This document shows, in pieces, positions 1 through 64,000 of a stretch of DNA of 64,000 nucleotides (the first letter of the stretch is position 1; every line of letters starts with the position of its first letter). The DNA lies in contig KE546981.1 in the NCBI GenBank assembly GCA_000442125.1, positions 1,156,741-1,220,740 of the forward strand. Reading direction: 5' to 3'. The position numbers and the translations under genes are program-made. Origin of the DNA: Opeltia flavorubescens. Its lineage: Eukaryota > Ascomycota > Lecanoromycetes > Teloschistales > Teloschistaceae. Below the pieces are notes generated by a model, which made no database searches, was not told where the DNA came from, and worked only from the letters and a program-made list of their open reading frames with translations.

Positions 1-237
1 TCAATCGCTCCTGTATTGATCAATACTGAGATTAAAAGCGAAAGACACGATAACAACAAGAGCGACATTGAAGAACAAAGCAGTATAACATGCCCAACTC
101 CCATAATCAGGAGAATCACGACGTAGACGCGGAAAGCGTACCCGAAGACAAATGATTGTGGAATTTACGATACATAAGATGACAAGAACCACAATAAAGG
201 CAACAAATTTTTTGCCATTACCTTCGGTAAGGTCCAT
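1..237 (-). CDS. rhodopsin-like integral membrane protein, 5' part only (window edge)
   Basis: The first 79 codons of a minus-strand gene that runs off the left edge. The ATG is at 237; the frame is open upstream to 297, but only from a TTG. It opens with a hydrophobic segment followed by LRVRFPRLRRDSPDYGSW and a second hydrophobic segment. This is the same layout (TM1, basic loop ending in DYG-W, TM2) as the two complete paralogues at 894-1995 and 2571-3700. The R-RLRR..DYG.W loop matches the first cytoplasmic loop of the fungal rhodopsin-domain/PTH11-like seven-helix family. Function and ligand of such proteins are mostly unknown; plasma membrane location is inferred. No stop codon is seen inside the window. 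Confidence 0.75.
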   Translation of the reverse strand: MDLTEGNGKKFVAFIVVLVILCIVNSTIICLRVRFPRLRRDSPDYGSWACYTALFFNVALVVIVSFAFNLSIDQYRSD

Positions 238-893
238 TGCCACGAAAAGTGTGCACTGAGAATGAAACAATGAACCAAGGAAAAAGATACACTTCAAATA
301 TATGAGAAGATTGACTACAATGCTCGCTGCAGAGTATAAAGGGCTCGCCCTGGTGAATATGCGACAATCGCCTTAATACACCCAAGGTGTTTGATCTGTA
401 CCGAAAAACCGCGCCCCTGCTTCTCAGCTGCACCTCGCCACTAAGTGACTTTTTATCAGCAAACTTGCAATTCAAGCGCTTGTATAATCGAAATCGCTGT
501 CACTGAGAAATGGAGATAAAAGTTTCTTGCGTACATCTGTGCTCTCCTCAGCCTTACCACAATGTCAGTATGCGTTAGTGGAAAGGTGCCAAATACCACG
601 AGGAGGTATTACGTCGCATCCTATCTTGTATGCACCATTACCCAATTCATGCGCAGTGTTTGTTCATTAGTGTGAAATTCCGATCGCGTATTTCTGTAAA
701 TATAACTATGTCGCTCTTGAATCCCTATTGAGCGGCGCCTTAGGCCAACTAATCGGGTCATCTGTGGATTGACGGACATGGTGACTATATTCTCACGAAG
801 ATTTTCCTGAGGTGTCGGTTGTCCAGTCTAATACAGCTGTCGAAGCCATGGACTTCAGCTAGTAAATGATACTAAATTAGTCTATCCCATGGT

Positions 894-1995
894 CTATTCA
901 ACTTCATGAAGTCCAGCTACGTTGCGTGTCCCTTCGTTAGTATAATCACTAAGTTCCTGCCTCGCACTTTGACCATCAAGTTCTTGTGGGCCTTTTAGTT
1001 TTGCTTCCAGCTCGTACTTTTGCTGCTCCGGGTCTAGCTCTGCCTTGATCTGCAGATATGGTACTGGCGTGGTATCATCGTTCTCGTTCTTGGTGCTACT
1101 TGATAACGGCTTCTTATTCTGCTCCCTCATGGCCGAAAGGGGATATGATAACATCGAGAGCATACAAGCATAGATGATATCGAAGCTTGACTGGATGCCT
1201 GTAATGAGGGATGTCCCTGCCAGTGCGAAGATTTCTGCATCGGCTCCGAAGTTTCTCCAAAGCATAAGCCTTATCAAGGAGAGGCAGATGATACTAAAGC
1301 TCGGTCAACGATAGAAACGAGGGACATTATTGCCGATGAAATACTGACAGTAAACCAAAGGCAGAAGCTATTATACGTAAGTAAGTATTACTTTGCCTTT
1401 CTTTTGGTAGCTGCCGTATGATCCGAAATGATAGGATCACAGTCACGGAATTGAGGAGTATGTCTATGACGCATGACCCTAGTTCGAAAGCCACTATGTC
1501 GCCACACCGACCGGCGACGGTATAGATGTGCACTCGAAACCAGAGATTGAGTGGGTGACAGAGAGTAAAGGGGACAAGTAACATTGATACCACATATCCA
1601 AGATTCAGAGCAACCATCAGCCAGCAGCAGGAGGTAAAAATGCGTCCAGGGAAGATACGGACGATTTGCATTAGAATTGATATTCTAATACTACTAGCCG
1701 CCATCTTCCAAGCCATTTTGGTGGCGACGAGCAGTACCATTCTGGGGTTAAAACTTTTGTCAGGAGGTGTCTCGATGCGGAGGTTGAAAGCAGAAGCCAG
1801 AGTTATGGTGAGGCCGATATTGAGAAAAGATGCAAAATAACACGGCCATGCACCATAGTCGAGAGCGCCCCGGCGCAGACGCCAAAAGCGCACTCGCAAA
1901 TAGAAGATCGAGGACGCGACGCCGAACAATATAACAAGAACCACTGTAAAAGTCATGAGTAATGCGTGGCTGGCCTCCACGACGATGACATCCAT
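894..1995 (-). CDS. rhodopsin-like seven-helix membrane protein (paralogue 2)
   Basis: Two exons, 1995-1349 and 1293-894, give 348 aa; the intron runs from GTCAGT to TTTAG with a TTGAC branch. The ATG at 1995 is the first ATG in frame. The protein has about seven hydrophobic segments. Family marks are LRVRFWRLRRGALDYGAW after TM1, SSIRISILMQIVRIF in the middle, LCHPLNLWF before the fifth helix, and IIYACMLSMLSYPL after TM7, matching the 'C..P.lrPL' end of fungal rhodopsin-domain proteins. The tail is hydrophilic and rich in E, K and Q. Exon 2 in frame ends TM7 correctly, which supports the splice. This is the middle of three tandem paralogues. Signalling or sensing at the membrane is inferred from family only. 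Confidence 0.82.
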
Positions 1996-2570
1996 CACCA
2001 CCAATGAGCAATGGAATTTGGGAGGTTGAAAAAGATCACAACAGCGATGAGATGTACTGGCAAAAGATTTCTATTGCTTTCCGAAGATCATGGGGAGTGT
2101 CGCAACCAAGGACATTGCGATAATGGCTGAGGACTAACATGACACGCACACTGTCTTCATCATGCAACAATAAGCTCAACCCTGCAGCAATGCTGCACCT
2201 CGCCATCGGGCGAACCAAATTAAGATTAAAGATTAAAAAACCAGCCAATATTATGCTCGCGAAAGAAGACAGCATTTGCCTTGTTCATGCGAAGCCAAAA
2301 GAAAGACTGAGTTCAATGAGTGTCTAATGTGAGCGGTAAGCCTACGCTAACCGTGTTAAGGTAAGCCGTATGATTAGCGTTCGCATGCAATAATACCAGA
2401 GTAGATTCGATCACCTCGATTTGCGAGGAATGATCAAGAAGCTCGATATGTCACTGAAGAGATCGGCTAATTAAAGCTTTCCTGCATTGTTGTCTTCGCT
2501 TTCCACTCCGGCTGAGTATAATACTGAATCAAACACCACCCCATAGCCCATTCGAAGTCAGGAAGGGCTG

Positions 2571-3700
2571 TCATACGCTGCGTGTTACTTCATGAGATTG
2601 GTCGATGCTTAGAGCCTGCCTCGGCATTTGACCGAAGATTGCATATAGGCTCTGTCTTCTGGTCTCTGACTCGTGTGTCTGCTCTTGAATATCGAGTTCA
2701 TCTTTGATCTGCATCAATGATGACCGGATAACATATTGGCCCTTGGTCTCGACCATTTTGCTTTGCATAGGATCTTCGTGCCCACTTGGAGGAAGTAGGG
2801 GATGTGAAATTATGGACAGCAGGCAAGCATAGATAATTCCAATCCCTGGCTCGATGCCTGTGATGAGCGCCGTCACGGCTAATCCGTAGAATGATCCGTT
2901 GGGATGGCGGAACCTCCAAATGATATACCTGACTACAGAGAGGCAGGAGAGTAAGATGATGCTGTTCCTTAATCAGCGACCAAGCAGGCAAAGATGTCAC
3001 GCTTTTATGGGTACACCCACATGAAAGCGGTACCGATGAGAGCACTCGATCGGACTACCCGCGTTTTTCCCATGGTCAATGACCATAGTATTCGCAAAGA
3101 AATTGATACAACAAGAGAGTTGAGGAGCAAATTCGTAGCCGCGATACCAACATCCACCGACTCTATCCTATCCCAACATTCCTTGCTTTCATGGCTGTAA
3201 AACGGGCCGATGTCGAATAACAGCTTGAAGGGCTTGCAAACGAGGAATAAAGGTATAATCATCCCAACAAGGTGTGTAAGATTAAGGGCAAGCAGTACCC
3301 AACATACAGATCGGAAATTTCGGCCGGAAAAAATGCTGACGAGGTCCTGAAGAATCGAGATCCTGAAGCTGCTAATAGCTGCAATCCACACAATTTTGCT
3401 GGCGAAGAGCAGTCTCGGTATCGATTTCGGATGGTAACTAATCATCGCGATACTTGCAACAGAGCCATAGCTAACGTCAAGATAGTCGTGACCGAAAAGA
3501 ACAGAAACAATCGCGGTAAGACTGATATCCAAGAGCAATGCAATGAAGCATGTCCAGTCGCTACAATCGATTGTCCCTCGGTGGCGACGCTTGAAGCGCA
3601 CTCTGAGTCCATATACCAAGGTTGTAGCGACGAGGAAGACTGGAAGTATTACTCTGACAGACTTGGCTTCTGAGCCTTGAGTATCGATGGTTGTGTTCAT
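2571..3700 (-). CDS. rhodopsin-like seven-helix membrane protein (paralogue 3)
   Basis: Two exons, 3700-3015 and 2961-2571, give 358 aa. The intron (GTACCC...AACAG, 53 nt, TGATTAAG near its end) sits at the same place as in the neighbouring paralogue, after the sixth-helix segment. The ATG at 3700 aligns with the paralogue starts; the frame extends to 3775 only from a TTG. Key stretches are LRVRFKRRHRGTIDCSDW (loop 1), SSFRISILQDLVSIF, LVCKPFKLLFDIG and IIYACLLSIISHPL. The conserved D in loop 1 is kept, while the second paralogue position differs (DCSDW against DYGAW). The three copies have diverged strongly, so the duplication is old. Spacing to paralogue 2 is about 570 bp. Confidence 0.82.
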
Positions 3701-6646
3701 TGCTACCGGAAAGGGCACAGATTCTAGGAGGATAAGAAGGTTGGGAAATGACAAAACTGCAAGGACGAGAAGCAATGATAGAAATTCGAGCTAACGAAGG
3801 GCTTAGCTATTGCGCTCATGCAAATAATTGCTGAGGTCCATCATAATCCAGAAAGGGTTTCAGATGTGCACTCCTGCTTTCTGGCTACCTCTTATTAGGA
3901 ATGCTCTGTCTCCTGCAAATCGAAATTCCTTTGACAAGCTGTGACTGCGTCGCGAAAACTCTGCGAGGAAAATGAGGGACATGATTACAGGCAGACGAGG
4001 CAAGGAGATTGATCTTCATTTCCCAGAACCACGACNCCCGAAAAGCTTTAGTAGACTTGCGCTAGGCCTTGAAGAGCTAGCGGGATTAGGCTGTATCTGC
4101 CTTGCGAGCTCCTAGTGCAACAAAGGGGCTCTTGGCATTCATCACCAGACTGATTAACTCGTTCTTTCGGAAAGCGGCCCAATTAAAAACACTGTGAAGA
4201 AATAGAACTAGATCGGATTTGCTTCCTAACGCAGAATCGCTTAATGTCTTGTGAGGGCCGAAAATGTATCGCCAAGCTACAAGTTGCCCCTATGTTGCAT
4301 GTCTCCCATTAACATCCCTCGTCCTCGGCTTTCAAGCTCTATCGTCATCGCAATCACTGCCGTAGAATGATATCCAGGGCCTGAAAAATTAGCTCCTCTA
4401 TTAAACTGCCCACTTGCTGGCGGGACAAACCAAGGCACTCATCTGCTTTCTCAGGTGTCCTAGTGATGAGAATCTGTCCATCTAATTACATTCTTGCCAA
4501 AAGTCTACAGATTCCGCCTTCGTTCAAATAACAGGATCACATCAGCTTTCCATCGACACCATATCCATCCGTGAGTGGACTTCGGGATAAACGCAATTAG
4601 TAGAATTGGCAATTGGAAAACACAAGATTCAGCCGCTGTACCCAGGAAAGATGGATGTAAGTACTGTTTATTAGAAAATAGTAAAGTTCTTGGGGCAGCA
4701 ACTTCAGTGGTCAGAATCTTCGCAGGGAAGCCCGAGAGGGAGTGAGAAAGCGACGGGTATAGACACGGCTTTGACACCGATCAACCTACACGGCAGTGTA
4801 GTTCTCCCAGAGCAGGTGTACAGACAGCCTACTCCAGCGAATGGAGTAGTCAACAAGAAGTGAGCGGCGAAATGAGCCTTTAATCGTCTGTGTCAGTACC
4901 GGGAAAAAAGTAGATAAAATCGATTAGACATTTAACGTAAATGAATCAGAGCATGATGGATGAGATATTCAATCAATTTGCCAAAGCTCCGGACATTGAA
5001 CTCCAAAGATTCCCTCCGGCATAGAACCACTTAATTTTTTGCAAGGCTGATGGCGTTTACTAAAGTGGAGCTCAAATAAGGTTGGTAGTCGCGGCTACTT
5101 CCGGCGATAACATTCGGGTTGTCACAAAAGGCTGTGGCCCTCAGCCCTCAGCCCTAAGCCTAAGCACTTGGAAGAATTCCCTGTGCTAGAGCCTACCTTT
5201 CCTTCGATACTTATAATTCGGGTATATTTTGACAAGATCACTTGAACCTCTATGAGCATCACAACCCAATTCGAGAATTCACTCTCAGCGTTCCTCTAGT
5301 TCGCTGAAACGCTCCAGACTATCTATGATCCCTTCAAGGCTACAAGGTCAAAACCACCAGGACTGGAAACCGTTATGGGCCAGCCTACCGGAGTGAAGAA
5401 TGGCGCAAAAATGTAAGAAAGCGGGACAAATATCCCTTCGCCGCCGCGCAATTGTTTCAACATTCCGCGAAGGTTGCATGCCTGACCATCATAGCGCCAA
5501 CATCCCAAAGGCTACAGCGTAAGCTGTGCACAGCCTCGGAGGAAGTTTAGGATCGCCGGGAGATCATGCATAAACCGTTGGTTGTGCGTTCACCGCACAA
5601 CAGCTGCTGTGTAGCCCACCGTTGCACATTCATTTCCCACCGGAGGAACTATTGCAGATGCAGACTCCCCATCGTTGCAGATGGAGTGCAGGCTTTGTGT
5701 AAGCAGAAATAGCGGTGGACAAGATCTTCTGTCTTTATTCCTATAGCTTCTCGACTTTGACCTCGTCTTTGAATAAACAAATATAAGTCGCTTTCAAATA
5801 CCAAGTCAACGTCTGGACATGCACGGATACTCCATATAAAGAATGCGCGGAGGAGGCTCCGGTAAGCGTAGGTGGAGCAAGGTATCAGATCAATCCGAAG
5901 GGAGTAAAACACGGAAGGCCAGAAATAGATCCCATAGTGAGACATGAAACCGAAGGAGGTCAGTGCGGCGTATCATGATCCGCAAGTTCTTCGGCGCCAG
6001 TCGATGTTCATTGGGTCTTGCTAGACCGTCATAGGATTCTTCTGAATCCATAGAGTACCATGCTGTTAGACGCTCGCTTGATCACAGGGCACTTATGATT
6101 ATGAGTAGAGACAAGATCGGCAGACTCTCATAGGTGATGCGCTCGAAGCACTGTATGAATTGTTGAACAACCGACTCCAAAGGATCTAGCAACCATCGGA
6201 AAGTGAGATCTGGTTAGTGATACATGAGCGAAAAGAGTTCATCGGTATTTCTTACTACATCACACGCTAGGTAGTTGTCTTGCATGATAAACCCACGATG
6301 GGACTCTCGGAATCATGATTGTGACTTTCAATCAGTACAGGTAGGGAATCTATTGAGTGGAATTAGACGCGAGACAAATGTATATCTGATATTGAATTTA
6401 TTGCATGCCAATCCGATTCGATGTATCGAGACCAGTTAGTCCGGGAAAGCTATTAGATACGGCATTGATATGTGGCAAAATGTCCACTTCCATTGTTAAA
6501 CCAGTCGACTCGAGCATACTCCTACTATGGACCGCCTGCTTTGCGCTCATCATGCGTAGAAAGCCCAAAATGCCGACAGATCAATTCAAGAAACATAATT
6601 AATGCTTTTTCATTTTACAACTTTTCCTGCCAGCAGGAACTTCCAA
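3701..6646. other. gene-poor gap, 2.9 kb
   Basis: No convincing gene. Short open frames (for example 4505-4777 and 5649-5945 on the minus strand) have no recognisable motif or splice partner. A CCCTCAG/CCCTAAG micro-repeat lies at about 5137-5165. One unresolved base is at 4036. Confidence 0.55.
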
Positions 6647-9256
6647 TTACACATGCTTGCTTTTTTTGTTTTTGCGGGATGGAACGAGCTCCTTCAAGCC
6701 TCGGACTGGAGCTGAAATCAACTCTCCCACAGTTTTAGATCTCTTGACCGGTTTGATCTCCTCCTCTTCCTCTTCTTCTACTTGCATTTGATCGTCCTGA
6801 TTTGTTCCACTACCATTTTCCAGACGTGATGGACATGGGCCATCAACACACCATTTCGTTGTGGGTGGAAGCCTCTCACCAGCGCACATCGCCTCGGGAT
6901 GGCCTTCACGGTGTTTGTCACTCCAATCTTGCCAGATCTTTGACCTCTTCTCGCGGCTGATCCATACTCGATTCAGTATCTCTGCGTAGCGGATCCCGCC
7001 TTGCTCTTCCCTCACAGCAACAAATAGTGCGATTTCCTGAGGCTCTTCGACTGGAAAACGACATAGGATTATCGCGAGAGGGACTTCTTTGGAGCATTGC
7101 TGCGCTTCTGGGAAGTCTTCAGTGTAACGCGCTGGCTCAACACGGTACCAGTCTAGGAGTGTGGATTCAGTAGAGAAATAGAATTTCTTTCGTGTATATA
7201 TTCTTCCCCTGTTCTCCTCCAGGTCATGAAGCATGAAACCCGGGAATTCAACCTCGAGGCCTTTCGGTATCGTTAGACGTGTGATACCCAGACTTGGTAA
7301 AGACAATGGGTCTGGTGAATCGATTTCATGGGACGATAACCAGGTTCTTGGAGCCCAGCCGAAGCCTTTTTGTGATAGCCTCGGGCCGGGAAGGAAAATC
7401 ATACCAGGGGGTATAGGGCATCTGGCCATGGCGGAGAGGCGAGTAAGGAGCTCGACCATCCTCCTATCGCATTCATCCTGGTGCTCATCTGATCCTTCTT
7501 CTGTTTCGGGTTTACTTGCAAAGAAATCTGTATCCAATCCGAGCATAGTAGCAAGAGCTAAAGCTTCATGAATTGGATGTGTCGTAGTTCTCCATTGTGC
7601 AGCTTTCCAAATTGAAGCAAGGTCTTCAGGCCCAGGGTTCCAACCTTCGTCTCTCCGAAACTCGGCATGGATTTTTGATCGTATATTGCCGAGTATCCCG
7701 GCGTGATAGGTCCGTGCAAGCGCTGGGATGCAAGACTGGAGCTCAGAGTCCTCATCAGTAAACATACCTTCCAGGTGACTCATGGGGTATATTCGATCCT
7801 TGAAGACGAAATAAAGCTCTTTGCTCAAAACAGCTTCTTGCAAGGTCCACATCCGTGTCATCCATCTAGACATGGTAATTTTCATTGCAGGACTAGAATA
7901 GCCCATTCCAGCTGTAGCATGCATGAGGCTCAGATCGAGGACTATTGTGTACTGGGCCCGAGTATACAAATTGTGCATCTGTCGGATAGCATTGCGACGT
8001 TCTGTCGCAAAGTAATTTCCTTGGGGAATTGTGAGGGTGTCGATCCAGAAGAACTCGGGTACCCTGGCCTTATTTCCGAATCGCAGTGTTGTGATTGTTT
8101 CGAGTAATTTGGAGAACATGTATAGAACACAGTGCTTCATTCCATTCTCAGTCTCGCTGCCGAATCCATCTGTCCAGACATGCGAGAATATAGCGTAGGG
8201 TTTGTTGAATGATTGACGCATCTCGAGCAGCTCTAATTTCTGCTTGTCCCTGTGATACTGGAGAAGGGGTATATTGCCTCGATTAATGATATCAGCCAAC
8301 TGACGGCCGCTAATTGTGCAGTAAGATTGGTTATCTATCCCACATTTGGGTGGTTTTGTTGGATGGCCCCCAATGTATTCAATCTTCGATCCAAAGGTAG
8401 AATCATCCAAGCAATAGTGATAATCAATCCGCTTTGCTTCGCCTTTGACACGGCGGATCTCGGTCTCATTACACTCAGTGGGTGTGCATCCACTATGATC
8501 TGATCCTTTCGAGCTAGACTGTCGAAGGTTCCAGAGATATATTAGGCCAATGGAGTTGCCTCTGAGCTGAGCCTGTAGCATATAAACCGATTTGGCACAC
8601 CACTTTTCCTCTTCGAGCTTCTGCAAGACCTCTCTGCCACATCCCCAGCCCTGAGCAGGCATGTCGTAACCACACCATCCTTCGATACGGAACCTGACCC
8701 TCCTCTGTATGAGGCTCAAGGCACGGGTCAGTGTTTCGCCGAGAACCATAAAGCTCAATGCAAGAAGATCATTGATTTCCCAGGTAGCGGTGTCCTCACG
8801 GTTCGCGACCGCGCAGTATTTTGACACATACGATCGTGATGTATCAAGCACCTGATGTATGCGGATCAATCTGCCTCTGCTTTCGACGCTCTGAGACTTC
8901 TTTTCGCTATCCAACCACCTTTCCAGGTATGATTGCAAATTGCGAGTGGTAACATATTCTGGACCGGCTGGGNTTTCTTGTACGAAATCTTGCCATCGAT
9001 AGTCTGGCAGATGCCCAAAGACCTGGGCCAGGAGTTCGAAGTACAGCCATCGTTGTGTGACACTCTCAAGCCCATCAGAGCCGGAATCCATGCTTCGTTC
9101 GCCATTCTCGTCGAAAGTCCATCCAAGAAGTTTAGGAAGGTTCACAAAGTCGTTGAAAGTTCTCACTGTTCGCCCATCGCTTTCGCCAGACAAGACTCCA
9201 GGATGGCAGTAGAGTTGGACTTTGTCGAAGTAAACGTCGCCTAAATGCTCAAACAT
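6647..9256 (-). CDS. HET-domain protein (heterokaryon incompatibility family)
   Basis: A single uninterrupted exon of 869 aa from the ATG at 9256; the frame continues to 9307 but only from GTG. The HET core is clear: YAIFSHVWTDGFG at about 354-366, FFWIDTLTIPQ at about 402-412, AIRQMHNLYTRA following, then RWMTRMWTLQEAVLSKELYF at about 464-483. The order YAI.SH.W / WIDTLCIPQ / W..R.WT.QE is the diagnostic order for HET. The roughly 340 residues before it are alpha-helical and unassigned. The C-terminus has an acidic E-run followed by a basic lysine-rich tail. HET domains trigger cell death on non-self recognition (family knowledge). One base N at 8973 makes residue 95 unknown. It is divergently arranged with the hydrolase-TPR-ankyrin gene at 9870, about 610 bp apart. 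Confidence 0.9.
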   Translation of the reverse strand: MFEHLGDVYFDKVQLYCHPGVLSGESDGRTVRTFNDFVNLPKLLGWTFDENGERSMDSGSDGLESVTQRWLYFELLAQVFGHLPDYRWQDFVQEXPAGPEYVTTRNLQSYLERWLDSEKKSQSVESRGRLIRIHQVLDTSRSYVSKYCAVANREDTATWEINDLLALSFMVLGETLTRALSLIQRRVRFRIEGWCGYDMPAQGWGCGREVLQKLEEEKWCAKSVYMLQAQLRGNSIGLIYLWNLRQSSSKGSDHSGCTPTECNETEIRRVKGEAKRIDYHYCLDDSTFGSKIEYIGGHPTKPPKCGIDNQSYCTISGRQLADIINRGNIPLLQYHRDKQKLELLEMRQSFNKPYAIFSHVWTDGFGSETENGMKHCVLYMFSKLLETITTLRFGNKARVPEFFWIDTLTIPQGNYFATERRNAIRQMHNLYTRAQYTIVLDLSLMHATAGMGYSSPAMKITMSRWMTRMWTLQEAVLSKELYFVFKDRIYPMSHLEGMFTDEDSELQSCIPALARTYHAGILGNIRSKIHAEFRRDEGWNPGPEDLASIWKAAQWRTTTHPIHEALALATMLGLDTDFFASKPETEEGSDEHQDECDRRMVELLTRLSAMARCPIPPGMIFLPGPRLSQKGFGWAPRTWLSSHEIDSPDPLSLPSLGITRLTIPKGLEVEFPGFMLHDLEENRGRIYTRKKFYFSTESTLLDWYRVEPARYTEDFPEAQQCSKEVPLAIILCRFPVEEPQEIALFVAVREEQGGIRYAEILNRVWISREKRSKIWQDWSDKHREGHPEAMCAGERLPPTTKWCVDGPCPSRLENGSGTNQDDQMQVEEEEEEEIKPVKRSKTVGELISAPVRGLKELVPSRKNKKSKHV

Positions 9257-9869
9257 TGCCAAGACACTATATCCTTTCGGGCTTGGCCGGCAGCGGTTAA
9301 CAGCCACGTCACACGGCCTGATTTGACAAAAGCAAGGAATTAATTCGACTTAAACTTTTCATCCTGGAAATCCTACTCTAAGTACTTGCGAATTACAGGT
9401 TCGCTGCGACTCCTCCCAGGACGATTGCAGCCTCGTAGAGGAATAGGGGCCATCACCGACCAGTATGATTGAGGATGGCGGCGCGTCTTTGCTCATTGGC
9501 CAGCCTGATGGAGAAGGTGTGGCAGCCTGCACGAATTATTGGTGGCGAGGACGGTTTGGGGCACCTACCTCGCGTGCTCGGACAGGTTGAAGAAAGAGGA
9601 GATTATGAGGGTGTCAGCATGCGCCGGGAGTCCCGCAGGAATCATGCCTGATAAGCATTGAGTTACATTACCGTACCACTCTCAAACCCTTGCCCCGCCT
9701 CGAAACCCCGAGGCTGATCCGTCAGGCTTCGACGTTCCCATGACACCGATATGTCGACCGCATCTCATCTGACAACCATTGTCCATTCTCTGGGCTTTGT
9801 TTTGATCTTACCGTCTCAAGAATCACAGAAACGATCAGCCATCGGTCTTAGGAGGTGTCCAGATTACTG
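9257..9869. promoter_or_regulatory. shared divergent intergenic region between HET gene and hydrolase-TPR-ANK gene
   Basis: 613 bp between two start codons pointing away from each other. It must hold both 5' UTRs and promoters, so co-regulation is possible. No specific operator could be read. Both open frames extend slightly into it from non-ATG codons. Confidence 0.4.
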
Positions 9870-12800
9870 ATGTTTGAGATAATTGCAGAACCTTTGAACA
9901 ATGTCGACGTTAGAGTTGACTTGGTCTTCGTTCATGGACTATCGGACGATTGGCGATCTACCTGGAAGAAAGATGGGCAGGATGGAGTGTCTTGGATACA
10001 AGATTTCATAACGAGTGACATCCCTCATGCTCGAATTTTCGCCTGCGGTCGCAATATCCTGGACGGTTCACGAACATATCAGCCTTTTCCGATCGATGGG
10101 CTTCAAGAATATGAGAGGAACAGATATAGCCAGAAACGGCCAGTGATCTTTCTTGCCCACAGTCTCGGAGGCTTGATTCTGCAAGCTTTCCTACAGGAAT
10201 GCAACCCTCTTCTCCGAAATTCGACGAAGGGCATTATCTTCTTCGGCACACCCAACCTGAGCTGGCAAGAAAATCAAAGAATCAATTTTGCAGCTGCCGT
10301 CCGCGCTCTTGGCCGTACTGTAAACTCCGATTACCTCTCCAATTTGGGCTTGATAAGTGATAAGTTTGCCGCGTGGGTTGTAGATCAACATTTCGCAGGG
10401 CGCATGATCTGTTTTTATGAGCGTCTGCCAGTTACAGGAAACATCATAGTAGTCGAAAAGGGATCAAGATTCTTACCTCGCTGCGATAGTAGAGGCCTCG
10501 ACGCTAATCACATGGATATGACAAAGTTCCAGTCGAGATCCAGTGCAAACTACCAGACTGTCTTACAGTCTCTCAGAAGTATGTACTGTCACGCTGATGA
10601 GGGTATGAGGGTACTTTTGAGACATTCACTGCAGCCGAACTCACATGGACGTCTCATCAACTTGCCCGCTACGCCAGACGGGTGCGAGGAGTTCATGGCC
10701 TCAACACAGGGGAGCGTGATTATCAGGGATATCGGCAGGCTTGCTCTTATAGCCGAAGACCAAGGTCATTATCAAAAAGCGGAATCAAGGTACCGCGCAG
10801 CAATTGACTCGCTACTATTGAGAAATAATTGCAGTCTTGAGGTCATCAATCTCGGGCGTCTTGCCATAAGATTTGCGGAACGAGGCTTTGAAGATGGAAC
10901 CGAAGAGGACTTCGAGCAAATAGCTCGATCTTTCCAAACGATGGGTTCAGCCGGGAGTGATGACACTGCTGTTCTATTCTGCTTGCATAAATGGGCATGT
11001 TTGCTCTGTAACCGCGGGCGATACAAGCATGCAGAGCTCTACAGCAGATGCTGTTTAGAAGCAAGGATTAGAATTACCGGCAAAGGATCTGCGTCTACAC
11101 TGCTGGCCGCCGCCAATCTAGTCTGGTGCTTAGTCCTGCAAAAGCGGCATCAAGAAGGGTACAACATCTTGCGAGATGCCCTCGAGCACCAAGATCTGGC
11201 ACTTTCATATTCATGTTCCGAGATCCCCTTGCTCAGGGTTCTAGTGCAGCTCGAGTTGGCGAGTGGCTCTCACGAATTGGCGGAAAGTTTGTCGAGCGAT
11301 ATTCTACGAAAGTCTATACGTGTCTATGGGTTCGGCCATCCGTTCACGTTGAGTTGCATGTCGGACCTAGCTGCTGTTCTTGCGCGAAGAGGACACTTAT
11401 CTCGTGCTGAAGCTCTGAGCCGTCGGGCTCTGAACGGACTTGAGCATGCACTCGGGAACGATCACCCGGACTGCTTGAAGACTGCTTGTAGACTCGCGAA
11501 CAACATCTGCTTCCAACAGCGGTACGATGATGCTACCGTGCGGCATAAGAAGATATTGAAAAAGCAGCAAATGCGGATTGGTAATGAACATCCAGACACT
11601 TTGCTTACGATGCGGAGCCTCGGAATAGACTTCGCTCTTCAACGATGTTGGAAGGACGCAGAAATTATATTGGATGAGACATTTCAAGGCCTGAAAGCCT
11701 GCCTTGGGCCAGAGGATACACACACAACGGAGACTGAAGATGCACTGCGGAATGTCAGAGAACTACAGGATCGGAAGGAGCACCCTCAAACTTTGCTTGA
11801 AGTCTTTCGACCCCAGTCAGGGCTTGTCTCTTACCGCTCTCTCACTTATGCCCGCAGCCCTTCATGTTTTCATACCTCCGTCGAAGATGAAGTGCTCCAG
11901 GCAGTCACAGAAAAGGACGAGCAAAGAGTCGTAGAAATTCTGGCCGGGGACAGAATCGGACCAACCGTTTCTGGAAGGGCACTTCGCGAGAGCGCTGCGA
12001 CTTCTCAGGAGCCACTGGTGCGGCATTTGCTGACCTGTAAAGTACCCTTGAATAGACAAAGTGGATACCATGGCACGGTATTGCAAGCGGCTGCGCTGGC
12101 AGGTAATGAAGCAATTGTCAAGCTCCTGCTAGAATATAAAATAGACATGTATGTAGTAGGAGGTCTTTTAGGCAACGCATTGCGAGCTGCTGTATTTGGG
12201 CGTAAAGAAGCCATTCTACGCCTCCTCCTCCAAGCAATTGCTCCTGGGAGGTTATCACAGGATGTTCTCAATTCATCACTGCAGCTTGCACTACGTCTTG
12301 AAGATTCAGCGATGATCGATCTACTATTGGGTGCAGGCGCAGATATCAACGCCGAAGACAGCTTATTCGGCAGTCCTCTCCAACAAGCCGCTTTCTACGG
12401 ACAGGAGAAAATCATGACAATCCAGCTGCGTAGCGCAGACATCAACAAACGAGGAGGGATATTCGGGAGCCCTCTACAAGCCGCGCTCGAAACCCAGAAC
12501 GAAGCAGCCGTCAACCATCTTCTCGAGGCCGGCGCAACCATCTTATCAAGCCCCAGAACCAGTTTTCCGAAGGGCCACATCTCCACACACGAACGTGAAG
12601 AACTAGCCAAAATCTTGCTAAAACGGCTTGCATATTCCCTGCCCCATCGATCCCTCTCTGTTGATTTCGGCCTATGGGATCCTATTCAAACTCCCAAGCA
12701 ACCAGTTGTCAGCTGGACACCGACAGTGGGATTCCGCAACAACTCAAGCAGCCATTTGCAGAAGCCTGTCCCACCGGAGGAAATACCTCGACCGAAGCGT

Positions 12801-12947
12801 GTATCGACCATGAAACGATTGCTGCTAGACCGGAAGAGTGGGAGCACGACAGATGTGTCCAAGCAGAAGCCACCGATACTGAATCCTAGCACGAAGAAGA
12901 AAAGAAGTATTCAGTCTTTGAGAAGGAAATTTAGCGGTTTGACGTGA
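9870..12947 (+). CDS. alpha/beta-hydrolase (SesB-like) - TPR - ankyrin protein lacking an NTPase domain
   Basis: Single exon, 1025 aa from the ATG at 9870; the frame opens at 9855 with GTG. Residues 1-230 form an alpha/beta hydrolase: VDLVFVHGLSDDW (about 17-29) and PVIFLAHSLGG (91-101, Ser98 the predicted nucleophile), then GIIFFGTPN. This is the lipase-like fold found at the N-terminus of many fungal NLRs and in SesB-type death effectors (family knowledge). Residues about 270-640 contain TPR units of the kinesin-light-chain type (NEHPDTLLTMRSLG). Residues about 690-885 contain ankyrin repeats (GTVLQAAALAGNEAIVKLLL, GSPLQQAAFYG). A basic Ser/Lys-rich tail follows. No P-loop or NB-ARC/NACHT segment lies between hydrolase and repeats, although that is where a fungal NLR carries it. 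It is paired divergently with the HET gene. Confidence 0.88.
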   Translation: MFEIIAEPLNNVDVRVDLVFVHGLSDDWRSTWKKDGQDGVSWIQDFITSDIPHARIFACGRNILDGSRTYQPFPIDGLQEYERNRYSQKRPVIFLAHSLGGLILQAFLQECNPLLRNSTKGIIFFGTPNLSWQENQRINFAAAVRALGRTVNSDYLSNLGLISDKFAAWVVDQHFAGRMICFYERLPVTGNIIVVEKGSRFLPRCDSRGLDANHMDMTKFQSRSSANYQTVLQSLRSMYCHADEGMRVLLRHSLQPNSHGRLINLPATPDGCEEFMASTQGSVIIRDIGRLALIAEDQGHYQKAESRYRAAIDSLLLRNNCSLEVINLGRLAIRFAERGFEDGTEEDFEQIARSFQTMGSAGSDDTAVLFCLHKWACLLCNRGRYKHAELYSRCCLEARIRITGKGSASTLLAAANLVWCLVLQKRHQEGYNILRDALEHQDLALSYSCSEIPLLRVLVQLELASGSHELAESLSSDILRKSIRVYGFGHPFTLSCMSDLAAVLARRGHLSRAEALSRRALNGLEHALGNDHPDCLKTACRLANNICFQQRYDDATVRHKKILKKQQMRIGNEHPDTLLTMRSLGIDFALQRCWKDAEIILDETFQGLKACLGPEDTHTTETEDALRNVRELQDRKEHPQTLLEVFRPQSGLVSYRSLTYARSPSCFHTSVEDEVLQAVTEKDEQRVVEILAGDRIGPTVSGRALRESAATSQEPLVRHLLTCKVPLNRQSGYHGTVLQAAALAGNEAIVKLLLEYKIDMYVVGGLLGNALRAAVFGRKEAILRLLLQAIAPGRLSQDVLNSSLQLALRLEDSAMIDLLLGAGADINAEDSLFGSPLQQAAFYGQEKIMTIQLRSADINKRGGIFGSPLQAALETQNEAAVNHLLEAGATILSSPRTSFPKGHISTHEREELAKILLKRLAYSLPHRSLSVDFGLWDPIQTPKQPVVSWTPTVGFRNNSSSHLQKPVPPEEIPRPKRVSTMKRLLLDRKSGSTTDVSKQKPPILNPSTKKKRSIQSLRRKFSGLT

Positions 12948-15818
12948 TGGAATCTCATGGGTTGGGTGGCTTTTACGTTTTCATTGTCCAACTTTATCAT
13001 TTCTCGTTTCGAAGTATTGAGATCTCGTATATGCTTTGTTTTTTAAGCTTGTATCCTGTCTCGGCATGTAATGTTCCTATTTACTATACTCTGTGAGTGA
13101 TAATAATATCATGATTGTCAACGTGCAGAATGAGCCATCTGAATCAGATAAGATATCAAATTTATCTCCCATCCTGTCCATCAAGAAAGGCAATATACCG
13201 AGTGTTCCGCCTGAGGTTGCTCTTCGGATCATCGGTCATATTTGTCTATACGGTTGATCGCTTGATGCATCCGTCAGGGAAGATTGGATTCTGCCATGAG
13301 AAAACGTGCAATGTCACCTCACTCAGTCAACCTCGGCGCCGTTAGAAATACAACTTGCAAAAGTAAAGAGAAAGTCCAACGATCAGTCAAAGTCATTGGA
13401 GAACGAGTTCCTCCATCTTGATGTAGTCTCGTATATTTCATCCGTCAACTTCAGCCCCCATTATCCTATCCAAACGAAACGCACCCCAGTACTATGAATT
13501 ATGAGGGTACAATACTATATAATCATAAGAAAATTCCCATCAGTCTTGATAGCGGCGTCCGTATCAAAATCTTCACAATTACGTGATCCACGGAGCGTTG
13601 TCCGCCGTTACTTGCTGAGGGCGCATTCGGCAACTACCAGCCAACAAGCGCGAGCATTACCTTTCGTCAGGCAAATGCAAACTCGCTGAAGAACCTCGGA
13701 GTAGCCTAGATCAGTTCCCACTTCTATCAGCCCTTCTACTTCATCCTCCATTTTGAGGAGGTCCAGGTGACAATCTCGGTTTCCAAACGTGCCAGGGCAA
13801 GATCTTTGTTTGTATAATCGCAAGGTGGTGCGGTGTACGTTGACCGGATAGACGTATGTAGCTGATGGTAAGTACAACAGAGCAGAAGCTCCTACGGTTC
13901 TGTCTGATCAGATCATAAGCAAGGATGCATCCGAACCAGAAAAGTAATATTCATGCCTGAAGTAGACTTCTATCACGTTGGTTTTGGCCAAAGCTCTGCC
14001 TGAATGAGTAATGATTCCCACTATCTCAATCTCGGTCTTCTAGACTTTTACATAGGAACTTCTTTGCAGAAACAAAGCCTTCTGGACGATAGTTGGAAGT
14101 ATCCATATTGTGCTGCTTGCGTCAAGGACAATGCTCCAATCAGAATTGTCGAGGGCAATCGTGTCGGCAGCAATAGTGCTGTCCTTAGTGGAACGTCGTC
14201 CAACTATAAAGGTGCTGAGGAGGGCGAAGAGACTAAACTCTCCAACGGAGTATCGGTCGTGAGTATTCCAGATCCGTCTAGATACCGGTATACACTCGGT
14301 GTAGCTCACATAAGCTACAATTGAAAGTTATCAGTCCTCTTACAGGGCTACAATGTTGGCAATAGAAACAGTCAGTGCTGTCAAGCTTAGAAAGCTTCAG
14401 ATGATGAAATCATTCATCCTAAATATTGTCCGAAGCTTATCAAATACACGCGAATAGCTCTCCGTCGTCTAGTATTGGCAAGGAGGTCCTTATCCGAGAT
14501 CTCATTCGCAATTGTGTCGACTTGCTTTATATGGATGCCTATTTCATTGAACATAACTCCACGAAGTCGAAATACCTTGGTCCAATAGACAGAAATTGAA
14601 GGTAGTAGCTTCTATAGAAAGTTCAAGATCAGGAAGACTCCTCGGACGAGACGACAATCAGCCGCCGATACCACCACAACAACATGATGCACCAATGGTC
14701 AGTGCATTGGAGAATGAGATGGAATTGTCAGGTATGCACTGCAGAATTAGCGTGATAATGGCGTAGCATAGCACCGTAATGGATTTTGTCGCGGAGAGAG
14801 ATCATCGCTAGTGTAAATTAGTCTAAGCTGGATAGGAAAGCTTTGTCCATACGCCTATCAGGGAGAAATGAGAATCATTTTCTGGTTGCCAATCGATGAG
14901 TTAGCTCTCTCTAAAGCTATATGAACCCCACAGATCCTGAGAAACTCACGATTGCTCAAGATGGGCAGCGGCGACGGAAATCTCTCCCCAACAACAACAT
15001 GTAACAAGCCGAACAAATGCTTTGAGGACTTGCGCAAGATCCCAAAGCTTCGTAGTGGACTTCGCTAGAAGCTCAGGGGTCGCCAATGCTTACGTATAAA
15101 TTTATTCAGCAGAGAGCATTGGGAGCGGAGAAGCTAAAGAGGTCAAGGGGAATGTGTGCGCAGACGACGGAATTGTCATTACCAGTGCTATTCCGAGTCT
15201 TTTACGCGGCCTCGCACCACCTTGTCAATGCGAGGCAGCGAATGCTGCTTTGAACTCTACATAGCTAATCTGCCGGATGACAGGAAAGTGAATACAAATG
15301 AATTCGATACGGCATTCTCCAGCCAAAAGTCACCAATTCTTCTATAAAAGCCATGTGAGTAGTTCCGATTGCCTTTCTAATCCGTGAGCTTAAGTTGTTG
15401 GCTTAGATCTTGAGGTCATCGAGGTATCTATCGCAATATTTGCTCAGCGGTTGCTTTTGTGATGTTCCCGTGCCAAGCTTAGGCTCTGCATTCACTTTTT
15501 TGGTCAGGGGCCCTGTGAAAGTAGCATTTTGATCCAGTATTTATCGTTGATATTGAGTGAGCTAGCGTGGATGACGTCAAACTTGTCCGTGCTTGAACGA
15601 TTCCTAGAATGGCTAGACGACATCAATGCACTTGATCCTTATTGGTGCGTATGGCTAGCGAAAGGCTAAGCATCATCCCCGCTCTGCAAGCATCAACTTT
15701 CAACGACTATGGAACCGTTGTTGTCCGGACTCTGATTCGGCTTCTAGCCATTCTGCTGGGCGATAAGTAGATCGAGATATTGCTCATTGCTTGTGTCTTG
15801 GGTTAAAACTTGTGAGCA
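12948..15818. other. gene-free gap, 2.9 kb
   Basis: Only short open frames on both strands (for example 13608-13877 minus and 14004-14324 plus), without motifs, ATG-supported starts or compatible introns. Nothing supportable is seen. Confidence 0.5.
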
Positions 15819-17669
15819 ATGGCGACGGCTTCAGGGATCATCAGCCGCGCGATAGAGTACTCCCCACTGCTGTGTGCACTGGCTACCGTGTCCGCCTTCT
15901 ATCTGCTTTGTCTCGGCGTCTACAGGCTCTATTTCAGTCCTTTGGCAAAAGTCCCGGGCCCGAAGTTGGCCGCACTTACCCTTTGGTATGAGTTCTATCA
16001 TGACTTTATCAGGAAGGGACAATACCTTTGGGTCATTGGCGAGATGCATGCCAAATATGGTCAGTCTGCATTGAATGATGACCTCGAAAGGTGGTCGATG
16101 AAAGATTTTTAACCTCAAGATATCACGTGCAGGTCCTATCGTTCGCATCAGCCCAAACGAGGTCCATGTAGCTGACAAAGACTTCTACGACACCCTCTTC
16201 GGATCGTCCGCGAGGCTTGACAAGGACCCATGGCTCTCAAACGAGCATCCGTCCACCATGGGAACTTCAGGCCATGAGCTGCACCGCTTACGCCGCAGTG
16301 TCCTAAACCCTTACTTTTCAACCCAGAAAATCCAGGATATCCAAGATCTAATCAAAGCGAAGATCCTCAAGCTCTGCGACATCCTGCAGGATCGACGCAA
16401 ATCTGGCTCGCCAATCGATATGAGAAGAGCGTATAGGGCAATGACCATGGATATTATCACTGAATATGTCATGACGGGTTCCTTCGATTATTTGGACAGC
16501 GAGGATTTTGGTGGAAGGTGGTACACTATGATCAGGAATGGGAGTGCGAGTCAGGTTATGATGACTCAGTTTCCGTGGATCATGCCGATTATGGCTGCAC
16601 TTCCTTACAAGCTAGCTATTACCTTGGCGCCAGATGCGGAAGCGGCGCTGGGTATACAAAAGGTATGATTGATCATCTCTATATCGAATTAAGATTGTCT
16701 AGTGGTTTGTTACTTATTCAATTGTTGTCGCACCGTTGAACTACGAAACAAGGAAATCAATATACAGTTTATTGACCATCGCGTACAGATGAACGAGCAA
16801 CAGATCCAAGAGATCAAGGACACTGGTCCCGACGCCCTTTACGAGGAAAAGACCCGTAAGCCATTAATGCACGACATCCTCTTCAAGAGCGAACTCCCAG
16901 AACCCGAAAAAGCAATCCCCCGTCTCGGCGCAGAAGCAACATTGCTCGTCATAGCAGGCTCCGAAACATCCGGTAATGCGCTCACGCAACTACACTATCA
17001 ACTGCTTGCAAACCCCGACAAGCTCGCGAAACTTCAGGACGAGTTGAAGGAAAGCGCTCCAGCAGATATCGCAGACATGAAGTGGCAAGATCTGAGGAAG
17101 CTTCCGTATCTGACCGCTTGTATTGAAGAGATCTTGCGGCTTGCACATACCACGATACATCGACTTGCCAGGTTTGCACCGAAGGAGGGTCTTACGTACG
17201 GGGATTATCACATTCCCGCTGGTGTAGGTTTCCTATGTCTCTTCGAATGATTTGCGATCACTGATCCGAATGGATATCATAGTACACTGTCAGCATGACC
17301 ACTTACTTCACACACATGGATCCAGAACTCTTCCCAGACCCCGAAGCTTTCATCCCCGAGCGTTGGCTCTCCCCCGAGGCGAAACATCTCAGCAAGTACG
17401 TCAATCCGTTTTCTAAGGGCACGAGGATCTGTCTTGGGATTGAGTAAGTCTGCTCGTCCATGCTCATGCAATCGGTTCTTGGTGTATTTGAGGTGCTGAT
17501 GAGGAGTAGGCTTGCATATGCAGAATTGTATCTCACGGCAGCTTATGTCTTCCGACACTTCGAGACTAAGTTATTTGAGACGACGAAGAGTGATATTGAG
17601 GTTGTACATGATTTCTTCAATGGATATCCGAGGGCTGATTCGAAGGGTGTGAGGATTACGGTTGTTTGA
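15819..17669 (+). CDS. cytochrome P450 monooxygenase
   Basis: Five exons: 15819-16059, 16133-16662, 16753-17223, 17283-17443, 17510-17669; 520 aa with all phases consistent. An N-terminal membrane helix is followed by the proline hinge VPGPK. The I-helix motif is AGSETSG, the ExxR is in EEILR, the PERW segment is FIPERWL, and the haem loop [10 protein letters not shown] gives ligand Cys464. The segment [20 protein letters not shown] and the following [13 protein letters not shown] resemble the fungal CYP58/trichodiene-oxygenase-like group (recognition from memory, moderate). It is expected in the ER membrane with a CPR partner, oxidising a small lipophilic molecule. No terpene synthase, PKS or NRPS gene is nearby, so the substrate cannot be inferred. 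The gene looks intact. Confidence 0.92.
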
Positions 17670-17796
17670 GATGGGATTTGCTTTTGAACTACGACCTTTA
17701 TGTGAGAATATATGGTAAAGCTATAGTTGGTAATGCTGAGCAGTGACGACTTCCAAAATGGGACAATGAGTCAACGAGAATGATGCGGCGTTTCAA

Positions 17797-17852
17797 AGCT
17801 TTTCCGAAGTAAAATATTGAAGCTTTTCCGAAGTAAAATATTGAAGCTTTTC
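17797..17852. repeat. 24-bp tandem repeat, 2.3 copies
   Basis: Two perfect adjacent copies (17797-17820 and 17821-17844) of a unit starting AGCTTTTCCG, then a partial third copy. It lies just 3' of the P450 gene. Confidence 0.9.
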
Positions 17853-18018
17853 AAAATGCTGTGCCAAGTATGGCATATATACACATACAATGCTGATGCG
17901 CCATCCATCCCCAAGAATTGGATTTACAAATTTCGTCGTCATCATCATAATACACACCACGTCCCCTTAACCAACCAATCATTGCCTCCCATGTTCCCCT
18001 CGATGCTGCGAAAGATCC

Positions 18019-18844
18019 TTACATACTCGGAACATTATAATACGTAGCCATCCCATCGCTCAAGTGTACACCTCCGTCCGCTTGGCAGAAGCTGTTGTAC
18101 TTCCACACGTAATCGCCGTATGCTGCTCCGGCGCCCATGTTGCCCGTACCACCTCTATAGACAGCATTAATATCACATACCAGGAATCGTTATATGATAT
18201 GTGAGAAGAACGTACCTCTGCAGTCCAAAAAACTGATCCGCCCCCAATTTATCCCACAGCTGCCGTTGACAGCCTGTGGCTACGCCCACGTCGTTACTAT
18301 TTCCCAACACAAGTCAGCATCTAACACTCCCCAATCACCTGCACAAATTGAAAAACTGGAATGGAAGAAACATAAACGTACTGTGCCTCCTGCCCCTTAC
18401 TCATCCAATCCCCCTCCCCCGCGCCGGCAAAATGATCGCAGTATGTCCGGAGCATGTACCAATTATTCCTGTACACGCCGATTTCCGCATTGTCGTTGAC
18501 TTTGTTGTTGCCGATTGAGAAGGCGCCGGTGAAGGCGCAGCCGTTTTCTAGCATGGCTATTGCGATGTCTGTTTTGTGATGGTCAATTTATTTCCTATAT
18601 GTGATATCCTTGGGGGCGAAAGTAGGAGAATTGGGGTTTCGTGACCGGACTTACCGACTGATTGCGCGCCTGCATTGAGCAGGGCTTGCTTTGCTGATGA
18701 AGTACTCCCTGGGTCGGGACATGTGAAGGGTTCGCCTTCTCCGCCTCTGCGCTGCAGGCCCGAGACGAGAGTTGTAGGCATAGACAATACCGGAAGTGAC
18801 AGGCTGCATAGCACTGCTATGCCTGAGCTGAGTTTGAGATGCAT
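18019..18844 (-). CDS. small secreted protein, unknown family
   Basis: Four exons on the minus strand, 18844-18655, 18568-18382, 18296-18216 and 18154-18019, give 197 aa with all phases closing (donors GTAAGT, GTACGT, GTACGT). The first ATG in frame is 18844; the longer frame begins with TTG. A hydrophobic signal peptide (LKLSSGIAVLCSLSLPVLS) precedes a mature chain with five cysteines, one in each of FTCPDPG, ENGCAFTG, LRTYCDHF, ATGCQRQL and NSFCQADG. The chain is glycine-, asparagine- and tyrosine-rich. I do not recognise the family. Secretion is inferred from the signal sequence. The consistent four-exon reading frame makes a real gene very likely. An apoplastic or effector-like role is only a possibility. 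Confidence 0.8.
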
Positions 18845-19674
18845 GTTCAAGAATGCTCGGATTCCTATTGAGGGATATTCTTTTGTCGGGAAATAAATGA
18901 ATGAAATTTTGTAGGCGTTGGATTTGCCGATCTACGGCTATTGGACAGATTATTGGATGGTGGTGGTGGTGGTCACGATAGACGCTTCCCAAGTTCCAGA
19001 CCGGGAGTGGAGAGGAGTATTAGGCGTCGTCGTGATAGGGAGAAAAGTGAGATGATGGGCCGCCATGGTGGTTTATGTATGTTTTCTCTTCTTCTTGAGA
19101 TTTGACCATGTGTGGGTTTGATGAGGAGGCTCAGAACATGAGATGAGACAATCTGTTTCCCGTGTCGGCAGTATAGTTCGAAACGTAGCACCTCATATTG
19201 TCAAACGAAACTTGTGTTTACAATCTTCCTCCTAGGAAAGTTTACAGCTGCTGGGAAGCTGCAAGATGCAGGAACAGAATTCCGTGGGAAATGCGGCTAA
19301 GATCTTGACGATAACCGAACTAATGCTGCAATGGGCTTTAGTGCTGTTTTAGCCAGGGGATGATGGGGGTCGGTCGTGCCGTTTCATCGCTCTTGCGCCT
19401 AACCTCCGACCGTCTATTTTGGAACTTCAAACTTTGCGCTCGAGCAGTCTTTCGTTTCGTTGTGATCGTGCGCTGCTCAGCCTTTTTGGCTGCGTGTTCA
19501 GTCTTCATATTTCCGAGGAGTACCACAGTCTGTATGTCATAGGGGTTACCAGCCGGTCAACTCATCTCTGAAGGAATATTCCAGACACGGTTGATGAAGG
19601 ACCTTTGCTGCCCTCACAAATCATATCGTATGCAGGAAGTAAGATTTGGTCATTCCTGTAATATGAGATTTCGA
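18845..19674. other. intergenic, 0.8 kb
   Basis: Upstream region of the secreted-protein gene and downstream region of the next one. A short (TGG)n stretch lies near 18957-18973. No gene is seen. Confidence 0.5.
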
Positions 19675-20502
19675 TCAAGTCGCAGGCTTCGAATAATCCA
19701 AAACTTTGCCGTCCGCACTGACAAAGACCTGACTCTGCGGGTCCTTCGCAGTATAGAACACGCCATCCACCTCAATCGTATCCGCCCAGGCAGTCTTCGT
19801 CGGCCCCTCGAAGATTATGAAACCTTTGCTTGCCGACCTGATCCCCCTCTTCTTCTTATTGAATATCGGCCCACCCATATCCATCCTCGCATAATCCACC
19901 AACCTCTTACCAAGCCTTTTCGTCCCCGGTAGCAAGCCCGATGTACCTCCATGAAACCCACTTCCCAATCCCCACTTCGCAGCCATACTCAGCGCCGCTG
20001 GTCCATTCGTCCTTCGACTCATCCACTGCGAATCCTCTGTGAAGAACGCAAGTGCACCTTCACCCTCCAGCCAAGCCTTCTCCGTGTCTGTGGGCTCCCT
20101 TGCCGGTAATCTCGCATAGCAAGCTCCCGTGATATTCCTAGGATCGTCCTCCGGCACCTCGAACTCCCAACTCCCTCCGCCTAGATAATTGGCCAACGAG
20201 TTGCCCGTGCAACCTGAGTTTGGCGGCTCCGCGGAAAACGCAGCGGCGACGTCGTTGACAGCGAGGCCGTGGAATTGGACTTTCTTCTTGGGGTACAGAT
20301 TGTCGAACTCGGGGTCGGCGGGCACTTCGCAGCATACGCCAGGGAGGAGATTCATGCATATTTTTGGCATCGGTGCTCCCCTCATTGGGAACCGGGCGTT
20401 GGGATCATCTCGGCGGGAGATGGAGACCATGACGGAAGCGGAGGTCGGGGTGATCTGGGAGAGAAGGTAGAGGACCGATGGGAGGAGAAGGAGGGAAAAC
20501 AT
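19675..20502 (-). CDS. secreted protein, unknown family
   Basis: Single exon of 275 aa from ATG 20502. The signal peptide (MFSLLLLPSVLYLLSQ) probably ends near TSA. The mature part has a cysteine cluster, ICMNLLPGVCCEVP, then SGCTGN and GACYAR, giving five cysteines in the N-terminal half. The C-terminal half is basic (KRLGKRLVDYAR, NKKKRGIRS) and ends with a beta-rich segment (DTIEVDGVFYTAKDP). I do not recognise a catalytic motif. A clean ATG, a signal peptide and long coding length support a real gene. It is probably extracellular or wall-associated. No introns were detected. Confidence 0.72.
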   Translation of the reverse strand: MFSLLLLPSVLYLLSQITPTSASVMVSISRRDDPNARFPMRGAPMPKICMNLLPGVCCEVPADPEFDNLYPKKKVQFHGLAVNDVAAAFSAEPPNSGCTGNSLANYLGGGSWEFEVPEDDPRNITGACYARLPAREPTDTEKAWLEGEGALAFFTEDSQWMSRRTNGPAALSMAAKWGLGSGFHGGTSGLLPGTKRLGKRLVDYARMDMGGPIFNKKKRGIRSASKGFIIFEGPTKTAWADTIEVDGVFYTAKDPQSQVFVSADGKVLDYSKPAT

Positions 20503-20584
20503 TTCTTGTGAGCGGCCTACTGTAGCGGCAGGAGTGGAGAGGATACACCTGCAGTAATCGCAATCACTGTTTCCTCAACCTGAT

Positions 20585-21025
20585 TTAGGTCAACGTCTCC
20601 CTCTTATGTTCCTTAGGTAGACATATCTGCAACGGGAGCACAAGAGCAAAGTCCATGCGCTGTGGCGAATGTGGAGTAGGATCAATCGACGCGGCTGATA
20701 GTCTACCAAATTTACACATGGCCAACCCGAAAAGGTAGAGCTGGCTCTCTCTTTCTGGACTGAAGAGCCTCTCAAGAAGGCTCGCTTCGATCTTTCCGGT
20801 TTGTCCGGCGAGGGTTGTCGCATGCAAACCCACGAATAGAAATGCGTCACGCGATACGCGCACTTGCCGAGCAGACTTGAACATAGGTATCGGAATATAA
20901 ATTTCATGAGAATCAGGTTCTGGAATGAATGCTATATCTTTGCCATCCACTGCCAGGCCATGCAATCGTTGGTCCAAAGTCGCGAGTATGTAATGGGCTG
21001 CTAATCTCGCTAGATTTATCAACAT
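20585..21025 (-). CDS. hypothetical protein, weakly supported
   Basis: Open frame of 146 aa from ATG 21025 (the frame extends to 21049 from a TTG). It contains hydrophobic and basic stretches but no recognised motif. It lies between the secreted-protein gene and the Nudix gene, all on the minus strand. It could equally be a chance open frame or part of a UTR; I have no splice or homology support. Confidence 0.25.
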   Translation of the reverse strand: MLINLARLAAHYILATLDQRLHGLAVDGKDIAFIPEPDSHEIYIPIPMFKSARQVRVSRDAFLFVGLHATTLAGQTGKIEASLLERLFSPERESQLYLFGLAMCKFGRLSAASIDPTPHSPQRMDFALVLPLQICLPKEHKRETLT

Positions 21026-21187
21026 ATGCAGGAAGCTCGATACGGGCAAAGTGATTTGTGCATTTCCTGTTTTCTGTACCCAAGCTCTGTCGATAGCAGT
21101 TGAGATTTGGCTCGACTACCATTCCGGTGCTTGGCCCCGAAGATCAACACCCAGAGAAGGCGGAAACGAAGTTTCTGTGGTGGATTC

Positions 21188-21691
21188 TCAAATAAGAATC
21201 TCCGGCCTGACACCAGGACGCTGCCGTAATATATTCAGCAATGGTGTGAATAGTTGCTTTTCGATGACTCCAGTGTCTCTATCATCTGCTTGATTCGCCC
21301 ATCTCAACACATCCTCCCAACTCGCCCATTCCCAACCCTCGCATTTCTCCGGCTCTAGGGTTTTGGGCTCATCTTCTTCATTCTCGCGCACACAGACCAT
21401 GAATAACGTGACATAGTGCTTCGTATCTTCTTGCATGTAGTCGTTCGTAGCGGTTAGGAATTTGACGTTTGTGACCTTTAAACCAGATTCTTCAAGGACT
21501 TCGCAGGCGGCACATGTCTCTGGTGACTCGCCAAATTCGAGATGACCGCCCGGTAGAGCCCAAGTTCCGGCGCCGTGGGAATTGATACGTTTACCGAGTA
21601 GGAAGTGAGGGTTCTGGGTGGATTGTTGGGAGGAGGACTGGAGGATGAAGACGCCGACGCCGACGCGAACTCTGGGAGTCGCGGATGACAT
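21188..21691 (-). CDS. Nudix hydrolase, NUDT15/MTH2-like, with altered Nudix box
   Basis: 167 aa from ATG 21691; the open frame reaches 21772 but only from a TTG. The order matches the NUDT15 group: RVGVGVFIL, LLGKR...GAGTWALPGGHLEFGES, then the Nudix box and EPEKCEGWEW. The Nudix signature is G-x5-E-x7-R-E-U-x-E-E-x-G-U. Here it reads GHLEFGESPETCAACEVLEE, so the invariant Arg is Cys63 (codon TGC at 21505-21503). The metal-binding glutamates of the EVLEES part are kept. Family members hydrolyse nucleoside triphosphates such as oxidised purine NTPs. Loss of the Arg may lower activity or mark a pseudoenzyme. A single C-to-T change from CGC would produce it. Confidence 0.85.
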   Translation of the reverse strand: MSSATPRVRVGVGVFILQSSSQQSTQNPHFLLGKRINSHGAGTWALPGGHLEFGESPETCAACEVLEESGLKVTNVKFLTATNDYMQEDTKHYVTLFMVCVRENEEDEPKTLEPEKCEGWEWASWEDVLRWANQADDRDTGVIEKQLFTPLLNILRQRPGVRPEILI

Positions 21692-22312
21692 GACTTTTAG
21701 ACCATTTGATATGAAGGTCAATGCTGCAAAATTATCGGGCGTGCTAGGAGACCGGGAGGTTCTCAGCCGCAATCCCCAGGCGATGAGGAGGTGATCACGA
21801 AGTAGCTACTTTCAGCCAGAGCCCCGAATTGTGGTTTAACTTTCATCGTTCTAGACACTTCTTTACTTTCGAAATATAGCATGCCCTATGTAACTATACT
21901 GATGATTACTCTATCAAACGTCACTATACATGTATGTTGTAGATGAGAATCTCCGCGGCATCTGACTAACCAGAAGCTAGGGCGAATTAGGTCTTAGAGG
22001 TGTTCTAGACCACCTCTAGCTATGTCAGCGACATCGTCATTGTACATTGGTAGGCATATCAATGAATGGCTATAGCTACTCAGTTGGGCTAAAAGCTTTC
22101 TCTGAACGTCACGTCTGGGGTGTTGGGGGACAATGTATCGCAACAGTTACTGAAGACGGAAGATGCTTGATAATCCAAATTTCTAGACCCGTGAACGGGG
22201 GATATAAAGCGATGCAATATCTACTCCAAGACCCATCTTTCCAAACAAGTCCATTCCGAACAAAGTATCAGAAGTACGGAATTCTCAATTCTAATACAAC
22301 TATCGAACCAAC

Positions 22313-23206
22313 ATGCCTCCCTACACCACTTCAACCCTCACTCTCCCCTCTAAAATTGAGATCTTCTACCGCCACGCCGGCTCCTCCAACCTCCCCACCC
22401 TCCTCCTCCTCCACGGCTTCCCAACCTCCTCCCACCAATTCCGAAACCTAATCCCGATCCTCTCATCCTACTTCTACGTCATCGCCCCCGACCTCCCCGG
22501 CTTCGGCTTCACCACCGTCCCTGAAAATCTGAACTATAAATACACATTCTCTAAACTCACTGACACGATCGATGAATTCCTCTCCGCCATGACTATCAAG
22601 AAGTTCGCAATGTTCATCTTCGACTACGGCGCTCCTGTCGGACTGCGTCTTGCCTTGAAAAATCCGGATGCAGTGACGGGGATAGTAAGCCAGAATGGCA
22701 ACGCCTATGAAGAAGGTCTTGGGAAAGATTTCTGGGCGCCTGTGCGCGAGTACTGGGCTTCGAGTGAGGATTCTAAACCCGCATTCCGTGAAAAATTAGG
22801 GAACGAGTTTCTGGTCCTTAAGGCGACGAAATGGCAGTATGAAGCCGGGAATCCTAACCCTGGGAAGATTCAGCCCGAGGCGTATTTTCTTGATCAGGCG
22901 CTTCTGGAGAGAAAGGGGAATAAGGATGTACAGTTGGATTTGCTGTATGATTATCAGAGTAATGTGAAACTTTATCCGGAATTTCAGAAATGGTTGAGGG
23001 AGAGTAAAGTCCCTGTGCTGGCGATGTGGGGGAAGAACGATGTGATTTTTGTGCCCGAGGGGGCGGAGGCGTTTAGAAAGGATGTGCAGGAGGAGAGATT
23101 GGAAGTCAAGTTTGCGGATGGCGGACATTTTGCCCTGGAGGGGCAGGAGGACGTTTTCGCGGAGGCTATTGTGGGGTTTTTGGGGAGGTTTTGGGTGGAT
23201 AAATGA
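22313..23206 (+). CDS. alpha/beta hydrolase, haloalkane dehalogenase/epoxide hydrolase type
   Basis: Single exon, 297 aa from ATG 22313. The oxyanion segment is LLLHGFPTSSHQF (32-44), the loop YVIAPDLPGFGFT follows, and the nucleophile elbow FDYGAPVG makes the nucleophile Asp104 rather than serine. The acid is probably Asp243 (MWGKNDVIF) and the base His272 (DGGHFALE). An Asp nucleophile in a D-W/Y-G-A elbow is the mark of haloalkane dehalogenases and epoxide hydrolases, not of esterases. The cytosolic location is inferred from the lack of a signal peptide. The 5' part is strikingly C-rich in codon third positions, typical of well-used fungal genes. Substrate unknown. Confidence 0.88.
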   Translation: MPPYTTSTLTLPSKIEIFYRHAGSSNLPTLLLLHGFPTSSHQFRNLIPILSSYFYVIAPDLPGFGFTTVPENLNYKYTFSKLTDTIDEFLSAMTIKKFAMFIFDYGAPVGLRLALKNPDAVTGIVSQNGNAYEEGLGKDFWAPVREYWASSEDSKPAFREKLGNEFLVLKATKWQYEAGNPNPGKIQPEAYFLDQALLERKGNKDVQLDLLYDYQSNVKLYPEFQKWLRESKVPVLAMWGKNDVIFVPEGAEAFRKDVQEERLEVKFADGGHFALEGQEDVFAEAIVGFLGRFWVDK

Positions 23207-23780
23207 GATTTGACAGTGGTGGTGGATGGCGGAACCTAGATAGTATAGATTTACTCCATACGAAAGTCGTTCTTTAATAATAATATTTTCAGTCCATCGA
23301 TGTGATTGCTCATTTTATCCGTACCGTATCTACAGTTGTTTTGCTAGAGAATGTCGAACTTCTTTGTAAGCTCAGCTTTTGGTGGGGGTTGGCGGGCAGT
23401 CATTGACGAAGCCTTTGTATAGAAGTTGAGGTCGAAAACGGTTATTAGAAGAGTAGTGGAGATGGCAAAGAACGAATTGATACGGCTTGGCTTCAGTAAC
23501 CCATTGTTGCTCTTTTGAAGACTGTTGCTTAGAGCTGCCAAGTCCTACAGGTTTGACGCTCACACGAATTGCTAACAGTGGTGGGAATCTCGACTGTAGG
23601 TTTAATTAGCGCTTGCCATATTATGTAGGTGCACAATAATGTTTTTGCCGAGTGATTGTATACATTTTCGGCTGAGTAATCGGAATGGCTGCTCATCTTG
23701 TAGGCCTATCAGGTGTGCGTAGTAAATCAATGCTTCAGATGCTTGTTGAAGAAGATCAAGTAATCAGGCGCCTGAAGGGT
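23207..23780. other. intergenic, 0.6 kb
   Basis: 3' region of the hydrolase and of the decayed HET gene, which converge here. No gene seen. Confidence 0.5.
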
Positions 23781-24991
23781 TCATGCCTCCTGCTGCAGCT
23801 TTTGCTCATTTTTGAGATATCTCAACGCGTTGTCCGCGAAGGTGTCATCCCACAGCTCGATGTATATTCGTACGTCGAGTTTTGGGCCATCTTCCTCGGT
23901 CCAATAATGGATGTCGTCAGCCCCAACTCTTACAAAGAGGTTATGCGTCGTCTTTTTGAGATACATCTTGATATGCTTTTTGGTTCCGTCTTCCAAACGT
24001 ACCGTACAAGCAAGCCGAAACCTTGCTATATTTTCAGCTTCCCGGCAATCGATATCCATCTGTAAGCCATGATTTGTTATAGTGAACGGTGACTTGCCTG
24101 ATATAGCGCGAGGCTCCGCCTTGTTCCCCGGTACGCTTGCATCTTGACCAAATGCCGAAAAGCTGCTGGGGACGGCGCTAAGGTGTCAGAAGTAAGGCTT
24201 TTCAGGTCTATTTTGCAGGTCCAGGCAAAAATAGATTCATCGTACGACGATCGAATAAGCTCTTCCTGTAGTCTTCTGAATGATCTTGACCCTTCGCCGT
24301 AGAGTAAAGGTATGATGATCCGAGAAATGCCCATGAGACAGTATGCGATGTCTTCCGATCGAGTGGTGCTCCGGTTTGACGCCCAGGACATCCTAGTAGC
24401 GATACTTGTTCCGGCCTCGGGATTACATAAGTAGAATGCATTGATGATTGTGGTCTCACTAAGTTGCTACTTGAGAGATCTCTTGGTCCCAATGTACTTC
24501 CTCTCGCAATCGAAGAAAGCCAAGCGAGTTGGAGCCAGGAGTTCCTGCAGTGTCCAGCCCCTGGTGAACGACCTGCTATCTTTGAAAATCTTCCGGTCGT
24601 CTCTGGGGGTAGCCCCTCGTGACACGTCGGCCAGAAAAGCAAAGCAGAATTCTGCTTTGGAATAATTGCGATACATAGAATTGATAGCCTCGGAAAGCTC
24701 CGCGCTGCTCTTTTTATCGATACATCACGTATCAACCCAAGCATAGGTAATTGAAGCAGACATTCCGAAGTACTCATATCTATTGTGCATAGCGCCCACT
24801 ATCGCGCAGAATTTCTTGATCTTGCAGAATCCCGATTTTTGACGGATCGCGTCTGGGCGTGGCCATTTGTTGAACTCTTAGAACGATATCTCCTCGTTTC
24901 CTCAGGTATGTGAAAGTATGCCGAAGAAGGGAGCGCTTTCATCACTTATGAAATACTCTAGCTGGACTGTGTTGACGTTGATGAGCCACAT
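23781..24991 (-). pseudogene. decayed HET-domain gene (premature stops and a frameshift)
   Basis: From ATG 24991 the minus strand reads MWLINVNTVQLEYFISDE then FFGILSHT, the classic HET start. Further on it reads YAWVDT, KKSSAELSEAINSMYRNYS, then SRSFTRGWTLQELLAP, RMSWASNRSTTRSEDIAYCL, PLLYGEG and FTITNHGLQMDIDC. These are the expected HET blocks in the expected order. The frame is broken by TGA after SHT where the family has W, TAA after EISF where it has Q, TGA after WVDT where it has C, TAG after KRSLK, and a one-base deletion in an A4 run (24158-24161, plus strand). Three of the four stops fit C-to-T or G-to-A transitions. The C-terminal part ends at 23781. Introns do not explain the stops because coding continues in the same frame on both sides. 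Confidence 0.88.
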
Positions 24992-25273
24992 GACATCGTT
25001 ACTAGTAGATATGGTCCAAGACTTCTGTTGAAAGTATTACGATTAAAGAATGATAGGAAGTGCGATATATCAGATGAGACATGGATTCCATCGATTCTTC
25101 TCCCTGTAAAGATCTAAATGACGTAAGGATGACACTAGTGCTAAATCGGGCTACAGTGGTGTGCAGGTTCAAAGCCGCTACAAATCTTTCCGTTACCTTA
25201 ACTTTCAATCTTACTTGTATCATTGATCGGTTAATTCTTTCATCTTCTCGGACCATGAGTCTTGTCGCTTCGC

Positions 25274-27239
25274 TTACTCCTCCGGCTCTCGATGATCAAG
25301 TCGTCCTATATGGACCGGCGTGACTAGAGCCAACGCCACGAGAAATGCAAGAAGTATGAAGATAAAAGCGAGGCGTAGAGAATCTTCGTACGCATGCTGT
25401 ACCTGCGCAAGGTGAATGGGGTTCAAATCATTGATAGAATGCACCGACTTGCGGATAAGGTGGATGATCTAATTGATAGCATCAGGGAATTTCCTTGCAA
25501 ACAAACGAGCATACAACAGGTGATTACCTCTTCGCGGTTGTCTCCACTGACATACGCCTTCAAATAGCGCGGCAATGCAAATTGTACAAGCAGACTGCTT
25601 ATAGCGACCCCCATGACGGTGCCTAAACCTCGCCACAAGATTTGTGTGGTACTCATAACAGCTTGGTCTTCCTTGACGCTATGAGCCAGGTTAGCAACCG
25701 CAATTGCTGGGTTGGTGAGACCTGTCCCAGTTGTGGGAAAGAAGACGGCTATCGTAGCCCCTGCGACTGCCGCATGGCGTGGCAGCGCAGCCATCGCAAT
25801 ACTACCGGCCAACGATATCAGAGTCCCGATTATGATGAGTGGTTTTGGACGTCCTGTCGCGTTGATAATCAAACCCGATGCGACGCCGCAGAAGGTGTAT
25901 CCTATCGTCGGGGCCACTAGTCGAAAGCCAGACATCGAAGGTGAGTCTAAATTGACCACTTGGAAATAAAGAGGGGCGTTGAAGACCATCGCGTTGGCTC
26001 CCATGAAAGTGAAGAACTGGTGAAAGACCATGTTGCCTCGAGGTTTAGTGGCTAGCAATTTCAACGGCATGACAGGCTTCGGAGCCCGTCTTTCTACCCA
26101 TACCAGAGCCGATCCTGCAACGACAGACAGCACAAGGGCGACGGTGATGAAGGGATGAGACCAGGGAAGGATATTTCCCCCAAGGTTAAGGCCAAGAATA
26201 AGTAGTGACACGGCCGCCGTAAGAAGGAAGGATCCAGCCAGATCAAAGCTCCGGACAACCTTCCACCTTGACTTTGATGAGTCACTCTTCGCCAGGCGAG
26301 GTCCCAAGCCATGGGGTGTTACTATGACCGCTACGATCAAAATCACCAGGAGTGGTGGGACTTGAACCCCAAAGGTCCACCGCCATCCTAATGTATCGCA
26401 GAGGAAACCTCCAAATGCTGCTCCCATTGCTGCACCTGATCCCCACGCTAGGTTGACAAGCGCCTGGTAGAAGCCTCGAATACGCATTGGCACCAAGTCG
26501 TTTGTGAGGATCGCACCCATGGCAATAATGCCTCCTGCACCCAAGCCACAGAAAGCACGAGCCAAAATGAGGCTTTGCATCGACTGAGCCAGAGCGCACC
26601 ATATGTTCGTCAGGGTGAAAAGACTGAGCGAAAAGAAGTAGATCAATCGACGACCAAAGAAGTCCGAGAGCCTGGAGTAGAGCGGCTGAACGGCAAGGTA
26701 AGTGATGAAGAAGGCGGTCGAAAGCCACGACGCCGAGTCGGAGGCTTTGAAGTAGCTCGTGATGTTCGGATGGCTCGAAGCCATCATCGTACTGTCGAAA
26801 CAGGCGACCTGCCAGAATGTAAGTACGTTTGCGATGCGAAAAGAGTGTAGGTATGTACAAAATACTGAAGCAGGACTCCTGAATAGAGGACCCAGAATCG
26901 TTTCCTGCTGATACCACAGAGATACGGCGACCCTTTTCCTGCCGGTGGACTTGCGTAGCCATCTGGCTCGGAGCTGTCGTTGCTATATTGTTTTCCATCA
27001 GAAGGATAGCTGACTGTCTTGTCCAGCTGAGCCGTTGGACCTGGCCCTGGCCCGAGACCCTGCCCATCTACGAGGGCAGCGGCGTCGACCAAGACATTGC
27101 CTCCTTCACATTCATGTTCAGGGGAAGGGATCCTGGAGTGATGGCTCAGTAGCGGAGTCTCTTCATCAGTCATGTGCTTTGAGCCAAATCTGGGGTCTGA
27201 TTTGGAAAAAGTGGTCTCGTCGCGTCCATTTGATGACAT
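25274..27239 (-). CDS. MFS multidrug/amino-acid exporter, DHA2 (VBA-like) family
   Basis: Three exons: 27239-26859, 26808-25528, 25468-25274; 618 aa. Introns are GTACAT...GGCAG (50 nt) and GTAATC...ATTAG (59 nt). A hydrophilic N-terminus of about 110 residues contains DEETPLLSHHS, an acidic dileucine-like signal that often directs fungal transporters to the vacuole. Motif A between TM2 and TM3 is SRLSDFFGRR, and the GGIIAMGAILTNDLVPMRIRG segment is typical of 14-helix DHA2 drug:H+ antiporters and vacuolar basic amino acid transporters. About 14 hydrophobic helices are present. The C-terminus ends GRLDHREPEE. Substrate inferred only by family. It heads a run of four same-strand genes up to 33.2 kb. 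Confidence 0.9.
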
Positions 27240-28439
27240 GGTGAAAATAGCAATACTCGATGTAGCGCGAGCAGATGCTCAGGGAGAATGTTTGAGGTAA
27301 TTGTCTTTTCCATTTGGTGATGCCCGCAACCATGCAGGCAGGAGACGTCATGATGAAGACTCGCATGCGAGGGACAGAATTTTCCATGGGGACGATTTGG
27401 CGGCAACCCTCGGCCTCGCCGGGCCACCAATCCCTATTGGATCAATCTTTTTTGATTAACCACCAAGAGAAGGACGTGTAAGCTGAGCAACAAAACGGGA
27501 TGGAGTACGAAGCAGAAAGGAAAGGAAAAGATGCGGACTTCAATCCAGACACGCTGCACCAACGGATTTGAAGTGATATCATTGCGGCTGAATTGGATGT
27601 CAGATCTCTGGTCTGGATTCGGTCTTAGGCTTAGGGTTCATCGAATTATCTGCATGGCTTGCGTCAAAAACATGCAGTCTTACTGCCGTACGACCATGTC
27701 CGATGTCAAAATGTGGCTACTTTTCTCATTACGGCAAATCCGGATATTGATCCGATCAACTCATCTCGATCCTAGTCTATTTGTCTGGTATTGGTATCCT
27801 TCCGATCTAGCAATCCATGAATATGGAAATGGGGTCGAAAGGTTTCGCTATTTACAGCACCACATGTTGGTCGGTTTGAACGCGGAAATGGTCCGATCGT
27901 TGTCGCTTCTCGCAGTTATTCGGCTCTGACTGCTTGCGTTTATCATTTTTGGGATGATTCTGCACGTCAAAGGCTAGCGTTGGCTTTCTTTGTCTCTAGC
28001 CCGTCGCTTAAGCTGACTGAATAGAACGAAAAATGGTCTCTTCGTACTCTGGTTCAAAAGTTGCTTTGATGTCGATTACAGACTTTCGGATCTCCTAACC
28101 TCTTGCCTCCACCTTCTATACTGAAAAGGTACAAAACTATTACTCTACCCATGGTTGGGTTGCAGTCATGTTTTTATTACCTACTTATATTCCCATACCT
28201 CTCGGGGGCCGCAGCTATGGTTTTGTGTGTACAATTAGTCTTGAGCATTGGCCTGCCATGATCTCCTTGGACTATGGATATCATCTTGGCGCAGTCTCGC
28301 GGACAAGCTAAATATGCCTGCTCCTCCATAGTCCAGGGAGAAAGCGATATGGACATCAGTCTTGCCTCAGCATTTCCCTCAAGCGCGAATGTCTGAAATC
28401 GGAGGGTCGACGCTCATTCTTATACAGCCAAGTTGCCAT
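27240..28439. other. intergenic, 1.2 kb
   Basis: Between the two MFS genes. A 132-codon plus-strand frame at 27531-27929 has no recognisable motif and is rejected. Probably the promoter of the exporter and the 3' region of the permease. Confidence 0.5.
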
Positions 28440-30147
28440 TCAGATATGGTACCGCTTGATCTCTCTCCCTTCTGTTCTTTCTTTCTCGGCAGCGCGTCGA
28501 TTGAGCATATGGTAGGAAAGGTTCGTAAATATGCCGACGGTGACCCCAAAGGCCAAGATTCCCGTCGTAACCTTCCAAGCACGGTAGTACTCCGGGGCAT
28601 CGTCCTGCCGGAATATTTCTGTCAGAGATCAGTCACAGGGAGCCGCAGCGCGAGTTCCGGCACTCACGAGCTCCGTAGACCCCCGCTAGGTTCGCGGAGA
28701 TGATTATACAGGCCATGAAGATACTTCGTTCTGCCGGTGAAGTGGCGTTCAAGGATAACCAGGCGGAGTTGATTGGATGCCAGCATTGTGTGACTGCGAG
28801 GGCCATGATTAAGACGGCGAGGCGAGCACCCTTGTTTGACTTGATGGCGAGGAGATTCCCCAGGAGGAGGAGGAACCAGCATACTTGGCCTGCAAGGACA
28901 ACGAGGCCTCGTCGCTGCGTCTTGTCACTGAGAACAAAAAGTATTAGTATATGGTTATCGCAATAGAGTTTTCAACGGAGTCTTCACGGAGTCTTCACGG
29001 AGTCTTCACGAAATCTTTACTTACGCGATCCATCCCGTGATAGGCACAAGGCAAATCTGGATCCAAGTACCGATAGAAACATAGGCATTGGCATTGAGCC
29101 TGTCATAGCCAAGTCCTCGAATAAGACTGGGGGCGTACGTGTTAATTGCAGTCACGGGGCCAATGGTCGCAAGGCAGATGGTGAAGTGCTGCCACATCTT
29201 CCAATTTCCTAAAGCTTGGAGTAGATCGCTTCTTGAGATGCTGCGCTTTCTGGCAAGCTTGGCCGGGTCATCCAAGACCACACGGCGGGCGATGATATAC
29301 CGCTCGCGTTCGGTAAAGTAGTTGATTTTGGTGAATGGGTAGGAATTATCGCGGTGCTCGGGAAAGAAACATATTAGCAATATGCCGGTGAGGACAGTAT
29401 ACAGCCCCTCGAGAATGAACAGCCATTGCCATCCGGTGAGCCCGGCGATACCTCTCATGCGAAGGATGCCGAATGCCAACAAACCGCTGGAGCCCAGAGC
29501 AAAGAAATAACCCAAGAAGTAGTATGAGAAGCGAGCGCTGATCTCGTTGTTCTTATACCAGACGGTGATGATGTAAAGCGAAGCAGGAATAAAACCGGCC
29601 TCGCAGCTGCCGAGGAGGATGCGGGTCGCGAGAAATGCGGAAAGGCCATACTGGAAGGCCTGGAAGATGGAGACCATCGCCCACGCCATGATCTGACAGC
29701 TCAGCCACCAGAGAGGGCCGATGTAGAAGAGTACCATGTTGCTAGGGATCTAGCCAAATCAGCTCAGATCATAATCAACCAAGGGGTATAACTGTTACTC
29801 GCCTCAAGCAGCACGATACCAAGGTAGAGGAGTTGCTGGCCAACGTTGAATTGATCCTGGGTGATATCAACATCCTCGAGGAAGTTGTCGGTCAAGGCGT
29901 TACCACTGGCCGAACATTAGGGTCTTTCGAGACACGATGTGCCAACCCACATGTTGCCGCGATCAAGCTGAAGGCCGAGAAAGACGAGGATGAGAAGAGG
30001 CATCACGATGCAGTCGAGTTTGCGAACTACCTTTCTCTCCTCCTCGAGAGACCAGCCAGCCTCTCCGTCGCCAGCTTCGACGACACCTGACCTAGAACTC
30101 ATCGTATCCGACCTGTCTCCAAGAGACAAGAGGGGTTGTGATTGCAT
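28440..30147 (-). CDS. MFS permease, anion:cation symporter (Dal5/allantoate permease-like) family
   Basis: Five exons: 30147-29951, 29905-29803, 29749-29025, 28927-28668, 28618-28440; 487 aa with all phases closing. The pattern is typical of fungal ACS permeases: an acidic N-terminus, RKLDCIVMPLLILVFLGLQ (TM1), LDRGNIGNA, LTDNFLEDVDITQDQFN, then LLYLGIVLLEIPSNMVL and RILLGSCEAGFIPASLYII; helices 7-12 contain NTYAPSLIRGLGY and IISANLAGVYGAQIFRQDDA. The second intron begins GCGAGT, a GC-AG intron, and is needed to join VLLE to IPSN. ACS members import organic anions such as allantoate, nicotinate or pantothenate (family knowledge). An alternative ATG lies at 30102. It is adjacent to the sulfotransferase-like gene on the same strand. 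Confidence 0.92.
28976..29010. repeat. 11-bp tandem repeat, three copies, inside an intron
   Basis: The unit GGAGTCTTCAC occurs three times in a row. It lies within the third intron (29024-28928) of the ACS permease gene, just downstream of the donor. The intron is 97 nt, longer than its neighbours, as if it grew by this repeat. Confidence 0.85.
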
Positions 30148-30636
30148 CACAGCTGTAAATAAATTGAATGTCCTTCTCTACACCAATGCAGCGAAATCGC
30201 GGGGTTAAGGAATTGAGCGGGGGGGAGGGGGAGTTTACCATCGGATATCGCGCCGATCCAAAATGTGACAGCACGATCAGTTGAATGGCCCGTCCTTCCC
30301 CGCTTTAGACCCTGCACAAAGTGCATGGTATATGCACCTTAGCGACTGATATGCAGCTGCTACCGATGGGGGAAACGCAGGTACTAGCCTGTGCCCCACC
30401 CAACCGCTCATTCGTTGCCACTGACACCGTATTTGCTGATTGATGCTGGGACAACAGTCCCATGCAATGACAACTGCCAAATGGGCATCGATTCATACTT
30501 TGACTTTCTATTCCGAGCAAGGGTACTTCTCACCAGAATCTATAGACGACTGGAAGTCGCCATATTTGTTGGGACATGGCCTAAATTGGTCTACTCGTAT
30601 ATATGGCAACGTACCAATAATGAAAGCTTTGTTTTC

Positions 30637-31575
30637 CTATATCATAGCTATCAAGGTTACCGCAAGTGTACTGAACGTGAAAAATATGATCGCTGCTGTC
30701 GTGGCTCGTTGACCGATCACAACCCCCCATCTCTCCCAATACATGTTCTGGCGCAGCTGCACAAGAGATCTCGGTTCGTTCAGGTGAGGGAAGTCTACCG
30801 CGGGCACGGGAATCTGCAGAAAGCGACATAGCGGATCCCAGCCCTGACTAGGATGAAACTCGAGTAGCCTATCGCTTGGAACCACGCCACGGACCCTGCT
30901 GGCGTGTTTGTCAAAGTATTCAAGGAGCTCCGGATCAGCCGATGACATGTAAGCCGGTGTCTTGGGTGACATGATCGACCAAGTGCGGTTTAGGAGAGCC
31001 CACCAGGGCGCTATGAAGTCGCGGTCAAAGTAGGCAAGCAGAGCCCACGACGACCTCCAGCCGAGAATGACAAGAATTGACTCCCGTACAGACCGAAGCC
31101 ATGACTCCCTTGCGCGGGTAGTCAAGACGACCTTCGCATCAGGGTATGCGGCAATGAGTTCCTCGACAAAAAAGCAGCAGGGTTCATCAGAGACCGCCTA
31201 AGAATCAGCTTCCAGTCAGTGGCTGTGATAGCGGCAGGGGCGAGACGTGCGTACATCGTAGTCCCATAACATGTGATCAAAGGCTTGGCCTTGAAAGACT
31301 TTTCCGAGTCCATCGTACTTGGCCTGCAAAGCCTTCATCCACATCTGGAGATGGCCGTTGTTCTTGTTCGCCAGTACCTCGTTCCAATGATAAGATCGAA
31401 GACCCAAGACCTCAAGAGCAGCGCACATTGCTACATATCACTCTCTGATCAGATAGGGAGCCCGAGGTATGTTTCTGGACTCACAGGTTGTGCCCGTCCG
31501 TGGTAGCCCCAGAACGAGCAGCTTCATCGGTTTAGGTCGTGGCAGTACTGGGGTACGCTTGTCGTAGAACTCCAT
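30637..31575 (-). CDS. sulfotransferase-like P-loop protein with C-terminal membrane anchor
   Basis: Three exons: 31575-31485, 31430-31255, 31197-30637; 275 aa. The start is ATG 31575. The N-terminus reads MKLLVLGLPRTGTTSMCAAL (17-36), with a PAPS/P-loop-type PRTGTTS. Next come the substrate-side segments VFQGQAFDHMLWDYD and FFVEELIAAYPDAKVVLTTR, with the latter's ELI..YP.AKVVLT.R strand typical of the fungal Sulfotransfer_4 family (often mislabelled NAD-dependent epimerase). LEFHPSQGWDPLCRFLQIPV matches the C-terminal helix of the same family. A hydrophobic tail (AAIIFFTFSTLAVTLIAMI) suggests membrane anchoring. Real sulfotransfer is not proven for these fungal homologues. It lies between the ACS permease and the amidinotransferase, same strand. 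Confidence 0.85.
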
Positions 31576-32135
31576 TGAAAACTCTTCTTCATTCCAGATG
31601 TTGGAGAAAGCTACCTATTGCCGACGGTCATTTCCTTGAGCCTTTATGAAACCTTGGAATTTTGACTGGAGTATTGGCTGCACGTGGGCTGCAGCGGTAT
31701 ACTGAATTGGGCTTGGAGGAATGTACCGGTTGCCGCATGACAGAAAATGAGGTAATGGCCGGAACTGAAGGAACAGTCTGCATGTGCTGTGCGGTAGAAG
31801 ATCGATCAGGTAAACGCATGGCTACGTTCACTGTGTTGTAGAACTTGCCAACTGGATTGTCCCCCCTGTAATATGTGAGGAGACTCAAGCACGTGTTAGC
31901 TGTCACGTCCGACAGATACCGAACACGAGGCCCTGCATTCTGCAGCTGCCCGCTAGCTCCTCGTGTCGGACCGAGTTTCCACGCGAAAAGTTACATCTCG
32001 CGCAGGAACATGGGCGTCACAGTCGGAGGAACGAGTACAGGACTTCGGTAGTATTTACGTAATAATCTGGGCTTACATAAATTGACTTTTGGTAAATATT
32101 CTTCGTCCGACTCAATCCAATCACAATCGGCGGTC
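31576..32135. other. intergenic, 0.56 kb
   Basis: Promoter region of the sulfotransferase-like gene and 3' region of the amidinotransferase gene. No further gene seen. Confidence 0.5.
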
Positions 32136-33206
32136 TTATGGTAACCTGACCAGATCCGTCGTGGCACAATGGAATGATCCACCAATGCTGTTCACATGTT
32201 GGAAAGGCACCATGATGGCCTCGATCCCAAATTTCTCCTTCAGCCAAGCAGCAAATTCCACCTGCGCCGCTTCAACGAACACGTGTTTCTCATCCAGACT
32301 CAGCACATTGATCGCTAGCCAAGGCGAGCACATGAAGATTGGCGGGCTAGGAGGCAGTCGGGCCTTAGGTGTGAAGGGAAATGGATGGATTTCCCAGCCC
32401 CGAAAGCAGTCGTGCTGGCGGATAGCCTCCTCCGTCACCCGACCAGGCACGTATATCATCAGTCCACGTCGGAGTGGCGAAATAGTGGCATCGATGTGCC
32501 TCGTCGTTAGCCCTTCACTAGTTTTGAGGATTTCCACTCGATATCCCTGCGGCATGATGGCCTGCAAGTATTGAATTCCTTTCTCGTTGGTCACGTTGCT
32601 GATCTGGCCGATGATGGTCTTCCCAATGCGCATGAAATCAGCAGTGTCAAATGATGGCCGGCTGTTGTTGATGGCCCATCCACCGTTAGTGCTCTCGGTA
32701 CCGGTGCCGTTCATCTCATGGAGAAGACCGTTGTAGATTGTATCCTCGCCAATGATAGTCGGGGCTCGGTAGATCCTAGCAGAGCCGCTACGGCTAAGCT
32801 GGTCCAAAATGTCCTGGTAACCCAACTTCACTTCATTAAGGCGGCAGCGCCAGGGGAAACAAGACTCGATGAGTGTATTGCCGACGGTCATCAAAGCATC
32901 TCGGGGCATGGCACCAGTATAGCCGCCTGACTGCAACCAGTCCACCTCCTTGGGACGATAGACGCGAACTCCACGCTGCTCCAGGATGTGAGCGAAATTG
33001 TCGAGCTCTTCCTGGGCCTTTTCCAAGATTTCTGCTGGAAAGGGGTTTCCGGGCTTGAACTCATCGAGGTATTGCTCGTTCATAGTTGCCTTCATCATGT
33101 GTCGAGGTTCGGACGGGAAAGCCGAGTGCTCTGCTCGCCCCACAATGACGGCCTTCAAAGGAGACCACTCATCATCTGCTGAGATAAGGGGTGTTTTNCC
33201 TGCCAT
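32136..33206 (-). CDS. arginine:glycine amidinotransferase-like enzyme
   Basis: Single exon, 356 aa, ATG 33206. The N at 33198 is in a GGN codon, so residue 3 is glycine whatever the base. The three catalytic blocks of the AGAT family are present and in order: RPSFDTADFMRIGKTII (Asp187), RHIDATISPLRRGLMIY (His237) and IGGSFHCATTDL (Cys347), the Cys-His-Asp set for amidino transfer from arginine to an amine through an amidino-cysteine intermediate. EWSPLKAVIVGRAE at the start and VTNEKGIQYLQ after the Asp block also match. Its length fits family members without the mitochondrial presequence, and none is seen here. The acceptor is unknown: creatine-type, or a guanidino natural product as with the cyanobacterial homologues. 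Next to transporter and sulfotransferase genes. Confidence 0.9.
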   Translation of the reverse strand: MAXKTPLISADDEWSPLKAVIVGRAEHSAFPSEPRHMMKATMNEQYLDEFKPGNPFPAEILEKAQEELDNFAHILEQRGVRVYRPKEVDWLQSGGYTGAMPRDALMTVGNTLIESCFPWRCRLNEVKLGYQDILDQLSRSGSARIYRAPTIIGEDTIYNGLLHEMNGTGTESTNGGWAINNSRPSFDTADFMRIGKTIIGQISNVTNEKGIQYLQAIMPQGYRVEILKTSEGLTTRHIDATISPLRRGLMIYVPGRVTEEAIRQHDCFRGWEIHPFPFTPKARLPPSPPIFMCSPWLAINVLSLDEKHVFVEAAQVEFAAWLKEKFGIEAIMVPFQHVNSIGGSFHCATTDLVRLP

Positions 33207-34434
33207 TGTTTTCCAAGAACCTGTTGGGAGATTCGATGCGGGTGTTTTCGAAGATGATCAGACGGAAGATAGCTTTGAATAGCTCTGAGTAGAGATAATG
33301 GGAAGGCCAGCTTTCAAGTACTTGGAAATCATCATTTCAAGCCGACTTTGTTCATTCTCTCATCAGAATTTGCCTCTTTGACAAAGTATATGCAGACATA
33401 TTCAGTAGTATGCAGAAAAGGGTAGTACATGCAGTTCTAGATTCATCGGACTTTCAACGTCTCATGATTAGTCAGTGACGCATTATTCAATGCATTGCCT
33501 TCAACAAGCTAATGCTCGTCCTCGTACTCTGACCTCCAGCTTGTACTGGCAGGTGACATCTTCTCGTATTGAACAGGGCTGGTGCAGTAGCCTGACTTGA
33601 CCTACACCCACATCAATGGCGGGGAAGTCTTTAACCAATCAGCTTGTTGGAGAATAAAATAGCCGAGGAGATAATTTTGAGGGTTAAGTTGGTTTCGTAG
33701 TCACCCATCATTCTACTTGGAGCAATCCCCAACACGTGCAACCGCACTGAAGCGGATCTGAGATTTCCTATCAGAATTGGATATCGACATCGAAGATAAC
33801 AGCATACACTTACTCATGTATCGGAAGGTTAAGATTATCTGTCTTGGGTACATGTGCATACAATAGGAACCTATTTGCCTACTTGATTCTCTGCGTATTG
33901 AGTCAAGCGGACAGAGGGGACTAGACATGGAAAATTACCTTGTCATTGATGTGGAAAGATCATTCTGTACGCTAAAGTTTGAGAGCAGAGCCACCAAGAG
34001 CTGTCGACTTAGAATGGAGCAAAATCACTAGCAACATCTAGTAATGAAAGTAATTATTCATGACGGAGGTCCCCGGGACTCATGCTCCGGAAGATGATGC
34101 AGGGCGACTCAATCACACGCTGCTCGATATCATATTTACTAAAGCTAAAGGTATTGACTATGGGAATGCTTCCCTGCGCCTTCTCCCACCGCTTCAGCGT
34201 TTCCCTCCTTTTCATCACCTAAATGTATAGGGTCTTTGTCATAATTCTCTTTTGCTCATCGTGTCAGTAATACCTCATTGGCTCTTCTCATAGTTCCCAA
34301 GTATGTTTCTTCCATCAGTGTCTATCGCCGGTANATCAAAGACTCCGATCTACATCCATCTCTTCCTCTTGTGCTTATTCCTCCTCCTCTTAATCGTCTT
34401 CATCCAAATCCTCATCTTCCTCATCCGGATACTC
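33207..34434. other. intergenic, 1.2 kb
   Basis: Between the amidinotransferase start and the F-box gene end. One N at 34334. A CT/TCC-rich stretch runs from about 34350 to 34430. No gene seen. Confidence 0.5.
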
Positions 34435-36064
34435 TTACTCTTCGTTCGAATCCTCTACCTCCTCACCTTGGTTTAACCCTAGCCCCATTTCAACTCTTTG
34501 ATGCTCGATGCCCTGAAATACTACCCTTTTCTCATCATCACTCAACTCAACGTCCGTATTTTGGTATAGTGTACCAATTTTTACTCCTTCTCTTTTTGCC
34601 AATTCAAAAACTCCAGTTGGGTTGATCATAGTCCTGGCATTGTACATGTCTGTCTGCGTCGAACAGTATATGCCTATGTACCTCAAGCATGGAGCTACTT
34701 CGGCTTTTCGCTTAAGTAAACAGCGCAGCAACTCGAGGTCCGCTGGGTGTATCCGTGCAACTAGATCCCTATGCGGTGGGAGAATGGCAAAAGTAATGCC
34801 GTCAAGCAGCAGTATCTTGATGCGGGGAGGTAATCTTGCTTGGAGAAGGGTAATCAGGTTAGGGCAAGTGGGGAGGGCGTATGTAGTAGCTCCTAGAGAC
34901 GCTTTGCCGAGCAGGAGTTCGGTTTCGATGCGTAGAAGACGGAGGTCGCTGAAGGTAGTGAGATCGAAGAAGGGGTGAGGAATTAGAGGATCTTGTTCCG
35001 GATAGATGCCTTCGAATTTAAGGCTCACGAGTGTATCTTTATGCCGAGATATCATGTCGAGGAAAGCTGGAGAATCTTGGCGAAGCGCCTGTTCGTTGGG
35101 ATAATCAAGTCGGACGTCGGCCAGACGTTGAGAAGGGAAGAACAGGCGAGAGAGTGATATTGGACAGTATTTCGATGCCTGCCGACGAAGAGTCAGATAA
35201 TTGAATAGAGGAGGGCAAAATGCTACACGGTGTGTGAAGACGAAGGAAGGTGTAAGATTTTAACGTTATGCTCATTCAAAACCCCGGGATTGTCAAATAT
35301 TATCAGCGAGATAAGATGACGAAAGCCTACCTCAACCCGTATGGTTCTCAAACCTTTGTGTCGAAAGAATCCCTCTTCTAGATCCTCCCATGACCGAATA
35401 TCTACGTAAGAGAATTGAATGTGCTCGAGGCTCGGATGGTCGAACATGCAGGCGTCTTCTTCTGAGAAGACGTAAAGCGGCCTGTCGTCATTTGCAGCAA
35501 TGAAAATCCTTGGCAACTTGGAAACTTCGCTATCGACGCTGAAGACGACTACGATAGATCAGCATAGCTAGTGCTAAGCCTTGTCTAATGGTACCACTGC
35601 TCAGGCAAGAGTGAAAACATACATTTTCGCAACTGAGGTTGCTCGACAAAACTCCCGTTCAGATATTCCTTCTCGGTATTGCTAATTTTTTTCGGCCTAC
35701 CTCTATGCTGGATGACCAGAGAGTATAGTCTGGGAAATCTGATGGACAACAACTTCCGGGTGTAACGAGGGTGATACTCATTCGACACGATAGTCTTGAT
35801 GTACGGAGTAATGGCCGGTCTCAGCTCTAGTAGGCGGATGAGACCTGCTGTGTCGTGCGGTGTCTTGATGCGTATATGCATCGTCTGGTAGAGGTGGGGC
35901 AAGATGAGGAAATGAATCGCCCTTGAAGTGCGGGAAAGTGAAGCTCTATCAAGGATGCTTGTTTGCCCGAAGATATTGTCAACTATCTCGGGAGGCAGAT
36001 CAGTGAGTAAAACTGCAGATGGCGAATTGTCATGCTGCAGGTAAGTGCGACTATTCAGATCCAT
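34435..36064 (-). CDS. F-box protein
   Basis: Minus strand from ATG 36064. Exon 1 (36064-35623) carries the F-box LTDLPPEIVDNIFGQTSILD followed by LSRTSRAIHFLILPHLY. Exon 2 (35548-35331) is joined by a GTATGT...CGTAG intron. The last exon ends at 34435. Its acceptor is uncertain: CAG at 35179-35181 with donor GTAGGC keeps the frame and gives 467 aa. The C-terminal half contains leucine-rich segments (FDLTTFSDLRLLRIETELLL, LPPRIKILLLDGITF) and ends in an acidic tail. F-box proteins recruit substrates to SCF ubiquitin ligases (family knowledge); the target cannot be told. The downstream exon structure is approximate. Confidence 0.75.
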
Positions 36065-37220
36065 GGTCGATTAATGATTTTGTCGTGCTTCGTACTTAAA
36101 CCACTGGCTCAATGAGGATCAAGTAAGTGATGGGGCTATGACATTGGGGTGACGCAATCAAAGAGTGAAGATATGGGAGGATGAAACGCTTGAAAGCTGA
36201 GATATAGATGGCAGAATGATTGAAAGATTAAAAACTTTGGTTGACAGCAATGAATCGTAGCCATGAATCGATGATTGGACTATTTTCAAAAACTTTCAAT
36301 CTGGTATTCAGCATCAGTCAGCGCCAGCAATGTACTGGGCATCATGATATCACATTTGCTGCTTTGTGTGCTTGTTGGTATGTATGCCTGCTTTCTCGGA
36401 GTTCTATCCAATGATGCGAAATTTGGTAGACTACTTCCTAAGGAAGATAACCTTCACTTCCTAACCGAAATTGAAAATGCGGAACAGTTTCAAATTCTAA
36501 TCACCTTTAGGTCATTCAGTGCCAGACTCGGGATCTATCGCGCTCAGTATTGTGACTCTCGCATCGAATATCATCGCTCCACGCGGCATCATTTTCCCCA
36601 TCTTTGATTCCTCGAGTTGCTCTTCGATTCTCCCCACAGGAGGTGGTTCATTGGTCAAAATTCTGCCTGGGTCCCGTCCACCAACTAGACAAATCTCTCC
36701 TGCTGCCAGACTTGACGTAGCCAATACGAATGAGCTATATGGTGAGGATTATACTACCTTTGACTTGGAACTCGTCTACCTCTATCTTCGTTGCGTCAAA
36801 AGTTCTAGGACTTCGGAGAATAGTCACGCTTGCAGCGATTGCCGCCACATCTGGTGCATTTACTGCCGCAGAACGCATGCATAGAAGGCTCGTAGTGCTG
36901 TACCAATTAATCTCAGAGTGGATGCTTGATGACATCATGAAATCGCCGAGAATTCCTTCCGTCAAGAAGTCTGATGGTAGATGCCAAGCCCGTGGGAATT
37001 AGTATTCGAGCGCTTGAGGATAATCTGTCTATTGGTTTGGTCTCCACGCTACTACTGGACAGTGGAACTATTTCATCTAGCACCTCTCCGCAGTCAAACA
37101 AACAAGCGAACATTATGCGCTTCGCGTAAAATATGGTACCTTGTCATTCGGTCAATACCAAGTGCTTTCACGGGAACATATGTATATCTCTCGCAAGTCA
37201 GTTATCCCAACGATCTAACC
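36065..37220. other. intergenic, 1.2 kb, no clear gene
   Basis: Several 70-120 codon frames overlap on both strands around 36275-37113. None has a recognisable motif, and no splice joins were found. Possibly a degraded gene. Confidence 0.4.
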
Positions 37221-37371
37221 ATGGAGATACACTTTTTGCTTATAGCGCTCTTCACCGTCGTGACCATTTGTAGAAGCCTTGTCGACAAACCGTCGAACCA
37301 CCTACCCCCGAGCCCAACAATCAAACGGTGAGGACTAAGTTTTCTATCTCAGACTTACAAGAGGGTTTCAG

Positions 37372-38196
37372 ATGACCCTCAAACATAGGGAGAATGGTGG
37401 GCTCTTTCCACCAAAGCCTCCAGGCCTCGAAATAAGGATACGTAAACTACGCTCGGAAGCGACTTTATATCGGCGAACGTACCTATACAACACGACGCTT
37501 GAGTTTCTCCGCGAGCGCCAGAGAACTCAATGGGAGACTCCTGTGACTGAGCCTTTTGCTTTCAAGATCCCAGCTCCGTCTAATGTACTCATTGAGCTCC
37601 AACCGAATCCCGACTCTGGTTTACTGACCAATGGGTTCGTCATGCTCGGCATATATGATGCTGTACTCTACATTCCGCCGCACCGATGGTGTGCCGCACA
37701 AGTAACCTTCATGCTGGATGGCAAAAACATCGGATCATTGCAGATTTCTTACTATCCTCCTGAAGAACCGGGACGCATCGCCAGCGATGCGGGTACCGTC
37801 ATCGATCAGCTACACGACCCAGGATCCGGCTGGATCGTGGATCCAAGGGACGACAGAAACGCTGTCTGGTTCGAACATCAAGGTCGTCATCTATGGGAGA
37901 AGGATCTTCTCAATTTATTGATGCAGGCATTGATCATCCTGGCCTACGATGGCCCATATGGGTTCTTCTATGAGCTCACAGCCGTCAGCGCTTCGGGCAA
38001 TTGTTACTTGCATATGCAGGCTGTAGGAACTAATCGTGCAGATCCTAATTTTGTCGCGGAGTTGATACCCTTGGTTGCTGTTCCTTTCTATCCATATACA
38101 CTGTTTGATGAGATGGCTTTTGTTATGGCGTATGGGGATCCTGCTCGACGGAAGTCTATGGTGCAGGGACATTTCGTCTGGCTCAAAGATCCATAG
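37372..38196 (+). CDS. protein of unknown family, possibly secreted
   Basis: The main exon encodes 274 aa from ATG 37372. Immediately upstream, ATG 37221 opens a frame MEIHFLLIALFTVVTICRS, a good signal peptide. It reaches a GTGAGG donor at 37328, but the only in-frame acceptors give introns of 25 or 34 nt, shorter than usual. The signal exon may therefore be joined by a very short intron or be out of frame through a one-base change. The main exon contains GGLFPPKPPGLEIRIRKLR, a segment with LLTNGFVMLGIYDAVLYIPP, and FELTA-like beta-rich C-terminal parts, with two cysteines (RWCAAQ, GNCYLH). Family not recognised. It vaguely shares layout with the proteins at 45158 and 54531. Confidence 0.62.
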   Translation: MTLKHRENGGLFPPKPPGLEIRIRKLRSEATLYRRTYLYNTTLEFLRERQRTQWETPVTEPFAFKIPAPSNVLIELQPNPDSGLLTNGFVMLGIYDAVLYIPPHRWCAAQVTFMLDGKNIGSLQISYYPPEEPGRIASDAGTVIDQLHDPGSGWIVDPRDDRNAVWFEHQGRHLWEKDLLNLLMQALIILAYDGPYGFFYELTAVSASGNCYLHMQAVGTNRADPNFVAELIPLVAVPFYPYTLFDEMAFVMAYGDPARRKSMVQGHFVWLKDP

Positions 38197-38420
38197 AGAT
38201 ACTTCATGGGCGGACGAGTCAAAGGCTGTATGTACCTCTCCGTGTCCAAGTGCTGTATTGAAGAGTAGTAGAAGGATCTAATCAAATTATTGGCGCGACG
38301 ATATGGCGCTATGCTCTCAAGATTTTGCGCCTAACAAAGCAAAACACCTTTGTTCAGATGGTTAATTGGCTTCAATGACGCCCAATACTAATCTGAATCC
38401 GATTCACAACTGCATTTAAT

Positions 38421-39081
38421 TCACGCGGTATCAAAGGTCACAGTCTCGTTCCCATCGCCGATCCCCAATATTTCAGGCGTCTGTACCACCCTTGCAACTC
38501 CTAATCTCATCTTCTTGTCCCAACCAACATACAACCAGCCACCGAGATGCGGCGGTTGAATTACGCACGCCGTAGCGATTTGCTTGGCCGCTTGTTGGAG
38601 ATCTCGGAGATTTGACCTGCCTCTCCGTCAATGTGTGACACGAAAATACCCGTGGAGAAGGCAGCAATTGGGCATATCCGGTGTATCGCATCAAAGGCTT
38701 ATTGGATGCATCTAAAAAGAAAATGCTAGAAGTATACCTATCAGATCCCATCTCGCCCTTATTCATATCAATATTGACTTCACACTTCCCACCTGTCCCC
38801 TTCCATCGCGACGGTACCTGGATATCTGGTTCCATCCGCGGGTTTGCTGACCATTTCAAGGGCAGGTCTGAAGGAAAAGAAGGTACGAATGAGGTAATGT
38901 GATTTATGATTCTGATACAGTCGATGAAGGCAGCAGGTTGCAATATTGGTGGCGCTATATCGGTCGGGATGCAGCGTGGTGGGTTTGGAGGAGCAATGAT
39001 TGCTGCGTGGGAGGGAACCACGAGAACACAGAAAATAGCTGAAAGGATATATGATGATGGATGAACTGACTGGATGCGCAT
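38421..39081 (-). CDS. small secreted protein, unknown family
   Basis: Exon 1 is 39081-38650 from ATG 39081, with signal peptide SYILSAIFCVLVVPSHA. The frame then runs on into low-quality sequence (stop at 38473). A better reading is in another frame: after an intron GTATTT...GCCAAG, exon 2 (38582-38421) reads QIATACVIQPPHLGGWLYVG and ends TVTFDTA, 197 aa in all. The pattern of FIDCIRIINHI, W..P..., GGKCEVNID, ATACV and LGGWLYVGW is one I have seen in many ascomycete secretome proteins without a known function. Four cysteines in the mature part could form two disulfides. A one-base frameshift instead of an intron cannot be excluded. Confidence 0.65.
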
Positions 39082-41266
39082 CTTTGTTGTCACAAAAGCA
39101 CGTCAAGTTAAAGATGTGAACTAGGAAAGCTTGATAAAGGGAGTTCAATATAGTCACCACATGAATATATGCTTCTCCTACTTGGCGAAGGGGACTAGCG
39201 CGTCGACTGACCGTGCACAGCTGTCAGTGCCAAAACTCGGAGGCTTGGGTGTCAACCGTGCACTCTTGTCGCGCACTTTGCACGTCGGTAGTCAATTGCG
39301 CAGGGGCCTCTCCGAAATCGCATTATTCAGTCAAACCACCAGAATTCATGGACTAGCAAGGAGCACATCGATTGTATGAAAGCTTTATTGGATTTTAGCG
39401 AAGTATCTGAAGCGGGAAATGTTGTAGCCTCACTTTGGCCTGCTGAGGTAGATTGAATATATAGGGACAGCTGAGATATTTCGATATAATGATAATTAAG
39501 AATGCGAAAGGATAGACGAAGATGGATGGCTAGAACATATTCTCTTTACAAATCGACTAGATCAAATTTTCGCATTTCATGCATGATCCAACCTTTCGCT
39601 TCCATGATTGCAGAAACTTGCGATGAACCCTAGATCTACCATGATCCTTTTGACCGGGAATGTCGTGACCACTGCAAAGAGCGATCACCAGGGGGTTGTG
39701 GTGGAACTGATGACCACAATTTCATCGTACCCATAATGTCATAAAGTCGAATGATCAAAGCAGAGCCCTTCATCATGGGAAATCGCAGATCTTGAACATC
39801 GTCACTTCTTTCTGGATTGAATGAAAACCCTTTCCAATAATGTACTCTACAGTGATTCAGAACTTGCCTATCCCCACTGCTCAATATGGTTCTGACTTGA
39901 TCAAGCATTTATCGCTTCTAGCTGCAAATGGGATAGAGAAGGTACATTGGACCCACTTAAGGCTGTCTTAGGTCAGAATTTCGTCCGGTAGGAAACCTTT
40001 GAAGTACCGTGGAGCACGTTTTGCCTTTGATTTGCATTTACAACCCAGATTTCCGGATGTGTAAGTCAGCTCGTCCGACCTTAAGATCTCGTCGCGTTAA
40101 GCCCAACGTGATACTAGTCTCTCAAACCGTGGTTTGGTCAGCTGTAGATCTAGTTTCTCCATGATAATTGTCTTAGGTTACTGCATCATTAGAAATACAT
40201 ATTAGAAGCATATTATTTGACTTTCTCATCGTTGGTAGTTGACATACAACAGGTACTTTGCCTCGAGCATCATAAAATTGGATCTTGTGCAGGCTTTCTT
40301 TAGACTGCCACTTTTTGTTAATAAGATCACGGGCAAACGTGAAGCGCGAAGCTATGACAAAGCACCATAACGCGTCATGGGTTAAGCCCTAAGAAGCAAC
40401 CGCTCGATCTGGAAGTAATGATGTAGCTGATCTTCCGGATCTAGCATTAGCGCGGCTACTTCGGTCCCGTGCAAATCGAATGTGGCTTGTCGTTTTCCAC
40501 GTTTGTCATCTGGTCCAGCGACTCCATCTACCGTCGTAACGGCCACGCCTCGGTGGACACCAGGTCCACGCATCGCTACATGGTGAGTCGTGCTCATGGC
40601 AAATTGTGCTTAACGGTAGATTATCAAGTCCCCAACAAGGCAATGCTAATGAATATGGGTATTGTTTTGTTTGATATCTGTCATCATGGCGTTTTCGAAA
40701 GAAGCTAGTCATTGCTTCCTCGACTTCTTCGCAGGAGCATGCTTGCAACAATCCACACAAGCTGCTAAAGCCAAGGCCCAGGCCCTGGTGTTCTTGCGGG
40801 GATAACTCCGAGCATCAATGTACCAATGGTGGCTCCTCCTCATCCATGCCTAGTCAGGCTACATGCCTTCAAGCTTTTGAAAGATCGACGGTGGCATCCC
40901 ACAGCGTGTCAAGGCTTGCACTCTTGATCCCTTGTTCAGCCTTTGAAGCCTCGATAGCTTGCTTTAAGGCTACAAGCATTCAAAGGCGGCCGAATTGGTG
41001 GCCAATAGCGGTGCGAGACTGGAGCACGGATTCCGATGACACACAGTTGGCCACGCGGGTGTTCAATCCGTCCATCATCTACCGACCAGCTCCGCATCCC
41101 CGAAGCTTGTCTTGTAGATTAGCGAGAGATCCACAGATCTCATCCAGCGTCATGGCCCTACTATTGGATGATCTTCTTATGGCATTAAGTCTGGGCTATA
41201 CGTTGACCCTTCCCATTCCAAGTTCTTCTCGTGCTGTGCCTTCAGGTTCTTCCTTCGGCCTTGACC
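39082..41266. other. gene-free gap, 2.2 kb
   Basis: Short frames around 40382-41352 on both strands have no motif. Probably contains the 5' region of the large glycosyltransferase gene. Confidence 0.5.
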
Positions 41267-44200
41267 ATGAGTGTGGACAATATTGTTATCCCCAGCGGTA
41301 TCCTCGCCGCATGGCAAGGTCCTCAAAAACCGGAGAATGGGAGTGTTATTGACGAAAGTGAACACGAAGTCTTCGATGTCACTAAAGTGGCAAGACGGCG
41401 TGCGAGAACCCTCTCAGCGAGCTTGGATCGCCGAGGCCATGAACGAGAAGATACTCTAGGTCGGCTGGCAAGTGTCATACGGTTCAAAGACAACAGTCCA
41501 AATGTTCTACAACAAGGCCCTCACGAACAGCCGGGAGCTCTACCTTCAGTACAGTGGCCCAAGAGATCAACCACCATCAACCTGGGTGGACTGGCTAGGT
41601 CCAGAGTCACTGGCAGGAGTACGGTTGCGAACCCTGGACTTCGACTCGACCGTAGTCCCTCGACTGTTTTCCCCACCAGACCAAAGCCAGTCCGGCGACG
41701 TATTCACAGCGATAACTATCGCGATCTCGATAACTCCTATGTGTTCCAAGGCCTGGGAAATGACCAAGACCCGGGGTTAGAGACCGCCCATCTCACTTCA
41801 AGTCCTCCCATTTTCCTCGCAAGGAGTAGCTCGAATCGCACCAACATGGCTCGAAGACAGTCATCCCGAGAAGAGGGTTTTGGAAGAAGCCAATCGAATA
41901 CCTCGCAGCTCTCAGCCATCCATGTGATTCGTCGCGCCAGTATTGTGGTTAATAATGTCGTCGGGATGGTCAACGAGACTGTTGCAAGCGTTCTCCGCAA
42001 GAGCAGCCTTCAAGAAGTATATGACAAGGCCAAGATCCGTCAAGTACAGATGAAGCGAAGCAACACAGCGCAGTTGTCGTTCGAGTACACATATTACTTG
42101 ATCCTCATCGCCACTGTCTACTTTGTGTTCGTTGGGGTTCCTTTCTGGAATGGCTTGGTACTGACAATATACTACCTTTTCGATATGAAGCTTGTGGTAC
42201 CTGCTGGCACTGCCATCTTTCTTGGTATCGGCTTTCTGTAAGTGTTCCGGCTTCGAAGGTGCATGACCGATTCTGACTCGTTGGTGTAGCTATGCCTACT
42301 TGCCCCTGGTCATATTGTTCGAAAAGGCTCCTCCGGCCGCAGCTCCATTGGATTCGCCGAGTCAATTGGAAAATGGACAGGCCAGGGACACTGCATTGCT
42401 CATCCCTTGCTACAAATCCGAGGCACTGATCGGTGCGACATTGGAAGCCGCTCTCAAGATATTCCCAGCCCAAAATATCTTTGTTAGTGGCCTGCCCTGC
42501 TTTCTGAAGTTTGTTTAGCTGATGCATGATTGGATCGACAGGTAATAGCAAATGGAAACTCACCTACACCACTCGACAATACAGGTGAAGTCTGCGAACG
42601 GTACGGGGTGTCCCACACGTGGTCCCCAATAGGTTCAAAGATCGTTGCGCAGTTCGTCGGCTGCTATGTCTCCAAGCAATTCCCTTATACTCTTCTCATC
42701 GATGACGATTGTTTGCTACCACCCAATTTCCCAATCGTGACGGATCGAATACGTGGAACAATTCTATGCATCGGATACACGATCAAAAGTGTTGGGCCAG
42801 GGAGCAGCAGAGGAAACCTCTGCCAGCAAGCTCAGGACGTAGAGTACAAACTAAGCGGTATACAGCGCGCTTTCGCTGGGAAAGTAGGCTCAGCCACCTT
42901 TCCACATGGAGCAATCAGCATCTGGGATCGTGAATGCTTGATCAAAACCTTTCAGGCTCATCCCGGTTTCTCTGTCTCCGAGGATTGGTTTTTCGGACAT
43001 GTGGCTCGTCAGCTTGGTTGCAGGATACAGATGTGCACTGCCGTTTTCGTAGAGACCGAGACCCCAAGCGCCGTCTTCTTCTCCAGTGGTGGCGCCAGAG
43101 GTGGTTTTGGCGAGTATGTTTCTCCCTCTCTCCGGTGTTAATGAATACTAATGCTCGACAGAATGACTATTTGGAAGCAGCGCTTTTTCCGGTGGAACTA
43201 CTTTTTTGTCTCCGGACTATACTGGGACTTGTACTATATCATCCGCAATTGGAAGCTGGGATGGTGGGAGATCGGTGCGAAGCTGTTCGTCTTTCAAGAA
43301 GTTTACGAGACGCTTCTTTACCTACTGGCCCCGTTTGTCCTGCCCATCTCTTTCTACGTTCGACCCAATTTTTCAGCTTATTTGTATGCGGCCACCTTGG
43401 TACTCTACCAGATCAACGTCATAATCTTCAACTATGTAAGTTTCCTTTTGCCGTTGATCCATTTGACCTATCCATGATTTCTGGTCTATACCTTTCCCAT
43501 GCTCAGAGATGCTAATTCCAATCGCTCTCAGATACATCTTCGAGCTCGACAAGAATCGGTGACATTTCTATGCTTGATGTACTATCTTCCGTACAAGATT
43601 GTTCTTGGTTTTATCAACATCGCCTCCTGCTATTACAGCATCTACAAGTACGCCAAATACTTCGCCAAGCGTCATCCCAAGGTCATCGAAGATGAGAAGG
43701 CTGTTGCCGTAGTCCTCAGACTCGAAGAAGAGTCCTACTCTGGTGCAAAAAAGATGGCAATGAATGGGCAGCCAAGGGCTGGCAGTATATCTCAAGCTCG
43801 GCGTTTCACTGTCACAGCAGTAGGCACCACGTTAAGCTCAGTTGCCGGGGAACCTCAAGCGAATTCAGGTCCTGCCGAAACTGAAGTCGTTGATTTTGCA
43901 GCTGCGTTATCACCTGTTGCGGAAGACCAGACACCTACGCTATTTCGACAACCGTTCTCAAAAGCTGATCGAGTTCCACCACCCATTCCACCTTCACGCC
44001 GAAGATTCTCTTGGCAGCAGCGCACGAATTCCAATACCAGTTCCAATTCCAACGTCTCACCCTTCGAAGAGCGAAAAAAGCCTCGATTTCCCATACCATC
44101 GCCTGACATCGATGCGACTGGTAGGCAACTTCAACGAGAGACATCGGTGCCTGAAGGGCAGCCGTCGCCGATGCTCCCCCGACAACCCAGTTCCATGAAT

Positions 44201-44707
44201 CTATCGCAGCCATCCTCGTCCACACGAAGCTGGCAGGTACGGAGACCTTCTGGCGCCCCCCATCCAAGCCCACCACCACCTCGAAGATCATCGCCTTCAT
44301 TCTCACGTTTCCTCTGTCACGACTCCCGCTCCGACTCATCGCTGACCTATCACATCCATACACCAATTATCGAGCGCCCTGAACCTGCCATGACAATCGG
44401 AGGTCGCGACTTCGTCGTCGTCAGCTCTTCGAGAAACACCGGCCGTGGCTGGCCTTTGCCGGACCTTGAGCCTGATGAAAGTCGCTATATCATGGCCCTT
44501 GCGGATACTGGCAATCAGGGTTATGTGCGAAGGAATGATCGGGATTGGCTCATTATTGATGAGGACGATGAGGAGGAGGAGGGTGAAGTAGGAGAAGATG
44601 ATGATGAGACGTTACGTGGTACAGAGGTGTCTGAAGCGAGGGCATCTGGGCAGACGGATCGTAGTCATGGGAGCCGGAGATTGTACATCGATGATGATGG
44701 GGTGTGA
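41267..44707 (+). CDS. membrane glycosyltransferase family 2 protein (polysaccharide synthase-like)
   Basis: Five exons: 41267-42237, 42290-42482, 42542-43113, 43162-43435, 43532-44707; 1061 aa, all phases closing. The first 280 residues are basic and low-complexity. TM helices at about 285-345 (YYLILIATVYFVFVGVPFW) precede the GT2 domain: TALLIPCYKSE, LLIDDDCLLP (Asp442-444, the metal/UDP-binding DDD), SEDWFFG (Glu535/Asp536, catalytic ED) and KQRFFRWN (585-590, in place of QxxRW). More TM helices follow (ILLYLLAPFVLP-like, YYLPYKIVLGFINIASCYY). The last 300 residues are Pro/Ser-rich and end in an acidic run. This matches processive, plasma-membrane GT2 enzymes of filamentous fungi that make surface polysaccharide (family knowledge). 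The ATG at 41267 is the first in frame. Confidence 0.9.
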
Positions 44708-44793
44708 TGGCAAATGCATTGATTGAAGAGTATTCAGTAAATTTTATGGCATTGAGATCGATACTGAATCGTGTTGATACTCGGCTCGGGTAA

Positions 44794-44943
44794 GCTCGCC
44801 AAGCCAACAATAATTTGCAAGGTGAGGGCCTACGGTTGCCGCTGAAAACGCCCTTTGAACATTTGGTGTCGCCCCTGCCATGCCGCTTGGAGGCCCGTAG
44901 GCCCTCGCACCTCACACTGCAAATTGTTTTTAGCTCAGCGAGG
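44794..44943. mobile_element. Harbinger-like MITE, 150 bp, TAA target duplication
   Basis: Imperfect terminal inverted repeats of roughly 45 bp face each other: the left end contains AATTTGCAAGGTGAGGGCC and the right end, read in reverse complement, contains AATTTGCAGTGTGAGG and GAGGGCCTACGG. Direct TAA copies flank it (44791-44793 and 44944-44946). A 3-bp TAA duplication is the hallmark of PIF/Harbinger. It has no coding capacity and sits just 3' of the glycosyltransferase gene. Confidence 0.72.
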
Positions 44944-45157
44944 TAAGGTATAAAGAACCCCTTTTTCAACATAAGAAGCGTCGCATTTACAACTAAGAGT
45001 GTAACATCCTTCCGTGATCGGCAAAAGCTCGACGATATGCGACTACCGCCGAACCCGTCATATTACTGCAAAAGCGAACCTTGGAGTCGTTCGACAACTA
45101 TTGTTGGAGTTCAAAACCATAGTACGTGACAAGGGCTCAAAACAACAGGATATCAGA

Positions 45158-46183
45158 ATGGGTACCTTTCTGCGCTTTTTGCTCCTTCTTATATCCTAAC
45201 CCTAAGCAATCAATCCTTCCGAAGCACTACCCTTGAATTCTTCGCTGACCTATGACACCAGCGCAAATATTGGTACTTTGGGTGTTCCGATCAATTCATC
45301 TGATGCACTTGCAGGTCTGGAATGGAAGGTCAGGATAGCTCCGTCAAAAGGGTTTTTCGACCCACCTCAAATGGCGTTCAACGTGTTCGTCACAATGCTC
45401 TCTTACTGGAGACGTCCAAATATCGCGACAATTACCGAAACGAGACTGTATCGCACACGTTCGTATCCGTCATTGATTGTGATCGTCGAGCCTGATGCTC
45501 TGGACACCGGTCATTTTACCACCGTAACCGCGGCCGCTGCTCTCGACTGGATATTCTCGCAGATGCAGAGTGGGGACTTGATCACGCCTATGAGCTACAC
45601 ATTCTATGTCGTCACTAGCGGACCTGAATCTATACCTGTCGGGAATGTCCAGACAAGCTTCTTGCCAGAAGCCCATCTCGACGACAACAAAGCAACAGCA
45701 GATACGATCCTCCAGAGACCATCTAATATTGAAACTTTGCCTGTGAACTCCGGGGCAATATCCATCAAACTCTTTTCTGCGGCACAAGACACAATTTACC
45801 CAGTTCCAATGCTAACGCCTAAACTTTGGTTTCACATGTTCTACTTCGGAGTGGCGAAAGTGATCACGCACGGCTATTCATCCTCTGAGAACCTTCCGGG
45901 CGATCCGAGCGAACCGCATCTTTTGACAAAGTATAGCATGGCGCTAGACCGTGAAGGATACCAGAATCTAACAATTGCTCTAAAATCAGCAAGTGTTCCG
46001 GCTGGGAAAAAACAAGCTACCTGGGACGAGATTATGATAGGATTGTCTTCTGTGATGCAGCAGGTGGTCTTGCACAAGGATTTCGGGCCTGACAAGGCCA
46101 ATATATTCAAAGATGGCTGGTTGGCTGCAGAGTTGAACTTGTACTTCGAGTTGCCTAAGACTGAAGATACTGAAACTGCCTGA
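45158..46183 (+). CDS. unknown protein with interrupted signal peptide
   Basis: The body (from 45207) is a 325-codon frame to stop 46183, with EWKVRIAPSKGFFDPPQMAF, AAALDWIFSQMQSGDL and WDEIMIGLSSVMQQVVL and two possible glycosylation sites (NSS) near the start. In the same frame, ATG 45158 begins MGTFLRFLLLLIS, a good signal peptide, followed by TAA-CCC-TAA and then AINPSEALPLNSS. Either a 45-nt intron (GTACCT at 45162 to CTAAG at 45206, with CCTAAC as branch) removes the hydrophobic part, leaving MAINPSEAL, or both TAA codons arose from CAA by C-to-T change in a once-secreted protein. The family is not recognised. The body is uninterrupted, so the protein may still be made. Confidence 0.6.
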
Positions 46184-46945
46184 AAGTAGTGGGTGAAGAA
46201 AGAACCCAAAAGCAGAACGTGAAATATCAAAGTCCGAAAATTTCACAGTCTTTCGTTAACTTGCCTTCTCTGATCATGGATATCCTGATCTGGAGAATAT
46301 TAAGTTCCCATTACGAAACGTATCGACATATAAACAAGCCAGATATCTTTTCTGCATCTGTCCTGTCTATACTATTGTTCTAGCCGTCTTCCTCGTCAGG
46401 ATCTTGAATGATATAGGACGCACTATATGGGATTCATCTCGTTCAAGAGGATATGAGATACACAGCTAGTGCAAGAGAAGAACGGAGTTGTATATCCGAT
46501 TTGCCGAAAGTAGTATTATCAGACGACCCGACGAGCTAGAGAAATTCCACAGAGATCTTGACAAATTGTAGTCATCTATATATAGACTCCCAGTGCGTGC
46601 TCATCGTGTAACGCTTGATATTGGGAGGAAACCCAAGGCATGTTTTCCAGCCCAAGGAGACCGGAGAGCCTGTTATCTCCTTATTATTCCATGGCAGGCT
46701 TAGCTGAGATACAATGCACTTCTGCTGATTGACCCGCCGAATGGGTATATTCGAAATTAGTTCAGGTCACAATGAATTCTTGGGACACAGCTTCGAGAAC
46801 ACTTCATCGTGTAACAGCCTTCATATAAAGTGTTCTACTTCCATAAGTCCAATGAGTTCAATCGTTCCGTGAAATTTGAGTGCTATACGCTGAAAAACAC
46901 AGTCTCTATGCGATTTGGACTGGCCGTTGAAGAATGAGGCGACTA
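46184..46945. other. intergenic, 0.76 kb
   Basis: No open frame of note. It lies upstream of the mariner-like element. Confidence 0.5.
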
Positions 46946-46947
46946 TA

Positions 46948-47487
46948 CGACAGACTATTTTTAAAGTTTGTTTAAAGCTTAGCCGTAAGCGGCGATTTTG
47001 GCGGTACTTACCGCTAATAGTAGGCTTAACTCTATGCTATATTCTGGTCTTAAATCTGCCCTGATTCTTATAAAACTTAAAATATAAACTTACTAATAGA
47101 ACCTACTACATGTTATATTTAAAAATCTATACTGTTATAAGAGTTTTAACCACGAAATCACGTATAAAATAGAAAAGACTTTACACGACCTAAGTAAAAC
47201 GGCTGATTTCGGGTAGATAAGCCTACGATAAGCGTCGATCCCCTATTAAATTTCAAGCTCGTGGTTTATAATAGCTATTAGTCTACCAGGACTATTATAT
47301 ATCACAAAAGTTTTAGTATAAAATACATGCAGAATAAGCTATAGAATCTATACTGAAGATTTTAAAATGAAAAATTGCTTCGTGGTAGACTTATATATAG
47401 AATTTATAAGCTTACTATAAGCGGTGATCACGGCCAAAAACACCGCTTACGGCTGAGCTTTAATTAAACTTTAAAAATAGTCTGTCG
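46948..47487. mobile_element. Tc1/mariner-like MITE, 540 bp, TA target duplication
   Basis: Long terminal inverted repeats of about 80 bp start CGACAGACTATTTTTAAAG at both ends (right end read in reverse complement). They continue with AAGCTTAGCCGTAAGCGG against AAGCTCAGCCGTAAGCGG. The flanks are TA (46946-46947) and TA (47488-47489), the duplication made by Tc1/mariner/pogo transposases. The interior is AT-rich with no open frame, so it is non-autonomous. The few TIR mismatches are mostly transitions. Confidence 0.88.
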
Positions 47488-47489
47488 TA

Positions 47490-48535
47490 TGTATATATCC
47501 CTCGTCATCTAGCTACAACAATCCTAAGCTCAAGTACCCAAAGCTTTGATATGAAACTACAATCTCCATAACTCCATCAATCGTCGAATTTAGAGCAGCA
47601 TCGAATCACCTTGCATCTCAGTCTCTATTCAAAGAAAAGATTTCGGCTACACCGACCCAATCCTATCTCTCTCCATTTTCGGAGCCAAGTCACAAGTCTT
47701 ACAACCATTGGCGAGCGACAAGTAGGCAGATGATTTCAAAAATTGACAGATACGAGCTGAGCAGAAGCCGCACTGCTGTAGTCGGTATCGTATAAAGAGA
47801 GAACTTCGCAATAACTCGTAGGGCTATAGAATATACACTTCAGGTTCTATTACGTCCAGAAAATGCGTGATTTCCCAGTAGGTCTATTATTTTTCTAGAA
47901 TACTATATAACGTTCAGCCCTCTCACATATCGTCTAGAAGACCACGTGGCGGTCCAGTAGATATAAGATTAGAGCAGATATGGGAAGACTTGGGTAAAGG
48001 GGAATAGACGAAGGTAAGTTTAAAGTAAATAGATCATAGATCTTTACATAGAAAACCTTCTCTTTTTGCTTCTACAGCTTTCTCGCTAGCAAAACACCTT
48101 AGAAAGACGAAACAGATGCAGACGTAACATCCGCCAGTGGCCGGGATGTTATCGTAGTTTTGTGCCAGATACNGCTATAGAAGAGATTATTACATGCCCC
48201 TTTGATATCTGTGTCCATACTTCCAAGCAGCTACGTCCAACCTTAACAATATATTACCATTTTAAAATCCACCCTATCCTGTAAATCTCTTATTCAAGCC
48301 TAAAGTCTGACGGGAGGCGGTGCATTTCGTAGGATTTTTAAACTTTCAGCTCTATGCACCGCCTCCTGCACCGCCTCCCGGACGAAAACAGCGACAAGTA
48401 AAACATTCATCCCAGAATTTCGAATCGCATATTGCGAACGCCGCTTCGATCAATTCCGCACTCGATCTTTCGAAAGGTTCTCCTCGATGACATTTGGTAC
48501 CTACTGGCATTGATCCTAAGTCCGACCGGTTCACT
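47490..48535. other. intergenic, 1 kb, with GC-rich hairpin
   Basis: No gene. It contains one N at 48173 and the inverted repeat described separately at 48311-48380. Confidence 0.5.
48311..48380. repeat. GC-rich inverted repeat (14-bp perfect arms)
   Basis: CGGGAGGCGGTGCA at 48311-48324 is the exact reverse complement of TGCACCGCCTCCCG at 48367-48380. A second copy of the right arm (ATGCACCGCCTCC) lies at 48354-48366. The loop is AT-rich. It could be a structured element or a transposon-end remnant. Confidence 0.8.
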
Positions 48536-50297
48536 ATGAATAGGGAATTAACATTTACAAGCCTCGAGGAGGATGTCCTGAGTGAGATTATCGACTGGGT
48601 TAGGCGCTATTAACAGTCCGACCCATCTGTTAGCTTACGGTGTGCAGTTGGCTTTGGAATCTCGGGAATCAGTCCGGACTTTGCGTTGCGCTTCAAGATT
48701 TTGCAAGCTCCTTGCTGACCCAACATTGTATCGTCATGTGGAACTACACGACGACAAGAACGGCACGGTCACAAAGGCCACAGCTTACAAAGTCCGCCGG
48801 CTACTCGATCGAACCGATACTTTTTCAGATCACGTACGAGAGCTAAGGTTGCATAGTTTGGCGATTTTTGACCAGTATCATCGGACTGGCTTGAACGACG
48901 TATCCGACCTCGAGAGAATACTGAAGGGACTATCCTTCCTCGTATCTTTCACGTGAGTCCTCCCTCGTGTCCTCAAGAAAGGACCCATTAGCTTACTGAA
49001 GTCTAGCTGGAGTCTGAATAAAGATATCCCCAAATCTATCTTGGACATCCTCGAGCAGCGATGGCCTGATCTCAAACTAAAGGTTTCCAACCATAACCGC
49101 CCGACATTCAACTCCTCATTACTGGCTACGTCTCTTCTCCACAGCTTGCGAGTGAATGTAACCCCTGGCAATATTGACTTATATCAACCACTTGACAAGC
49201 ATTTGAAGATGTCCGAACTCAAGGAGGTCCTCGTCCAGACGCCTAGGCTCCAGAAATTGAACATTTATTTTTCCGAGGGCGCGCTAAGGCGGGAGAGGGC
49301 AAATGATCTCAGCCTGCTTCAGCTCCCTCTCGACGTATCGGATAGACTTCCCTCATTACATGAGCTGACCATTTCGGGGCACACTGACATGTATGAATGG
49401 GATCTCCGGCATTGCGAGTTACTCCGTCAATGCATGGATTGGAGTCATCTTCGACAGCTAGACCTTGGTGTAGGGTGCCCGGAGCATCTTTTTGACCAAG
49501 TGGGACCCCATTTGTACAATCTACGCTCGTTCAAGATGGGTGCGTCATGCGAGAAGTTAGGCCCTATCATCCAGATACTCCACAACCATCGTGGGTTGCA
49601 AGAATTAGATATTACCGATCTTAATTCCTCAACCCAGATTCTCGTACCGGTCATCCTTGATCATCAGACATCGCTGCAGAGGCTCTCTTACCGTTCTGTG
49701 TCTTATCCACGCCGTGAACACTTATGGACAATGGCGCAATTGCGAGAACTTCGTGACCAATGTCCTAAGCTTTCACATCTAGAGATCGACTTCCTATTAG
49801 TGGATCAGAAATGGGTAGGCGAACTCCTCACCAAGAATTCCTTGCCAAATCAAGACAAACACTGACTTCCGGAAAGCCATATCACTACGCTAACACTGTT
49901 TGCTCCTTTCAACCACCTCCGAACCCTGACGGTTAACTTATGGCTTAACTGGAGCGAGTCGGAGTTCGTCAAAGGGTTCGAAATGAACCTCCAAGAAGAC
50001 ATTCCCAAGCCACCACTTAGGATTTTCGTTGCCCAGCAGATTGTAGGAGACTTTTACAAGCGCTTCTTTAAGAGTGGTACGGATATTCTCCACAGCTTGT
50101 ATGAGTTGAATCCTGGGGCTCAACATGAATATTTTGGGAACCCGGATGCTTGGTTGAAGAGGCTTGAGGTTTGTTTTAAGTACTTGGGGGAACATAATAC
50201 ATTCCTTGTTAGACGGGGCTGGAATAATTATGCTAAGAGTCCGGCAGATGGGGGATTCACCTTTGAGTGGGATGCGACTTGGGTTGATAGCGATTGA
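48536..50297 (+). pseudogene. F-box/LRR-like protein gene with an in-frame TGA
   Basis: Exons 48536-48598, 48648-48952 and 49007 onward join in phase. The N-terminus reads LTFTSLEEDVLSEIIDW then LALESRESVRTLRCASRFCK, an F-box-like fold with the usual 'RCASR.CK.LADPTLYR' follow-on. Leucine-rich segments follow (SLHELTISGHTDMYEW, LRQLDLGVGCPEHLF). At 49863-49865 a TGA interrupts the frame after NQDKH, yet coding continues in the same frame as LPESHITTLTLFAPFNHLRT to a stop at 50297. The expected residue is Trp or Arg, so a single G-to-A or C-to-T change is enough. A truncated product of about 409 aa may still be made, so 'pseudogene' is provisional. Confidence 0.72.
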
Positions 50298-50827
50298 TGA
50301 AGTTCAAATATTCTTCTTGCAACGACAGCTTGCTTGCTCACCTGCATCGCCGCTTGAGACTAGGAGCGCTGTGTCTTGGTCCATAAAAAAGAGTCTCCAA
50401 AATACGTATGTCAAGAACCGTGGCGGGTAGTATCGCCGTCAGTAAGCTAGCTTTACAAATATCAGACTCTAGCAATGCGTGCTCACTGGTAGATAGCCTG
50501 GTGTATCTCCATGACCAAGTTTCTATTACTATACCTCGAATGTCGATGTCAAAATAGACGAAAGTGTTTGGGGTACCTATGATCTGTCCAAATTGTTCCA
50601 ATTTGATTGTGGAGGTTTCAAGATTCATGAAACTTGATGGCTGGGTACGCTAGCCCGAATACGCAAGGTATCGCCAAGAAAGGTCTGTGTGGCTGCAGCG
50701 ACGAGATAGCCGGGGAAACTGCGATCTAGGAGAACGCGTCACGAGCGCGTTCTCTTATCTGGTTTACAACATCGCAATCTAATACCATGTTGTACGACAT
50801 CAACTAGCTGCATTTCTCGCACTCGCA
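50298..50827. other. intergenic, 0.5 kb
   Basis: No gene seen. Promoter of the LRR gene is expected here. Confidence 0.5.
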
Positions 50828-51758
50828 ATGCCGCCCTCGCGATCTAAAAAGAAGAATCAGTCTGCCGCCAATAGCAATTTGCTCCTGGCCTATGGGCTCC
50901 AGAGATCAGATGTCGAGTTCACCAAAAGTGAAGGCAGTGGAACGTCGGCAAGATCCTTAGTGGACGAGGCAAATCCGACTGCTACAACCACACGACTGGA
51001 GCCAGCACCAACTTCGGCAATCCCAACGGCGAAGTCAGTCAAGTGTGGAAAGGGAAAACGTGATGCAGTATTCCAGGACGACAGGCGAGATTGGGATGGG
51101 AAATATCACCTGGCAATTGGAACATCCACCAGAAAGATCACGTTAGGTACTAGTTTCAACTTGACTGAGTAAGTGTCTCCACGCCTTTGACAGACTATCA
51201 ATACTGATAAACAACACCCAGTGCAGAAATCACATCGACCAACTCTTGGCTTTGAGTCCTAAAGTCTGCGAAAACCTTACAGATTTCATCTTCAAATACG
51301 AGGATGTCTCCTACAGCGCACGCAACGGTGCAAGCTCCTTGACTGATACCGCTGTCGTCCGTCTTGCAAAAGCATGCCCTAAATTGAAAAAGGTCCAACT
51401 GCAAGGTGCATCAAGCCTGACCGAAGAGTCACTCAAAGCTTTCTCCCAGTATTGCACGAAGCTGACATCGTTGGAAATCACGAAATCTGTAAAGGATGGG
51501 CAAGAATTCACTGGGGTCACACTGGAAGCTCTACAGTCAGAGCCGGATCGGCTACCAGGTCTCAAAAAGCTAATCCTGAGCAAACCTTCGGAAGGGAACA
51601 CGAGGTTCATGAAGGCGATGCGTTCGCTGACGAAAGAAAGGGCGCAGTTGGCTGTTCAGCTTGTTAGTATTTCGGAGCGCAAAAAGTGGGGAGATTGGGA
51701 ATTGGAAAAGTATTCACATACCTATAGAAAGGGACGGATTCAGCAAAAGCGCTTTTGA
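50828..51758 (+). CDS. leucine-rich-repeat (AMN1-like) protein
   Basis: Two exons, 50828-51168 and 51227-51758, give 290 aa; the intron runs GTAAGT to GTGCAG. The first 95 residues are basic, low-complexity and Ser/Thr-rich (PPSRSKKKNQSAANSN). Then follow LRR units of the cysteine-containing type: LLALSPKVCENLTDFIFKYE, LTDTAVVRLAKACPKLKKVQ and LTEESLKAFSQYCTKLTSLE. These resemble Amn1/F-box-associated LRRs, but no F-box is seen. A role as an adaptor or binding scaffold is inferred. The gene looks intact. Splice phases agree and the LRR register continues across the join (LTENHIDQLLALSP). Confidence 0.78.
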
Positions 51759-53107
51759 TAAGACCCGAGACAAATTTTATAGAATATGACTAGATTCCTA
51801 TAAAACCACCATTTTGGGATAAAGGATTGTATATCTTGTATCCCCTGTTACACTCGTATCACGACAGTAACGTCAAATATCTTTCAAAACAGCACTTTCT
51901 GATATTAAGATAAGTAAATTTCAATGCGATTTCCCGATTGGCCGTGCCTACAGAATAAATGGCACTAGAAAGTTGGCCCAAAATTGCTTGAATATAGTAG
52001 GTTCAAAAGTTACCAATCAGTTGACTCGGACGAGTTTATAGACCCGTGAAACCCTAAAAGTTGGATTGCGTTCTAATATCAAGGGCAGGATGACCCAGCT
52101 CGATATTTGCGAACTGATCTGGCAAGCTGTGGTTATTACCGCCTATAACGGCAGCCACCTTTGTTTCAACGGACTCGCAGCCAAAAATGGTTCGATCCAT
52201 TATCAGCTGGTGATGCTGCAGGGCCAGACCGTACTGATCTAAGTTTTACGGCCGAGCTGCTTTCTGTACTTGGCATCACATTCAAATTATTGCAGAAGTT
52301 CGGATGTAATGAGATGCATTTCAGGCTGGTGCGTTCTAATGTTTTAGAAAGAAGACATTGGGTACCGGCAAGTTCGGTCATTATCCATCATGATGGGTCG
52401 GAGTGATATGTCCCTCCAGTATGACTTGTTACATGCCTGCCGAGCGCACGTCTGGTCCGCAGGCAGGGTGAGGTGCATGAACTTCTGCATGTAGAATTCG
52501 TCCTTTCAAGAGTTGGAAAGGTCGTCAGCATCCATTATATCGGACGGGCAGACATCCGATGAACTGGCAATGCTTTCGCAGGTCTACCCATGCGCGTGGG
52601 CTGACTTACAGCACCAGAGCATTGCCTTCGTGATCAATCGTACCATTTGCTCGCCCTTAATCTGGGAATTCTTCTCTTTATGGAGCGCTTCTACCCCGCT
52701 CCCGAATTGTCTTTTCATGCAGAGTAACATAGGACTGCGGTTCCCATACGCTCACGGTGTATATTGATTCTCGAAGTGCATGAAACATTCCTTCCCTTTG
52801 CTACTGCTCTCGATGCATCTGCTACTTTGCCATCCTTGGTATAGGGAGTGTGATTGTGTTATACGAGTGGGGAGACGCACAATTAAACCTTCAGGGTCCT
52901 CGTGTATGCAAGCCTGGCATTGAGTTGCGCACCTGCCCGATAATATGAGAAGTCAATTCCATGACCATTGGATCTTAAACTCATGCTTCCCCCTCGAGAT
53001 TTCTGGTTCCAGTTTCTCCCAAGTCTCTAACACACTTGACCCAATCCAACTGACAGAAGCTGGCTCCTTGCGCGCCAGCCTACCCAAACCATCTAATCAT
53101 CACGGAT
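51759..53107. other. intergenic, 1.35 kb
   Basis: No convincing gene; short frames at 52161-52406 and 52513-52767 have no motif. Confidence 0.5.
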
Positions 53108-53624
53108 ATGAAGATGATCAAGCCACTCGTCGTCACGCTGGGCGTAATTTTCGGATCGGTCACCATTGCTGCACCTGGGCCGAATCCAGACATGCTGAAG
53201 ATTGATATTCACACTTCGAACGGCGATGAAGCAGAGCAGACACCCTTCCGGCACAAGGGGGCACCCCCGGCTCTTGTTCATCAGTTGGGTGATGGTATGT
53301 GCCCTGTCGAGATCTTATCCTTTCCCCTCCTTCTTCGCAGGTCCATTTACTCTTCCTCATCACCACCTTCTCATTTCGTCCTCCATGATCTCTGTCCCCA
53401 AGCTGATTCAAAACCTCATCTCTTCAGTGCATGCGCAATGCCAAGCGGACCAAGATTACTGCTGTTTGTGGGAAGGATGCTCCCCGTGCTGCAGCTCCGA
53501 CCACATGTGCTGGAACAATATCGCCGCGAAAGAGGGGCATTGTCGACCTTGCGTATGGAAAACGTATCGTTTTTGCTGCTATGACGAGCCGGATAAGCTC
53601 ACGCCGATTTGTGATCAGCGATGA
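53108..53624 (+). CDS. small secreted cysteine-rich protein (effector candidate)
   Basis: Two exons, 53108-53294 and 53428-53624, join in phase to 127 aa (intron GTATGT...TTCAG, 133 nt). The signal peptide is KPLVVTLGVIFGSVTIAA. The mature chain has a cysteine-free N-terminal half, then 12 cysteines in the last 65 residues (AQCQADQDYCCLWEGCSPCC, HMCW, GHCRPCVW, RFCCYDE, PICDQR). Paired CC doublets suggest a compact disulfide-bonded module. No family was recognised. High cysteine content, small size and secretion are typical of fungal effectors or antimicrobial proteins, which is an inference only. Confidence 0.82.
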
Positions 53625-54530
53625 GTAGCGGCGAGGTATTACGGGGGTAAAGCTTGATAGCGGGACTGCTGAACAGCACGATGATATGACTTTGCAAAGT
53701 TTGAGAAAGTGCTCTAGTGTCAAATGAATGCGTGTGCAAAAGTGAATTAATTGCTAAGAAAAATCTATGGAGAAAAGTCAAATCGCCTAGCACTTGGTGT
53801 GGTGGAGCTAATTACCTGTTCGGGGTTAGAGCTGCTGAGTAATACTGCTTGGTGCAATGCACGCCTGTGATTCGCCCAATTAACACGAAAATAAACTATC
53901 GATGAATGCATGAATTCAAGCTTTACCGCAAGGACTAAGGCAGGCAGCGCGCTCGCTGCTCATAGTGCGAACGAGCTCTTACGAGCTGCCAAGCTTTCAT
54001 GTCTATATTTCGTGTAACGTGTGGCTTTGCCTCTCGTAGATGCTTCAGTACCGATGTCACCTTCGAATGCCGACGCCCCAAACTCAAGAATCTCTGGGTT
54101 CATTTCTAGTACCGATAACATTAGCGACGCAGACATTCACGACCTTACTGAATAATGAGCTCATTTGATTGACCGCGGACGAGCTGATAGTATGGTTAAG
54201 GGTCAGTATCGTGCAATATGGGTGTGTGATGACGTGCTACGGGGATGGCAATGTGGACAAAATTACTGAAGCTGGTACCTCAACGTCTCAATTCCCGTAA
54301 GTAATAGAGTCCCTATATACTCTACGGACGACCAAGTTGATAACCTCGCTCCAAGTCCAGCGTAATCTAAATCACTATTTTTTCCCCAGGGGAATCTATC
54401 TTCATAGTCTTGAGTAACCTCATCTGAACAGACAGAGACATACGTTCAACGGGGGAAGTATAGATGAATGTTCATTTGGCTAATACCGCTCCTTTCTACA
54501 CAACCCTACAGCTCAGGTGCCGTATAGAAC
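53625..54530. other. intergenic, 0.9 kb
   Basis: No gene seen. Confidence 0.5.
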
Positions 54531-55190
54531 TCAAACTGTGGCGATAGCGCCCATACGATCGTTCGTCTTTCGTCGAATTGCAACCCTCCGAAACTTGTTT
54601 GGGCCATCCCTCAACTCCATATCCGTATAATGCAGTACAGTCCTTCTAAAATCAGGTATCTCGTGTGGAAGCATCCTCCCCAATATAGTATCGAGAGCGG
54701 CAACCATAGCAAACGCCGTGTACGCATCTCCCGGCTCCTCAGCTGAGTTGAAAAAGGCGACTTCGACATCTTCTTGCGACAAGTCGTAAGGCTCCTTTGT
54801 CGTAGCTCGAAAGATATAGGTTTTCGCTTGCATTGGGGTATCTGGATCAAGCTGTTTGAGGATGTCTATTGGTTTGGAGCAGAGAGAAACCATGGCGTGC
54901 ATTTGCCGGAAGGTCAGGCGTTGATCGTCATAGGAGTTGATCCGAAGAAACCAGGTCGGTGCTGTGGTTGAACGAAAGTTGAATGGAGGGGGCGGCCAGG
55001 GTTTGAAAGTTTGAAGTACAGCATCGCGATCTGTTAAGATATTGTGATTATTCATTTCCTCTTCGATCAGCGATTGATTGTAAAGTGGATGATTCTCGGT
55101 CAGACTGTAATCTACATGGATAGCAGCAGCATTGATAAATGCAAACAGATGAAGCTGCGAGATAGAGGAGATGAATGGGATCACGCGCAT
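54531..55190 (-). CDS. secreted protein, unknown family
   Basis: The frame is open from ATG 55310, but ATG 55190 places a good signal peptide at the start (RVIPFISSISQLHLFAFINA), giving 219 aa. I chose the inner ATG for that reason. The mature part has an N-glycosylation site (NQS), a proline-rich linker (FKPWPPPPFNF), PTWFLRINSYDDQRLTFRQM and TAFAMVAALDTILGRMLP. The last block is similar in layout to AAALDWIFSQ of the protein at 45158. A single cysteine is present. No catalytic motif was recognised. It is the last gene before the gene-free subtelomere. Confidence 0.68.
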   Translation of the reverse strand: MRVIPFISSISQLHLFAFINAAAIHVDYSLTENHPLYNQSLIEEEMNNHNILTDRDAVLQTFKPWPPPPFNFRSTTAPTWFLRINSYDDQRLTFRQMHAMVSLCSKPIDILKQLDPDTPMQAKTYIFRATTKEPYDLSQEDVEVAFFNSAEEPGDAYTAFAMVAALDTILGRMLPHEIPDFRRTVLHYTDMELRDGPNKFRRVAIRRKTNDRMGAIATV

Positions 55191-56691
55191 GGTTACAGAG
55201 AGTTTGTTTCTTTCTTCACGTGGTAAAAGACGGGAAGAGAGAATTGCAAATGTTGACATACGAGTTGTTTTTACAACCGTCCTGCGCAATAGACATAGTA
55301 CGCTTCCCATTACCCGCTGCGGTTCAGAGAGAACCTAGCGCTTACAGCGTTCTATTTTCATACCATATTGGCGCTATTGAGCCTGCGGCAAGGTTGGGCT
55401 CATGAATCTACTGCTTTAGATTAAAACTTTTCCTTCCTGGAGAACTTCTAGGCAACGCAGACTATGACTCCGCTCCTAGAGTATTTTCTCTTCGTACAAA
55501 ACAATAGTCAGGTGTAGGATATAATCGGCTACGATATAAGGATCAATCTAGAACTTTTAAAAAACCTTCTCCCTTTTCCTAGATTTGTTATAATAATAAC
55601 TTTATTTAATTTAGTTACTAGGCAATAATCTAAGTGATTTGTTAATTTCTATATTGTCTTCAGCGTTGGCTATATATAGACTAGCGGCGAAGGCTATAAA
55701 CTTGGAAGAAAACGTCTTGGACTGATAATAGGATATCTGAATTTTGAATGGGGTATATCTCATAAAATTAATTGAAGCGGTCGATTGGAAATTGGGGGCT
55801 TGAATCGGAAAGACGAATTGGAGATGTTTATATCTTCGAGGTCTTTCTCACGTTATATATACCCTGGCAGCTATTCGAACCACGCTTATTCAGGTAATCA
55901 TATTTTTCGTACAAGTTGGCTCGTTACATCGGCTCTATACATGCGCGGGATAAGCGTTTTTGAGGATTTTTCCACGTTTTGAGTGGTCGGATGCGAAAGT
56001 TGACATTTTACCACGAGATTATATAGACGATTTCCAATTCTAAGGTCTTCTAGAATAAATAAGAGAGATGTTGGAATATCCACAAGCAGACCCATTAATA
56101 TATTCTTGCTTGTAATCGGAAGTATTGCACGGGATCTTATACGGGAAACCATTAACTATTTCAGGAAGCTACGAATAGTATCCGGAAGGCCTTAAAGCTC
56201 TCTAGAAACTTGTAGAGTAGATAATACAAGCTAATATTAATCTGTCGTAAGCTTATCGCAAACCGATTGGGTATACAGCAGACCAAGCCAAAATATTGGG
56301 GACGGGTAAGTATTCGCAGTTAAAAAGTCGGCTTTAAGATCTAATAATAAGCTAATTTCTGGTAGTAAAGTTACACAGCTGTTGGAAGGATCTGTATTAC
56401 TTCTGCAATCCAGAATAGTATATAGCGCTGAATTGCTCAAAAGCTTGAATTTCGTGGAGCGGAATCAGCCCGCTATCCTGGACCCTAATTACATGTTGTT
56501 TTATTATAGGTATCGAGGTAGTTTTATTCGTATATATCCAAGTATTTCGGATATTTTTTAGAACTATTATCTATACCTAATAAATTATATACTTTCCAAT
56601 TTGACTAATAGTCCGACAATTCCTTTAAGAGGATATAGTTGCAAGAATTACAAGATCTATATTTGCAAGCCTAATAGTAATAAGAAGCGGG

Positions 56692-56970
56692 AATACAGTA
56701 TATTCCTGGAAATACGCTGATTTGATTGGCTTAAGTCTGCTGATTTATCCAGCTTTCCGGTCTATTCCCGGTCGATTTTCTATCTGGATTCCTATCGTTT
56801 AAAGTTTAAGATATTACTAAATTTTCGCGGATAAAATTTAAAAACCAGCTAAGCGCATTAAAACGTACTCTTTAGAATTTCTTTAAGAGGTCTGGTTGTG
56901 GAGTAATCAACTGGTAAAATTATCGCTGGCGAATCTTAATAGGGGATGCTAAGCCGTTCTCCTGCAGCTT
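56692..56970. repeat. dispersed repeat, copy A (less mutated)
   Basis: Begins AAGAAGCGGGAATACAG and ends near CTCCTGCAGCTT. It is colinear with copy B 0.57 kb further right. Confidence 0.75.
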
Positions 56971-57265
56971 AAAGTTAGCTTTTCACCCCCTCGGGCTTAA
57001 CTCTACCCCCGCTTTTTGTTATCGCATATCTTTTCTACCTTAACTACCTCTATATTCAACCCGAAAATAGTTTTTATAAATTTAAAAGGCCGCTTAAATT
57101 GTAGCTACCGATATATAAATAAAAGGAATAATAAATAATTTATATTAGATTAAACCCTATAATTAAAATTTAAAATAATAAGATTAACTATTATAAATAT
57201 ATTATATATATAATTATTATTACTAATAATTATTAAATTTAATATTAATTTTTTACTTTTTAAAT

Positions 57266-57553
57266 TAAGAAGCGGGAGTATAGTATAATCCCGTAGATCT
57301 ATTTATTAAATAGCTTAAATTTATTAATCTATCCAGGTCTTCGGTCTATTTTTAATTATATTTATATCTAGATTCTAATCGCTAAAAGGCTAAAATATCG
57401 CTTAACTTTTATAGATTAAATTTAAGAAAAAGTTAAACGTTATAAAATATACTTTTTAAAATTCCTTTAATAGATTAGGTTATAGAATAATTAATTAGTG
57501 AAATTATTACTAGCAAATTTTAATAGAGGATATCGAGTTATCTTCTCGCAGCT
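57266..57553. repeat. dispersed repeat, copy B (heavily C-to-T/G-to-A changed)
   Basis: Colinear with copy A from AAGAAGCGGGAGTATAG to TCTTCTCGCAGCT. Nearly all substitutions turn a C or G of copy A into T or A (for example TCGCTGGCGAATC becomes TTACTAGCAAATT). A third partial copy is at 62160-62252. Confidence 0.78.
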
Positions 57554-57705
57554 ATTTTAATTAAAGCTGAACGGGTATATAATAATAAATAATAGGAGTA
57601 TAATTAAATCTAAGAGAGTATAAAATAGACCGTAAACTATAATATCGGTACTATAAATCTAGTAGCTAGGTATAATTTATTTATATTGTCTAGATCTTTT
57701 AGAGT

Positions 57706-58170
57706 TAGACTGGTCAGTCGGCCGGGTATTCTAGATGAAATTAGGAACCGGAATCGACCCGAGTCGGGTTATAGATTTTTATAACCCGACTCGAGCGGTT
57801 CCGGGTCGAACCCGGGTACTCGGATTCGACCCGATTTTAGCGTTTTTTACTATATATAGTAGTAATCTACTAAAACGGCGCTAATTTAAATAAAAAAATA
57901 ATATTTATATTAATATTTTAATTATTTAATAAATTATTTATAGAATTTAATATATATTTTATATTATAAATTAATATATAACTATTTTATTTATTTAAAT
58001 ATTAATTTTTTTAATATTTTTACGCTAAAATTAATCGGGTCGAGTTATAATCGGTCGACCAAATATAATATAAGTTCGACCCGACTTTTATTCGGGTCGG
58101 GTTTCGGTTCTAAAAATTAGTACCGACCCGGGTTCGATCCGATTCGACCCGACCCGACTTAACCAGTCTA
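57706..58170. mobile_element. hAT-like MITE, 465 bp, 8-bp target duplication
   Basis: Ends are TAGACTGGTC... and ...AACCAGTCTA, inverted to each other. The subterminal parts carry GC islands of the (G)GGTCGGGT / ACCCGACCC type at both ends, with an AT-rich centre. Flanks are TTTAGAGT (57698-57705) and TTTAAAGT (58171-58178), an 8-bp duplication with one G/A difference, as expected for hAT. No coding capacity. Confidence 0.8.
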
Positions 58171-61100
58171 TTTAAAGTACTAGGAGTACCAAAAATATTA
58201 AAAGCGTTTCTAATTAAATATTATTATTAAAGCTTATTTAAAAAAGCTATAAAAGTATTAAAAAATAGCTATAGATTTATTTAGTTTAAGGTATTTTATT
58301 TTATAAAAAAAATATTAATACCCTTTTAAATAAATAAATAACCCCTGCGGTATTAATAGCTATTCTATATCGTCTAGTCGTTTATAATATCTAATAATTA
58401 TTGATAGTATATTATAATAGAATCAAAGTTTAATAAAGCTAAAAGGGAAAAAACGCTAAAAAAGGAATTTAAGGTCGTATTCGGTTTATTAGATATTAAT
58501 CGCTATTATATACTTTTATTTTTCTTTCCTCCTATTTATTTTTTCTACTCTTCTTTTCTATTACTTTTTCTTTTTTCCTTTTTTTTTCTTATTATATTTT
58601 ATTTTTATATTTTTTTAAAATTCGATCTATTCTATTATTAGACGAGCTTATATATAATTTTCTATACTAATATAACTTTTTATTTTTTTACTTTCCTATT
58701 TTTTGTTTTATATTATTTTTATTTTTTAACTTTTATTTACCGGGTTTTCTTCCTTTTTAAGTCCCGTTTTTTTTAGCGCTAGCCTTATATATTATATAGT
58801 AGTAGACGGCGAGGCTATTATTAAAAAGAGGTCTATAAACGATAAAAAGAAATTCTATAAGGTATTTATCGAATATATTTTTTAATGCTTATAGCGGGAC
58901 CTTTTAAATATTCGGGTCGACCGGCCGAAAAAAAAAGCGAGCGTGAACTACTATATATATAAAAGCTAGTCGATTATAGAAACTAGTAATAAATATTTAA
59001 CTTCGAATAAACGCCGTTAAAAGGGTTTTAAATCTTTATTAAAACAGGGCCCCGTTTTGCGGACTTAGAGAAAAAAACGCGTTAGCGTATTTTATATATC
59101 TAGATAACTATAATAGCTATAGAAAAATAATATATATAAAAAATATAGCTTTTATACGGTCCTAGCTTGTATTAAAATCTAGCGCGCTAATATTAGCTCC
59201 CAGCGCTAAAAAAGCTAACGGGGTTTTTTTAGGTTTTCAAAATTTGCTAAAACCCACCCTAAAACCCAATTTATTCCAACGCGTAGACTTTTAAATTTAA
59301 AGCGAAAAAATAGAAATCTTTTTCGTTTAAACGGATTAATAATCTTAAAAGGATTTTATTTAAAGAGTAAAAGTTTAATTTTTAGGATATTAAATACGCT
59401 AGAGGGCTAATAGATTTACCGTTTATAAGAACCTAACCGCGGATAAAAGAATATTCCGCTATTTATCGGTATTAGATTTAGAGGTTTAGATTATCGAAGA
59501 TAAATATTATAAGCGTTATAATACTATAGTTATATACGATACTATTCTTTACAAGAAGTTTTTTACCGGGCTGGATAAAAAATAGGTCGATGTCCTAATT
59601 AAAAAGCTCCTCGGCGGCTTATTAGAATTAGATACTATCGATTTTAAAAAATTAGAAAAATAAATAATTAATATTAATAACGAGATTAAATTTAAAATTA
59701 ATAATAAAATTAAATTCGATATTACTAATAAAATTATATTTAATATTAATAATAAAATTAAATTTTTAAATCTATTTTAATATATTATCCCGTTTCTTTT
59801 AAAGAAATATATTTAAAAAATCTGGTTTTTAAAATTAAAAAAAAATAGATTTACTAATTTTTAATATATATAATTTAATTTATTTAATATATATAAATTA
59901 ATATTTTTCGCTATAATTTATCTATTTTAAAAAATTAAATTAATAGATTAAAAATTTATTATTATTATTTAAATAAATATAATTAAATTTAATAATAATT
60001 TTTTAATTTAAATTATTAATAAGTTTTAGTTTTTAAAATCGAGCGTATAAAATATTTTTTTTTTTATATAATTCTAAAGCTTGTTAATAATTTTATAGCC
60101 GATTTTTAGATAAAATACTCCGAAATATATTAATATAATAAAATATTATTAAAATATTTAATTAATTATTAGCGGTAAATATAATTTAAAAATACTAGAT
60201 ATAACTTTATAGTAGAATCGAGCTGTATTTATAAACGGCAGATTGTATATAATAGGCACTAAAAAAATAAATATATAGAAATAGATATTATATATAGTAA
60301 TATATATATATATTATATTAAATATCTACTAATATACTTAAAAAAAATATATAAATATAGCTTAAAAAGATTACTTCGAAGAGGCTATCTAATATATATA
60401 TTAAATTTTACGTACTAATATAATTACAAGTAGATTAGCTCTATAAAAATAATAAGATTACTATTTAAATAAATTTTATACTTCGAAGATTATATAAATA
60501 ATTTATAATTAGCTTTTTATATTATAACTTCTCTTTATTTTTTATTTTTCTATTATTATATTTTTATAAATTTCGTTATAAGAGATTTAAAAATAAAAAA
60601 AGATAAAAATAATAATTTATTATTAATTAAAAAAAAAATAGATAAATAGATTATTAAATAAAAATATTTAGCTTATAATTATTATAAAAAAGATTATTTT
60701 ATTTCCTTACTACTATTTTATTTTAAAAGCTGGTAGGGATAATATAATTATTAAAAGTAGAAAGTTTATAGAAATATAAAAAAAAATCTAATTAACTTTT
60801 TTTTAATTTAAATATTAAATATAGTATTATTATAAAAAGTATTTATATTAGTATAAATAAAAAAAATATAAAAGATTTTATTAATAAATAAATATATAGT
60901 TTAAAAAATATTTTAATAAATTATTTAAATAATATTTTAAAATAATTAAAAACGATTATTAAATAGATTTTATTTTACTAAAATAAATATTATTAATAGA
61001 TTTTAGTAAATTACTAATTGATCTTTAAAAATAAATAGATAATTATTAATAATATCGAGAGTTATTTAAAAAAAATAACTATTAATAATATTAAAGATTA

Positions 61101-62159
61101 TCGAATAGCTATAATATTTATTTATAATAATATAGTTTAAATTAGTATATAAACTAATATTTTTAATTTAAATATAGATTATATATAGGAAATAATTAAT
61201 ATTAGTAGTTAAATAATTAATAACCGATTCTTTATAATATTAATAAAAAATATATAAGATTATTAATATACGTTAAATCTAATCCGGTAATAATATTAAA
61301 AATTATATTTTTTATAATTATACTTTAAACTATAACCGGAATAAATAAACGGTTTAAATAAATTAAAAAATATTATAAATAAAGTAGATAATATTATCTT
61401 TTACTATTTTATTACTATTTTTTATATAGAAAAATTTTAAATTATATTTATTTTTTTCGGTTATTAGATTAATTTTTTATTTTTCTTTTTATTTTTTATT
61501 TTATTATAGAAGGACTAGAATAAATTCTAGAATAAATATTAGCTATATTTATAGATTATCCGTTCTATATAATTAATTTAAAAAAGTAAATTTATAAAAA
61601 TAAACTATTATTATAATTATTTATTTTTTAAATAAAATATTTATTAATTTATTAAAAATCTATTTTTAAAAAAAGTATAAATATTATTATATAATAAGTT
61701 TTTATAATAGAGATTTTAAATATTTTCTATTAACTAGACTATTTTTAAATTAACTTTTTATTATTTATATAATAGTATATTTCTAATATTAAAATATTAT
61801 TTATCGATCGAGATTCTTATAAATATATTAGATTTTTTTATTTAAAAAAAAATAATAATATTATTAAAAATTAAAATATTAGATAAAATTTTATAATTAA
61901 AAAAATAGGCTTTATTTTAGATTTTAAGTAAATAAAACTTAGATAGATTTAATAAATCGTTGATAATATATATATAATATCGCTAAAAATTACAATCGAA
62001 AAAAAAAAAAGTTAGCTATAATTTTAAAATTCCCGCCGATATTTTATAATATAAAAAACTCCTTTATATTATTTAATCGGTAGGATTATTTAATTTATAT
62101 TTTTGGTTAGTTTTATTACTTTAATAAAGCTTTTAGCGGTATTATTAAAAAGTAAAAAG

Positions 62160-62252
62160 ATAATATAATATAGGAAATTCGTTGTTTTAATTAGCCTAAC
62201 GATATTAATTTATCCAGTTTTTTAGTCTATTTCCGGGCGATTTTTTATTTAA
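62160..62252. repeat. dispersed repeat, copy C (partial)
   Basis: Resembles the first part of copy A (AATTTATCCAGTTTTTTAGT against GATTTATCCAGCTTTCCGGT, then CTATTTCCGGGCGATTTT), again with C-to-T changes. Confidence 0.6.
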
Positions 62253-63040
62253 ACCCCCCTTTTTTTTTAAATTCAATATTATAATCGACGCTTACGGGTA
62301 ATATTTTAAAACGGAATTAATATAAAAAAATCTATTTTTTAATTTGTTTTTATAATCTATAATTATAATAAAAATAACCGCTGATTATTATATTAATAAA
62401 TTGTAATTGAAAATATTAAATTTTTATTATAAAAATAAAATCGTATATTATAATATATAATATAAAAATTATTTAATAATTAATAATTAATAATTATCGC
62501 TTTTATAGTATAAAAATAGATTTTTTATTTATTAGCGGTATTTAGAATAATTATTATTAAAGTATTTAAATTATATTAGAATATTTTTATAGTATTTTTT
62601 TCCTTTAAATTTATAGAAGCCTTTTATCTATATTTTTATCGCTATTTATACGCTAAAATCGAGCTTTAATAATATTTTTACTTATTTCGACCTTTTAAGA
62701 TTAAACCAGTTATAATATTAATCAGTCTTTTTATTATATTATACCCGCGATAAATATTTAATAAAAATCTACCCCGTTATTAATAAAGATAAATTCTAGA
62801 AAAAAAATTTTCTTTTACTATTCTTTTTATTAGAGCTATATAAATTTAAAAACGGTAATTAATTTAAAATAAATATTTTATTAACTTTTATCGATTTACT
62901 TTTTTTTTACCGGCTTTTCCTATTATACTACCTTTTCGGTCCTTTTTTTTCTTTTTTAGCTGTTATCTTTACTCTCTTCGTATATAGTATTCCGGAATAT
63001 TTAAATCCCGCTTATCCTAAGGAAGGTAATTTTACCTTCG

Positions 63041-63899
63041 AATAGGTTTACCGATTTATCCTCTCTATTCTTTTCCTTTAAGACCAGCTCCGGGGGGTAT
63101 TATTACCGATAGTAGCGGGGAACAAGGTCCAGTTCCGACGATAGCCGAGATAATATTAACTGCGGGATAGGTATTATCGACCGGTATAAAAAGGCTACCG
63201 CCGATAATAGGGAAGAGTCGAGAATCGAAATTACCTCCGGACTTAATGGTTGCCGCTACCGCGAGATATTATCTACTTTTATCCTAATCCTAATAACAGC
63301 TCGAACGGATCGGGAAGACCGCCGTTACCGCCGCCCGGGCCCTTTTAATAGCGGCTAGAACAATAGATCCGTATCTAAATCCGCCTAATAATTCAATAAC
63401 GGAATCGAGATCCTTATAGGCGGCTTTAGAAGATAATTTAACGTTGGAAGTAACGGCAGCTCCGGAGGTTTAAACTCCCGGATTATCTCTTTTAACGCAG
63501 GAAGATCCGATTCGGAACTAATATCGTATCTTTATATCGTCGAGACCTCCTTCTACGACTACTTCCACGCAGGTAGTAAAACAGGTAATACCGATCGCTG
63601 GCCTTCTTGTACGGCCGGCGCCCCCGGGGATCCCGAGAATCGTATACCTTCCGGCGTCGCCGAGATATAGATCCTCGCAGTTAGGGACCCCTCGCTGATC
63701 AGGATCGGCGATTCCGTAATACCGGCGTGCTTGGCCGCGACAGGTATCTCCTTCGGGACAGCAGCAGGGACGAAGGAAAATAACGTCGACTCCCGACGAT
63801 TCGCCCGGCCGTATACGAACCGAGGGCGCTTCCGAGGTGGTAAAGGAGTAGATAACTATCGCTGGAGTATATCAGCCGCCGTACCGATCAACCTATCTC
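63041..63899. other. GC-richer telomere-adjacent block without clear genes
   Basis: About 860 bp with much higher GC and many intact CpG sites (CCGCCGTTACCGCCGCCCGG) directly between the AT-rich zone and the telomere. No open frame of 60 or more codons was seen. It may be a telomere-associated repeat or the decayed end of a mobile element; I cannot tell which. Confidence 0.6.
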
Positions 63900-64000
63900 T
63901 TAGGGTTAGGGTTAGGGTTAGGGTTAGGGTTAGGGTTAGGGTTAGGGTTAGGGTTAGGGTTAGGGTTAGGGTTAGGGTTAGGGTTAGGGTTAGGGTTAGG
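63900..64000. repeat. telomere, TTAGGG array at chromosome end
   Basis: Uninterrupted TTAGGG for 101 bp, nearly 17 units, ending at the window edge. The G-rich strand runs 5' to 3' toward the end, as at a right-hand chromosome terminus. This is the usual fungal telomere repeat. Confidence 0.98.

Follow-up and report, generated by a model that had tools for sequence, protein, structure and literature searches.

A conserved SesB-like hydrolase-TPR-ankyrin protein without an NTPase, encoded beside a HET-domain gene in Lecanoromycetes

Fungal NLRs are thought to signal through oligomerisation of their NOD module. In the closest described architectures, the SesB-like NLRs of the sesB/NACHT/ANK and sesB/NB-ARC/TPR types, such a module accompanies a SesB-like hydrolase and C-terminal repeats; internal identity among fungal NLR repeats is often high, and Podospora NLRs differ in repeat number (Dyrka et al. 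2014, PMC4986451). At the het-B locus of Podospora anserina, adjacent genes are reported to act together, one encoding a HET protein (the HET-lectin Bh) and the other a different presumed sensor (the PII-like Bp) (PMC10890737). Aspergillus fumigatus hetC and hetD carry NLR-type enzymatic effectors, namely patatin and PNP_UDP domains, without a NOD; in the available portion of their description they seem to act in isolation, no neighbour with divergent alleles is reported and TPR or ANK arrays go unmentioned (PMC11138114). HET domains are described as remote TIR relatives and inducers of cell death (PMC12881547; PMC10890737), and the second of these sources, in the part available, gives the killing mechanism of HET proteins as unknown.

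Here we analysed a 64,000-nucleotide stretch of Opeltia flavorubescens contig KE546981.1 (the window), in which a preliminary description had proposed a SesB-like hydrolase fused to TPR and ankyrin repeats with no NOD. Domain layout, a Walker A scan and a continuous structure model confirmed that observation. The gene is laid out as follows.

9870..12947, plus strand: whole coding sequence, 1025 aa in a single open frame (hydrolase, linker, TPR, ANK, basic tail)
9870..10598, plus strand: SesB-like alpha/beta hydrolase with a monoglyceride lipase fold, residues 1-243, from alignment to 62 other hydrolase segments
10599..10715, plus strand: family-specific linker of 39 residues, 244-282 (LLRH..LP.TPDGCEE..ST.G), in the place that a NOD would occupy
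10716..11807, plus strand: TPR block of nine TPR-like helical hairpins, residues 283-646
11877..12539, plus strand: ANK block of seven ankyrin hairpins, residues 670-890
12645..12944, plus strand: basic disordered tail with a short C-terminal helix, residues 926-1025 (K+R 20, D+E 6)

The protein thus has an N-terminal hydrolase homologous to that of SesB-like NLRs and the same kinds of C-terminal repeats; unlike the SesB-like NLRs as described, it has no NTPase and holds both repeat kinds together, and its repeats differ from one another and keep to a nearly constant number. Like hetC and hetD, it combines an NLR-type enzymatic effector with the lack of a NOD. As at het-B, a HET-domain gene lies adjacent; here, however, the HET partner is a large hydrolase-TPR-ANK protein. 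Each part is already known, and the combination of parts and the HET pairing look new: titles and abstract openings of the open-access literature searched gave no description of either.

We defined the family as 31 sequences including the window protein (P0001-P0026 and P0176-P0180). P0020 and P0177 are partial sequences from the same Flavoplaca navasiana assembly, and the sequences are therefore not separate genes throughout. All 26 aligned sequences (the window protein and 25 relatives) matched the TPR_12 and Ank_2 models, and in 19 of them the hydrolase region was covered by more than 180 residues; the other seven are incomplete models or ORF calls, several starting near an apparent intron as read from the alignment, and a full hydrolase is claimed for 19 only. 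Walker A motifs were found in 0 of the 31 family sequences and in 9 of 13 hydrolase proteins picked for comparison, the other four being NTPase-free candidates. These counts bear out the expectation that hydrolase-TPR-ANK would be conserved among relatives without an NTPase. The family is narrowly distributed: its 18 named sequences carry the names of Teloschistaceae genera, Letrouitia or Circinaria, with lineages looked up for three. Only partial TPR, ANK or hydrolase matches were found when the same genome was searched for a close second copy.

A hidden NTPase in the window protein was ruled out by Pfam at E<=1, by the Walker A scan and by the structure model, which leaves no NB-ARC, NACHT or AAA segment between hydrolase and ankyrin repeats, as had been proposed. 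Across the 26 aligned sequences, no P-loop family occurred among the 25 commonest of the 45 Pfam families matched. No NTPase was found: the linker is much too short, there is no Walker A, and in the continuous AlphaFold2 model the hydrolase passes straight into the TPR block. The 1025-aa protein has an NLR-type N-terminal effector domain and C-terminal superstructure-forming repeats; lacking the central NB-ARC/NACHT NTPase with a P-loop, it falls outside the definition of an NLR and is at most NLR-like without the switch.

In place of a NOD stands the best-conserved segment of the protein. Mean pairwise identity among P0001-P0017 (n=17) was 0.715 in the linker (residues 244-282), 0.644 in the hydrolase, 0.634 in the TPR block and 0.664 in the ANK block, and a linker profile run against 239 proteins matched nothing beyond the family at better than E 0.29. 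The linker behaves like a working part rather than the scar of a deletion. Two other hydrolase proteins offer partial parallels. P0198, a hypothetical protein of Thelocarpon impressellum, has the same hydrolase-TPR-ANK order and no Walker A; it falls outside the family clade, is absent from the best linker-profile matches listed, and differs in having near-identical ankyrin repeats. P0204 (Elasticomyces) is a hydrolase-ANK protein, also without a NOD.

Within the set of 239 proteins, profile comparison confirmed SesB-like homology of the hydrolase (P0188, 3.2e-39; P0184, 1.8e-38; P0029, 1.9e-36); against PDB sequences, the hydrolase alone gave no match better than E 0.079. An alignment of 81 segments that passed the span filter, 19 from the family and 62 other hydrolase segments, placed the putative active site.

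10161..10163, plus strand: codon of the nucleophile Ser98 (AHSLGG); Ser in 17/19 family sequences and 62/62 others
10419..10421, plus strand: codon of Glu184, probable catalytic acid (FYE motif); 19/19 family sequences and 61/62 others
10509..10511, plus strand: codon of His214, probable catalytic histidine (ANHMDM motif); 19/19 family sequences and 60/62 others (one Tyr, one gap)

Gly198, in a V.KDSA-like motif, was rejected as the acid position; that site is not conserved in other hydrolases either, and Glu184 is. From this alignment we infer that the triad Ser98-Glu184-His214 is intact in the window copy, which could therefore be an active enzyme. P0006 (Xanthoria aureola) and P0011 (Flavoplaca citrina) retain the acid and the histidine and have Gly at the nucleophile position; they are possibly pseudoenzymes or sequence errors. 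Catalysis is perhaps not essential, because the nucleophile is missing in 2 of 19 sequences, and some species may do without it if the two Gly sequences are not errors.

The repeats are unlike the hypervariable repeats of NLRs. With repeat bounds drawn by hand from the structure model, internal identity averaged 0.27 (maximum 0.39) in the TPR block and 0.30 (maximum 0.42) in the ANK block, so the high internal repeat conservation that is common, although not obligatory, in NLRs was not seen. Their number is nearly constant. None of the 26 aligned sequences had an additional repeat; 23 residues spanning ankyrin hairpins 4-5 are missing from P0015, the last TPR of P0024 is 8 residues short, and P0020, a partial sequence, stops inside the ANK block. 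A strictly constant number is contradicted by P0015 and P0024, whether through real change or gene-model error. Near-constancy of this kind suggests that the ligand is fixed.

Upstream of this gene lies a feature that the preliminary description did not include, a HET-domain gene arranged head to head with it.

6647..9256, minus strand: divergent HET-domain gene, 869 aa; HET domain at residues 354-439, about 7940-8197 (PF06985, E 4.7e-10)
9257..9869, unstranded: intergenic region, 613 bp between the start codons, possibly a shared promoter

The model of the HET protein, built from 79 of its 105 homologues, reached pLDDT 85.6. Its N-terminal 310 residues and its C-terminal beta-rich part gave no clear fold match, which does not in itself point to a new fold. 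Both members of the pair end in disordered tails: that of the hydrolase protein (window 12645-12944) is basic, and in that of the HET protein (residues 812-869) basic residues come after an acidic stretch. A single ambiguous N at window position 8973 leaves one residue of the HET protein undefined; further single Ns occur at 4036, 33198, 34334 and 48173. Elsewhere in the window, a second HET-domain stretch (24620-24916, minus strand) contains two TGA and one TAA within the match and is probably a pseudogene or an intron-containing fragment. Two frames with a fungal rhodopsin domain (PF20684; 1327-2004 and 3005-3775, minus strand) may represent exons of a single membrane protein or of two. Within 17 kb (16702-33206), a P450 frame occurs together with an alpha/beta hydrolase, two frames for MFS transporters and a short match to arginine deiminase, possibly a metabolic cluster. 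Ten other open frames of the window had no Pfam match at E<=0.001.

Within one genome a HET neighbour would be unremarkable, because this genome has 88 HET matches; a search of it for a second copy of the HET gene itself returned only partial matches at 23-37% identity. Across relatives, the locus tag of a HET homologue neighbours that of the hydrolase protein in 10 of the 18 named relatives, where neighbouring means the next tag number (next but one in Blastenia): Blastenia, Xanthoria sp. 2, Gyalolechia sp. 2, G. marmorata, Pyrenodesmia, Flavoplaca citrina, Polycauliona sp. 2, Xanthomendoza, Loekoesia and Circinaria. Seven of the 18 offered no named HET sequence for comparison, and in Xanthoria aureola the two genes have distant tags and lie on separate short contigs of 10.3 and 10.7 kb. 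Contig sizes point the same way. The longest contig was of equal size for hydrolase and HET sequences in 16 of 30 relatives, a comparison scripted for 46 of the 105 HET sequences, with no further matches seen by eye among the other 59; equal size is strong but indirect evidence that the contig is the same. Locus tags and contig sizes carry no orientation, and the head-to-head arrangement is known from the window only. The association spans two subclasses of Lecanoromycetes, from Blastenia (Teloschistales) to Circinaria (Pertusariales), and a link between the genes is supported because adjacency is retained over that distance. Adjacency in these relatives may nevertheless be one inherited state instead of many independent events.

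Trees of 17 pairs shared 7 of 14 splits, including deep and well-supported ones, with a distance correlation of 0.92; they place G. marmorata and Circinaria differently, with fair support, and their other conflicts are weak. Such congruence would also arise through vertical descent. HET homologues without a detected hydrolase counterpart occur in Xanthocarpia, several Letrouitia (for example, Letrouitia transgressa), Brigantiaea, Endocarpon and more distant fungi; there the partner is either absent or was overlooked by the word-based searches. One HET homologue, P0072 (Letrouitia leprolyta), is 77% identical over 93% to the window HET protein. Blastenia is similarly close (76% over 80%), and the other Teloschistaceae sequences are more distant; P0072 is possibly mislabelled or from a mixed assembly.

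The conserved neighbourhood suggests that the two genes work as a pair. We therefore read the hydrolase-TPR-ANK protein as a conserved NTPase-free sensor or scaffold enzyme whose gene and the adjacent HET gene together make up a two-gene module, with a probability of roughly 0.5. Of three interpretations offered in the preliminary description, a non-NTPase sensor-effector fits best; its idea of a protein that partners another NLR survives as far as the partner is concerned, and the NLR gives way to the adjacent HET protein because the neighbourhood of the HET gene is conserved. That description's interpretation as a whole is partly supported. Judged by this arrangement, the hydrolase protein probably acts with the HET protein and regulates it. 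By analogy with het-B, the partner bound by the TPR-ANK superhelix would be a fixed one, with the HET protein or a target common to both as the likeliest. Control of the hydrolase, release of the HET protein, or both would then depend on the binding state of this scaffold and not on a NOD that exchanges ADP and ATP. The HET protein would induce cell death through its TIR-like domain, the basic tail may carry the hydrolase to a membrane, and regulated cell death or immunity would result. We propose more tentatively, as a possibility on the doubtful side, that this is a distinct class of NTPase-free fungal immune sensor-effectors in which a SesB-type hydrolase is switched by the TPR-ANK superhelix and family-specific linker in place of a NOD, gating a co-inherited, divergently transcribed TIR-like HET executioner in a cell-death module found across lichen-forming Lecanoromycetes.

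Degeneration from an NLR would explain the same architecture: a SesB-NB-ARC-TPR(-ANK) ancestor would have dropped its NOD, and what is left would act on its own as an effector or decoy that another NLR of the genome switches. The family's 18 hydrolase sequences form a single clade (100/100) among fungal SesB-like hydrolases, most of them from NLRs, in a midpoint-rooted tree of 80 sequences from which P0021 was omitted for its incomplete N-terminus, and NOD loss in the ancestry is plausible on this evidence. Compared with the FxSxx_TPR model, the TPR block aligns to the model's TPR portion (E 1.8e-27, below the cut-off set for it), and P0044, a protein named FxSxx_TPR, has an NB-ARC. The same genome contains 50 NPHP3_N (NACHT-type) matches, fragments counted, and 4 NB-ARC matches; it also has a hydrolase-NACHT frame with an ankyrin frame behind it. 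Moreover, het genes of A. fumigatus are described as NLR effector domains without the other parts (PMC11138114). P0192, a hypothetical protein of Bathelium mastoideum, has hydrolase, TPR and ANK like the family and, unlike it, an NB-ARC/NACHT segment with GIGGSGKT. Its alignment to the family covers the hydrolase only, ankyrin-on-ankyrin matches aside, so derivation of the TPR-ANK part from a Bathelium-type NLR is unsupported. No NOD remnant was found, the linker is no decaying scar, and the family clade sits on a long stem for which the 80-sequence tree gives no resolved sister among NLR lineages, so that loss is at most plausible. An NLR that lost its switch, as suggested earlier, could have given rise to a hydrolase placed among those of NLRs; we consider this origin unlikely.

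A housekeeping lipase or adaptor without an immune role, next to a HET gene through inherited microsynteny, appears improbable too. Some microsynteny persists in fungal genomes, and a single conserved copy with near-constant repeat number and even conservation across domains behaves like a constitutive gene; against this stand the narrow distribution and an N-terminal domain from a family that serves as NLR effectors. An artefact, with two genes joined or an NTPase concealed in an unrecognised intron, is extremely improbable. We found nothing in its support beyond the models of P0022 and P0024, which the alignment shows to be shortened near an apparent intron within the hydrolase. The window holds one open frame, 19 sequences read through the hydrolase-linker-TPR junction without insertion, and the structure model is continuous; a two-gene fusion was rejected on the frame and the junction, and gene-model error appears very unlikely.

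Conserved effector and sensor parts without an NTPase, beside a HET gene, provide a direct test of whether a NOD is necessary, and the pair bears also on how HET proteins are controlled. An expansion of the HET and ankyrin protein families is reported for the lichen fungus Cladonia grayi (PMC6652019). The pair described here is a candidate non-self or symbiosis-related system of lichen fungi.
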